The notes below the pieces were generated by a model, which saw only the letters and a program-made list of their open reading frames with translations, had not been told where the DNA came from and ran no database searches. Position numbers and translations under genes: made by a program. This document shows, in pieces, positions 1 through 64,000 of a DNA stretch of 64,000 bases. The first letter of the stretch is position 1; every line of letters begins with the position of its first letter. Source of the DNA: Adineta ricciae (Eukaryota; Rotifera; Eurotatoria; Adinetida; Adinetidae); NCBI GenBank assembly GCA_905250025.1, contig CAJNOJ010000093.1:62001-126000 (forward strand), given 5' to 3'.

Positions 1-3000
1 AATCTTAGCGTATCTCATCGAAGATGTGATTGTTCTTCAAACATTGAATCAAATACGAAAGCGAGACATTCAAACCACATTATTACAACATGGGAATAAA
101 CTTTTAGAGTTTATTGAATATTTTCTGGATTTACCAAATACAATTTCCAGTTCTCTTTATGCATTGACCATGTTTGCAACATTTCTGCCGATCGACTTAT
201 TTTTTTCTACGAAAATCATCGATAAAATCGTTCTGTTACTAAACTCATCAACTCATCGAATGAAAGCAGCTGAATTTCTTAGTGTTATTTCCGATCGTCG
301 AGGAAAATACGAAGAACGTTTGCCATTACTTCAACTCTACCCTTATTTATTTCAATCTGGATCTCAATACAACGATCTCTTTTCTGCCATTCAAGTCAAA
401 CAACCCTACGAAACTTATGATTTCATGAAACAATACGCAATGGTTATCACGGCACTGTGTGAACAGTTATGTTACTTATGTGGCGGAGAAGACACAAATA
501 AGAAGACGCCACTACCCGAACAATTTTCCAACGGAGTATTTCTACAAGTTCTCATAGCATTAATGCAACATCCGAGTATTTATATATCGTTGTACGGCTA
601 TCAGATGTGGCTACAATTACTCAAAGCAAATATATTTCAAGAAAATGACTATAAAAACATTTCACCCATTGTTCTTCGAGCTCTATGTCATTCATTAGTT
701 AAACAACCTTACAAACAAATAGATCAAGAACAAGGTAAGAACTTACACAAATTGACTCTTAAGCAACTTAGTTGAGTTGGTCATCTATCGAACGAAATTG
801 ACACGAAGTATATTACATCTATGTACACACCGATCGATGGCGAACCTGTTGACTTGGGTACATCATAGTTTAATTAACGGAACGATATACTTGATTTCGC
901 CTTGTACACTGTATGAGTTTAATTGATATTTAAATTGATTGTAAAATAGACGAGATGTTTATAATGATACGTGATCAATAAGAATTCGACTTCAGATCGA
1001 CATAAATCTGTCTTTTTTTCTCTTGTTAGAGATAGCATCTTATTACATTCGTTATGATTATGAAGACGAATCTGATTATCAGAAATTTATTGGCAAAAAT
1101 CGAACGATTCTCATTCGATCAATTGATAATGTTTGTAAAAACAATGATCAGTTGGCAATAGCTATACGGATCGGTTTTGATTACGCGGATTATTGTTTTC
1201 AACCAGCGAATCTTACTAATCTCTTACTTTTTGAATCCCTAATTGCCTATTGGCAAATAATCGAACGACATTCACGAGCATTATTAACACCGCGGGAAGT
1301 ATTCAATCATCTGAATATCCTTTCAGATGCAGATCAATTAGCTTTTTGTCAACGTGGACAGACATTGATTCAACAGCTATTATCGATAAATGATCACGAA
1401 AATCTCGATTTTGTAGCATACTCGCTACGTTTGTTAACATGTTTGTATGTTTTTACACGCGGAGAACAATCGTGGACGCAACGAATTCTCGAACATCTAT
1501 TTCGTGTTTTGACAACAGAGAGAAATCTGGGATCCCAAATGAGCCCATTACAAAAGCAAGCAAGTTGCTTAATTGATCTATGTCTGAATTATGGTCCTTC
1601 AATCTTTGTTTACTTCAATGATTTATTTCAAGTCACACAAAATTTAGTTCAACAACAGACAGCAAAAGATCAATCGATTCGACTTGCTGGTTGGCAATGG
1701 AGTATTCTAGTAGAATGTTTAGCGATTCTTTTGAATTACTTTCAATCGTATCAACAACAGGCAATGTACATCAATGGACTTGTTGAACCTTTCGCGCAAA
1801 TTCTAACACAATTTAATACGAATGTCAACGATATACAAGGTTTTATTGATTATATTGGACTGAAACCAACACCAGATGGTAAGAAACTGTCCATCTCTCT
1901 TAAAAGTTCATCTCATGATATGATTTAGCGAACTCAACCAATAATCAACGTTTCGTTCTACTCAGTGTTCATATTCTCTGCGGTCTTCTACGACGTATTG
2001 TATTACCAACTGATCCTTCGATTTGTTCGACGAACGGTTATCAGGAAACGTTCGAAGGAACAGTATTCATTCGTAATCCAGCTGCACCAGCATATCTTCA
2101 ATTGACCAATTGTGTATTTAAATTATTAACCTATTGCCATGCTTTACACGCTCCAAATTCGCCATTAGCACAAGGTGCATTTTCTTTTCTTTCGACCATG
2201 ACTGAAGCGGAAAAAGCCGTTTATCTTCAACAAGAAAATAACGATGATTATAATGCATCATTAGCAACGACAACAACAGCGACGACTCTATCCGAAAACG
2301 ATCGTCGTCTACACAATCGATTTTCTTCATTTCTTGATCGATTACAAATTCTCATCGGAACGTATTTTACCTTAAAACCTGATTTATATCAAATCAATGA
2401 TGCTTTGAATACGATTGGCACAACATTGTTCACATCACTTGATCATCTACCAGATTTTCGTGTACGAAATATGATTCGCAACTGTTTCCTCCCATTTGTT
2501 CGTCATTGTCCGGCGAATACAATTCTCATTGCAGTTTTAGAACCATTGCTTCCATTTATGTACACAAAATTAAAAGATAAATGGAAAATCATCACGGAGA
2601 GACAAACAATCAAAGTAACAAATGGAAATACAATCGTGAATAATGGCGAAGACCATCAATCACAAGACCGATGTGAAGAAGAAGTCGTCGAAGAACAAGT
2701 ACGTAAGACTTCCTACTAATAAACACGATCACTACGGACGAAAATCAAATTTATTTTCTATCCTTTCCTTCCAGGTAACTTGCTACTTAACGCGTGATTT
2801 CATCGATGTAATAAGAAGTTTACTAACACGTCAACTAAATAATAATAATCTAGGACCGTTAGCAACGAATGGGAATGATATTGATGAAACAAGTATGGAT
2901 GATACCATGCCAACAGATGAACAGAATGCTACCGAAAATGTTACACGAAAAGTCCTACCGATGAATCGCAATCAACAAGTTCCAAGTGAATTTGGTTTGA

Positions 3001-3611
3001 AAATTTTACAAGAATCATCACGTATTTGTCAATATTGCCTTTTGATTCTTTTCGATGGTCTTTCCTGGCCAGACACATCTTCAGTGACTAAACTGTCTCA
3101 TATCTGCCATGCATTAATCAAACATTTGTCTGTTCTTATCAATGGCAATCATGATTTTCTACGTCAACTTTACATTTATATTCTATGTGCTTTAAAAATC
3201 CATGGTGATAACGAACCCATTGCTTGTATATTACTTTCATTAGCTGTGTTAATGTACGAAACATTCCAGCAGACATCATCGAATCTGTTTGATAGTGTTC
3301 TTGTAGAAATTCCCGAAGTAACTAATGAACAAGTAAATACTTATCGTGATAAAATGCAGAAACAAGTGAATGGCAAAGCGTTGAATGATAAACAAAAACG
3401 TGATATTTTAAGACATCTAGTTCAACCTTTAATGGCTCAAAATGTTGCTCAAATGTTTAAACGTGAACCATTAGCACTCAGTGATTTGCCACCGTTGATA
3501 CGTTTTTCGAAACGTGCACTTCATCCGGTTCTACAATACCTTCGTCAATCCAATGCAGATCAGGACGAAGATCATGGATTAGCCAGTTTATTTCAACACC
3601 CTGATGATTAG
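1..3611 (+). CDS. XPO5: Exportin-5 (XPO5), 5' end outside the window
   Basis: Importin-beta/exportin family receptor that carries pre-miRNA and other structured RNAs out of the nucleus with RanGTP. The frame is open from base 2, and the first visible residues (LIEDVIVLQTLNQIRKRDIQ) correspond to roughly residue 165 of vertebrate exportin-5, so the N-terminal Ran-binding HEAT repeats lie to the left. Exons are about 2-734, 1030-1878, 1929-2698 and 2775-3611, with GT-AG introns of 295, 50 and 76 bp; splicing keeps the frame at each join. Family matches include KAAEFLSVISDRRGKYEERL, DKWKIITERQ and the C-terminal GLASLFQHPDD (human GLATIFEP). It ends 193 bp before the SCAPER start on the same strand. 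Identification is from alignment by eye along the whole length, so confidence is high. Confidence 0.9.
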
Positions 3612-3789
3612 TCAGATTATGATTTTCTCTATTATACCTTTTATGTTGTAATAGTGCATTATGAATCGCACGAATGAGTATATCTATTCGAAGATTGTAT
3701 TTTTGTGTCGTAAACTTAGTTATTTTGTGCTGTTCGTTATTTACGAAAGAATAAAACATTCCTAATCCAGATTCAATGTTGAAAACATC

Positions 3790-3804
3790 TTTTTTTGTTT
3801 CTAG
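3790..3804 (+). promoter_or_regulatory. 3' splice acceptor abutting the SCAPER start codon
   Basis: A run of T with a final CTAG ends directly at the ATG at 3805. No coding exon is needed upstream. It is either the acceptor of a 5' UTR intron or a spliced-leader trans-splice acceptor. An AATAAA at 3750-3755, about 35 bp upstream, could be the polyadenylation signal of XPO5, as expected between two cistrons of one pre-mRNA. Confidence 0.45.
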
Positions 3805-6800
3805 ATGACGAATATTTCTGTTCAAGGGCAAGAATCTTCACCACAAGATGTGAATCAGTAAGCGAAATGTTTTGATAACTCGAGAAATGAAGTTGTGCCA
3901 TGTTTGTTTCCAATAGGACTATGAATAATCGTGATCTCAATTCGATTGGACCTGAGTTTCGTTCGCGGTATTGGATATTTTTATTCGACAACTTAAAACG
4001 ATCGATTGAACAAATCTATCAAGCATGCGAGTCAGATCATAATACTTTGCAATGCCAAGTAAAGGTCTCAGTGAATTTTGAATGAGAACATCGATTTCTG
4101 TTTAGGAAGTTCTTCAATACCTCTGTCAATGTTGTAAAAATTTTGAAATTCTCATCGATAATGTTCAGCATAGACAAACTGATGATACGAATAGGTGAGA
4201 AAAACGACTGGACGAAATCTGATTTGAAAAGTTCTCGTTACTTTTCAGAATCTTTCGTAGTCTCTCATCAAGCACATATCCATTTCAGATAGATATCCCA
4301 CGTTTCAGGTTATTCTTGATCAAATCTGCCTTTACATCCGCTGATTGTTTTTTTTTGTGTGATACCTTTTCGCTGATAGTGTCCATAAGATTTATTTGAT
4401 ATCTAACTATCGTTTTCTACCACTTTTAGACCGATTGAAAATTCGCAATCCATGTGCAATCGTAAGTTGATTACAAATCCTTTCTTTCAGACTTGTTGCT
4501 TGTTCCAATTAGATGAATTATTGGGCTCCGATGATTTAGCTCGACGACAGAAGCGTTTACATAACAGTGATATCAATTTGAATATAAATCACGTAACTCC
4601 ACTGACTACACTCGATACACACCGTTTCAAAAGACAAAAATCGAATAGATACCGAAAATCAACTGAAAGTTCGAGTTTACTGTCCTTGCCCGCGTTATTT
4701 TCTTCAACGGTATTAACAAATGATTCCACAATGACATTAACCCCCAGCCCGAATCAATTATTTCTATCTACAAAAAGAATATTTACAGATGAAGCAGCTG
4801 CAGATGCTGATGATGAAAAAGATATTCGAGATGAGTCAACTGATAATACTCGACCTCATCGATATTACCATCAACTATCAACATCACGACTTAAACAACA
4901 GAATATCACATCTGAAGATGATGATGAAGAACTTTTGTTGACGAATCATCGTGGAATGATTGACTTCATGGATCGAGTGAGTAGAGAGCGTTATTCTTTC
5001 ATTTCACACAATCGAACATCTACTCTCGCGTGGTTAATCTATCTTTTAGCAAATATTTGATGCTTTTGACCAAGAAGAATCACTAACTGCAGCGCTAGAA
5101 GCTGAACAAGAGCGAACTATAGCTTCATTGATGGCTGAACAAGAAGATCTCGAACATCAATTGAATAATGTCAGTGATGACCTTCTATTAGGTGGTGATG
5201 ATGGATCAGAATTAGAAGAAAGTGAATTATCGGTATGTCAAAGACTCGGGACAGTTTATGTTCTGTATTAGATCGTTTGTGTCGATTTAGACAACAAAAA
5301 CATCAATGTACTTTATGTCATTACAAGGCGAAGGTCCTGAAAAAAGTACAAGTCTTTTAGATATATCGCATGATGTAGTTGACTCTGAACCCGATGGGAA
5401 AATTCGAGCAAAAACTCTTTATGCACAAAAAAAGTTCTCTTCGCCTTCACGCATTCGGTAACTTTCTTGACTATACAAGAAAAAATAAAACACTTCGAAT
5501 TTCTGCTAGACCAATCAATGAAACTCTTCGTGAAGCCGCTGAACGACAAGGTAAAGACAATCTATTATTTGTCACACCAAGTTGTTTTCATCTTTAGCAC
5601 GAGCTCTAAAACGCCGACAAATTCTCCGAGATGCCACCACACGCAAAATGCGTGAATTAACTCGACGAGTAAACTTTTCGTACTGAAAAATCTTTCTTCA
5701 TTTTCGATCTGAAATTCTTCTAGGTCAATGAAGTTCGCCAGTGGAAAGAGGAACTGATCAAGGCTCGTAAAGCCACTATTGAAATGAAGATGCATCGCGC
5801 TGAAGAGAAACGTCAATATTTACTTTTACTACGAGCCCGAAAAGCCGGTGATGAAGATTTGAAAGGACAAGAGATCGCATTTATCAAATTATTACAGCAA
5901 GAAAACCGTCGACAGACATTAAAAGAGCGTTATCAAAAGGAAGAGCAATTTAAACAGTATCTCGAAGACGAGAGAGTGAAGAAACATGATGAACATAAAC
6001 AACGGGAATTAGCAGCAGAAAATCGGCGAAAGGAACTGGAAGCTCTACGACAAATACGTTTGAATGAAATGCAAGAAAAACGCAAAACAAAAGAGAAAAT
6101 GATTGAACAACATTTGAATGAAAAACGAAAACAAAAACAAACAGCTGCAATCGCCAAACAAAAGTTCGTTGAGAAAATTGTCGTAAGATGTTCAAAATGT
6201 TGGTTTTGTTCATAGGAGTTTTCAACAAAAACGAGCTGAGCGTGTAGCACGTCTCAAATCTACCACAGTCGAACTGAAGAAGAAATTAGCATTAAAAGTA
6301 CGTGTTCTATTTACTCGCTCATTCGAATCGATCGGCTTATATTTTTAATAGCAAGAAGAAAGTGATCGACGACATGTGACACAAATCGAGGAAATCCGTC
6401 GGAAGGCTGTAGAAATGAGTGCAATGCGTGGACCAAGTGCGGAAAATTCTCATCACCATACTTCTCCGCAAGATGACAATAAAGCAACGACAACGACAAC
6501 AGCTGTTTCAGCAACTGAAGAACCGGTTGCTACTCGTAAATGCTGTACGCTTTGTAATCTTTTGGTGAGTCTCATTTTCAATTAGTTAATGCGAGCGAGG
6601 AAGAAACATCTTTTTCTAGTTAGCATCTGATCTTCATTTACAAACACATTTACGTGGAACACGTCATAATCAATTATTAATCGAACGAACGAGTCAAAAG
6701 AATGAAAATGGAACGAAAAAATCACCGACACAAGAAGAAATTGTATGTGACTTCGAGGTTTTACTGAAGATCAATTATTGTGTTGTATTCTTAGGATACA

Positions 6801-9061
6801 TTCAATACTGAATGTATAGCAACAGTGACAAATGATGATATTGTTCGACAAGAATTCGCTTTCAATAAGGAACGAAAACATACGATGAAGAAACGAGCAA
6901 AAAAGTTACGTCTTCGAATAACTCAACGGTATTTATTTCAAAAGTTTTGACACTTTTTTTTAGTAGATTTTGTTAATCTCCTCTAGTTCAACAGCGTACG
7001 AAGCTGAAAATGCTCAACGACCGCATTTAACATCTACTCACAAACCACGGTATGAACGAATATCTTCTAAATAATCATCTTTTCTTTCTATCTTCTACAG
7101 TATTCAACGTTTTCTACACGAGTTAGAAAAATCATTAAATACAACCGCTCGAAAAGAACCATTGAACACGACGAATTATTTAGCATGTCAACGAATTCTA
7201 ACTGAATTTGTCAAAATTTTCGACACGCATGGTTACGAGAAGGTGAGTGAATGACAACCAAAGGATATATATAAACATTCATGTTATTCAGGATTCTCCA
7301 TTGGAGCAACGAGTGTTTTTCAGTCTCAATGGTTATTCAACATTGACAAAAATGATTGAATTACGTGCCGAATGTCATAAACCAGCTCTTGCGCCTGAAA
7401 GGTAATTTCATTTCTAAACTTTCAGATCAATTCATTTGATGAATTTCAGTCTCATCGCTTTGGCCGCATCCGTATATCGCGCCGCTACAAAAAATAATCT
7501 CGAGAATGCCTTGTACATACTAAAGAGCGGAAAGATTTTGACGCTTATTGAAAGTTTAGTTCGACATTTGACTGTGAGTTTGCATCACTTTCGCGTTGTT
7601 AGAATTCAATGAAACTGATTTTAGGGTTTAAATATTGACGATGTGACAACAATCAATGGTGATCACAATGAAAGTGAAAAACTTGCTCAAATTGATTTAG
7701 TGAACAATTTAGCTGAAGTTCTTGCTAATTCAATGACAATATATAATTCGATCCTGGATGACATACGAAAACACGAAAAGGAAACCAATGAGGATAAATC
7801 AACCATCAATTGTTTAACTGACATCATCAGGTAAACTAAAAGTTAATTTTAATACCATTGTTTGTGCTTTGTTTAGTTATATGGCCAATGTCGGTGTTCT
7901 GGATCGTATTGCAACATTCTTTCGTACAGCTCGAGCGATTATTAATACTACAAAATCACGTTTACCAGATATGATAACTCATCTACTCAATCTCGTACAA
8001 CAAATGATACTTTTTTCTCGGCCAAAGCAATGTCATTCACCGTTTGGTCAATCATCGAAGAAATCCAGCAATGATCCAGCTCAAGTACTGAACATAATGA
8101 AATCAACCAACTTCTGTGAAATATTCTTCTTACTCTACGGCATTCTCGTTCATGAAACAGACAATAACAATCAAATCATTCATGACAACCATCATACGAT
8201 AACCTTACATGAAAAAACATTGATTATCGTACAAAATTCTTTAATTCTTTTGAACACAATTGCAATTCTCGATCTCGAGACATTTCAAGTAAAACTAAAC
8301 GAGGAGTTATTGTTATCGAAACGAACTTATTTCTCGTTTAGACTGTTCTCGGCGAAGACACCATTTCATTGCAACTTCGACATGTGACAAATTATATTCT
8401 CGCTTATTGTAATCACCAACAAACAAGTATTAGTGACACTCTTCTTAATCAAATTATCCTTCTCATTGGATATTATTGCGTTTTAAACCAAGATAATCAA
8501 GTAAACCGAATTTTCTCAGCTGAAAAAGTACAAATCTTTGTTTCGTTCCAGTGTCGTTTGGCTTTTGGAAATCGGCCTACTGTTCTACAACAACTATCAT
8601 GTTTACCATTTCGTTATTTTGTCGAATCGAAATATATGGATATACTTTTCCCGACACTGATTGCTTGTTCCTTCGACTGCGAAACAACACGGACGATTCT
8701 TCAAACTGAAATGTCACTTGATTTAATTATTAATTTTATTCAAGTAAGTCCTTGATTATCTAGTGTAATGATTCATACAAACTTGATTTTGTTTAGACTA
8801 AATTAAATGAAACGAACGAAAATGATAGTAAGTGATGGTGCGCAATTGTACAGTTCGAAACTCTTCGTTATTTTAGATGAATTCGGATTTCATATGAGAT
8901 TTCCTCGAGATGAATGGAATAACGCGTTGAAATATTATCGTCCCATCTCGAAATTACCATTGAATTCAATCGCAACTCATGAACCATCTGGTAATAAGAA
9001 CCATAATGATGAAGAAAAAGAAAATGTTTCTGATATACTTAGTAAAGAGATAAAAGCCTAA
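3805..9061 (+). CDS. SCAPER: S-phase cyclin A-associated protein in the ER (SCAPER)
   Basis: SCAPER is an ER-associated cyclin A/CDK2 partner, also linked to cilia. The N-terminal SCAPER_N region is clear (FRSRYWIFLFDNLKRSIEQI, then YQACESDHNTLQCQ), beginning about 25 residues after the ATG at 3805. A low-complexity acidic linker follows (4.5-5.3 kb). Next is a long charged coiled coil (about 5.7-6.45 kb). A C2H2-type zinc finger follows at about 6.54-6.67 kb (CCTLCNLLLASDLHLQTHLRGTRH, read across an intron). Last is the helical C-terminal region, with FGNRPTVLQQLSCLPFRYF near 8.57 kb. There are many GT-AG introns of about 50 bp. The last intron (about 8831-8878) must be spliced so that the end reads NEFGFHMRFPRDEWNNALKY. 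Stop is TAA at 9059-9061. Middle exon boundaries around 4.2-4.5 kb are uncertain. Confidence 0.88.
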
Positions 9062-9423
9062 GTGATGAGCCGACGTAAATATTCAGAATGTATTTTTTTT
9101 GTGTTTCGATAACTGTACAGACAAAATTGAATGTATATTGACGAATAACGACAACAATGGTCAATTTTTTGTGATTATAAATTCCTGTTTGTTTTCTAAT
9201 AAATTTCACACGTCCAATTTTCATAATAGCCATGAAATTTATCCAAATGAATTATTTTCTCGTATGATCTGAGACAGAGCTCTTTCCAACCGGTGAAATT
9301 CTTTTAATTTTTATCAGAGATGTTGTATTGAACGATTTATTTTTTACTTCTAAACGTAGAAATAGGACACCTAAGAGAAAAAGAAAACATCTACGATTAT
9401 TAAATGTATGAATACAATCCAAT
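9062..9423. other. Convergent intergenic spacer SCAPER/RTTN
   Basis: About 360 bp between two convergent stop codons, presumably both 3' UTRs. No gene is seen. Its right part (from about 9240) recurs in diverged form at 26735-26965, as part of the rotatin-locus remnant described there. Confidence 0.6.
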
Positions 9424-12400
9424 CTAATCTTCTGTCAATAGTTGAATAACATTCGAGACAGCGTGATAATAAATGAGATTTTCTTTATTCCGCTGTTGAG
9501 TTTTAATGTCGTAGAGAGCCGGTAAGACATTGCTACTTCGCACAATCACTTTGCTCTAGAAATTCATCAAGCAAAATTCAATTCGAATTCATTATGAAAT
9601 CAAAATAACAACCTTTTGAGCATCAACAATCAATGCCCATAGGGCAGTTAAACCAATGTAAGCTGTATCCGATGTCTTTGAGACAACATGTGACATCACT
9701 GTTGGAATGTATTTCGCTAAATTTAAGTACCGATTGAAGTAAAAAACGTAGTAAAAAGAAGAAACTTACGTTCTGATACAATTCTTGCTTTGTGCGTTGT
9801 TGAAAATGCTAAATTTCTCAGGATGAGTAGGGCTTGTCGTTGCAAGACAGGAGATGGTGATGAATGAGCAACACGAATGATAATTGCAAATAATTCTAGA
9901 AAGTAAACTCCTTTCGTACAAACAGAGCAAGTTAAATTCGAATGAGGATTTTTTTACCAGCATTTTTCAACACACTTGCTTGGCCATCGTTGAAAAACGT
10001 GACATTAATGATAACATCCAGAAAACGACGATCATAACGATTAATATCACGTGAAACACGTTCGAAATGATCAATACATAACTGAAAAAAGTTCGATTTA
10101 TACACAATACTTCGTCCTTCGATCTCCATCGAACAATTTTGTATAATATCAAAAGCCATTTCATTTGTTTGATTTTTATTATACGAATTCGTATTATTGT
10201 TGTTATTGGTCACTGATAACAACGTTGATTTCGTCAGTAGGCGATGAACATAAGAAAGCAGATTCGATAATGGACGTTGTTGATCCGGTGTTTGCACAAC
10301 AAATGAATTCGCTGATGGTAAAACCGTACTGCATATACTAACAACACCTGCCGACAGATAATAATGGATAGAGAAAAGGAATTTCAATGGAAAATAATCG
10401 AACCTTTTCGATGTTTAGCAGTGAGAGTGGTTAAAAGGAGAAGAATAACGCTTAATAGCTGGATATCGACAACTGCCCAACACCACAATTGATGAAGAAA
10501 GGGGATCAGACCGCTCGATGCAAGAATATCCTAGATGAAATCGAATGTTAACTAGATGAGATAATCTAGGAAGACTTACTTTAGCAATGGAACATTCGAA
10601 AGCGAGATTGTTGAGAATTGATAAGACTTGAACGCATTCATCGAGCAAAACTTCATCCTGTCGAATGAGAAAAATGAATATCATGTAAAGATGCTTTGCA
10701 TTTTCTTTACTTTGCTAACACATTTATCTGATTGTAACGAGAAAAGAGTTAATTTTGTTTGAATACGTTTCAAGTGATCAATTTGAGATTCAATAAAACC
10801 CTCTAAACAATTGCAAAATGAAAATTGTTGAGCTGATCGATCAATCTATCATCTTACTCTGAATTGCTTCTTGTTTCGCAGTGGCACTGATATTTAACAA
10901 AGATTTGATCATATTGGATACTGTAAGTTTTAATGCATCGTTTGATTCCGTGTTCAATCGATTTTCATAGAGTATTAACAACTGACTGAATATTTTCATT
11001 CCATTCTTTTCTGCGGATTGATCGAAGAAGTCCTTCCAGAGCGTCTTGTCTTGATCCAATGTACATTGCGCAATGGAAAGTGATAATAATTGAAGAAGGA
11101 TAGATATCGCGATACCAATCGAACCATTGATCATAGTTTGCAGAGGAAGTGTGAGAATACCTAAAACGATGATGATGAGAAATCGATTCTATTGAATTTT
11201 ACAGAAAAAAATTTTACTGAAAAGTGTGGATGCGTGCCGAACGATGGTCTGATTGATCAAATGATGTAACGATGATGTTTGTTGCAATAAAATATGATTG
11301 ATCATATGAGCAAGATTGATTTTCGTTTGCCAGAAATTCTCCGATCGGTCACGATCAAGTTCGGGAAAATAAGCGAGAAGTGTTATTAACTGAATTAAAT
11401 TCTCAGGATTGAACATTTCATTGAGACTCTCAACTTTCGATTCGAATATTAGTCGCAGGTACTGAGCAATCTTCGTATACATGTAAAACATATTATCGAG
11501 AAATAAATGATATTCACTATGTGTAACATTCGTATTCATCTTGGATTCTAATGGGCGGACATCAAGAAAACTAAAGGAAAGATACATAGACATACTCGAA
11601 ATTAGAATGGAGACTTACGAGAGGAAAAGTTTGATTAAATCGTTTGTATCGGTGGGAATGCCTAAGAGATGTAAATTGAATAGAAATGAACATAGATTTC
11701 CGACGAATAATGGCGAAACAGGCGATGTAGTTGTGTGATTGACTCGTAGTGCATCTAAATCCAAAGCAACGAACGGATATAGATTGGATAGAACATTCGG
11801 GCCAAGTCGTTGCATGAAATCACAATCATTCAATGTAGAAATCAATTCCGGAAGAGTAATCGCCGAATTCTAAATACAACACTTTCAAGTTTCTCGATAC
11901 AAATTCCATTTTCTTTTACTTCACTTGCCAGTCTTGCTTCATCATTGATCAATGTGAAAGTGAAATTAATCAATACATTGCATACCTACATGAAAATACA
12001 TTACCAAAATGTTTTTAGAATAAGAAAAGATCCTTACTTGTTCTTTCACTAAACTACATTCATCTTCATCAAGGATAATTCCAAGTAAATGTGCTTCTTC
12101 AAGTCGATTTTGAAGAGAGAAGAATATATCTCGCCCGTATTCATCGCTAACCAAAACTGCAGTTAATGCATATGATGTCGCTCGAATTTCTGTGTCTGTT
12201 GAATGCCAAAGACTTCTTAACCAGTCAAATGTTGTTCTCGATAGTTCTAACCATTCTTGAAAAAGTGTCTAAAATAAAATCTCAATTTAGTCGACAAATA
12301 TCTCAATAAAATGTTCTCAACTATTTCTTTTCGACGATTGGACGTCGACAATGTACTCTTCAATGCTAATATGACATTTAATAGCATTTGAGATGAGGAT

Positions 12401-15400
12401 CGTATCAATGCATGAGCCATAAAACCTGACGTAGCTTCTTTCCGTCCTTCTTGAAATATCTCAATCACCTATTTCACAAAAAATCAATACAAGCTTTCTC
12501 ATGATAATCAATAAAATTACATACAGCAATTAATAGATCAGTCATCTGTAGAAGATATTCATTGTCGAAAATAACAAACCATCTCGATCTAATCAAAAGA
12601 GATTTTCGTTCTGAGAGAAATGAAAAACAAATTTGTTTACTTTGTTGTAATTTGATGTAAAACATCGATCGCGCCAGTGATTAACGTTAATTTGGAAAAT
12701 GTATGACTACTGCTTTGTTTAATGTAGTTGAGAACGTTTGTGAAGAGTTTTTCCGTGAAAAATTCTGATGTCACACTCGAATGCGAATAAAACGATGTGA
12801 GAAAGCGGAATAGTTTCTTCAATAGATCTCTACGAGAAACAAATCAAACTATGTTATGAGAGTTAAACGGATTCCATACCGTTTCGTTTGCCGCATTTCA
12901 CCGAAATCTTTGTTCGATGAAACCAATGATAAAAATGGATTTAAGAGAATGTGTTTAAACCAATCGAAGAATAGACGATCATCAGTTTTGCTCGATAAAT
13001 GCAAACCATAGGAGATTTGCTCGAGAAGTTCAAAAACTGCTTGAAGAAGTTTTTCATCTTGAGAAGATGATGGAATAATTTGGAAATATCTAAATATAAA
13101 TTCCTCTGCAAAATCAAATGATTTTCCAAGTGATGTTACTTGTCAAGTATCGCTCCTAGTTGATTAAAATCGATTAAATGAACATTATCATGTGTGACAA
13201 GTAAGAGAAGACATCGAATCGCATTTAAAGTCTCGATAACTGACTCGTGATTCAGTGATTCATTCAATAAATTCAATTGCAAACGAATTGTTCGCCGTGT
13301 ATAAGTTAATGAGAAACATTTTCGATCGTTTTCATTGAGAATCATATTGTTTTCAAATCTAAATCAACAGATTCAAATCATCTTCTTCAGAATGAAGAAA
13401 CCTACTCGACTTGATCGTCATTATTGAAAGATGTTGTGTCCATGTCTTGGTCTAATTGTTGAGCATTGGTATGCCATAGTGTATTCCAAACAAAACGAAA
13501 CTTTTGTTGAACAATCGGTTCTCGTAAAGGATCCGGACGGTTGTGTGAAGTTGTTATGATGGATGAAGTAGAAGTTTGAATTGGAACACGAATAGGAAAT
13601 TGAAAACTGAAAAGGAAAAATGAAAAACAAGGATTTGTTAATGAATTACTTTTTTGCAAGAAGATAATCAATGGAAAATGTTTGCTGTTGAAATTCTTGA
13701 TCGGATAATGATTTATTGAGTAAGGTGCGATCAAAAAGAAGTAAGATAAATGCATGAGTCAAGTTTGAAACCGTTTCAAGATCACTATGACAACAGACAG
13801 TTGCTAAATTCAGAAGTTAAAAGATAATGATTATTCTGTTTTGGATTTTACTTTTGAATAGAAGTTTGAGTACATCGTTATCAAGAGAGAATTTCTTTTG
13901 TAAATTTCGATTGTATTGAATTAACAAGCGAATAATTTTTGCACAAGATGGAATCGTCGATGTATAATCAGTCTAAATAATCCGATCAGAAACATCGAAC
14001 ACAGATTCTGACCTACCGAGCAGACAAGATCATCACGTTTAACATTTAATCGTAGTTCTTCGAAAATTCTCTCCAAACCACCATGATTGAGAAATGAAGA
14101 ATGCAATGATGGGTCGCTTAACATTGATGCCATTTGCTCTAATGCTGATTTACGAACGTTCGCATCGATTTTATTACGATCGGTGAAAATTGTATAAACA
14201 CGAAGGAAACTTTCAACCTAAACAGAGTCTCCTTGTCAAGTTTTTTCTCATATAGAAAACAAATTTACGTTAATATATTCTTTGGTGAGAATTTCGGCGT
14301 TATTAGTTGGATGAGCAGTGATGAACAAATCAAAGAGTTTCTCAGCTGGATAGAATTGATAGAAATCATCCAGACGAATGCGTGTGTTAGTTAATAAGTA
14401 ACCAACACATTGACGATAACCTGTTTTTCGAATACTAAATAAATAGTAATAGGCACCTTCAAGTCAAACTTCAATGAGCACAAACTCTTTATCTTTGGAG
14501 AATAAATATCGAAGTGATGCTTGGAAACGTTGATTCAAAGTTAATAAACATTCTTTTTCTCGCTCGGTATCAGATGATAAACTTAAGATACATTGACCCA
14601 ATGGATCAATTTTATTTCCGTAACACTAAAACGACACATATTTGTCTGCTCTTTAAAAGAACGACTTGATTTTACTTGTAATTGTGGTAAAATGACAGAG
14701 ATAATACTCATGAGATTACTCCAAAATTCGGTTGAGACGATTAATTTTGATTGAAGAAGATGAAGAAGAATCAATCGACAATAATCCGAAACCTTTTTAG
14801 TCAATCAAAATCAATTTTCATTCCGCAGCCACTTTCCACTTACTTTTGTTGCTAAATCATTCATTCCATTGACGCATAATTCAGTCAGGATTCGAATATT
14901 CAACACAAATTGCGTATCGTCATAATTCACAGCCATCGTTGAATTTTTCTTTAATTTGTTCGTTTTAACTGTTTCTTCAACCGACAAACGACTCTACAAA
15001 AGCAACATTTTCTCATTGTATCTCTCCTAACTTTCGACACCTACTGCAACTAGCATGGCAATAGAAGAATAAACCGCCGAACGTATCTCTGCCAATTCAT
15101 GTGTCATGTATTTGATCAATATATCAACTGCAAATGTTTTCTCTGCTGTATCACAATGTGAATTATTGGTCGAACTAAAAATACAACATGGTACATGAAT
15201 TTTTTAGGAAAGTAGTTTTACATTTTTGAACAAATATTGACAAATCGTTTGATTACATTGAAATTCAAATGATATGGCAAACCTAACAATGCTTCATCGG
15301 CATTTTTGATAATAGGTACAAAATTCTAAATACGGTTAGAGAATTTATCAATTCGTGCGAGCTTTTCAAACAATTTACTTGAGGTTTGTCACCATCCAGA

Positions 15401-17584
15401 GTTAATACTTGGCATGCTGCAGCAAATGAGCCGCAAACATCATTAGATTTGAGATAGACTTGATAATTATCTGTATCAATTTTTTCTGCTATTGTTAATA
15501 GTCGTTCGCGAATATGTGGGTAAGACAAATGAAAACATTCGTCCATCAGAATATAATAAACTAATTCATTGAATTCCGGTGATAATTGTCCGACAATCTA
15601 CACAAAAGGTCGAATGACACATGGGAAAATAATAGGAGACTCCCGTACCTCATCAGTCCACTCAATCGTATGTAGAAGTGTTGAGAAAACATGTAGACTA
15701 TGCGTATAGATTGTTCGACTTTGAAAAGTATAACCATTTGTGATCTGCTGTTTGACTAAGGAATGTAAACGATAAAACAACACTGAATAATATTCAAACT
15801 AGAACAAAATTATGTCAGAGATCGCCTGAAAAGATGTGACTCATACATTCATCAATCCATAGTTATGTTTCACAAATAGATCGATGATTTGACAGATAGA
15901 ATTGTTTAATTGTAAACACGTATGAAGACAATCTTTCAAAGTTAATCGACGTAACAAATCAAATGTTCCTGTAAGAATTGTGTAACAAAAATCGAGGATA
16001 TCGAATGAGGATGGTGGATCTAATTGAGGTGATTCATCGTATTTCAGCGACCTATACAAATCAGAATGATTTTCACAAATCTTTCAAAAAAGCTAATCGC
16101 ACCATTGAGATGGATGACGATAACCATTTGATGTAGCTGAATTAATTGTAGAAACAGATCGAGCACTATTCATAGTATTGTTGAAATCATCATGAATTTG
16201 TTCTCTGGGAGTGTCTAGATGGAAGAAAGATTGAGATCAATATATGAGAAGATGATGATGTGTACCGGAATTTAGATCAAGATTCGGACAGAAACAAGCG
16301 GGATCGCGCAAGATTTTAATTCGTCTTTGTAAATGATTGGCATAATCTTTTAAGCATGAAAGTGATGCTTTGATTAGATCTTCATCATTTTCGTTGATTA
16401 AGCCAAGTAAACGCTAGACGAACGATTGAGTTCAATTTCTACTAATGACATCAGACAAAGAAGTTACTTTGAGAATGAACGATCGTTGTAAGAAGAGTTC
16501 GGCAGGAAAATCATTGAGTACGACGTTGGAGAGAAAATGGCAATGACTAACAACAGTCGACGGATCATCACGCGCTAACAATGCACTATATAAAGGAAAA
16601 TGATCAGATGAAAAAGAACATTTTTCTGTGTAAGATTTTACTTTTCTAAATTTGTAAGAACAGTTCGATCGGACTGTGTTAAGTTAATCATCGGAAATAA
16701 CGTTATAAACTGGCATGTTGTTTGATTGTCATTGTCTAGACGAAAAGTCTTCGTCTGTTAGGTGAGTTGAAAAACGAATGTTTGTTTTTCTTACCTCCAA
16801 ATGTCGATAACAGGTCCGAAACCGATGGTGCGATCATTTTTAATATTCCTCGTGTTCCCGATTGATTCGATATCGACTGTGATCGGACACTCATTGAATC
16901 ATATCGACGCGAAGATAACTCTGATTGTTGTTGACTCAAGTTCAACAAAGGTAATTGAAACATTGTCGATGTTTCTGATTGCGTTTCCATGTTTGATTTC
17001 AAGAGTTGACATGATGCTAAGTAAATAGACATGATCTAATTACACGTTTGAAATGAATTTTATCTTACTGGAACTTGCTCGACTTATATTCGATACTGAT
17101 TGCGTAACAAAATGCTTTGAAAGAATATTTTCGAGAATTTCATCGACACGACGTTCAAGTTCAGGTGTTAAATCAATTCGTAGTGCATTAAAGAACTCCA
17201 CAGCACCGATCGAATGAAGATTATACGCCGCTGATTCATTCTAAATATACGAGCCGATGTATTCGATTTCTTCGATAAAGAAAAGAAGTTTTACTTTTGA
17301 AAGTTTCAAAATAATATCAAGAACTACATCGCGTTTAGGTGGTGATGGGAAATTAAACCATTCGAGTAATTTTATATAAAGATACTTATATTGCAGAATA
17401 TCTATATCAGAAACTAGTTTTAAATCAAGTTTCGCTTGAAGACTTTCCAATGCACGAAGACGAATTTCTTCTACAGGATGACCTAAGAAAGATGAAATGA
17501 AAAACATTCATTTGAAGTTCTTTTTCTTTTACCTAATTTTGATATCAGAGTAGAAAACGATTTATCAAAATCATCTTCAGGCAT
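9424..17584 (-). CDS. RTTN: Rotatin (RTTN), centriole/cilium assembly protein
   Basis: Large armadillo-like protein needed for centriole elongation and ciliary function. The N-terminus is diagnostic: ISKL, then after an intron GHPVEEIRLRALESLQAKLD and LYIKLLEWFNFPSPPKRDVV, matching the rotatin N-terminal domain (human KLGH...EIRERALKSI...LLEWFNFP). The remainder is helical, split by dozens of introns of about 50 bp on the minus strand, down to a C-terminal QLLTED and TAG at 9424-9426. I chose the ATG at 17584, 17 codons before GHPVEE. An in-frame upstream ATG at 17658 would add 25 residues and cannot be excluded. The 8.2-kb span fits the very long vertebrate protein (about 2200 aa). A serine-rich insert lies near 16.8-17.0 kb. 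A decayed duplicate of both ends of this locus lies at 26.7-27.2 kb. Confidence 0.85.
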
Positions 17585-18155
17585 GATAATTTCAATCGAG
17601 GGCACTGAGCTTTGTACTAAATCGATGACAATTCTTTTATTGGTCTGCCATATTCCATCGACTTAATCGTTCTCTTGACAACGACCACATTCGACTATCG
17701 ACATCTATCGACAATAATCTGAGCTTATCCTTCTTTCTTTCAAACGTGTCTTACTGGAAATGTTGATAGAAAGTCGAAATTATCTGCCAATATTTAAACG
17801 TTTATCATTAACAATCCGATTGTTATTAAGCAAATATGCTCGTTTCTTTTACAGACTATTGATTATTCTGATCACAATCTAAACTCTCTTTTAAACGCCT
17901 AGTACTAGTTGAGAGGCCTTTCTCTTATTACACATCCTTTCTCGCCCTCCTCCTATGTCTTTCTCAAAATGAATTGTAAATTCGGCAAACGAAGATTATT
18001 TATTTACATGAACAAGAGAAATAAATGTCGTGTATATATACGAAAAATGTGTGGAACAAAAATGCGTAGTGCGACGAATGAAAACAGTAAAACTAAAAAC
18101 AGACTAAAGTCATTCAGAGTTAAACGAGCCGAAAGTCATGTATCTCCCTGAGACC

Positions 18156-20715
18156 TTAGACGAAGTCTTGCCAACGTTTGGGAACATCAGTATTTATCAC
18201 CGATATATTATAATATTCGACTAACTTTTCAAAGGCGTCAAAAACTGCTGCTCGAAAAACAATAATAGCGATCGGCTGTATAAGTGTGAAATGAAGAGTT
18301 TCAACTGTACGAGAATAAAAACAATCACTTAAGTTAGAGACCAATTTCCATCCCTGTGAAAGAAAATAGGCAAATAATTCATAAAACATGGCGAATTAAA
18401 CAAGAGTTATCCGAACTGACAGTAAGGAGTTCTCGGAGAAGAACGGTGTGAATCAACTATGAAATGAATGGTAAAATTTGACTAAATATAATAGTATAGG
18501 AAGAAACGCAACTTTGTGGATCAAGAGTTTTGTTCAATGTAGAAGAACATATACATTCGTTACAAGAGAAACCACATAAAAAATATAGGAATATCTATAA
18601 CAGTAGATCCACGCGAACGAAGGATTGATTCACCAGCTTGATGAATATAGTTTTTTAAAGTTGTATTGACACAAGTGTTGATGAAAAGTGCATAGATATG
18701 ACGACATGTTGGTGTGGTGCAATATGTTTTCCCCTTCTAAATAGAATTAACCGATCATGTCCGACTAAAAATGATCGGAGAAATCCAGTAAACAACAACA
18801 TACAATATAAGATCAGATTGTAAACAATCGTGTATTGATACAATGGATCTCGCTATCATCCAGATACATTGAGTACCTCATTCAGCTCTTATATAATTAT
18901 TAATACATGCCCTGTACGGCACAAAAGAGGATTATAAATATTCTTGTGCTTGACATAGGCTATTAATCAAGCCATCGTACTCTTATCGTTATTTGAGTAT
19001 GTAAATATTGTTCTTAACTTTGAAAGAACTCACTAAGAATATTTTTTCTCGTATTACGTATCTACTTTCTCCCTCAATCTTCGTTGTCTGTTATTGTTAT
19101 TGCCAAAAAATGGGGAAAAAAAGTTTGAAATAATAGCAATACTGGTACAAATACAATACACATGCAGATAAAAATCAAGCATGATTTAACTAACAACACG
19201 CACAATAGTAACATTTTCAAAAACAAAACTGGTGTGTAGAAAAGATCAGAAAAATGTAGGAATGAGTTGTTCTTATTGAGACAAGTGAAAAAAAAGAAAG
19301 GATCCTAGCTATCAGTAATTATTGTGCTCTATTTGTCGAATTTTTCGTTTACTAATGCCAATGAATAATAGTGACTGAATGTTGTGAATGGATGTTTCTC
19401 ATGGCCTGTTATATCTGAAGTATTAATAAATGTTTAGAATCAGTGTTCCTTTTGCTTACATCTTTGGACAAATGAATTGAAAGTAGTTCGACTTGAATAA
19501 AGTAGAAAAGGACTAAACGAAAAGAATGTGTATCAAAGTGACTTTAATTCGAAGCGAATTAGAGTGGGATATATGTTCGAGTTTTTATCTAAAAAAACCT
19601 TCTAATTCTTTCAGAAAAGGGTCAGCGAATCTAACAGATAAGCGCTACTTGTTGTTCAACTAGGTGTTTCATCAGATAAAACAAATCTAATTGAATCCAG
19701 TTGAGTAAGGTTGAACCTCGTCTGCTACATAAATCGTCCTCCCCATGTGAAATTTTTTTAGTATAAACGTGTTTGAAACGCAGAACATAAACGCACCCAG
19801 ACGCGTTGTTCACATGCATTCAGCTACGTTTATGATTTTTGCCCAAAAAAGCATCCTATTCTCACAGCTTCAGTCTGTGTCACCAAGTTTTCCAATTAGA
19901 AAGCCTGTCAATCCTTCTCATGAATTGGGACCATAACAATTGGCAGAAGGTAATGCCGAATGGTCAGACTAACAGTTTCGACATAAAAAAAGATAAGATC
20001 TAACAGAATAAATTAAGTCGGTTTTTAAAAGAAATCATTATTGAAAACGGATTTTCCAGAGGAGAAAAGGCGAGACTTCAGACTTCAACTTATTCACCCG
20101 TACTTCACTTTACTTCAGATATCAGCTGAAGTACACCAAGTCTTGGTTTTCTCTTCTTGATCAACACACTCGTAATCGTAAGACTCTCTCTCTCTCCCTT
20201 TCACCTCTATTCATTCAATCTCATGTAAACGTATTCTGAATAGTTAACAGCAACAGCTGTTCCAATCTTACCTGCTTCGACAGCTGGATCAACTGTTGCT
20301 GTTTCGTATCCAAAAGACTTTGTAAGTGGCATGCATCATACATCTGCATAAATAACAGGATCAATGAAATAATAGAAAGATATTTGTCTTCAATCCATCG
20401 AAAATCAATATACAATTAAGACATACACAACGCATGAAGCTAGTGATCAATCATATCATATAGAATAGATGTCTGTCGTTTTTGTCAATCAAATAGATTA
20501 GGTTATTGATGAACAAAAGGATTGGATAAAAATTGTCTCGAATCGAGTGGATTAGTTTATCGACAATATTTCAAAATAAAACTGAAATGAGAGAGTGCCA
20601 TTGTATGAATTTTTACACAGTGAGCATGTGCCAGTAAGACAATTCTTTGTGTATCAGCAAATTCATTCATACTTAGTCGATGACTGTGGTGATTATATGC
20701 CTGCTTTTTGTCCAT
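18156..20715 (-). CDS. Possible multi-exon gene of unknown family
   Basis: Not recognised. Three minus-strand blocks look like exons. Block A (20715-20617) is 33 codons, starts at an ATG just after an AG acceptor, and ends TGT|GTAAAA. Block B (20343-20272) is exactly 24 codons (MYDACHLQSLLDTKQQQLIQ...) between TTTATGCAG and GCAG|GTAAGA. Block C (about 18365-18156) starts after a pyrimidine-rich TTTCTTTCACAG, reads GWKLVSNLSDCFYSRTVETL and continues to PKRWQDFV and a stop. All three joins are phase 0. The gap between B and C is 1.9 kb, far longer than other introns here, so exons may be missing or B and C may belong to different or broken genes. A MITE-like element and a repeat copy lie in that gap. 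The 18.4-20.27 kb stretch otherwise shows no convincing gene. Confidence 0.3.
19420..19653. repeat. Repeat A, copy 1
   Basis: About 230 bp alignable by eye with 25602-25832 in the same orientation. Shared blocks include TCTTTGGACAAAT, AATTGAAAGTA, AAATTCGAAG and GCTACTTGT, with scattered substitutions and small indels. No coding potential is seen. The two copies lie on either side of the ART-TPR gene. Confidence 0.6.
20059..20158. mobile_element. MITE-like inverted-repeat element, copy 1
   Basis: About 100 bp whose left end (GGAGAAAAGGCGAGACTTCA) is an imperfect inverted repeat of its right end (complement of the right end begins AGAGAAAACCAAGACTTGG). The middle also contains self-complementary stretches around CTTCAG/CTGAAG. 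A shorter relative lies at 24113-24181. No transposase is present, so it would be non-autonomous. Confidence 0.5.
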
Positions 20716-21392
20716 TTCTGCTAAAACTCTATTAAGAGATCTTAAATGCAGCGGCCAAAATCAACTTCAGACTTATATCTCTTCGAAGTAGACCTTTTTC
20801 AACATTAATATTACTTCCCGATCAGATTTAACAACAAACGATACATTTACGAAAGCAAAAGCTCATTTTATCACATTTGGTTCAAGACGTAAGAAAAGCT
20901 GAACGAACGTTCATGTTTCCCGATTACAACAACATCTCATCATTCGTTTTTTGAACGGATACGGACACACTTAGATCCACTAGGACGAATAGACTTTTAG
21001 CATGTCGAGCAAATATAAGATTTAACTTCTCTATGATACTTTTTTGCAGACAGAAGGGCGTTATGCAAATAGAAGCTGTTTCGATTTATTTCAGTTAAAT
21101 TACGTCTTTTAGTAAACACTTTCTTTACACATTTTCAATATTTGCATAGCAACAAAAGTATTCTCTACAGGCGTGTTTTTATCGTTCTTCCGTTGTTCTG
21201 CATAAAAAAAGATAACTCTGTGAATGCAGTAGAAAGAAGAAAAAACACAAATTTACCAACGAAGCTACTCTTTTTATTGTGCTTTAACCGACAGAGCATC
21301 AAATCAGAGTGAGTGAAGGCAACAACAACTAGGAGAACAACAATCAGAACTTTCAGCACAGTAGACAATCGGCGATCGGTCGATATTAAAAA

Positions 21393-23756
21393 ATGCAAGA
21401 CGTCGTTATGATCTGGCTCGACAATCATATTGATCATAATAATGCTGATTGCCAGTTAACAATTGCACAACTTGAACACATTACTGACAATGTCACTACA
21501 TTCACGGATAATGATGAATGTGTCGAATATATACTCAATTGTAATGACCATCAAGTCTATCTAATCGTTTCTGGTGCACTTGGACAATATCTTGTTCGTT
21601 GTATCCACGACATTCCTCTATTACACTCGATTTTCATCTTTTGTCAAAACAAATCATACCATGAACAATGGGCTAAACATTGGAACAAGATCAAAGATGT
21701 TTTCACTGATATAACATCACTCTGCCAAGCCATTCAGAACACACTTCCCCAAGATGAGCCCAATGTCACACCAATCAGTTTTGTACCATCTGGCAAAAGA
21801 CTGGATCTGCTCAATCCATCTTTCATGTACACACAACTCTTCAAAGAGATCTTGTTAACCATCGAATTCGAAGACAAACACATCGAAGAGTTTGTCAAGC
21901 ATCATCCTGGACTAATCACTCTCAATGGTACACATTCTACTGATGTTAAGCAATTAGTACGTGATTATCGTGCAAAGAAACCCATCTGGTGGTACACAAG
22001 AGATAATTCGTTGCATTCCATGCTCAACGATGCGCTACGAATCATGGATGGTGATGTTTTAGTTCGAATGGGGTTCTTCGTCACTGATCTTCATCGCAAC
22101 ATTGAACAGTTACACAAAGAACAGTTTGTTAACACAACTTGGAGTTCTCTTGTGTTTACAGTATATCGCGGACAAGGCCTATCTCACACAGATTTTGAAG
22201 AACTAAGAAACACAAAAGGCGGATTGATGTCATTCAACAGCTTCTTCTCTACCAGTACGAAACGTGACATCTCGTCTCTCTACGCGGAAAGTAACGCAAA
22301 CAATCCCAAGTTAGTAGGAATTCTCTTCACAATACAGGTCGATCCTTCTCAGTCAACAACACCGTTTGCCTTTGTTGGGAATCATGGTCGTTTCTTACAA
22401 GAAAGCGAACTCTTGTTTTCAATGCACACCGTGTTTCGCATACATGACATCAAAGTCATTGACACTGATCGACCACTCTATGAAGTGAATATCTCGTTGA
22501 CTCTTGATTCTGACGAAGAGTTACGCACACTGACTGCTCATATTCGTCGCGAGAGCCATCTCGATGGTAAAGGTTGGACGCCATTAGGCCAACTGCTGAT
22601 TCAGCTAGGTCAACATGACACAGCTGAGCCGATTTACACTGCTTTACTCAACCAAACATCAGATGACAGTGATGCGGGACTGATCTATCATCAACTTGGT
22701 TGTATCCGATACGAACAAGGCTTGTTTGAGGAAGCCGTAACATTATATGCCAAATCACGTGTGCTTCTTGAGAAATCACTTCCTGCAAACCATCCTAGTA
22801 TAGCCACATCTTTTGGTAGCATCGGCTCGGTGTATGACAGTATGGGTGATTATCGAAAAGCACTCGAATACTATGAGAAAACTCTTTCGATTCAACAACA
22901 ATCACTTCCTGCAAACCATCCTAGCATAGCCATATCCTACAACAACATAGGCTCGGTGTATCAGAATATGGGTGATTATCCAAAAGCACTCGAATACCAT
23001 GAGAAAGCGCTTTCGATTCGACAACAATCACTTCCTGCAAACCATCCTAGCATAGCCACATCTTTTGGTAACATCGGCTCGGTGTATGACAGTATGGGTG
23101 ATTATCCAAAAGCACTCGAATACTATGAGAAAACTCTTTTGATTGAACAACAATCACTTCCTGCAAACCATCCTAGCATAGCCACATCTTTTGGTAACAT
23201 CGGCTCGGTGTATGACAGTATGGGTGATTATCGAAAAGCACTCGAATACTATGAGAAAACTCTTTCGATTGAACAACAATCACTTCCTGCAAACCATCCT
23301 AGCATAGCCACATCCCACAACAACATAGGCATGGTGTATAAGAATATGGGTGATTATCGAAAAGCACTCGAATACTATGAGAAAACTCTTTCGATTCAAC
23401 AACAATCACTTCCTGCAAACCATCCTAGTATAGCCACATCCTACAACAACATAGGCATGGTGTATAAGAATATGGGTGATTATCGAAAAGCACTCGAATA
23501 CTATGAGAAAACTCTTTCGATTCAACAACAATCACTCCCTGCAAACCATCCTAGCATAGCCACGTCCTACAACAACACAGGCATGGTGTATTATAATATG
23601 GGTGATTATCCAAAAGCTCACTTCTATTGTGAACGCGCTGTTCAAATTGCCAAGTGTTCAATGTTACCAAATAATCCGCACCTTTTAACGTACGCAAGAA
23701 ACCTGGAATGTGTGAGAAATGGACTGCAGCACTCTTCTTTTCGTGCTATAAAATAA
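21393..23756 (+). CDS. NAD:arginine ADP-ribosyltransferase with kinesin-light-chain-like TPR array
   Basis: Intronless 787-codon gene. Residues about 1-110 form an N-terminal region of unknown role. A mono-ADP-ribosyltransferase domain (about 190-370) has the arginine-specific R-S-ExE pattern: VYRGQG (Arg at about 259), FNSFFSTST (about 285-293) and the ESE of FLQESELLF (Glu at about 337 and 339). It would transfer ADP-ribose from NAD+ to a protein. After a linker with one or two diverged TPRs come seven 42-residue TPR units (about 462-755), of the kinesin-light-chain type, presumably for protein binding. Catalytic residues are all present, so activity is plausible. No signal peptide is evident, which suggests a cytosolic protein. 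The architecture is typical of a family expanded in bdelloid rotifers. The lack of introns contrasts with neighbouring genes, and the gene sits in a repeat-rich island. Cellular target is unknown. Confidence 0.85.
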   Translation: MQDVVMIWLDNHIDHNNADCQLTIAQLEHITDNVTTFTDNDECVEYILNCNDHQVYLIVSGALGQYLVRCIHDIPLLHSIFIFCQNKSYHEQWAKHWNKIKDVFTDITSLCQAIQNTLPQDEPNVTPISFVPSGKRLDLLNPSFMYTQLFKEILLTIEFEDKHIEEFVKHHPGLITLNGTHSTDVKQLVRDYRAKKPIWWYTRDNSLHSMLNDALRIMDGDVLVRMGFFVTDLHRNIEQLHKEQFVNTTWSSLVFTVYRGQGLSHTDFEELRNTKGGLMSFNSFFSTSTKRDISSLYAESNANNPKLVGILFTIQVDPSQSTTPFAFVGNHGRFLQESELLFSMHTVFRIHDIKVIDTDRPLYEVNISLTLDSDEELRTLTAHIRRESHLDGKGWTPLGQLLIQLGQHDTAEPIYTALLNQTSDDSDAGLIYHQLGCIRYEQGLFEEAVTLYAKSRVLLEKSLPANHPSIATSFGSIGSVYDSMGDYRKALEYYEKTLSIQQQSLPANHPSIAISYNNIGSVYQNMGDYPKALEYHEKALSIRQQSLPANHPSIATSFGNIGSVYDSMGDYPKALEYYEKTLLIEQQSLPANHPSIATSFGNIGSVYDSMGDYRKALEYYEKTLSIEQQSLPANHPSIATSHNNIGMVYKNMGDYRKALEYYEKTLSIQQQSLPANHPSIATSYNNIGMVYKNMGDYRKALEYYEKTLSIQQQSLPANHPSIATSYNNTGMVYYNMGDYPKAHFYCERAVQIAKCSMLPNNPHLLTYARNLECVRNGLQHSSFRAIK
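22776..23657 (+). repeat. Seven tandem 126-bp units encoding TPRs
   Basis: Seven head-to-tail in-frame units of exactly 126 bp, each beginning TCACTTCCTGCAAACCATCC (one has TCACTCCCT) and encoding SLPANHPSIATS...MGDYxKALEYYEKTLSIxQQ. Units 1-6 are nearly identical in DNA, with differences clustered in codons such as SFGN/SYNN, DSMGDY/KNMGDY and EQQ/QQQ. The last unit diverges in its second half. The synonymous near-identity points to recent unequal exchange or conversion. Confidence 0.9.
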
Positions 23757-24112
23757 ATTCATCTCTTTTTTCAAAATCATATGTAGTGATAGAACTTTTT
23801 AGAGAAGCATTCTATCGACGTCTTTCCATTAGAATGCGCAAAGAACGTTTCTATGAGCGAGGTGGCGATAAGTTGACACATCGAATGTCGTTAGATAGTG
23901 AACATTGCTAATATGATTGTTGTTAGGAAGGGTAAATCTTACGGTTGGGGTCGGCGACGCTTGACAAATCCTATCCGAAATTAATGTGGAAGCCATAGAG
24001 GCCTTTCTATAGAGACGGATTTGTTCAGGTTTTTATAGCTACTCTTGAGAATGAAAGAAATGAGCTTTTGGAAAGGTGAGGTCGGTATACTTGCCTATGC
24101 GAATTCTACTGA

Positions 24113-24181
24113 AGGGAGGAAAAGCGAGACTTCACATTTCAACTACTGATTGAAGTAGAAGAAGTCTTGTTTTCTCCTTAG
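24113..24181. mobile_element. MITE-like inverted-repeat element, copy 2
   Basis: About 68-bp near-palindrome: left GGAGGAAAAGCGAGACTTCA, right end complement AAGGAGAAAACAAGACTTCT. It shares both termini with the 20059-20158 element but has a shorter centre. No coding content. Confidence 0.5.
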
Positions 24182-24404
24182 GATTGTCAATGACTCGATC
24201 CTGGATGGAAAAGGGTTTCTCATTTCGGATGCGTTTGAATACATCAACTATGGAAAACACGCATAAGCGTGTTAGGACGCGTCTATTTTGCGTTTCAGAG
24301 GTGCGTGGCTTGTAATGTTCTACTTTTAAAAAAATGATTTAATATTATCGAAAAGAACGATCACATTGCTCAATCATGAGCAGTTATAAAACATTTCATT
24401 GTTT

Positions 24405-25350
24405 CCTTTTCTGAAAGAAAGGGTTATATAGCGTGATAAATACAATCATAAAAATGCATATATCCAGGTCGAACAATCCCATACTCGGATCCAATATAGG
24501 ATTTTATCAGATCCTACAGGAATTCGACGGATCCGATGAAATCCTGGTGACGGAATCGCATTGGATTCCGACCGTCTCGGATCCGAAACATGAATTTCCT
24601 GGATTTTCTAAGGGTCATCATAGAACATAGCTAAAAAGATCGCTCATAAAATTTGCAACAGCCGACGGGATTTTTCTAGTCGGATTCCAATGCAATTCCG
24701 TTTCCAGGAATCCGATCGGATTTTGTGAGATGGTCGGATCCGGTGAGATCCGATCGGATCCAGCATCGGATTTGTTGACCTGGGCACTTAGTTTGCCTGT
24801 TTGCATAAACAAATCAGATTGCAGCATATTATAACTCAATGAAATTTATCTATAGCCATCAAAGATTGACCACTGATGAGGTAATCGAGGTCGAGGATCT
24901 CGAATCCGATATTAGTTTTTCGAAAATCCAATTACCTGATTACTAATTAAAGAATGAAATATTTTTTGGTTGTAGAGTAAGGGTTGACCGAAGGATAATC
25001 TGGATCCAAGACCTCGAATCCGTTGTTAGTTTTTCAATAAAAAAGTTCTGTGCTGTTTTTTTAGACAAAGGACAATTTTTTGCAAGGAAGCTTTTCTTAG
25101 ACGATATTGTTTGAAACAGCAATATGTAGAACAAAACGAAATAGCTGATTAACGTCGGATTGTTGGATATTCATACACATCAACACATTGATAACATCAC
25201 AATTATACAAACAGTTATATTACGCAAACATTATCTTATGCTAACCATTCAAAATAATACTTCTCCTGACAAATGTTGTTTTAGACAGAAGTTAATCATC
25301 GATTCGCAAGAACATATCCGGCAACTTTTTAAGGTATCCAGTAATGAAGA
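24405..25350 (-). repeat. Repeat R, copy 1, split by a nested element
   Basis: Read on the minus strand, this matches 59820-60660 and, in part, 61960-62350. Shared landmarks in order are GTTGCCGGATATGTTCTTG, TTTTGTTCTACATAT, CCTTTGTC, two tandem copies of a block containing AACTxAxxxCGGATTCG...CAACCCTTACTC, and finally ATAACCCTTTCTTTCAGAAA. The 24463-24783 inverted-repeat element interrupts it. The ORF on + at 25160-25465 is inside this repeat and is not convincing as a gene. Confidence 0.6.
24463..24783. mobile_element. Inverted-repeat element rich in CGGATCCG motifs
   Basis: About 320 bp with terminal inverted repeats: left CCAGGTCGAACAATCCC, right-end complement CCCAGGTCAACAAATCCG. The interior is dense in GGATCC, CGGAT and ATCCG motifs on both arms, so the two halves could fold back over much of their length. 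It encodes no transposase and sits inside repeat R copy 1, so it inserted later. Confidence 0.6.
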
Positions 25351-25601
25351 GATGAACGGAACCTTTAGCAGAGGGCGGTATACCTATGTGAAGTTCCTAC
25401 GTTTTCGATTATGGATTGATTTTCCAGAGCGGACTTCTTTTCGGATAACATCTTCATCTGAATAAAAGGAAAAAAAGGAAAATACATGGAAACGGCTAGC
25501 CGAAGTGGCCGACCAATGAACAACTAGGCGTTTATTTGCGTTACTTACAGAAGATAAAATAAGTGAAAGTAAATTGATTTTTTATTTTGGGTAGTCTGAC
25601 G

Positions 25602-25832
25602 AGAGTCGATGAATAAATTTTTAGAAACATTATTCGTTTTGTTTACGTCTTTGGACAAATAAATTGAAAGTAATCTGAGATGAATGAAGCAGAAAATGAA
25701 AGAATGAGCATAAAAGTGACCTAAATTCGAAGCCGATTAGATTGAGACCTGAGCGAGAGCTTTTATCTACTAGTTTTCTGATACTTTCAGATAAAGGCCA
25801 GCGAATCCAACGGATGAACGCTACTTGTATTC
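25602..25832. repeat. Repeat A, copy 2
   Basis: Direct-orientation relative of 19420-19653, sharing GTCTTTGGACAAAT, AATTGAAAGTAAT, AAATTCGAAGC, TTTTATCTA and GCTACTTGT. It is non-coding as far as I can see. With copy 1 it forms the outer pair of repeats around the ART-TPR gene. Confidence 0.6.
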
Positions 25833-26204
25833 ATCACTTCTCTTTTTTCGTTATGTCATGTTCCGCCGATATCATGTATCGTCTATTTTTTTATTTATCT
25901 TCGCATACATTGTCTCTTGCATCCACCAGAGTGTCTAAAGTCTTGTTTGCTCCCTTAAAAATAATCCCGTCCTCAAGGGGTTAAAATTGAGCGGCTTTCT
26001 GAAATGCACGCATCATTATTTTGACAACAAGAACCTTGCAGAAATTTTATTGATTTATTCCATCATGAAATTTAACAATAGAAGAAAATCTTATAATCTA
26101 TAATCAAGATACTTGACAAAGAATGTTAGGCTTCATCAAATGGTCATGCACTGTCGATCTACAAAAACCACGAAGCGATATTTTTCGACGGATCAATTGT
26201 TAAT
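25833..26204. other. Spacer without recognisable gene
   Basis: AT-rich sequence between repeat A copy 2 and the kinase remnant. The short open frame on + near 25742-25984 has no recognisable motif. Confidence 0.4.
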
Positions 26205-26690
26205 CAATCTTTGACAAGATCTTTTGCTATTTGAGCTACATTCATCTAGGCTGGTGTATCATAGAATAATTTTGATTGTACTGTATCTTCAAAAAGTCGC
26301 TCAGCTGTTCGATGAGTTGTGATTGAAATGAGTGGCACCTCTTCACGAAACATCGTACATAAAACCACACCCAGTGGCCACAGATTCCATGATTCGTCAT
26401 GACCAGATATTTTTGTAGTTACTGTTGAAGGTACAATGACAACTGTGGATGTACTTACTGGGAGAAGAAGATGGATGACTAAGAATAATTCAATGTTGTT
26501 GCAGCGCGAAAAATTTCAGGTGCAATGTATCTTTACAGAAGAAAAATAAACAAGGAGAAATGTCTTCGGTGTTCTTACCGAAACGTTTCACGTAGTATTG
26601 TCATTTGTTTGTGTTTTGTATGCTTCTTCGTAGAAACAATATCAATGGCTCTGATATCTGCATGGGGTAGTGATGTGGAGAACAGTAAAT
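26205..26690 (-). pseudogene. Degraded protein-kinase fragment
   Basis: Minus-strand translation shows kinase landmarks in correct order but broken frames. There is an activation-segment end RYIAPEIFRAATTLNYS followed by an in-frame stop (about 26480-26530). Then, after a possible intron, comes GHDESWNLWPLGVVLCTMF (about 26345-26405), which corresponds to the conserved D-x-W-x-x-G helix of kinases. FEDTVQSKLFYDTPA follows, then a stop and further stops. An upstream piece reads HADIRAIDIV (about 26660). No start, glycine loop or complete catalytic loop is visible. The family within the kinases cannot be assigned; calling it kinase-derived is moderately secure, calling it non-functional more so. 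Confidence 0.5.
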
Positions 26691-26734
26691 AAATATAAAT
26701 AAATACGTCAACTTATATTCTTTGGAAAGTATCT

Positions 26735-27165
26735 CAAAATGAATTATTTTTCCATAGTATCCAAGACAGAATACCTTTCCAAATGGTGAGGTGCTGTTGA
26801 TTTTTATTAGAGATGCTGCATTGAACGATTTATTTGTTACTTATAAATGTAGAAATATGACACCTATGAGGAAAAGAAAATATCTACGATCATTAAATGT
26901 ATGAACACAATCCGATCCGATCCAATCTTCTGTCAGTAGTTAAATATCATACGAAACAGCGTGCAAAGGACAAGCCGTTCTCTTGACAACGGCCACCCTC
27001 AACTAGCGACATCTGTTAGAAGCAAAGCAAAAAATTTCATTTATATCACATTCAAATGTATTCATACTGAAAATATTCGTTAAAAAGGAAAAAATCTTCA
27101 AGAATATCTAGAGGTTACCAATGACAATCTGATTGGTATTGAACAGATGTGTTTGTTTCTTCCTC
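26735..27165 (-). pseudogene. Remnant of a second rotatin locus with the body deleted
   Basis: The left part (about 26735-26965) aligns with 9243-9470, the 3' flank and last codons of RTTN. The right part (about 26974-27020, then a patch near 27115-27140) aligns with 17665-17716 and about 17800-17830, the 5' flank of RTTN. The two ends of the gene therefore meet directly, with all but about 20 codons gone. The surviving codons are decayed: the terminal stop is TGG instead of TAG, and a CAA five codons before LLTED is TAA. This follows from direct comparison within the window. It has no coding capacity. Confidence 0.75.
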
Positions 27166-27261
27166 TTCTTGTTTGTTTGTCTCTTGAAAGTTTTTTTCGA
27201 TATGATGTCATCCATGACTTGTCGTTGTCGATTTCAGCTGATTCAATTCATATTGATTTTA

Positions 27262-27276
27262 AGCTTTTTGTTTTAG
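27262..27276 (+). promoter_or_regulatory. 3' splice acceptor abutting the PFDN2 start codon
   Basis: TTTTTGTTTTAG ends at 27276, immediately before ATG at 27277. It is an acceptor for a 5' UTR intron or for a trans-spliced leader. Confidence 0.45.
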
Positions 27277-27768
27277 ATGGCTAGTAAAACAACTTCATCA
27301 ACTGGAAAGAAATCAGCATTGACAGCTGAGGAACAACAGAAGATTGTTTCGGGTTTTCAAGCATTACGTGATGAACAAACTCAATTAGTACAAAAGACTC
27401 AAGATTTAGAAATGGATTTAAAAGAACACGATCTCGTTTTGTCAACCTTATCAACAATAACGGATAAACAGCGTCGTTGTTATCGAATGATCGGCGGTGT
27501 TCTTATCGAACACACTGTCGGAGAAGTTGTTCCAGCCTTACAAGCGAATCGTGAACAAATTCACAATGTTATTGAAAGTTTTAAACAAAAAACAGAAGAC
27601 AAAGCCAAGGAATTAGCCAATTATAAACAAAAGCATGATATTCACTTTTCGTATGAACGACCAAATCAACAACAGCAAGGATCGAAACCTGCTGCGAATA
27701 GTTCTGACTCGGGAACAACAAAGAAAGAACCTCAAGATTCCGGTGTTTTGGTTGACAAGGATAACTAA
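27277..27768 (+). CDS. PFDN2: Prefoldin subunit 2
   Basis: A beta-type subunit of the hexameric prefoldin chaperone, which hands nascent actin and tubulin to the CCT chaperonin in the cytosol. It is a single 163-codon exon. Recognisable family features are TAEEQQKIVSGFQALRDEQ at the start of the N-terminal coiled coil, the beta-hairpin core (CYRMIGGVLIEHTVGEVVP) and the C-terminal coil (NREQIHNVIESFKQKTEDK). A low-complexity, Ser/Thr/Lys-rich tail follows from about residue 130. Length is close to the usual 150-155 aa. The stop is 157 bp from the WWOX start on the same strand, so the two may share a promoter. Confidence 0.92.
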   Translation: MASKTTSSTGKKSALTAEEQQKIVSGFQALRDEQTQLVQKTQDLEMDLKEHDLVLSTLSTITDKQRRCYRMIGGVLIEHTVGEVVPALQANREQIHNVIESFKQKTEDKAKELANYKQKHDIHFSYERPNQQQQGSKPAANSSDSGTTKKEPQDSGVLVDKDN

Positions 27769-27884
27769 AAGCGCTCGTGAAAATGAAAAGACACAGTCTT
27801 GTTTTCTACGAAATGAACACTTTACTCTTCTTCTTTGTTATCGTTGTGTGATGTTTTCTTTTAGTACGGATCAAAATAAGAACG

Positions 27885-27898
27885 TTTGTTTTTTTTAG
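27885..27898 (+). promoter_or_regulatory. 3' splice acceptor 27 bp before the WWOX start codon
   Basis: GTTTGTTTTTTTTAG ending at 27898 lies between the PFDN2 stop and the WWOX ATG. Only 130 bp separate it from the PFDN2 stop. That suits an intercistronic trans-splice site better than a promoter plus 5' UTR intron, though the sequence alone cannot decide. Confidence 0.45.
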
Positions 27899-27925
27899 AT
27901 CGAAGTTTTGTATTTTGAAAAACGA

Positions 27926-29530
27926 ATGACTGATATATCAGATAATGATGAGCTTCCTACCGGCTGGCAAATCGGACAGACAAGTGATGGACGCGTGTTT
28001 TATATAAATCATCAGACGCAAAAAACTCAATGGGAACATCCGATCACAAAGAAAATCAAAGTTGTTCCAAAAGGTTTGTCTAACACTGACAAATTATCGT
28101 GCAGCTATTCTTCATTTAGAATCCGGTGAACAGAAAACGAAGATTGTCTTCGTCGAGTATGATAAACAGTTATGAATTATTCAATAGATGAATTGCTGCT
28201 GTTTAGTGAACATCAGAAACGATCAGCGACGGTAGATTCACATCAAACATCAACGAAAGATTTGGACCCGTCATTTGGGCACCAGTCGAATGCATTACAG
28301 ATCCTTTATGGAACAGATCTAACGAATAAGACTGCAGTTGTTACTGGTGCTAATAGCGGCATAGGTAAAATATTTTTCTGGATGAAAATGAGAATATCTG
28401 TATGTTTCAATAGGCTTTGAAATCGCACGTTCATTAGCAAAGCATGGTTGTCAAGTGATACTAGCATGCCGAAATTTGACAAAAGGCGAGGCAGCTTGCT
28501 CAAAAATACGGACAGAAAAGGTAAGACGAGTGCTTCAAATCGCATCTCATTGTCTCGCCTTTTGTTGATATTTCAGGAGGATGCAAATATTAGTTGTCGT
28601 AGACTTGACTTGTGTTCATTACGTGGTGTGAAACAATTCGTCGAACAATATCGACAGGAGGCATTGTACACGCCTTGACCGAATCTTTTTCATCGAAACA
28701 ATCTGTGCTATTTCTAGACCATTGCATCTCCTTATTCTGAATGCTGGTGTTCTAAATACAACCTTTAAACTAACAGAAGATGGTTACGAAGAAATGTTTC
28801 AAGTGAATTACTTGGCCCAAACGTATCTGGCCGCTGGATTACTGTCATCTATGTTAGTGACAAAAAGCGATCAACCACCGCGTATAATCGCAATCAGCTG
28901 TGAATCCCACCGAATAGAGTAATAATACTCAAATGAATTTGACTTTCAAATAATGTCATTTCTCTCTTTTCAGAAGTCCAGGGATTTCAACTATAAATGG
29001 AATCACTACCGATCGGCTGAGTCCACGCTCACCGCATCATTTTGATCATCTGCTATCCTATGGACAATCCAAACTTTGTTTAATTATGTTCATCGCTGAA
29101 TTTCGTCGAAATTATCCACGTTAGTCGTTCAGTGTGAACTTCAAATTCGACATTTATTCTATATTTTAGAAATTTACTCAGTGGCTTGCCATCCGGGCAA
29201 TGCAATCAATTCCAATTTAACACGTCATTCTTATTTTTACCAATTTCTTGTTTTACTTACTCGTCCATTTTCCAAATCACTCGTAGGATTTTGACACGAA
29301 CCGCACCAATTAATTTTCCATTTCTCATTTAGCAACAAGCAGCTGCAACGCCAATCTATTGTGCTATAACGAAACGAGTTTTGAAAGAGCCGACCATTTA
29401 TTACAATAACTGCGATGAAGGTTGTCCATCTTCATTTGTTTATAATCATAAATTGACAGAAGATTTATGGATTCAAACTCAATCATTGATTGAATTAGCT
29501 TTCAGAAAACAGCCATTAACAGTTGTTTAA
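27926..29530 (+). CDS. WWOX: WW domain-containing oxidoreductase (WWOX)
   Basis: WW domains plus a short-chain dehydrogenase/reductase domain; WWOX is a signalling adaptor with a presumed oxidoreductase fold. WW1 is canonical (LPTGWQIGQTSDGRVFYINH, then TQWEHP). WW2 is degenerate, with neither tryptophan; it is read only if the 50-bp intron 28157-28206 is removed, giving IVFVDEHQKRSATVD. The SDR domain has TGANSGIG for NAD(P) binding, ACRNL, ILNAG, a catalytic Ser in ISCESHR and YGQSK in the Tyr-x3-Lys position. Later exons give ACHPGNAINSNL, TRPFSKSLQQAAATPIYCA and the end KQPLTVV. All introns are about 50 bp and phase-consistent. I chose the ATG at 27926 rather than 27908, since MTDISDNDELPTGW places WW1 as in relatives. 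Confidence 0.9.
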
Positions 29531-29721
29531 ATATATCCATAGAAATATTTTTGTTCGATAATACTAATAACTCTACGAAGAGTAAAATTAGTTTGTTCTT
29601 TTCTAGATTATGAAAAATCTTCTTCAAAAGAATTCTACAACATCATTTTCCTTTTTATTTTCTTCAGTTCTTACATTTAAATGGTAAGAACTCGGCATCG
29701 AACTCATTTCTTTTTTATCTA

Positions 29722-29737
29722 TTCTTGCGGTTTTCAG
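29722..29737 (+). promoter_or_regulatory. 3' splice acceptor upstream of the RS-protein start
   Basis: TTCTTGCGGTTTTCAG ends at 29737, 31 bp before the ATG at 29769 and about 207 bp after the WWOX stop. Same interpretation as the acceptors before PFDN2 and WWOX. Confidence 0.35.
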
Positions 29738-29768
29738 TATGTATTATTAACAAATAAACGACATTCCA

Positions 29769-32700
29769 ATGGACGAAAGTTCACCCACGATTGCATTAAC
29801 AGCGCAATTACGTAAACGTTCAATCTCTTCTCATCATTCAACCACAGACAATAATGGTCGAACTGCGTTGATCAAAACAAAAATTCAGAAAATTGACGGA
29901 CAATACAAAGCCTCGCCGACATGTCCAATCATTCTTGATAATCAACAAGCGAGTGCAAGCGACGATCAAGACGAACCATTGATTGTTGCGACATTGCCAC
30001 CATTAGTTCAAGATAGTTTAAATTATCGTACTCGACAAGATTTCTATGACGAAGAAGCAAATGATGATCACCAATCGAATTCGTCATCATTTGAAGATTC
30101 ACCAGATCATCAACCGTCATTTGTCCAACCACCAATAAGATCAGCGAAAATTACGATTCCCAAACAAGTTTTACCTTTGAATGATGATAGGAATGAAGCG
30201 TCGAAAAAGATATCAATTGATACATTGACAACGGCAACAGAACCGTCGAACCCGTCACCTAGTGAAGAAAGTTATCAAGAAGAATCTGTTCAACAAAAGG
30301 CCAAACCTATGAAAAAAACGAATGTGGTTAAATCAACCGTTCCAAATAATCCAAGTGCAATTTCTGTCGAACGAAATCCTACACCGTAACTATATTTTCT
30401 TCGGCTAAGTCTCTGTTAAATGTCAAGTTCGATTTTAGTGATTCAACCGGTCAAAGTTCATCTTCACCATTAAATTCTTCCATGGAAGAAGCACGGTCGA
30501 TGATGTCTAATGATGATAATGTACCTAACAATAAGTCATCTCAGATAACTACTGAACAATCAAAAGTTAAAGTACGATTGAAAACTATTCCGTCTTCATC
30601 ACAAACGAAAAAGACGGCGAAGCCAACCGCAACAGCTACGCCTCCGGCAACAAAGACGCCGAAATCAGTGGAACAAAAGTTAATTAAAAAGTATGATAAA
30701 AGAGACAGTGCTTTGATACAGTTTACTGAAATTATTCGTCTTTAGGTCTTTATCGACACCAAAAGAAACAGTGACACCTTCAAAGAAAATCACACAATCG
30801 GTTCCTGTGAAGAAACCTTTGAAGACTCCTATTAATAAACCGCAATCTCTCAATACTAACAACAGTGACAAACAAACTGTTCGACCGACTCCTACGACAA
30901 TAACATCTTCATCTAAATCAATAGAAAAGAAATCGTCAGATATTTCGAATACGACAACTAAGAAAACAGCTGAATCATCATCAGTGAAAAAACCAGCTGC
31001 CACACTTGGCAAGATACCCAAACTAAAGCTAACTAATAAACTCAAGTCGGCAGAGAAACCTACAGCATCAAAAAGCCCGATTGATAAAAAAACTGATCTT
31101 TCTGCTGCTAGTAGCAATGTTACAACTACAAAGGAACCAACTATGGTAGAAAAGAATCCATCTAAACCTCAAAGACTTTCTCCGAAACGTCGTTCACCAC
31201 CACCACCACCAGTATCACAACCACCATTGCGGCCAAGTCGACCAATTCAACATTTCGTCGACGATTTCGATCCATTTGTTCCATCACCACCATCAACATT
31301 GCCACCACTAGATCTTGATAACCAGACAACTGCAAATATACCCAAACAATCAGCTATATCTAATCAACGTTACTCATCAGCACTGGATACGAATCCACGA
31401 TCAACGTCAACTCTTTCTCGTATTGGTACGGTTGGCCTTGACAATAATCAATCTCAATCACCTCTCTCACCGGTAAAGAATAATTTTATTCGAAATAAAG
31501 CTTACTATTTGCCGATTTTTTAAAATTGTTACATAGGGCCCAACATCAACATTGTATCCTCCGCCGTCTCCACCTTTATCACAACCACCTCCATCCAGAT
31601 CGATACAGCCATCAACTAAATCATTAAATGATTCTCGTCTCAACCAACCTCCGCTACGAGCAAGTTCTTCCACAAACTCGGTTAATACACAATCAGTTCC
31701 ACCATTACCTCATACCACTCATCAAGATCCTTGGACAACAAATAAATCTGGCAATATTTGGGAGTCGGAATCATCTGATGAAGAACCAGTAGATGATTCG
31801 ATTGCTCTAAGATTTTTCCGTCAAAATATGCGAGCAGTCGACGAAGAATTATTGAAAATTGACGAACCACAAACAACAACACCACCTCCTCCGATTGATA
31901 GTCGAACTGAACAATTATTAAAACGTCAGCAAAAAGCATCATTAGGTTTGGCTACCAATGGTGGAATGTTCGAGGACAACAACATTGAAGCATCGGCATC
32001 CGTTGATGATTTTGAATGTATAGCAATGGATATTGATAGTCCGAAACATCGAACACAATCAGAAAGCAGTGAAAACAATCATACGACCGTAGATTTAAAC
32101 AATAGTAAAAATGCAACAAACGGAACAGGTTTGTTCAATACACGGTTTCATCTTGATCAACTATAATAAAACGTTTTTCCTTCGCTTCTTGTTTTTAGCT
32201 GTCTCTAAGATCGCTGAATCAACAACAAAGACTGCTTCGTCGGCAGATACAAGCAAGAAATTACCGTCTACGAATCGTCCATTGAAAACAACATCGATGA
32301 CATTAATTGATGAATTAAAAAATTCAATGAATCCTTCGTTTGCATCTAAAGAAACTACTCTTTCACCTCCTAGTCGCTCATTATCTCGTTCTCGTTCACG
32401 GTCTCGTTCCAGAACACGTTCTCGGTCTCGGTCCCGTACACGCTCGCGATCTCGTTCGCGTTCCCAATCCCGTTCTCGATCACGCTCACGGTCGCGGTCT
32501 CGATCCCGATCTCGAGCTTCAACGTCATCGTCTTCATCATCATCGTCACGTAAACGCCATAGTCGAAGTCGACATCGATCATCAAAACGACGATCCAATA
32601 AATATCATCAACGGCATCGTTCTGATAGTTACCATGACGATCAAAATTTGAATGAAAGCACTAATGCAAACTATCCACTGTCTCTAATGCATTATCCTCC

Positions 32701-33616
32701 CCATCACCATCAGCAGCAACAGCGACAACAACAGCAACCACCTCCACTACCGCCGCCACAACAGCAACGTTCACATCCACATCATCAACCACCATGGCCG
32801 TCAGGTCGACAGACTGGCGGTCTTGTACCAGGTCCGCCACCCCCACCTTTACCTTCATATGGACATCAACAACCACCGGTGCCACCACTATTACCCAATC
32901 ATTCGTATTATCCACCGCCGAATCGATCATTAATGCATTCAGGTGAGCCACCGGGTGGCGGCGGTGGTAGTGGCCGATATAATTATCCACATAACCCGCA
33001 CCAACGCAATCATCCACCTATGATGCATCCTCCTTACTATCCACAAGGACTACCTCAACCATTGATGCAGTCAGCTCCGCGTGGTCATCATCAGCCGATG
33101 AATCGATATCCTGTACCTCCTCGCCCATATGATATGCCACCACACCCAATGGCGATGTCAAATATGGGACCACATCCTTCAAATTCGAATTATAATCAAT
33201 ATAAATATGAATCTGATGATCATCTAGGCATGCGACGTGGTGGCGGAGGTGGCGGTAAGCGAGACATGGGAATGGGAGGAGGCAATTCCAATAATAATAG
33301 TCGATGGACTGGACCTCAACAGAACGATTTTAATAGTAAAAGGAAAATGAATAACTCAGGTAAATCACTTAAGATATCCTTTATCAACAACGAAGTAGTT
33401 TGTTTCCTAGATCAACAAAATATAGGTGAATCATGTACTGAACGGAAGCAACTATTAGCACAATTACATGAAATATCCGTGCACGGTGATAGAAATGACG
33501 GTCAATTATCCACAGCTTCATCGTATAATAAACAATCTACATCGGCTAATCCATTACAAACAACCAACTCTCAAGATGAAGAAGGCGAAGAAGGTGAAAT
33601 AAGTGAAAGCGATTAA
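29769..33616 (+). CDS. RS-domain, proline-rich nuclear protein of unassigned family
   Basis: Long low-complexity protein assembled across GT-AG introns at about 30387-30439, 30691-30748, 31473-31537, 32130-32199 and probably 33360-33411; each join keeps the frame. The order is an acidic Ser/Thr-rich N-terminus; a Lys/Thr/Pro-rich basic region (30.5-31.1 kb); and proline clusters. A conserved-looking helix with acidic lead (WESESSDEEPVDDS, then ALRFFRQNMRAVDEELLKID) follows at about 31.76-31.86 kb. After that come a pure Arg-Ser tract (32.38-32.52 kb), a His/Gln/Pro-rich stretch, a Gly-rich patch and an acidic tail ending GEEGEISESD. RS domains usually mark splicing-related proteins, so a nuclear RNA-processing role is inferred. 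No RRM, zinc finger or other folded domain is visible. Confidence 0.7.
32382..32517 (+). repeat. Arg-Ser dipeptide repeat tract
   Basis: Degenerate hexamer repeats of the CGT/TCT type encode about 45 residues of almost uninterrupted SR/RS (with occasional T and Q), followed by a poly-Ser run. Codon choice varies within the tract, so it is held by selection on protein rather than being a simple DNA microsatellite. This tract produces several long antisense open frames, which I discount. Confidence 0.8.
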
Positions 33617-34299
33617 AAATATCGAGAAATATTCAAGCACATATTTTTAAACCTAATCTTGTTTTTCTTCTTATTGTTGCTTGTTCAGTTTCTTTACATA
33701 TTTGTCATTATTTTTCCTTTTGTACATATTTTTCTCTTTTTCTCGAACTTCGTTACGAAACGATAAACTAACCACGTCCATGCGCAATGTTTCGTACACA
33801 TTTTCGTTTCCTACTTATTTAAAAGTATACTCACTCTTGCGCTGGTGTTTTTTCCCTTCGTCGGTTATTATCAAAAGCATCAACTAAGCGATTTGTGTAT
33901 CTGTGTGTGTATTTCTTTGTTTTTCTCAAGCCGTTTTCTTTTTTATTTTGTTCGTGCTTTTTATTTCTCTATCTGTTACGAAGTATCATAAAGACAAAAA
34001 CTACAGATCTGTGTACTCCTGGAATTTTTTGTGTTTCATAGGTTAAAACAAACATATAAATGACGAATTCTTATATCTATATTTGTATAAGATTGCTATT
34101 CACGCTTTCTTATCTTCAACTGTTCGGCTAATTGAAAAATCAATGGAAAAGATTGAAAAACCAAACAGAAAGACTGTATTACACCGGTATAGAGACAAAT
34201 ACAAAACACGCATAGAAATCAAGCTAGGATTTGATTGCAAAAGAACAAAGATAAAACTAATCGACGTTCGAGTTAAGAGGGATGGAGAGAGGATAATGT
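33617..34299. other. Convergent intergenic spacer
   Basis: About 680 bp of T-rich sequence between the stop of the RS protein (+) and the stop of the SORL1-like gene (-), presumably 3' UTRs. Short open frames here have no recognisable motif. Confidence 0.5.
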
Positions 34300-37200
34300 T
34301 TAACTTGTTCCATTGGCAGCATTGTTGAGAAGTCTTTGACGAGTATCACTTGACGATGTCGTATCTGCTGGTGGATCGTCAGCTGGAGTACCTGAAATTG
34401 AGATATTATCTCGATTTGCAGTATTTTACGAACACATACGTGAAGAAACGGGGTTCTGTTTGACATTTCTTCGTTGACGTCTGTAACGTAATGTCATTAT
34501 GAGTATTGCAACAAAGAGAACAAGGAGAATGCTTGTCACAAGGATCATCCAAGTCATCGATACTGGTTCAAAGATTCTCTTAGTTTTCGAAGAAGCTATG
34601 AGAATAAAATATTTCATTTCACTTTTTCTGACATTTTTGGTTCATACCTTCATAGATTGCATTTTGACAAACTTTATCACAATGTTCGAAAGTATCACAC
34701 TGTTCTGTCATGGCAATACAATGATCTTGATTCGGACATTTACAAGCATACTAAATCACAGACAAGCGACTTCCTAAGAAAGCACTCTTATGGAATCAAC
34801 GTACTTCATTTGCTTCATGTGTTTTTTGACAATGCAAATGAAATGTGTCGGCGCAGTACAAGGTATTCGACACATTTCCACATAGATCATTAATTTTCAA
34901 GCATTCATTGCGACACATTACATGTGTAACTACACAAAGCAAATTTTTGAAATCGAAATTGATTGAGTTTCACTTACACTTTTGTTCTGTTAAACATCGA
35001 CCGGAAGCATATGCAATCGATTCAGTTGTTGTTGTCATTTTATGGCAATGTTCTTCATCATTGCCCAACGGACAATCACGATTACCATCACAGAGCCATT
35101 CAAATGGAATACATGTCCTGTTTGAAGTATTACCATCTTCATAATAACAATCAAAACCGTCATTTTCGTTTTCCAGTGTACATCGCGCCATGTTTTTGAA
35201 AGATTCAGTATATTGAGTATGATCTTGTTCGCAAAGAAGACCTGATTCAGCACAATTGATTCGATTTTGACAAAGAACACGACCAGGTGCACATTGATCA
35301 TTTACTAAATCAAACAGTTTTTAGTTTCCTATAAAGTATCACTTCGTATGCCATACCTGCTTGACATGCACCAGTAATAAATTGTTCACCAATTGGACAG
35401 GAGCATGTTTGATATCTTTACAGAAAAACAAAAACAACTTTTTTGCAGGTAACTGCCGTTCGCATTCGCCTTACTGTGCATCATCATTGCATAAACAGCG
35501 AAAACCTTCATTTTCTAACGGAATACATATATCAGAACATGGATGACTTGCACAACGATTGATTGTCGGTGCTAAAACTAATTTCTTAGTACCATAGTTC
35601 AATATAAATGTAATAATTCTCACCTGAACTTTTTACTGCGTTAGAAGTCATATCAATAAACAATTTCAATGAATTGAAATTTCTCAGTTTTGTTACGTTT
35701 TTCGCATAACTTTTCGCCAGAATATCAATTGCGTGTAAATCGATCACTGATGCTTCCGAATTATTTTGATCGTCATCAGTAAAATAAACAATCGGATATA
35801 CGAACAATGCATTGTGAATAGTCGATGAGTGTTCATAGATAACTCTCGGTTTCAAACGACGATGATCTAATGTGTTCAATCCATAGACCGTTGAATTGAC
35901 AATGAAAAGAATTTCTTGTGTTATCACATCGTAGGACATGTAGCTAACATTGGAATTACTTGAAAACAGTTGAAATTGTTTTTTTTGTTTGACCTTGAAA
36001 GTTCCCTATGTGAAAGATCGATGGAGAATTGTGTGAAATCCAATAAATATTCGCTTTAATAGGATCAAGAATCAATATTGATGGTTGAATTTGTTGGTTT
36101 TTTACAATGGTACGTCGTTTATGCGTGCGAGTATTCAAAATGAAGATCTTTTGCTGACGAGTGATCTGATCTCGGACAAGAGCATATAAATTTTGCGCTG
36201 AACCATCGAGAGTTAAATACTCAATGCGCTGATTGGCTTTTTCATACAGTTTTTGGCTTGAATTAAAGTTCAATTGATTTCTCCAACGATTAGTCTGACG
36301 AAGATTTTGATCGGTTCGATATACCGTGGTTAAATCGTCATTTTGAACAGCCATGTAGACAAATTTATTAGCATCATCGGCAACCAACGCGGTTATTTCA
36401 AGTTCTGGTTCAGTTGACCAAATTGGGTTTCGCGGTCCGTCGTCTTCATCATCCTCATCTTGATCGAAATCGTTCGAATGAATTTCAGCACTGATACGTT
36501 TTGTTTGCGAGTTCAATCCATAGATGAAAAAATTTCGACTATTCGGATCGCGTCGTGTGACCAAAGCGTCCGTCAGGTGATTTTCGACTCCATGTCGACA
36601 TTGATTATCAACTGATTTGACGTATCCACGACTTTTTGTTACTAATGTGTTATTCCCGTGGCAAGAACAGTCTTGTAAAGCAATCGAATGAGATTTGGGC
36701 AAACAAAACCCATCGATTGATCGTTGATAACCAGGTAAACATTGAAAATCGGATAGAGAGCATTGGCACCGTTCTGTTCGAACATCCGTTGTGTTGCTAA
36801 GACAATGTGAACCCGCGATACGTCGTTTGTAATAAGATTTCGTACCGTTGATACAAATACCTTGTAAAGACCATTCTTTCAACTGATGTCGTACACATCG
36901 TTCAACTAAATGTTTAATTCTACTCTCGAGTATTCATTCTCATTTGGAATGTATGACTTACGAATGAGATTGTTAAGATTAAATTGAAGTATATTGAAAG
37001 AATTTGTATTATTCGATATAAGAACATAGAAAATATTGTTAGAATCAGCAAGTAGTGATAAAATTTGAAAATCTGTTTCATTCAAGAATGTTTTTCCATG
37101 CCAATTGTAACCAATATCAGTTGAATACCTTTATCAATGATAAGACAATGTGGGATTATCCCGGGAAATGATATTTCACTTACTGAAAAGAATGTTGGCT

Positions 37201-39308
37201 TTCATTCGATACAGTCGCGATGAGAACATTTGGATTTGATATGGCTGTGAGATATCCATGACCTTTGGAACTCTGCAGAACACGAAAAAACAACATGATG
37301 GCCGCGATCGAGATCAAACTCACTAGTCGCCATTCTTTTCCACCATCGGATGATACTGCAACATATTCATCTATACCATTTGTGGCTTTAAGTCAATAAA
37401 AATCAGTTTTCATAGATGAATCTTCAATGCTACACCTTTTACCTTTACCAACGAGAATTCCCGGTGCCTCGTTTGAAGAGACTAAGGAATTGAGATTGAT
37501 AGATACATTTGTCGAACAATTGATCGTCTATGATAAACCCACAAGTCGAATCCAACATAAAATGATTTCTACATACTTGATCACATTGATAGTATGTTTT
37601 ATTCCAGTTGACTCCACCATCAAATGAGACCAGTGTACTTTGTTCGGATGCAACATTCGCTAGAAAGACATTTCTGGTTAAACCACGTATCTGATACAAT
37701 GGTATTTGCGTTGAAGAACATCTACAAACAACTATGATCTTTGAAATCTTGTCTTCACAAGAAACGTTACTCGATTGAATTTGTTGAACTTTCGTTAATG
37801 ATCAATCCACAGGCGATATTTGAAAGATTAAAGAAATTTCCTTTCGAATATCCAACGAGATTACATGTTGTTGTTGTTATTATTGTTTCATTAGCTTCAC
37901 CAGATTTATTATCGGTAGTAAATAGCAGCAATAAATCTTGAGTATAAACATCTTCGATAGCACAATAAAACTAAAAGAAATGTTATCTAGAAGACCCGAT
38001 CATCGACATTTGACTTTCGTACGTTTCCTTGCGATTGAAATCGGATGGGCAAAGCACGAAAACCATCATCAGCTAAGTTGTCTCGATGGCTAATGCTAAT
38101 CGGTTCCTAAGCCGAAGAAATAAATACAATCTGAACATCATAGTAAAAAAGAAGCTTGTTTTACGTTCATATTCAATCGCTTTGTAATTAAGTATCGCGA
38201 GAAGAGTTTTGTGCGTAAAGCGTCATTTAAAACAACTTGTGTTTTGAATGTTGTCACATCGATTGATTTCAAGTAACGAAAATGTTGGAGAATAATTATC
38301 GAATTGGTTTTATTCGACCTGAAGATAATTCACTTGTCTTTTGAAAGTTATAGTAATTTTAGTATGAAAACTTACCAACCAAGTATTGTTGAACTGCTGG
38401 TATCTTCGAGTTGATCCCAAGTAACACCGAAATTCATGGTGATATATAGCTGTGTGAGAAAAATAGAACAATTGGATGGGAGAAAGTCGGTTCTTACTGC
38501 AGTTTGATCAGATGTTTCCGCGAACCATCGGTTGGTGTTTGATGAAAATGTGAAGATTTGTTTGGGTTTAAATGAGATACTTGACTTTTGTGATTGATGA
38601 GTAGAATTTAACACGAAAAGTTCTTGAGTATTATCATCATAGATGACGAGTGTCTAAAAGGAAACAGTGTCGATTCAATTGACTGTCTCTGTTTTCCACT
38701 CACGTTCGGTTGATCAATTGGAATAATCGTTGCGTATTTAAAATGATTGTTTATAGTTCCATCGTGTTTGTTGAACAAAACGATTTCACGTTCTTCGAAA
38801 ACAAGAAGAATTGAATCATTAAAATACGTGCGAAATGTTAGATGAGATGTCGATGGTGATGATAGATTGACGTTTAATGGGTACTAAAAGTATAGATAAG
38901 ACCTGATGAGTATCAAACAGGACTTTGCGTACATGAAAGTAACATGTGTGAGTCGGAATAGGTAATTTACACACGTTAAAGTATAAATTTTCGAAAAAAA
39001 TTAGTTGCTTTGCTTGAAATAACTAGTGATTGTTCACATTAAAACAAGAGAAAACTTACTTTGGTAACAAATTCTTTTGCTAGTGTTTCATCTATGACCG
39101 TTTTAGTCGTTGCCTCCGTAACAATTGGATCTGTAACAGCATTAACAAGATCTTCGACAATTGTATTTGTTGTCGATATCAACGAAGTGTCATCTTGATA
39201 ATGGAAATCATGTTCAACGACAGGCAATGGAGGGATCACATCAGTTGTATCCGAACATGATCGAAGATGAATATTCGAGAGCAAAACGAAGAAAATCAAG
39301 CGATGCAT
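34300..39308 (-). CDS. SORL1-like VPS10/YWTD sorting receptor, shortened
   Basis: Type I membrane receptor of the sortilin family, expected to sort cargo between Golgi and endosomes. Order from the N-terminus: signal peptide (MHRLIFFVLLSNIHLRSCS). Next is a VPS10 beta-propeller with Asp-box motifs (SFDGGVNW near 37.6 kb, STDIGYNW near 37.1 kb). Then the cysteine-rich 10CC module (ERCQCSLSDFQCLPGYQR near 36.75 kb) and a YWTD-type LDLR-B propeller (ANIYWISHNSPSIFHIG near 36.0 kb). An EGF-like module (RCASHPCSDICIPLEN near 35.53 kb) and at least one LDLR-A module (FEWLCDGNRDCPLGNDEEHC near 35.07 kb) follow. One transmembrane helix (WMILVTSILLVLFVAILIM near 34.53 kb) and a short tail ending NNAANGTS complete it. 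Vertebrate SORL1 has eleven LDLR-A and six FN3 modules and an acidic tail; those are absent here. The C-terminal exon boundary (about 34.39-34.44 kb) was set by frame. Confidence 0.8.
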
Positions 39309-40724
39309 TATCTAAAAGCAATCTTATCTTACAGAAAAACAACATTTACCGCGAGTCATAAAATCGAAGCAGCTGATACAAACCACTGCATAGATTTGAA
39401 GAGAAAAAGAAATAAAAAGAAGCGTTGCAGAGGATGATTATCCCTTGATACATTAGAATTTTTCTGTATAAAAAATACCGAAGCATATTGATGTACATGA
39501 TAATTCGTATGCAAAACATTCAAACGACTATCTCTCGTATTGCTTAGTTAGCACGTATTTACACAATACATTAAGGTCAAAAACCGTTTTATATTCTTCT
39601 TTTTCGCACATGCTGAGTACCGGCATTACTCGATTACATATGAGAGAAAAAGGCACGAAGTAGAATATGAAGAACTAAACGAATAAAAAAAAGGATTACA
39701 GAGTGATTGTTTCGAAAAATGAAAAGTCTTATCGAAATGGTAACGCTCTCGAAAGTATTAGTGTTCTGACATGGACGACTAAGACTCGCTTTATACTGAT
39801 TCTTTTCTAATTGGAGGGGAGATATATTCTTTCGCGTACCAGGAATCGTTGTCTCTATACATATGTGACTGTCGGAGTCTTTATTTGTATTGTGTTTTCA
39901 TGGACACAGTCGTCAATGCTTTTTCAGTTTCTTGCGAATGAATCAAGTATATACGGTATTTTTTATCCTTTACACACTTACTTGACGGCATATATTTGTT
40001 TTTTTTTTGTGTTCTCGGCTGAATAGTGAGAGAGAGAGAGAGACGAGTGAAAATGTGAAATGATATTAGAAAAAAAAGCCATATGTAACTGCCATATATC
40101 AATGGCAATAGACTGTGCATGAAAAACAAAAAAGAACGAATAAATGTTGATTATTCGGAAGGCGTTCTTATTATAAATAACGATGATGATCGATACTATG
40201 GAGATAAGTTCATGGTTATCGAGTATTTCTTGTTGTGTTCTGAAAACTGAGAAAATTTATAATAATCAATCGATTACATCTAATACTCACATGGTTTATG
40301 GACCGGAACGAGTTTTTTTAGAAGTGATAACGTACACATGCGGCAAGGACTTTTCGGTTGAAAAATTCATTTCGTATTTATATAATTCAAAAGTCTTCAA
40401 ACCTCTGCTGGAAAATATTCACAGAATTTCAGCTGATCTGCAACACTGCCTTACCATATGCATGTACACTAATTGAACTTTTACCCTCTATCACCAAGCG
40501 ACATCTATCACTCAAAAAGAATTATTCGACATACGTATTTGTCAATAACCTTTATCAAAAGAATTTTATTTTCAAATGTATTACATTCATTCATTCCTAT
40601 TTATGAATCATGATTGACTAAGTTCTCTTTTCTTCTATTACAAATCTAAATTTAGTTTAGATTAATTAAGTGATTTCAAGAAAAAAAACGGTGTTTGTGC
40701 ATATGTATTTGATTGAATCACAAT
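39309..40724. other. Divergent intergenic region SORL1-like/HNRNPK
   Basis: About 1.4 kb between two divergent starts, so it should hold both promoters. AT-rich, with a (GA)n run at about 40027-40043. The open frames here (for example + 40183-40476) carry no recognisable domain. I see no other gene. Confidence 0.5.
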
Positions 40725-42153
40725 ATGACAGATAATAATGAATATAATTCGAGACGAACAACGGGTGATGAGCAACAACAAGAGGGAAGACGAAATCGCT
40801 CGGCGAATAACGGCAAATTGGACTTTCGCTTTTTAATTCCATCACGTGATGCTGGAGGTTTGAAACTCTGAAAAATTTGTTGGAAATTTTTGAAATTCTT
40901 TTCGACTTTTCAGCGATTATTGGTAAAGGTGGAAAGGTCATTCAAGATCTTCGCCTTAAACATCGATGTCAAATTCAAATGGCTGATTGTGGTGTGCCGG
41001 AACGTGCTCTAATGATTCATGGCGATCAGTCAGATGTATTGAATTGTATGTCAGATGTACTTTCATATATAATGGAAAATCATCAACGTTCAAACAAATC
41101 TGATCAAAGTGAAATCCGTGCTCTCATCCATCAATCACAGGCAGGAGCATTGATTGGTAAGAAATGTTAAATGAATGACAATGGCGTATTTAAAAATACA
41201 ACTGTCTTGTTTTTAGGCAAAGGCGCATCCAAAATCAAAGAATTTAGAGAGAAACGTAAGTAAATAGAACGAATAGAATACGTTTTCCGGGCAATTTCGA
41301 GATTCATGGATTCCTATATCGAAATTTATTTTAGACAATATTGATGTCAAGGTTTATCCTCAATGCTGTCCAGGTGGTTCAACAGAACGATGTAAATAAA
41401 GTTAAAGTTTAGCTACAATGTAAACTTCAAGTCTTCTTTTATCTAGGTATCTCTATGCGTGGCAATAAAGACGATGTATTACGTTGTTTAACTGAAGTTT
41501 ATGGCGTACTCGATGGTGTTCCAGCTCGTGGGTCTTATCGATACTACGATCCATCAACATACGACGGTTATAATGTAGCAGATTATGGAGGTTATTCAGA
41601 TAATTTCGTGCGTAATAACCAGCAAAACTTTCGAACTCAGAATAATAACGCTCCAGGATACGCTCATAATTCGTATGTTCTGAAGACGAGCTCTTTCGCT
41701 TACCAAATTCGGTTTCCTGCATTTTAGTTATGGCTCACCTCCAGTACCACCTGCCCATGGTTATTCACAGTACGGTGGCCCATATCCAGATAATAATTAT
41801 GGTGGTCATCGAAATCGTAGTGGTGGATACAATCCTGCGCATCAACAAGCTGGACCAGTAACAACAACGCAAGTGACAATTCCAACTGAGATGGCTGGTA
41901 TGTGATTATAGTTTGTCTTTTGAACAAAATAAATGGATTTGATTTGACTTTCCAAGGTGTTATTATTGGTACAAAAGGTTCAAAAATATCGCAGATTCGA
42001 CAGGAATCAGGTGCTTCAATTAAAATTGATTCCGATCCGATGCCAGGTACAAACGATCGTTTGATTACGATTACCGGTAGTCAAAATCAAATTCAACAAG
42101 CACAATATCTTCTTCAACAAGCTGTTCGAGAATCAGGTCTATGGAATCAATAA
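40725..42153 (+). CDS. HNRNPK: Heterogeneous nuclear ribonucleoprotein K
   Basis: Poly(C)-binding protein acting in transcription, splicing and mRNA fate. Three KH domains are present, each with its GxxG loop: KH1 ([20 protein letters not shown], about 40.82-41.09 kb), KH2 ([20 protein letters not shown], about 41.12-41.53 kb) and KH3 ([20 protein letters not shown], about 41.87-42.13 kb). KH2 and KH3 are separated by a Gly/Tyr/Asn-rich linker, as in animal hnRNP K. The C-terminus stops soon after KH3 ([12 protein letters not shown]), as in vertebrates. There are at least five short introns. The start at 40725 ([17 protein letters not shown]) precedes a basic N-terminus. Domain order, spacing and KH3 similarity make the call firm, although the related PCBP family shares three KH domains. 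Confidence 0.87.
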
Positions 42154-42614
42154 AATATTCAACATTTCAACCATATACAAACACATACACACGTATAAAA
42201 CAAGACATGCATTTGCTATAAGTGACACTCGTTTATTTTATCTTTTTCCCTTGATGATGATGATGATGATGATGATAGTTGTAAATCTTGTACGAGAGGA
42301 AAAACAAACCATTCATACTCCTTTCTTGTTTTTTTAAAGTATCTACTGCGTTTGTATATTCTTCCGTTATGTTTATTTGTTGTATATGATTATCAAAAGA
42401 GCGAGAATAAAAAGTTATCAAAAGAAGGAAAAAAACATCGTTGTAACGAAACAGATCACGCGTATCGAGACATGACTTCAAAAGAAATATTACTGAATGA
42501 TTCGGTATATTTATGCGTGTGTGCAGCGAACTGCAACAGAAAACTAGATTCGCCAGACAAGGTATTCACTTACATTGACGTGTCTTCTACAAATTAGACT
42601 AGCAAAAAGAAGCG
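42154..42614. other. Spacer with a GAT microsatellite
   Basis: About 460 bp between HNRNPK and the ankyrin gene. It contains an uninterrupted (GAT)n run at about 42253-42276 and T-rich sequence typical of a 3' UTR. An AG at 42596-42597 could be an acceptor for the next gene. Confidence 0.5.
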
Positions 42615-43578
42615 ATGTCCTGGCGATTAGCATTTCACTCCACAAAATTACTCTTTTCCTATCTTATCCCTTACAAAGTCAAAATCTTCCGTGACGCAAT
42701 TTTCAGTGGAAATATCGCAGTTATTCGACAATTAGCTGCTGAAAGACCACGATTGTTGCAACAATCGATCGATGCTGATGGAAACACTGCGATAGGCTTA
42801 TCGCTGATGTTGGGTGAAGTTGACGTTGTTAAAACTTTACTTGAACTTGGTAGTGATCCCAACCTAGCAAACTCTTTCGATGGTAATCATCCACTGGTGA
42901 TCTTGGCCAAATTACGTTCTGACGAGAATTCGAAACTAGCAGTATTCGCTGATCTTTTACTTGATGCTGGATCAAATCCATTACATGAAGTACAATACCA
43001 AGCTGATAGCGCAAAACGTCTCGATGCTACACAGACACCGTCATTTCATGAAACGCCGTTGCTTTGTTGTGGTAATAATGAGTGTCGACACGAAAGGAAA
43101 AATATGACTATGTGTTCTTTTTTTAGTTCGTTTTCAAAATGAAGAACTATTAAAAAAATTCATCGAACATCAGATTGATGTCAATGCTCTCAATCCCGAG
43201 ACCGGTACCAGTGCATTAATGTTAGCTGCGTCTCTTGGCTATCGCAATATATGTAATATATTAATTGAATCTGGAGCTGATATCAATGCGAAAGATCATT
43301 CAGGTAATTCGCCCTTACATCTAGCTGCACAAGGTTACGGCGAGCAAATTCCTGTTGCTGAACTCTTACTTCAGCACGGTGCTGATGTCAATTCTATCAA
43401 TGACGATGGCTTTACACCAGCTGTACTCGCTCGGAAAATGGAAAAGGATGCTTGTTTTAGACTTCTGGAATCATATGCAGATAAAAATCCACCAAAAGCA
43501 GCTCCACCACCACCCTATGAGCACGTTGATGAAATTGAATCGGATGAAAAGCAGCCAGTTCCGTTTTCTTTTCATTGA
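42615..43578 (+). CDS. Ankyrin-repeat protein
   Basis: Two exons (42615-43071 and 43127-43578) joined in frame across a 55-bp GT-AG intron give about 302 residues. At least four ankyrin repeats are visible: an N-terminal pair (FRDAIFSGNIAVIRQLAAE; DADGNTAIGLSLMLGEVDVV), then after the intron GTSALMLAASLGYRNICNIL and HSGNSPLHLAAQGYGEQIPV, and a final DDGFTPAVLARKMEKDACF. The tail is proline-rich (AAPPPPYEHVDEIE) and contains a PPPY-like motif that could bind WW domains; this is an inference. No catalytic domain is seen, so a protein-binding scaffold role is all that can be proposed. The first residues (MSWRLAFHSTKLLFSYLIPY) are hydrophobic and the exact start is uncertain. Confidence 0.75.
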
Positions 43579-45230
43579 ATCAATGTTCCCGTTTGTCTTC
43601 GTACGAAACTATGGCTCAAATTACTTTGTATATGCAAATATATCTCAATTTTTTAAAACGGAAGTCATTTATATTTTATTTCACGGATCATTATTTCTAT
43701 GATGGAAGTGCTTGTACGTATGGTAAAATAAATCATACATAAAAACGTTTTTCTTGCGAATTATAATTACTTAACTTTGAATGAATCGATTGCGGGATGA
43801 CATTTGTCATGCATGGTTGCTTCGAAATGTGTTGATATTCGAAACATATTGGATAAAAAAAAAAGGAAAACCTATCATAATAAGAATTTTTTTTTTCGAA
43901 AATTTTATCAAATGAAAGCAAAGTAAGCAGTTGAAGGCGCTTTGTTCTAGACTCGAAAGAAAGAAAACATATTACAATCGTATCGAAAAGATTGACAGAT
44001 CAATTTATTTATCTAAGAAACACTCGCATTGTTATTCGACATCTCAACAATAAAAAATAAATTCAATGGACACAATCACATAAATGCGTAATCACGATAC
44101 GTATTGCGTAGAATGATCAAAGTCGAATATTTATAGCTCGAATGAAAGCATAACTTTTTCATCGTATTCCTCACATGTTTTCGTGATTTTTGTGAGGGAT
44201 ATGACTTCGAGCGATGTATTTTGATTTTTATGCGTATCATATGTTCAATTTCTCGTTGATAACATTCACAGGAAAGAAAACATTTTTGACTATGCCATCT
44301 CGATCAGAAATAATTGTGTAGATAAAAATAAACTTGTGTTAACTACCTCAGTATTTCGATTGTCTATTCTTTCTCTCTCATAAAGGAAGGAATAGCAGCA
44401 CAAACGATGTCTTTGCACTCATGGATGTAGGTAACGATCTTTCATTATATGTCTTCGAAGGAAAAGTGAGAATGATAAGGAAATCTTTCTGTGATCCGAT
44501 GAAGAATATACTTCAAAGAGAGTAAAGTCTATTGTGTTCTTTCGGTTAACAATCTCAAAAGACTGAAGCGAAAAACTGCTTCACATTTTCGAAAAAAATT
44601 CGTCGAGATAAGATGAATAGTCAAAAGAAACATGATCTTCGACATATTTTGATGAAAGTGTACAAGAATTCTCAATCATCGATTACAACTTTCGTTAATG
44701 AAAACCAACAAGATTTCAGCAAAGTTAAAACTTAGGTTTTTGTGCAAGACATTTGAACTTTGATATAGACTACAAGGCATCATGTTGTTTTTCATCTGTT
44801 TGAAATACACTGACCGAGTAAAAACACGCAAACTGACCATATCCGTTGGCACACCACTGACGAACGTTTGTTTTTCTGTACACAAATCAAGGAAAACAAA
44901 TTTACAGGACATGTGACAAACTCTGAATAAACGATTATTGTTGAACATAAAAAACACCAAAAAAAAATACTTTGTACAAGAAGAAAAAAAGAAAACACAG
45001 TTGAGGTAGTCATACAACGACGAGAAAACAACCGGTACGTCTTTCATCGCGTTAGAACAACACACCGGACTAAAAAATCAAAAGAACACAAACGAAACTT
45101 TCTCTTTGTTTCACATTAAAATCATGTCACCGGAGAACATTCAAATGATCGCTCACACGGATACTGTCTTGTACCTTTTTCGAGAAAATAAAACAAAAAT
45201 AAAGGTATATATGTATATAGCAAGTTTAGT
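43579..45230. other. Convergent intergenic region
   Basis: About 1.65 kb between the ankyrin gene (+) and CREBRF (-), AT-rich with long A and T runs. The open frames on - at 44.68-45.07 kb have no recognisable domain and are judged to be chance. Part near 45.1-45.2 kb is likely CREBRF 3' UTR. Confidence 0.5.
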
Positions 45231-47629
45231 TTATGTATTAAGACTATAGCTTCGTTGTTGTTTTGAAGAATACATACGTTCCATATCGTTGAGTATACCT
45301 TGAACGAAACCATCAGCATTTCCTGCAACAGGTTGCTCTAGAAAGTAAAAATATTCCGATGAGAATTAGTTTCATGTGAATAGGAAAGACAGTACTGTAT
45401 TTCGCAGCAATGAGTTGGTCGAGTGCAGTTTCGAGTGATTGATTTGGTGATAGAGATGGAGTATTTAGTTGGCCATCATGGTATCGTTTGAGAACAATGA
45501 GTTTAATTGATGCGATAAGATTGATAAGAGTTCCTAGAATGAATGAAGTATTACAAATTTGAAGATAATTAAACTAACAAATAAAAATTAGATGTTGGCC
45601 TATTTCTTTTTTTCAATTATCTTCGTGGATACAAAGAAGTGAGATAGAATCGCATCATTACAAAAGTATCTCATAACAAGGTCAAACAAGACGAGACTTA
45701 CGATGCTCTTCATTAAGGCCATGTAATTTGAGTTTATTCGCTTCGTGTTGAGCTTTTTTACGAAGTCGACAAGCTCTATAATATTCCAAACAAACAAACA
45801 ATGAACATAATCCTTCGAATGATCAATTTGGCTTTTCGTAGGCCAATACTCACCGACTGGCGATTTTATTCTTTTCTTTCTTCACTTCAGCTGTGTCATT
45901 GGGGTTCGATTGTTGCTCGACATGATAGATTCCATGATATACGGATGGTGTATTCAGGTGACTTTTTCCTACCATCGATAAATCTCGAATTTGCTTTCCG
46001 AGTTGATAAAGTTTCATTGGATTTGGTGTCACATCGTTTCCATCACCTTTCCGAAGTTTAGTAAACTGTTGACCTTTTGTTTGAGTCAATTTGATTTGAT
46101 AGACGGGATCACTAAACTCTCGACATAAATGTGGATCACGTTCTTTTAAGTAGAGTATTCGTTTGGTCTTTGGTCCTTTTGCCTGAACATTATACTGCCA
46201 GAAGAGTGATGACGAGTTCGGCTGTGAAGAATTTTCTTGTGTTGTTAAAGTCGAGTCGTTGTTCAAACTTGTTGATATGGTGGTGGTCTCATCATCGGAT
46301 GTGATCTCATCACCATCATTATCTTGAAAACGATCCGATGAATTCTGCTCAAGGTCAGACCAAAGATCAGGCTCGCTTTGTTCAAGAGTACAGCTTGGAC
46401 TATCCGGATCGACTGAAAAAAAGCGAAAGAGATGCAAGAATGAATGTTGAAATGAAGTTTCTATCGTACCCTTGATTTCTTCAACAGGAAAGCCAACTAA
46501 TGATGGACGTTTTCGAGCAGGGTTGGATGGAGATGGTGAAGTAGCACCATTTCCTTGTTGATTTATCGAAAACAGCGTGCAATTTGTTGTTGATGGTGTC
46601 TGAAAACTGATATCAGGTAGAAAGCCACCTGAGGTACGCTGCTGCTGTGGTGGTGGTTGAAGTGAATAGAACGGTCCTGAGCCGCCGTATGAAGCTGATA
46701 GGCCATTGTTTAAACGCAGCTGTTGTTGTTGACTTAAAACTTCGGAAAACGAACTGGACGCTGGTCGCGGACCATCACCGTACGGCCAAGCTGAATTCGA
46801 TGAAGCATCTGTTGCAATCGATGACACAGACGATGTTGTCGTTGTTGCCAATGACGATGCTCGGTTTTGATAGTAGGGCGGAGTTACGTATGTATGAGAA
46901 CGAAGACGATACGGATCGAAACCATGAGGATCTAGAAAAAAAAACAAAGAGAATAGATGATGTAGTTTGCGGAAATCGACATGTACCGAGTTTTGCTTGT
47001 TGATGTTGTGTTGCTCCTTCATTCATACTAGCAGATCGAAAGCGCTTCACGTCTGATATACCACTATTAACTTGTAACTCGAATGGATACGATGTACCTA
47101 AAGAGGAGTTGTCCTGTTGTTGAGTTTGAACAAATAGTGGTGGATGAAGATTGTTTTTTGAATTCAGTGCTAATGACGATTGGACGAATGGCTGAAGAAG
47201 TATCGAGGAATTCGTGGGATCTTGCAATGACGACGAAAACGGATTGTGTTGTTGATTAAGACTTAATGTCGTAAACTTCGGACTAATTCCTAATGAAGAG
47301 TACCCTGTCGTTGTGTTTGATTGTGAATTTATCGGATTATTATTATTAACAGGAAATGTTGAATTGGATGTTGCTGATATGTCATAAATATTCAACGGTT
47401 GAGTATAATCATGTGTCGCTGATGTCGCTGGTGACATCGGCGATAGAACTTGTACATTATTTGTTGAGTTATCCAACAAATCGCTGAATGACTCTAAATC
47501 AAGATCTAGCGGCGCAGTAGATGAAAGAGGATCATCGACTGTAACATCTTCACGTTCGGGTTTCATGATTTCATCGATAGCGTCGCACAATTCTTTGTTA
47601 GATGTTGGCTGAGGTAACCAACATGCCAT
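45231..47629 (-). CDS. CREBRF: CREB3 regulatory factor (CREBRF), bZIP protein
   Basis: Nuclear bZIP-type regulator that in vertebrates promotes CREB3 turnover and affects metabolic signalling. Diagnostic C-terminal parts are present: LFWQYNVQ (vertebrate FWEYSEQ), DVTPNPMKLYQLGKQIRDL, and the basic region KKEKNKIAS joined by splicing to RACRLRKKAQHEANKLKLHG. Then come an LNEEHRTLINLIASIK zipper-like helix and KQPVAGNADGFVQGILND (vertebrate LPVAGQTSEFVNQVL). The N-terminal half is a long Ser/Asn/Gln-rich linker with an acidic stretch (QDNDGDEITSDDETT), as in the family. Exon joins were checked by frame near 45.34, 45.53, 45.78-45.85, 46.42 and 46.94 kb. I chose the ATG at 47629 (MACWLPQP), 17 bp after an AG acceptor. 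Stop is TAA at 45231-45233. Confidence 0.85.
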
Positions 47630-49592
47630 TTGATATTTATTTGAATCTAAAAAAGTCATCGAATACATAATTTCTTTCGACAAGTGAAAAGCTTTATTTA
47701 TATTCATATCATTATGCGTGTGATGACGTAGGAGTCTTTTTTCTCTAATATTTAATAAGAAAGTAAAGTCAGAATAATTGACTTGTCTATTCCTTATCCT
47801 TTTCAATAAATAAAGACTAGGATGAAAAGCAAAAAAAACATGATAAAGAACTAAAACTTTCCCCTATTTAATTTCCACTCGTTGAATTATTTGACGATAT
47901 AAATAGAGCAAGACAGGAAGAAAACGTAGATCTTTCCAGTACACTTAAGCATGATCTAGTTATTTAGCGTTTGAATAGATATGCATCGATTAGTCTTGAT
48001 TACTTTTCTATTAATACAAACGAGACAAAGAAGAGTGAATTTTTTTCGAAAAAAAAGCTGTAACCTAATTCATATTTGTGAAATCATATCTTTAACAAAA
48101 AGTAGTAATTAGAAAGAACTCGATGACGTATACTGCGCGCCCATAAATAGAAAGAAGAAAAAATAGAAGTGACACATACTTATTTCCTTTTTTCCTTCTT
48201 ACTAAGGTGTACCTTACGGTTAAGTAATAAAAATAGAAGAAAGAAACAACAATAACTGACCAATCGAAAATTAATTCTTCGAAAAATTGTTTTTTTTTCT
48301 ACGTTTTTTTGCCTTTTTTATCAGATGTGTATGTAAAAGTATTGAGATGCGCGTAAACGCGCGTGTATGTTGACGTGAATTGCATGAATATGTCTTGCGA
48401 GTCAACGAGAACAAGCAAAAAACATGTTATGGATGCAAAAACAGAAAGACGAGGAACTAGAAAAGGAAAGAATGAAAAACTCCAGGAGAAACTTGTTTTT
48501 GCCTTCCTTACCATGTACTCTTCGCGCTATTTTTACTTTGTCGCATTGCAAAAACATCGACTATCTCAAAACTGACTTTCATCATCATTGATTTGATGTT
48601 TTCCAATGAAAATATCTCATAGCTTCCCTTTTCAAGTATGTCGTTCGTTTAGTATAGGGAAATAACAACAACAATAACAAGAATTCGTAAGAAGTAACGT
48701 GAAGATACAGCTGACGACACTTACCCATAGTAATATATATATATATTGAAGTGGTTTTTTGTCTCGTATTAATCAAATCATGCTTATTAAATGTACGGAA
48801 CGAATAACAAATACAACAGAAAAGAAAATGAGAGAAGAAAATTAGAAATAACAACCCCTCTGTGCGAAAGAAAAACGATGGGATGTTACCCTCTTATTTG
48901 TGTGTCATGCACTATTGGTAATATATTTACTAGGTGAATCGAGTGCAAAGCAGACACGTTTGGTCAAAAGAATGTATACGCATACGTATTAGTATTGACA
49001 TCATTCTCGTTAGTGAAATATCATTCGGTCGACGTCAGCAAAATGGGATTGTACGATTCGTGACAAAAAAAACAAACGAAAGAAAACGATATTACTGACC
49101 TCCTTTGTAACACTGCGAATCTCGATCTGCACCGATAAAACAGAGATTTTAATAATCAAAGTCTATGTGTGTTATTATTAGTGATAATAGGATAGAAAAA
49201 GTCACAAGCTTAGCACAATCACCAGAAGAAACAGAACACAAAATAACAAAATATATGCTTTCCAACCATCGCTACATCTTATTTGTTCTTTCCTCGATCA
49301 ATGATGTGATAATGGAGGACAACACAGATCTAATGGTGACATACTTTATTTCCATTGGTCCAAAATCTTTTGTCGTTATATACAGTGTTAGTCGACAAAC
49401 AGAAGTGGCGCTTATCGATAAAAATGATATCTAGCAGCTAGCTATCGTTCTTTCTCTTGCTTTAACATAGGTTGTAAATTTTTCAGATCATTACTTATTC
49501 TCTGTCATTTTTTCTACTTGACGAATCTGAATAAAAAGATCAGTTAAGAGAAATATATGTTATCTGTGTTGTTTTTCGAATAACTTTGTCTT
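47630..49592. other. Divergent intergenic region CREBRF/SIN3
   Basis: Nearly 2 kb between two divergent starts, likely containing both promoters and 5' UTR exons. It carries a short (TA)n run at about 48731-48747 and several A- or T-rich runs. No supported gene is seen; the open frames here lack motifs. Confidence 0.5.
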
Positions 49593-52500
49593 ATGAACTC
49601 AAGTTCTGCGAATAGTAGCAATTTGGTATGTAGAAAAGTGGAATGAGTAACAGATTCTCATGCAATAAGTTTTTTTAGGGTTTGAATACAATTCTTTCAG
49701 CTGTTGTTCAAAATCCTTCAACGTAAGTCATAAAGAATCAGAAACAGTGCCTTCCATTGTAATTTAAACATTGTAGACGATCAGGACCAACTATAGTTTC
49801 GAATATATCCAACGCTTCGTCGCCTGTAAATCTTTTTACAAATTTTTCGGGTGGGAACTTTCAAGCGAACAATACATCCACATCCAGCCAAGGGCAGTTG
49901 ACTTCATCAGTAATGACAAGCTTCTTCTCTGTTTGCATTTCGAAATTTAATGTTTTGTTTTTCGTATTCATAGCGCCTTAAAGTGGAGGATGCACTTAGT
50001 TATCTCGATAAGGTGAAAAACCAATTTGCGGGTGAACCGCAAGTATACAATCAATTTCTGGATATTATGAAAGAGTTCAAGTCACAAAGGTAAGACATTC
50101 TTCCTTTTGTAACTAGTTTTCTTCACGGATATCTTTTAGCATTGATACTCAAGAAGTAATCAATCGAGTTTCGACACTTTTTCATGGCCATCCAGATTTG
50201 ATTGTCGGTTTTAACACCTTTCTACCACCAGGTTACAAGATCGAAGTGACTGATGATCATCAGGGTTACATTCAAGTCACTCATCCATCATCCCGAATCG
50301 AATCGATTGCAATTGGAAGTGTCAATCCAACATATAATCTGGCAATAACGACGCCAACATCGACAACTTATCATTCATCAGCATCAATACGGCAGACAAC
50401 GAACTTATTGAATCAAGAGAGTGAGGAAACATCGAGCAACAGCGATCTTCAGCATCAATCGATGAATCCAACATCACAAGTTGTTAATGCATTAATCTCA
50501 GCAGCTAGTTCACCACAATTACCGTATTTTGGCACGACAGGTGGATTGAATTTGACAGGTAAATCAGGTAAACAACAAACATCCATTGCGACTAATGATA
50601 ACAATAATAATAATGCAACAAATTCAAATGGACAACCTGTGGAATTCAATCATGCAATTAATTATGTTAATAAAATCAAAAATCGTTTTCATCAGTATGT
50701 TTTCTCCTGATTTTCCTTACTCCTCATCTTTTCTTCTCGTCTAGAAATCCAAATGTATATAAAACATTTCTTGAAATTCTTCACACGTATCAAAAACAAC
50801 AAAAAGATGTGAAAGAATTAGCAACAAATACTAACAATAATCAGCCGATCCTCCTCTCCGAAACTGAAGTCTATGCTAAAGTTGCACAACTATTTACTAA
50901 TCACGAAGATCTTCTTGCAGAATTCAGTCAATTTCTACCTGATGCTAGTCAACATTCAACGGTAAATTCCAACTCGACTCGCCAGTCATATCTTCATTCT
51001 GTTCCCCTCTTTACATAGGATCGTATAAATTCCATATCTGATATCCTATCGTCATCGGACAGCTCAACTTCATTAATCACTCCAACGCCACGTATGATCA
51101 TCAATAATACTGCACCACCACCACCATCATCAGCAGCAGCAGCAGCACCATTTTCAACACTCAATAATACTATAAACTCCAGTACTACGTTGACTCCATC
51201 TTTTACTGTACTATCATCAACAGTGACGAAAGAAGAACCGACTCGTCCGTTGTCGCCAAAACGATCGTCAATGATGAGTTCGGTTAATGCTAACAAGAGA
51301 TCAATTCCGCCGTCAAAATCTACTGGCCCAACGAGGAAAAAACGCTCGAATGCACCAGACAACACTCCAACAACATTGTCAAACACAAATGATCTTACGA
51401 TTCATGATTCGACCGGACAGAACAAAAACTTACCTTCTCTGGATGAAATCACGTTTTTTGATAAAGTAAATTTTTCTTACCAAGTATTTCAAACATGCGT
51501 TGTCGTGTCTTTCAGGTACAAAAAACACTTCGTAGTCCATTGGTATTCGATAATTTCCTGCGATGTATTCTTCTTTATACGAAAAAGATCATTACTCGTA
51601 TTGAATTATTCGAACTCATTCAATCTTACCTAAGGTAAACGACCTACAAGCGTCTGTGACAAACCTACAAATATTTTTCGTTCTAGTCATGTGCCAGAAT
51701 TATTAAAAACTTTTCAAGAATTGATCAGTTTACGAGAACCAGGTGAAGCAATTATTCCAAGAAGTATCTATGACCAGAATGATGCTGACAGTATGATTAG
51801 TATTGGTAAGGAAATGGTTGCTAAAAATAAAAATGCTTCATTTTCCGTGAAATATAAGAGAACTTGCTGAGATGCATTTCTTCCATCAGACATCTCACTT
51901 TAAGTCGCTTTCAGAGCCAAGTGTCGTTCTTTTCATTTCTAGTCTCTAAGTAGATATATTCCTGCCACTCAAGTTTCTTTTCGGTTAAAAATAGACATGC
52001 ATCGGATTACGACTGAAAGGATATCATTATTTTTCAGATTATGGCTCTTGTTCACAATATGGCACAAGTTATCGTTCTGTTCCACGTGCTTACGTGCCAC
52101 CAGCATGTGCAGGTCGTACTCCCTTATGTAAAGAAGTACTCAATGATCATTGCGTTTTGTTTCCAACATTTACTGATGAATCGTCGTCAGTAGCTGCGAA
52201 GAAGAGTGTTTATGAAGAACACATGTATAAAATCGAAGACGAACGTTTTGAATTAGACATTGTCATGGAAGTCAACTTAAGTGCAATAAGAGCGTTGGAA
52301 AGTGTTCAATCACATATGAATAGTTTGACGCCGGAACAACTGAATAATTTTCAATTGGATGATCAACTGGGTGGACAATCGGCTTTTACACAACGACAAG
52401 CGGTTCAACGAATCTACGGCGAACGTGCAAATGAAATTATTGATGGTTTAAAACGAAATCCGCGTGTTGCTGTGCCGATTGTTTTAAAACGGTTTGTTCG

Positions 52501-54629
52501 AGTGAACGAGAAAAGGGATGTTTACCAATAGTTTTGTTTAGATTGAAATCTAAAGATGAAGAATGGCGTGAATCGAAGAAGAATTTCGAAAGATTCTGGA
52601 AAGAACAAAGCGAAAAGTATTATTTGAAGTCCTTAGATTACATGAGCAATATTTGCAAGAATTCTGACGGTCGGATCATTCGAAATCGTCATTTATTAAA
52701 TGAAATCGAGAATATCAAAGAAGAAGTAAAAGAGAATGACGATTGTTTCTATTCGTCCATCGATTTCGTTTTCTAGCGTGATCAACAGTTGAATTCGAAT
52801 AACAATCAACCTCATTTGATCTTTCATTACGAAGATCTTTCTGTACTTGATGATGCTGCATCTTTGATTATTTTTCTGGTCAAACGTCAAACAACATTTG
52901 CCAAGGAAGATAAACAAAATATCAAAAAGATCATGCATCAGTTCCTGCCTGATTTTCTCTTCGCACCGCGTGGAGAACTAAGCGACGATGAAGAAGGTAA
53001 ACTTGAAAACAATCACATATTTTTGATCGATTCTTTTCTCTAGATGATGACGATGAAAATGAGAATAATTCAAAACGTGACAAAAAAGCTCGACCAACTC
53101 GTTACACTGATACGAACCGAAGACGGAACAACGAACCATCCGCAGTCAAACCTCGTCAAGTCGCACAAGAATATCAGAAACCGGTAAGATTGATCACGAG
53201 TTTTTCTTTCCTAGAAATTTTCTATTAGGATGATATGTTCCACTTGTTCTTTATCAATGATAATTATTATTATTTCTTTCGACTTCATCAATTGTTATGC
53301 GAAAGATTATTGAAAATGTTTCAACAATCACTACGTTTAATTGAACAAGAAAATGGTTCGCACCGTAATCGACAGCCATCTGCTGCTACGGCACTTCGTC
53401 TATCAAATCGTCGTAAGTATCGATCGATTTTCTTTTCAATCATCGAAATCGTCATTCCTTTTTCGAATAGCAAATATTCCAGTTGATGAGTATTACTCCG
53501 TATTTCTCGATATGGTTCGAAATTTACTCGACGGAAACATGGACAGTTTAACCTACGAAGATTCTTTACGTGAAATGTTTGGCATTCACGCGTACATTGC
53601 CTTCACAATGGATAAAATTATCCATAATTGTGTTCGACAAGTATGTGAAATAATGAAACAGAAATAAAAAACACTATAATTTGGTTACTCATTTAGTTAC
53701 AAGCAATTGTTACTGATGAATCATCTGATTCGATTATGCGTCTGTATTCACGTCATAATAGTACTGTTGGTTTAGTAGATAATCTCTATTCAACAGCGCA
53801 ACAAAATGCCGAAGCAGCATATCAACGTGAAATGGAATCTTATGCCGATGGAAACCGACTATTCCGTGTTTGTTCCGTAAGCGATCGAATTCATTGGAAC
53901 CGAACTTCATTGCGTGTCTTGTAGTTTAAAAATGAGCGTCGAGTAACAACATCGTTGATTGTTATTGACGCATCTGAAGACGAAGATGAAGAGCGAACTA
54001 TCGAAAATGGTACACATTACACAGAAGCATATCTACATGGTAATGAAGGAGATATTGATGAAGTTGTTGCTGCACGTTTGCGAGCAAGATTGAGGAAAAA
54101 ACCGCGATTTTTACACCGGTATGAGAAAAAGACGGCAAGAAAAGGAAGCATCTAAGTATTTTTCTATTCAATAGAAATCTTCGTGTGTCAACTGATCAAT
54201 CGACACCAGAAATCATTACAATCAATAATGATTATTGTCGTATCGATAGTAAAACGTTGAAACGTAAACCATTCCATCGTGCTGGTTTCTTCTTTTACAA
54301 ACGTGGTTCATTCCGTTCGACAAAACAAGTAAACCAAACTTTACATACACAAAATCACTTGCACGTCCATGATCTCTTTTATTTAGGACCATAAACGATT
54401 GACTCTCGATCAATACAATCGTTTTACGAAATTCTATCAAGATTGGTCATCGAAATATGTGTCTGATGATGAGTCTCTCAATGATCTGTGGCAAAAAACA
54501 CATAGATTCAGCAATACTGAACCACAAGAGTTCAATGTTCAATCAACTCTATTCAATAATGAGAAAACTCTACTTCAACCGCCCTACCATCCCTATCAAC
54601 AATATCGCATTGTCGACAATGAGAAATAA
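49593..54629 (+). CDS. SIN3 transcriptional corepressor scaffold
   Basis: Scaffold of the SIN3/HDAC histone deacetylase complex. Three paired amphipathic helix domains are visible: PAH1 ([17 protein letters not shown]...[19 protein letters not shown], 49.97-50.22 kb), PAH2 ([20 protein letters not shown]... [13 protein letters not shown], 50.64-50.95 kb) and PAH3 (FFDKVQKTL across an intron, to LLKTFQELI, 51.45-51.72 kb). The HDAC-interaction region is strong: [32 protein letters not shown], then [12 protein letters not shown] (about 52.03-52.75 kb). The SIN3 C-terminal domain continues to [18 protein letters not shown] near the end. Low-complexity linkers include a poly-Ala run near 51.13 kb. 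Many short introns; the ATG at 49593 ([11 protein letters not shown]) is the first in frame. A1/B paralogy cannot be assigned outside vertebrates. Confidence 0.88.
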
Positions 54630-55295
54630 CCTTCGAACAAAGTTTTCTTCTCTATATTTCTCTACTTTAATCATGTATTTGCACACGTGTCTCATCCAGT
54701 GTAGTGTAAAACCAGACAAAGAAATGCTTCTGTTGATCTTCGCTTCTTTTTATTCTTGTTATTCACAGCATATACATACATATGTTTGTACAGGATGAAA
54801 TACATAGAACTATTTCGGAAAAGCAAACGTTAAGAAATAAAAAAGAAAGATATGATTCATTTTGTATGTAGTTTATTCAGTTTCCTTTTCGTGACTTTTT
54901 TGTCGATGTTTATTGAACATAGTCTTTGTATTTTATGATATATAAATACATCCATAAATGCATGAATGTCTTTCTCATTGACTCTGTTGTAACATGTGAA
55001 TTCTCATCGATGACGTTTACTTCCACTGATCTACATCTCGACGGGACAAGTTCTGATTATTTATCTTTAATGACATATTTATTAATTTACGAACTTTCTT
55101 ATTTAGAATAGTAGACTTGATGAATGAGAATGTGACTACTGAAGTAGTTTGCAGCCGTAACCTCATTCGGTGATGATGATCATAATCTGTTGTGGCGTTT
55201 TCAAGCTTCTTCATGCAATGACTAATCATATGACTCATTTGTTTTTCTTTTGCAATGGTGACACATCTACTTTGATCTTATAAAGTAGGGAGAAT
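54630..55295. other. Spacer between SIN3 and the MPPED-like gene
   Basis: About 665 bp, AT-rich, holding the presumed SIN3 3' UTR and the next promoter. Nothing else is recognised. Confidence 0.5.
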
Positions 55296-56300
55296 ATGTT
55301 TCAGTTTCGCAGTTTATCAAAATGTTCAAACCTTCGACGTACAGTTGCTGTTGTTGGTATGTATTCGATTATGAAATACTCGAAATTCTTAATAGTTGCT
55401 TCTCATTTCAAAAGGTGTTATGTACCACGTGTAAAGGATCATCCGTCTGCGGTTGTTCATCATTTGACTCATGTGCCAGAAAATGAAAGAGATGAGCAAC
55501 TTCTTTCAGTACGCTTAGCTGCAGACATAGGCGCGGGAACGGAAGACAGTCCGTTCATTATCTTTCGAGATTCTCATTCAAAACATAGAACAGACTTGAA
55601 ACGTTTACGTTTTGTTTGTATGTCTGATACACACAATGAAATCGCGAAAATTACAATACCGGATGGAGATGTTTTTGTGCACTGTGGCGATGCAGTTAAA
55701 CATCGAACGTCTACTCGAGATATCAGAGTGTTCAACGAATTTGTCGGAAAATTACCTCATAAGTACAAATTGTTCGTTAGCGGCAATCATTGTACGTGTT
55801 TTGATCCTAAACGACCGGAAGAAAGTCAACAGATATTGAGTCATTTAATATATCTTCAAGATCAATTGATTGACATCGAAGGTATACGAATTTATGGTAG
55901 TCCATGGCGTCCAAAGCGCGGTTGTTTTTATCGAGCCGAAGCATTTGGTTACGACTCAAAACGTATACGTAGCGATAAATGGTCGAAAATCCCCGAGGAT
56001 ATCGATTTGCTTCTCACACACGGTCCGCCTTATAGTATTCGTGACTACAATGAATCGACCGGAGACGCTTTAGGTTGTCCAGCTCTACTTGATGAGATCG
56101 TCACACGTGTCCGACCGCGTATTCACCTATTCGGTCACATGCATTCTTGTTTTGGAGCTAGTTTATACAAAAGTGAAGATAATCGGATCTTAGAAGATGA
56201 CCGGATCAATCAACCATCAAATGACATCTTATTTGTTAATCTCGCTGTTCACCAAGGAGAGACATTGAATCAACCTGTAATAATTGATTATCTTTATTGA
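55296..56300 (+). CDS. MPPED1/MPPED2-like metallophosphoesterase
   Basis: Calcineurin-like class III metallophosphodiesterase. Metal-binding motifs in order: SDTHN (about residue 111), VHCGDA (about 129), VSGNHC (about 161), LTHGPP (about 244) and FGHMH (about 280). Family-specific text includes IRIYGSPWRP, and WSKIPEDIDLLLTHGPPYSI matches the MPPED signature IRIYGAPWTP...IPEGTDILMTHGPP. Two sites differ from vertebrate MPPED2: GNHE is GNHC, and the GxIH motif is the full GHMH. Length of 334 aa is slightly above the usual 294-326. A 39-bp in-frame stretch with GT-AG ends (55357-55395) may be an intron; the frame is open either way. The start at 55296 is the first ATG of the frame. Confidence 0.82.
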   Translation: MFQFRSLSKCSNLRRTVAVVGMYSIMKYSKFLIVASHFKRCYVPRVKDHPSAVVHHLTHVPENERDEQLLSVRLAADIGAGTEDSPFIIFRDSHSKHRTDLKRLRFVCMSDTHNEIAKITIPDGDVFVHCGDAVKHRTSTRDIRVFNEFVGKLPHKYKLFVSGNHCTCFDPKRPEESQQILSHLIYLQDQLIDIEGIRIYGSPWRPKRGCFYRAEAFGYDSKRIRSDKWSKIPEDIDLLLTHGPPYSIRDYNESTGDALGCPALLDEIVTRVRPRIHLFGHMHSCFGASLYKSEDNRILEDDRINQPSNDILFVNLAVHQGETLNQPVIIDYLY

Positions 56301-56396
56301 CTAAAATAAACATTGTTCATATAAATATCAAAGTTATAAAACAAATCTACAAAATATTGAGTAGGAACTTTGCTGATTTGGAAAACAATGATATAT

Positions 56397-57424
56397 TTAC
56401 ATAGAATGCTGTGTTTTTGAGATTTTATTTTTCTCAGCTTTGTATTTCAGGATCCCCGACCGGATTTTTTCCAGAAAAACAAACGTTAAGATCGTATGTG
56501 GACCTAATCGTAAATACAGTGCCAACCATCCTTTTTGCAATGCAAACCATCCTTCAGCCTTCACTGTTTTCTTGAAACAATCGAAAACACTATGATAAAC
56601 CGTTTCACGTCCACTGGATTGATAGATTCGTGTGGATATAACATCGAATGGGTTCATCATCGTCACAGTAAACAATGACGAAATAAAACTTGCGAAAAGA
56701 TGAGCGGGAAAACCATCATGTAGATTTAAGTTTTGTATTGCAAATGCTTTTGTCTTATCGTAAGTTGTCAATTGCGTCGCTGAAGCAACGACAACACGTG
56801 GTAAACCGGCAGTTACACCATGGAATAATCCAACAAAGCCATTTTGACGATAGATTTTTTTCAGACAGTCTCGTGTATTTTTATAATGATGTTCTTCAGC
56901 CGCATGGAAGTAGCTTGATTGAGCTTGAAGACGATTTTTTGCTAGATAACTAAATACTGGTATATTAGATTGATGAAAACGAAATAAGAAAGAATATTTA
57001 TTTACAGTGGTGAGCTGGCAATAACACCAATTGCTCCGGATATTGCACCAGATGTGAGTTTGATTAGAACGTTGTGTTCGCGAGATTTAGTTGTATCTCG
57101 GATAGTTCTCTGAATAGGTTCGAATAAACCTAAACGTAGTCCATTCATAATTATCTGTATTCCGATAGCTGGACCAAGACCGGCTTGAAGTGCACGAAAG
57201 CCCTCTTGTCGGACGATTTTTCTGTACGCATCCCATGTACTGTGGTATTGTTTTCGTCGACTTGAACCGTCCCGTTTCGATGCTTCGCCATCAAGTTGCA
57301 TACGTGTTTTGATCGTTTCTGGCATATTCGAGATGAAAACTGCGCCAGTGGCTGCTAATGCTCCACTGGCTATAGACTCCCATGTTCGAAGTTTTACCTT
57401 CGTCTGACCGTTCGTGACAATCAT
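56397..57424 (-). CDS. Mitochondrial carrier of the SLC25A34/SLC25A35 type
   Basis: Six-helix mitochondrial inner-membrane carrier with three repeats. Signature P-x-[DE/x]-x-x-[KR] sequences are MPETIKTR (repeat 1), SPLYLAKNR (repeat 2, reconstructed across the intron at about 56946-57003) and NPFDVISTR (repeat 3). Each is followed by the usual EGF/EGW helix-capping pattern (RQEGFRALQAG, RQNGFVGLFHG, KAEGWFALQKG). The NPFDVxxTRIY and LRLGPHTILTFVF text matches SLC25A34/35 and the fungal oxaloacetate carrier group, so a dicarboxylate or oxaloacetate-type substrate is a guess only. Two exons, about 320 residues, the normal size. The ATG at 57424 gives a short N-terminus before the first helix (WESIASGALAATGAVFISN). 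Confidence 0.85.
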
Positions 57425-57681
57425 AGAACAATGGAAAGTGAGAAAATTTTCTTTTAACGATAACTCTTTATTCTAGAACTTCACAGATGTTATCTACAAC
57501 GGGTGGATTGATATTAAATAGTTTTAAAACACAATCAATTTCAATTCGAAAAACAAATTCATTCAACGAACAGATATCGAGAATAAAATATTTGATATTA
57601 AAAAAAAACGGAATATTATGTATCACTTTAAGCTTTTTAATCTACACGAAAAAAAAAAGTGGACTCATGTAAGTCTTCTCT

Positions 57682-58667
57682 TCAGTGTTGCATCATTGAT
57701 TTTTCGATAGCTTCAGCCATCATGGCTTCTTCGTCTTGATCGTATTTCACGTATGTACCTAAAAAGAGACCGTGCTTAATTTTTATTCGAAATATTATAT
57801 AAAACTTACTATAGTCAAATCGATGGCGTTGAAGAAGATGCTCGTAAACGTTTGAAGACTGTTGGTATTGGTTACCCCAAGGCATTGACGAACACACCGG
57901 ACTGCAAGTAGAGAGACATCGATCTTATTTAAGAAGAACTACAGGTTTATCTTCTTCTATTTACCATACTCGACGTGGATTCTCGTCTAAATGATGTTTT
58001 TCTATGTGTCTACACATGTGTTCAATTGTGAAACTAGAGGAAAAGAACAAGAACTCAATAGAAAAGTTCAGATGATATGTTCGAACTTTGCTCTTTCACA
58101 ATAAGGACATTGAAATGTTGACCGATTTTGTCCACTTCTTGCTTTTTCCAACGCTTTTGCTTGCGGTGCGGATAATTGTTTCAAGAAGTCAGACGTAATA
58201 GCCCTTTTAATGGCTGCGGCGTTGACCGTTTTTTTTGGTGGTACACATTTCTCTGAATGTCTTCGTAACTCACATAAAACTAATGATTTATTACAATTGG
58301 TGCAAGGTGCTTCAAGCGTTTCTAGATCGGATTGTAAGTCTTTACATTCATAGAATCCGAACGACTCAGCACGACACATCGCACAGACAAAACAAACATC
58401 TTTCTCGAAATGCGTTGGCTTATAAACTAATCTTGAGGTTGGAGCTGATCGTTCACCGTTTGGTATGACTGTTAAATCTCCTGTTGCTGGTGAAAGTGGT
58501 TTCCTTGTACCATTCACACACCGTCGACAAAAGCAATGTTCACATGCAAGACTCACAGGATTTTGAAATATATCATGACCTAGAGAGATACTTATGTTAG
58601 AAATTGAACAAGTAACGCGGCTTAGTGACCGCTGACCCTCTACTGAAAGGATATCGTCCAATAGCAT
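57682..58667 (-). CDS. RNF114/RNF125/RNF166-type E3 ubiquitin ligase
   Basis: RING plus zinc fingers plus ubiquitin-interacting motif, the layout of the RNF114/125/138/166 family. The RING core is HDIFQNPVSLACEHCFCRRC, and its final pair CAMC comes after a long insert. A C2HC finger follows (PCTNCNKSLVLCELRRHSEKC, 58.25-58.31 kb). Then come C2H2 fingers (FQCPYC...HMCRHIEKHH and CSSMPWGNQ...HLLQRHRFDY) and a C-terminal UIM (DEEAMMAEAIEKSMMQH). The first zinc pair is disturbed: TCSI is followed by a 7-residue insert, not by the second Cys. Exactly 21 nt (58580-58600) would have to be removed to restore the family pattern, and that stretch lacks a GT donor. The start at 58667 directly follows an AG. 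Substrates unknown. Confidence 0.8.
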
Positions 58668-58860
58668 CTATTTTTCAGAAGAAATGCTAGATTGGGCGAA
58701 AGATTTGCTACACTTTGATATGAGGACGAGGGTGAAATCGTTGCAGAACTTTTTGCCCAAACGAATAAATAAAATCTATTTTATTTTGATAGTGCAGTTA
58801 TTCGATGATTTGCTTCAGATTTTCACTCATATTCATTTGATACCCCAAAAGTTTCTCAGA

Positions 58861-58914
58861 CTAATGCCTAGTCGTTCGTCGGCCTCGCTCTGCTCGGCCA
58901 CTCGCGACTACTCG
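58861..58914 (+). repeat. GC-rich block D, copy 1
   Basis: GCCTAGTCGTTCGTCGGCCT followed by CGGCCACTCGCGACTA. It shares this and about 50 bp of upstream AT-rich sequence with copy 4. Confidence 0.6.
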
Positions 58915-59308
58915 TCAGTACATACTATATTTTTCTCATATCTTCCTAGAAAAAGTGTCCGATTCATACTGAGTTCGTCTGCAATCGAAGTTATGAAAAG
59001 TTTTCATAACTGTGTGATCCATCGTAGATATTTGACTGTTTTCTTAAATTAAGGGAGCTGGTAATTCACATTGCTTTTTCTCAAACCTCGAAAAGACAGG
59101 AATTATGTTCTTTCAAAAAATGATCGACACTGCCCTAGACTCTTATAAGACTCAACTTTTAAATATCTCTCAAGGGTGAAGGGGTGGGTGATGAACTCAA
59201 ACGTTTTCTCTCCGTTTAGTTATCATCACGTGTCTCATTGCACAGTGATTATTCCTGATGATATTGTCTCACCTTTTCTCTGTCTGTGACTATCTTGTGT
59301 CTCCTCTG

Positions 59309-59332
59309 GATCTCTCTCTCTCTCTCTCTCTC
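59309..59332 (+). repeat. (TC)n microsatellite
   Basis: Uninterrupted TC dinucleotides over about 24 bp. Confidence 0.8.
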
Positions 59333-59633
59333 ACTGTTCAGGGTTTATCTCATTGTTGCGAGCAATATCATGTGAATCTCTTTGTCTGTCTGTTACTGCA
59401 TGTCGTCGTCTATAAAAGGCAACGTTTTGATTTGTAATAGGCAATAGCTGCGTGATCTTCACTTGTCCATCTGCTCGACGGACTCTCTAGCCTCCACATT
59501 TTCCGGGCGCTCATTCTTTGTGTTAAGGATTGTTCAATCAATTGTTTTGACTTCAAGACTCTGTCGAGGAAATGAGTTGTCGGTCAAGTGAACTAGACGC
59601 TTCGCTTATTTAATCTTCTCTAAGCTTCTTAAA

Positions 59634-59680
59634 TAAACGCCTAGTCGGTCGGCCACTCACGGCTAACCGTTCCCATGCAT
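59634..59680 (+). repeat. GC-rich block D, copy 2
   Basis: AAACGCCTAGTCGGTCGGCC followed by ACTCACGGCTAACCGTTCCC. Shorter than copies 1 and 4; the central CCTCC stretch is missing. Confidence 0.6.
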
Positions 59681-59819
59681 TCTCATTTTACTATCTTAAC
59701 TTCATTTGAACGAAGATGTTATCCGGAATGAGGTCATTTTAGAAAATCAATTCGTAATCGAAAGCTTATAAACTGTACATAGGTATATCATTCTCTGCAA
59801 ACAGATTTCATTCTTTTCT

Positions 59820-60660
59820 TCACCACGAAGCACTTTAAAGAGCTGCCAGATATGTTCTTGGAGATCAACGATTAAGTTCTACATCCAAAAAATCTTGAAA
59901 CTTATATAAAAATCACGAAAATCTGTTCTTTAAAATATTATACTTCAAATCGAGGACTGGTCGCTAGTCGGCCTTCCTCTGGTCGGTCACTCGCTGCTAG
60001 CCGTTACATGTACATTTTCGCTCTTTCATCTAATCTAGAATCACTTTCGAAACTAATCAATCCATTTCCTTTTAGTCCTTCTTAATAAGTCGCCACCTTT
60101 GTTTTATTATGGTTATCGAAAACAACACTTGACAAAGGAAACATTATTTTGACCAACTTGCACCAGATGATATTTCTACAATATAGCTGGCAGTCTATAT
60201 AAGTGTGCGATCTCAATAATATGCTGATGACTATGGGGATCCAGCAATCGGGCGCAAGTCAGCTATAAGATTTTGTTCTACATATGACCGCTTAAAACAC
60301 TATCGGCTACAAAAAGTGATCCTGTGTCGGAAAAAAGGAGACAGAAAGCTTTTATGAAAAAATTAACCTCGGATTTGAGTCCCCCGACCTAGATTACCGT
60401 TCGGTCAATCCTTACTGCGTACATTAATAATTCATCCCTAATTAGCCTGAAGATAACTAATAGTTAATAATTAGTTAAAACTTATCCCAGATTCCAGTTC
60501 TTCGACCTCGATTATTTATCTACTAGTCGGTTTCTAGCTGATAAGGGTAAATTTCGATGATTTAAGAAATTCTTATTTCTGATTGGTTTGGACCAACAAA
60601 CTTATACTGATTTTTAACGCGGCTATAACCCTTTCTTTCAGAAAGGGAATAACTATGAAA
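59820..60660 (+). repeat. Repeat R, copy 2
   Basis: Plus-strand relative of the minus-strand copy at 24405-25350. Shared in order: GCTGCCAGATATGTTCTTGG, then (after an interruption containing block D copy 3) GATTTTGTTCTACATATG, GTGATCCTGTGTC, two tandem blocks with CGGATTTGAGTCCCCCGACC and CGACCTCGATTA, and the terminal CTATAACCCTTTCTTTCAG. It lacks the nested element of copy 1. Confidence 0.6.
59960..60013 (+). repeat. GC-rich block D, copy 3
   Basis: GCTAGTCGGCCTTCCTCTGG, then TCGGTCACTCGCTGCTAGCC. It interrupts repeat R copy 2. Confidence 0.55.
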
Positions 60661-60894
60661 GCTAATCTGATTGTGAAAAGCCCGTTTACTTAGAAAGATA
60701 GCAGATATTTGAAAATCTATCTACTGCGCTTAGAAATAATACGGCGCGATGGCCCCTTGCCCTCTACTAAATGTATTATCAGCTCCTCTGTGTTTCTCAA
60801 CAGTGACAAATAAAACTTATTGCATTCAAATGATCTACCTATCTCATAATTTGTCTGTCTTTCACTCATACTCATTTCATTTGCTAAAACTCTT

Positions 60895-60962
60895 CTCATA
60901 CAAACGCCTAGTTGTTCGTCGGCCTCCCTCCGGTCGGCCACTCACGGCTAACCGTTCCCATG
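60895..60962 (+). repeat. GC-rich block D, copy 4
   Basis: Best-preserved copy: AAACGCCTAGTTGTTCGTCG, GCCTCCCTCCGGTCGGCC, ACTCACGGCTAACCGTTCCC. The tail is identical to that of copy 2. Confidence 0.6.
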
Positions 60963-61382
60963 ATTATCCCTACTATACTTTCCACCTTTGATTAATTTTC
61001 AAAGTGACTGACTACGTTTCCCGTCATTCTGGCTTCTAAATTAGAGACTCGCCATGCATTCGATTACTAAAAGAAACTAGAAAGAGACTTTTATCTTATG
61101 ATATGGCTTTTAAAGAGCATCCATCATAGTGCCTGATATGGTCAAATTAATATTTACCTAGTCGTTGTCCCTATAGGTAATAATATAGAACTACACTGAC
61201 GGCCATACTTTTGAAGACCTACTTCCGCTAAAATCCTATCGAGAGACAGCATGTGTCGCAGCGTGAAAAAAATACATTAACTTCATACTATATCTTCTGA
61301 TATCTTAAATTGCAAATATCATCATGTGAGATATACTAAAGTCTTTTGGTGTAAATGTCTAAACAACTATCTTCGCACACAT

Positions 61383-61722
61383 CTTATGGCAGACATGGGC
61401 AAGTCAAGTCAAAAACTGTATAAATATATCCAAGTGTTTTATGCAGTTTAGTATTAATTTTAGGCCTAAAAGTATAAAAAAAATTTTAATTAAGAATCAT
61501 AGAAGAACTTATGTAGTGAACTGACGCCAAATATGGGAAGTCAACTCGATTTCGGTCTTGACTCAAACCAAGTCAAGTCCATCTTCGACTTGATTTCAAG
61601 TTAAATCAGGTCAAGTCAAGTTATTTGTGACTCGGCTTGAGATATGACTTGAATTCGAAGATTTTTATATGTGACTTGACTTGGATAAAAAAGCTGATGC
61701 CTTGCACATGTCTGTCTTATGG
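61383..61722. mobile_element. Inverted-repeat element with CAAGTCAAGT motifs
   Basis: About 340 bp. The left end has GCAGACATGGGCAAG and the complement of the right end has ACAGACATGTGCAAG, forming imperfect terminal inverted repeats of about 20 bp. The interior is full of CAAGTCAAGT, ACTTGACTTG and related pentamers on both strands. No transposase; it would be a non-autonomous element. Confidence 0.5.
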
Positions 61723-61959
61723 TGACCAGCCAAGATTATCCTTTTCCAATGTGCTCGAACGAAACGTCCTTTTCTTTTTCGTTCTTCTGATACACTCATG
61801 CAGAAAGACGAAAAACAAAAGGACATTCTAGGTTGTATTTCATCATACCCAGCCATAGTGCTTAACCTACTATCTCCTACACAAGAATTTAGAAAAGATT
61901 CAGAAACATATCTGTTTTGAAAAGAGAAAGGAACAAGCCGCACTTCAACAAATAAAGAA

Positions 61960-62350
61960 AAACTAACAGCGGATTCGGGATCTCCGATCTCGGTTACCCC
62001 TCGGTAGACCCTTACTCGGCAACAGAAAAATTTTTATTTTCCTAATTAGTAATTAGCTAATTGAGATCTCGAAAAACTGATCACGGATTCGGGTTCCCCG
62101 ACTCCGATCAACCCTTAGAAAAAAGAATACTTTTGCAAAAAAAGTGATCCTTTGTCCCAAAAAAGGAACAAAAAGTTTTTTCGAAAAACTGATCACGGAT
62201 TCGGGTTCCCCGATTACCATTCAGTCAAACCTTAAGATGGTCACTTGTGTTTCATGTATATACTATTTGAACGAAATAAAACGAACGGACGAACGAACTT
62301 TAACTCAAATTCTGTGTATACCCTCCTTTCAGTAGAGGGAACTATGCAGT
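61960..62350 (+). repeat. Repeat R, copy 3
   Basis: Contains three blocks of the CGGATTCGGGxTCxCCGA type (about 61965, 62080 and 62185), separated by TAATTAGTAATTAG and by GTGATCCTTTGTCCC. It ends in TATACCCTCCTTTCAG, corresponding to the terminal ATAACCCTTTCTTTCAG of the other copies. Order of blocks agrees with copies 1 and 2. Confidence 0.6.
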
Positions 62351-62953
62351 AAGCAATTGTAAGTTGGAAAAAAGGAAATTATTTATTCTGCATGCGATAC
62401 CTTTCTCTTGATGTTTTATACTTACAAATGCTGCAAGTAAATTCTTCTAAAGAAATAGTTGGTGGTGTGGCCATGTCGGTTCTAGTACCTCTGGTTAAGA
62501 TCGAAGATAATCTGAAATATGACAGAACAGCACGTCGAAGTATCGTCCGCATATATATGTTATGTTAAGTAAAATACATATAGGTATTTAAAACATGCCA
62601 GGTTTGGTTTTTTCCTCGTTCTTTTCTTCCTTTGTTTTTTTCTTATCTGGACACCCAGCGTCGCCTATTTTCCAAGATGGAGTTAGTGTTTGATCGATCA
62701 AAAAACAAGAAAAATAATCTCTTCATACGCTTGTTTTATTTGTTGCTTAGCAGCCATAAAGACAATAGTAATAAAAAAAAGAGAGAGAGTGCTAGAGATA
62801 GAAACAGAAGAAAAACGGACAGACCAAGAAGAAGATAATAGCAGGATGCACGAAAAAAGAAAACGTTTTATTATATTAGTAAGAAATGGAGAGAAAAAAG
62901 GTTGAACAACACATATTTATTGGTTTTTGTCTTGGCTAGTTTATGAAATCGAT

Positions 62954-64000
62954 TTATTCGTCTCGATATTCAAATGGTTCAGGTGGTGATGGTTCTGGTA
63001 AATCTTCCTCTTTTGTTGGTCCACCAGCTAGAAGAAAATCTTTCATATGAGAACATCTAATCATCCATATCATATTTACCTTTGGCTAATTCGACTAAGG
63101 TTTCTGGTTCATTCGATTGTGTATCTTTAACGAGAATAATTCCGCCATGTGTGATATCTTTGATTGGTTGATATCGTGAACCTTTCGGTAATGAAATTAA
63201 ACGTTGCTAAAAGTATACAGAGACTCAATATGACAAGTCATTATTAGTTTCTATCTAGTATATACTTGAGCTTTGACGACACGCGTTGGATTATGAAGAA
63301 TTTCCGAATCGGGTTCCTTTTCCTTTTTATTAGCGGTGTCATCTTTCTTGTCTGCTGTCGTCACCTTTTCCTTATCATCATCAGTAGTAGCACCAGTAGC
63401 TGCATTAGTATTTGCCGCCTTTTGTGCTTCCGAATCCTATAATTGTATGTATAAATGTCATATAACTGGACCAGACGTGACTAATGAAAGGAACTTACAG
63501 TTTCCATGGCTGTAGCTTCATCGGACTTCTCGCCTTTCTTTTCCAAATCACGTTTCTTCTGTTTAGCTGTAATGGATAAGACAGCTGTTTCAACTTTTTC
63601 CTTCTTTTCTTCCTTTTTATCCACAAGCGCGGGCGGATAAGCGAATACGGATGGTGGTGCATTCGATACATAATCCACATTTGGCATCTAGACATACAAA
63701 GGAAAAGCTAATTGTCCTATTCAGAAACATTTTCAACGTACTTTCAGGTCTTGATTCAATGTTACTAAACATGTTGGTGAAAATCCCAAGGAAAGAAATA
63801 AACTCAATGGAAACCAATACCAAAATTGAGTGAAAACAAGGAGACCAACAACCGACATTGTATCAGTTTGACCACTACGTGTCAATAACGAGACTGTTAC
63901 GTTTCGACCACCTAGAAACGAATAGAAATCGATCGAGAAAACGTTTTCAAATAATTTTTAGTTTTAATCTACAAACCTGCATCGAGAATACCATGAGCTA
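62954..64000 (-). CDS. PSMD1: 26S proteasome regulatory subunit RPN2/PSMD1, C-terminal part
   Basis: Largest base-subcomplex subunit of the 19S proteasome regulatory particle. Only the C-terminal end is in the window; the gene runs off the right edge. Visible, in protein order: [40 protein letters not shown], the Lys/Glu-rich [20 protein letters not shown] stretch, and VKAQ near 63.27 kb. Then come [20 protein letters not shown] and the end [14 protein letters not shown]. These match the animal PSMD1 C-terminus ([39 protein letters not shown]). Exons are separated by introns of about 50-60 bp. Stop TAA at 62954-62956. Confidence 0.9.

Follow-up and report, generated by a model that had tools for sequence, protein, structure and literature searches.

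Gene relics that follow the loss of a duplicate, as in fractionation or among unprocessed pseudogenes, form where the spare copy of a gene is removed mostly by deletion, so that its ends stay recognisable. In the bdelloid rotifer Adineta ricciae, a further copy of RTTN, the rotatin gene, resembles these relics, in that it appears to have been removed mostly by deletion and its ends can still be recognised. Different from the usual relic, the scar retains both outer ends together with the junction between them, and the contig that carries it also offers a full copy for comparison; moreover, different from the relics of fractionation, the lost copy looks like a local duplicate and not like a homoeolog. 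Our literature search on gene relics and fractionation returned plant work only, and among the papers found on bdelloid rotifers and rotatin none concerned the rotatin gene, as far as titles and the opening lines of abstracts indicate.

Internal deletions in bdelloid DNA are described for copies of the Hebe retrotransposon of Adineta vaga, a subtelomeric element (PMC2861651): they measure 12 to 200 bp, and most of them carry 5 to 14 bp of microhomology. The RTTN scar, too, keeps the outer ends of the unit around missing internal sequence, again in a bdelloid, but its deletion lies in a host-gene region, spans 8.2 kb, carries a 12-bp filler and shows no common word of 5 bp or more near the junction. 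The same report states that over 1 Mb of bdelloid DNA, collinear and rich in genes, was free of end-joining footprints. The present deletion, large, joined with filler and located among genes, would count as such a footprint, and one example leaves that picture unchanged. The scar is a clear case of ordinary duplicate loss and illustrates a known process well: a bdelloid shedding a redundant gene, with the junction kept and an intact partner available for comparison.

The ends of RTTN beside PFDN2

We analysed a stretch of 64,000 nucleotides (hereafter the window, positions 62001 to 126000 of contig C93) from an assembly of 130.46 Mb in 1,033 contigs. Its G+C content is 36.0%, similar to the 35.6% given for A. 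ricciae in PMC5916493. The intact gene, copy 1, occupies 9424 to 17584 on the minus strand, with the stop codon at 9424 to 9426 and the inferred ATG at 17582 to 17584, and is bordered by a 3' flank (9234 to 9423, the 3' untranslated side) and a 5' flank (17585 to 17848). An RTTN_N Pfam match (E 1e-15) falls in the open reading frame at 17241 to 17507, and the predicted spliced model comprises 34 exons and 1,906 amino acids with no internal stop. The gene models place the first exon at 17533 to 17584; both of them ended early within the last intron, and the last exon, which ends in ...NLIYYHAVSNVIQLLTED before the stop, was read by hand.

Just upstream of PFDN2, a prefoldin subunit gene on the plus strand (27277 to 27768; Pfam Prefoldin_2, E 4.1e-23; the number 2 follows the naming of the preliminary description), a segment of about 430 bases (26725 to 27161) is a collinear, same-strand copy of both outer ends of RTTN. 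In the comparison of the window with itself, 9242 to 9465 matched 26734 to 26963 (81%, E 1.2e-56) and 17668 to 17848 matched 26976 to 27161 (69%, E 3.0e-7), each in plus-strand orientation; local alignment extended the first match to 9234 to 9465 versus 26725 to 26963. Counting aligned bases only, 193/232 are identical in the 3' half of the scar (83%, 7 gap columns) and 130/174 in the 5' half (75%, 19 gap columns), and the genome-wide BLAST E values of the two halves are 2.7e-54 and 4.4e-5, respectively. The alignment score of the 3' flank, 286, was reached by none of 1,004 comparisons with other window segments (maximum 45), and that of the 5' flank, 122, by none of 1,000 (maximum 41). Chance resemblance is thereby excluded, and the claim that both ends of the gene stand side by side upstream of PFDN2, in the same order and on the same strand, is borne out, with the limits of the two matches shifted slightly from those first given.

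The homology runs into the flanks of the gene, covering 190 bp on the 3' side and 181 bp on the 5' side. In particular, 26725 to 26921 is the retained 3' flank (counterpart 9234 to 9423, with 157/190 aligned bases identical), 26922 to 26963 holds the last 13 codons and the stop in decayed form (36/42 bases identical), 26964 to 26975 is the filler, and 26976 to 27161, the retained 5' flank, stops 115 bp short of the start codon of PFDN2; the three retained parts read on the minus strand.

A genome-wide DNA search with the scar, of a type that skips simple repeats, returned two matches, the scar itself and the 3' flank of RTTN. This low number rejects a dispersed repeat or a transposon as an explanation of the scar, and the many genomic copies that would have pointed that way did not appear. 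A query of 8,609 bp that covers RTTN and its flanks gave three matches in the genome, namely itself and the two halves of the scar, and no further RTTN copy was found by DNA search of the genome; the same type of search did detect a relative of SCAPER, the left neighbour of RTTN, at 69% identity.

Decayed codons and the junction

The C-terminal frame of the scar reads HAVSYDI*LLTEDW, compared with HAVSNVIQLLTED* in intact RTTN. Two of the changes are disabling, CAA to TAA and the stop TAG to TGG, and the translations of both copies agree with the decay described from the sequence at first reading. The homology of the flanks and these disabling changes fit the remnant of an unprocessed, that is, duplication-derived, pseudogene. 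The retained codons are those of the 3' end. The deletion reaches past the inferred start codon to a right breakpoint 84 bp upstream of it (17668 on copy 1); it follows that no 5' coding sequence remains in the scar, and the preliminary description of retained codons holds for the 3' end only. Sorted by coordinate modulo 3, mismatches are evenly distributed, at 12, 13 and 14 in the 3' part, where only 42 bp are coding, and at 18, 12 and 14 in the 5' part. On this absence of a codon pattern we rejected hidden coding sequence in the conserved 3' flank, and a known RNA gene was rejected as well, with no Rfam match at the gathering threshold between 9000 and 27500.

At the junction (...CAGCGTG, 12 bp of filler, CGTTCTC...) the filler replaces 8,202 bp as measured on copy 1, in agreement with the loss of about 8 kb first estimated. 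The junction is visible as had been claimed, but it spans 26964 to 26975 rather than 26966 to 26974. The sequences within 15 bp of either breakpoint have no word of 5 to 8 bp in common, and three of 4 bp; the identical stretch at both breakpoints that characterises microhomology-mediated end joining is absent. The join may resemble end joining with filler, a tentative reading of the present sequence, and the original junction may have altered after such divergence. As a template for the filler we considered a 10-bp match at 25066, inside a dispersed repeat, and set it aside as one that could be due to chance.

Origin and age of the lost copy

Local duplication of RTTN, followed by the loss of 8.2 kb from copy 2 and the decay of its ends, is in our judgement the probable history. 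The segment duplicated, locally and in direct orientation, would have comprised RTTN, some 190 bp of its 3' flank and no less than 264 bp on the 5' side of the start codon, within an ancestral order SCAPER - RTTN - PFDN2. Copy 1 would retain the SCAPER side and the gene, and copy 2, on the PFDN2 side, would have lost the 8.2 kb, apparently through a single deletion that end joining sealed with the 12-bp filler, its outer ends having decayed since. A foreign block, made of a kinase fragment and a repeat with a tetratricopeptide (TPR) gene, may have entered at the junction between the copies or come with the formation of that junction. We infer the ancestral gene order, the succession of events, the single deletion and the end joining. 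With SCAPER next to copy 1 and PFDN2 next to copy 2, the locus is bounded on the outside as a tandem copy would be; on the inside, the DNA to the left of 26725 and that to the right of 17848 are unrelated. The supposed duplication followed by a large deletion is thus supported, as it explains the collinear ends, and extra genomic copies are absent. As for the duplication of the whole locus, only the gene and its short flanks are seen duplicated, with 8.9 kb of unrelated DNA now between the copies. Clean tandem copies would touch, and an insertion or a compound event is therefore needed, which counts against the local duplication. It is possible to hypothesize, although we hold it to be unlikely, that a chromosome broken, for instance, by desiccation was mended in a single compound event which included the RTTN duplication, the capture of the kinase fragment and the 8.2-kb deletion; the locus would then be a patchwork left by break repair and preserved in a bdelloid gene region.

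The divergence of the two halves of the scar bears on the age of the duplicate. The Jukes-Cantor distance is 0.19 for the 3' half (95% interval 0.13 to 0.25) and 0.31 for the 5' half (0.22 to 0.41), and the halves differ slightly (Fisher p 0.046, 193/39 versus 130/44). Conversion, unequal constraint or alignment error could lie behind this difference, which counts against duplication followed by deletion. In PMC5916493, the mean Ks of A. ricciae is 0.14 for homologs and 1.27 for ohnologs; the divergence of the scar falls between these averages, nearer that of the homologs.

The main rival to a local duplicate is an assembly artefact, in which two haplotypes, one with RTTN deleted, were joined end to end in the contig. 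Our searches returned no second allele of RTTN, PFDN2 (a single match in the genome by protein search) or the scar, and alleles may have been collapsed or purged from the assembly; furthermore, the published homolog Ks lies within the interval of the 3' half. Nevertheless, the window contains no N, the 5' half is 25% diverged with its 19 gap columns, and the outer borders are foreign, with the kinase fragment standing left of the scar in place of the SCAPER-RTTN spacer and no PFDN2 standing right of copy 1, and we consider the artefact improbable.

PMC6264785 describes bdelloids as degenerate tetraploids with two to four copies of most loci, and the scar had been attributed to the loss of one such copy. 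SCAPER (Pfam SCAPER_N, E 7.4e-20) has a second copy, with 69% DNA identity, on contig C64. The homology between C93 and C64 ends after SCAPER (C64:356096), restarts at position 40771 of the window (C64:360643) and runs in pieces to about 58 kb, so that 32 kb on C93 (9062 to 40770 of the window) correspond to 4.5 kb on C64 (356161 to 360642). Collinearity and divergence suggest that C64 is presumably the homoeolog. The SCAPER copies are identical at 570/999 third codon positions (Jukes-Cantor 0.64) and, in introns, at 529/768 aligned bases with 224 gap columns. Across 60 kb of C64, the proteins of RTTN, PFDN2 and the WWOX-like gene beyond it gave no tblastn match at E values up to 1, and the 1.5-kb spacer that follows SCAPER there gave three blastn matches to the window, all at chance level (best E 0.30). 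The proposed synteny comparison thus recovered SCAPER on C64, but neither RTTN nor PFDN2 in the 60 kb. The C64 interval carries instead a G protein-coupled receptor frame (Pfam 7tm_1, E 3.5e-11), XPA (XPA_C, E 1e-24) and a putative RPP21-like frame with no Pfam match, none of which has a tblastn match in the window at E 0.01. Gene content therefore differs between C93 and C64 in the collinear interval, and RTTN appears to be gone from C64 with no visible remains.

Since the divergence of the scar is lower than that of the SCAPER third positions, the duplicate is probably younger than the split of C93 and C64. Together with the absence of RTTN and PFDN2 matches on C64, this lower divergence makes the scar best read as a later local duplicate: a copy was lost, as proposed, but probably not the homoeologous one, and the scar sits on C93 with the full copy instead of at the syntenic position of a homoeologous loss. 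That the scar is nonetheless the homoeologous RTTN, moved here by translocation or exchange between subgenomes, would fit with C64 being collinear on both sides and lacking RTTN; we hold it to be very unlikely, as the scar, at 83% and 75%, is less diverged than SCAPER is between the two contigs, and collinearity persists on both sides of the interval. Least likely of all, copy 2 never had the body of RTTN, a compound break repair having placed only a kinase fragment and two copied ends, as the truncated pieces all round the scar, the nearness of the kinase fragment and the filler might suggest, but two pieces would then be needed in the right order, orientation and register, where a deletion needs one event.

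DNA between the two copies

The DNA from 17849 to 26724 is unrelated to RTTN. Its right part holds the C-terminal exons of a decayed kinase gene fragment of the MSK/RPS6KA5 type (25981 to 26690, minus strand), with several stops in frame and 74% DNA identity to positions 104471 to 105223 of contig C264; the fragment starts at about 26690, close to an exon boundary, and 34 bp separate it from the left edge of the scar. For the first kinase domain of the C264 relative, the closest solved structure is RPS6KA5 (MSK1; 1vzo, E 3.4e-137). The fragment is split by a dispersed repeat (19422 to 25988, plus strand) with a predicted TPR gene (21393 to 23911, Pfam TPR), and its 3' end lies beyond this repeat, at 19214 to 19401 on the minus strand (69% DNA identity to C264). 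The two kinase segments are separated by 473 bp on C264, and the insertion of the repeat therefore also seems to have replaced sequence. Further pieces of the MSK/RPS6KA5-type gene occur at C264:90889-91185 and C245:83619-83944, and the kinase pieces on C264, in two places, and C245 share 86 to 97% identity with one another. Judging from these matches, fragments of this gene seem to have been copied around the genome.

A 9.7-kb query that included the dispersed repeat had at least 113 matches in the genome, itself counted, and relatives of the repeat on other contigs show about 70 to 90% identity. Its TPR gene has a 788-amino-acid frame (21390 to 23756) with 126-bp internal repeats at 22774 to 23617, and the first part of the gene has a weak match to an ADP-ribosyltransferase profile (21.0 bits, below the Pfam cut-off of 23.4). 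Left of the kinase 3' end, the 1.36 kb from 17849 to 19213 contain a 77-amino-acid frame on the minus strand (18156 to 18389); a DNA search of the genome with this stretch brought up no second copy, and the frame has none by protein and no Pfam match. Inverted fragments like parts of 24394 to 25567 form another cluster of the same repeat family in the window, at 58821 to 62234.

A search with a bdelloid spliced-leader 23-mer gave 44 matches, 41 with one mismatch, three with two and none exact, compared with none for the reversed control, which supports the bdelloid identity of this DNA claimed at first reading. At C8:239425-253841 and C77:397485-406428, TPR repeat units are flanked by inverted spliced-leader pairs about 150 bp apart. 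On the other side of the scar, a gene with WW and short-chain-dehydrogenase domains (WWOX-like) lies about 160 bp past the PFDN2 stop on the same strand (27277 to 28098 with PFDN2 included). A T-rich stretch ending in AG precedes both genes, and the pair is possibly a trans-spliced operon.
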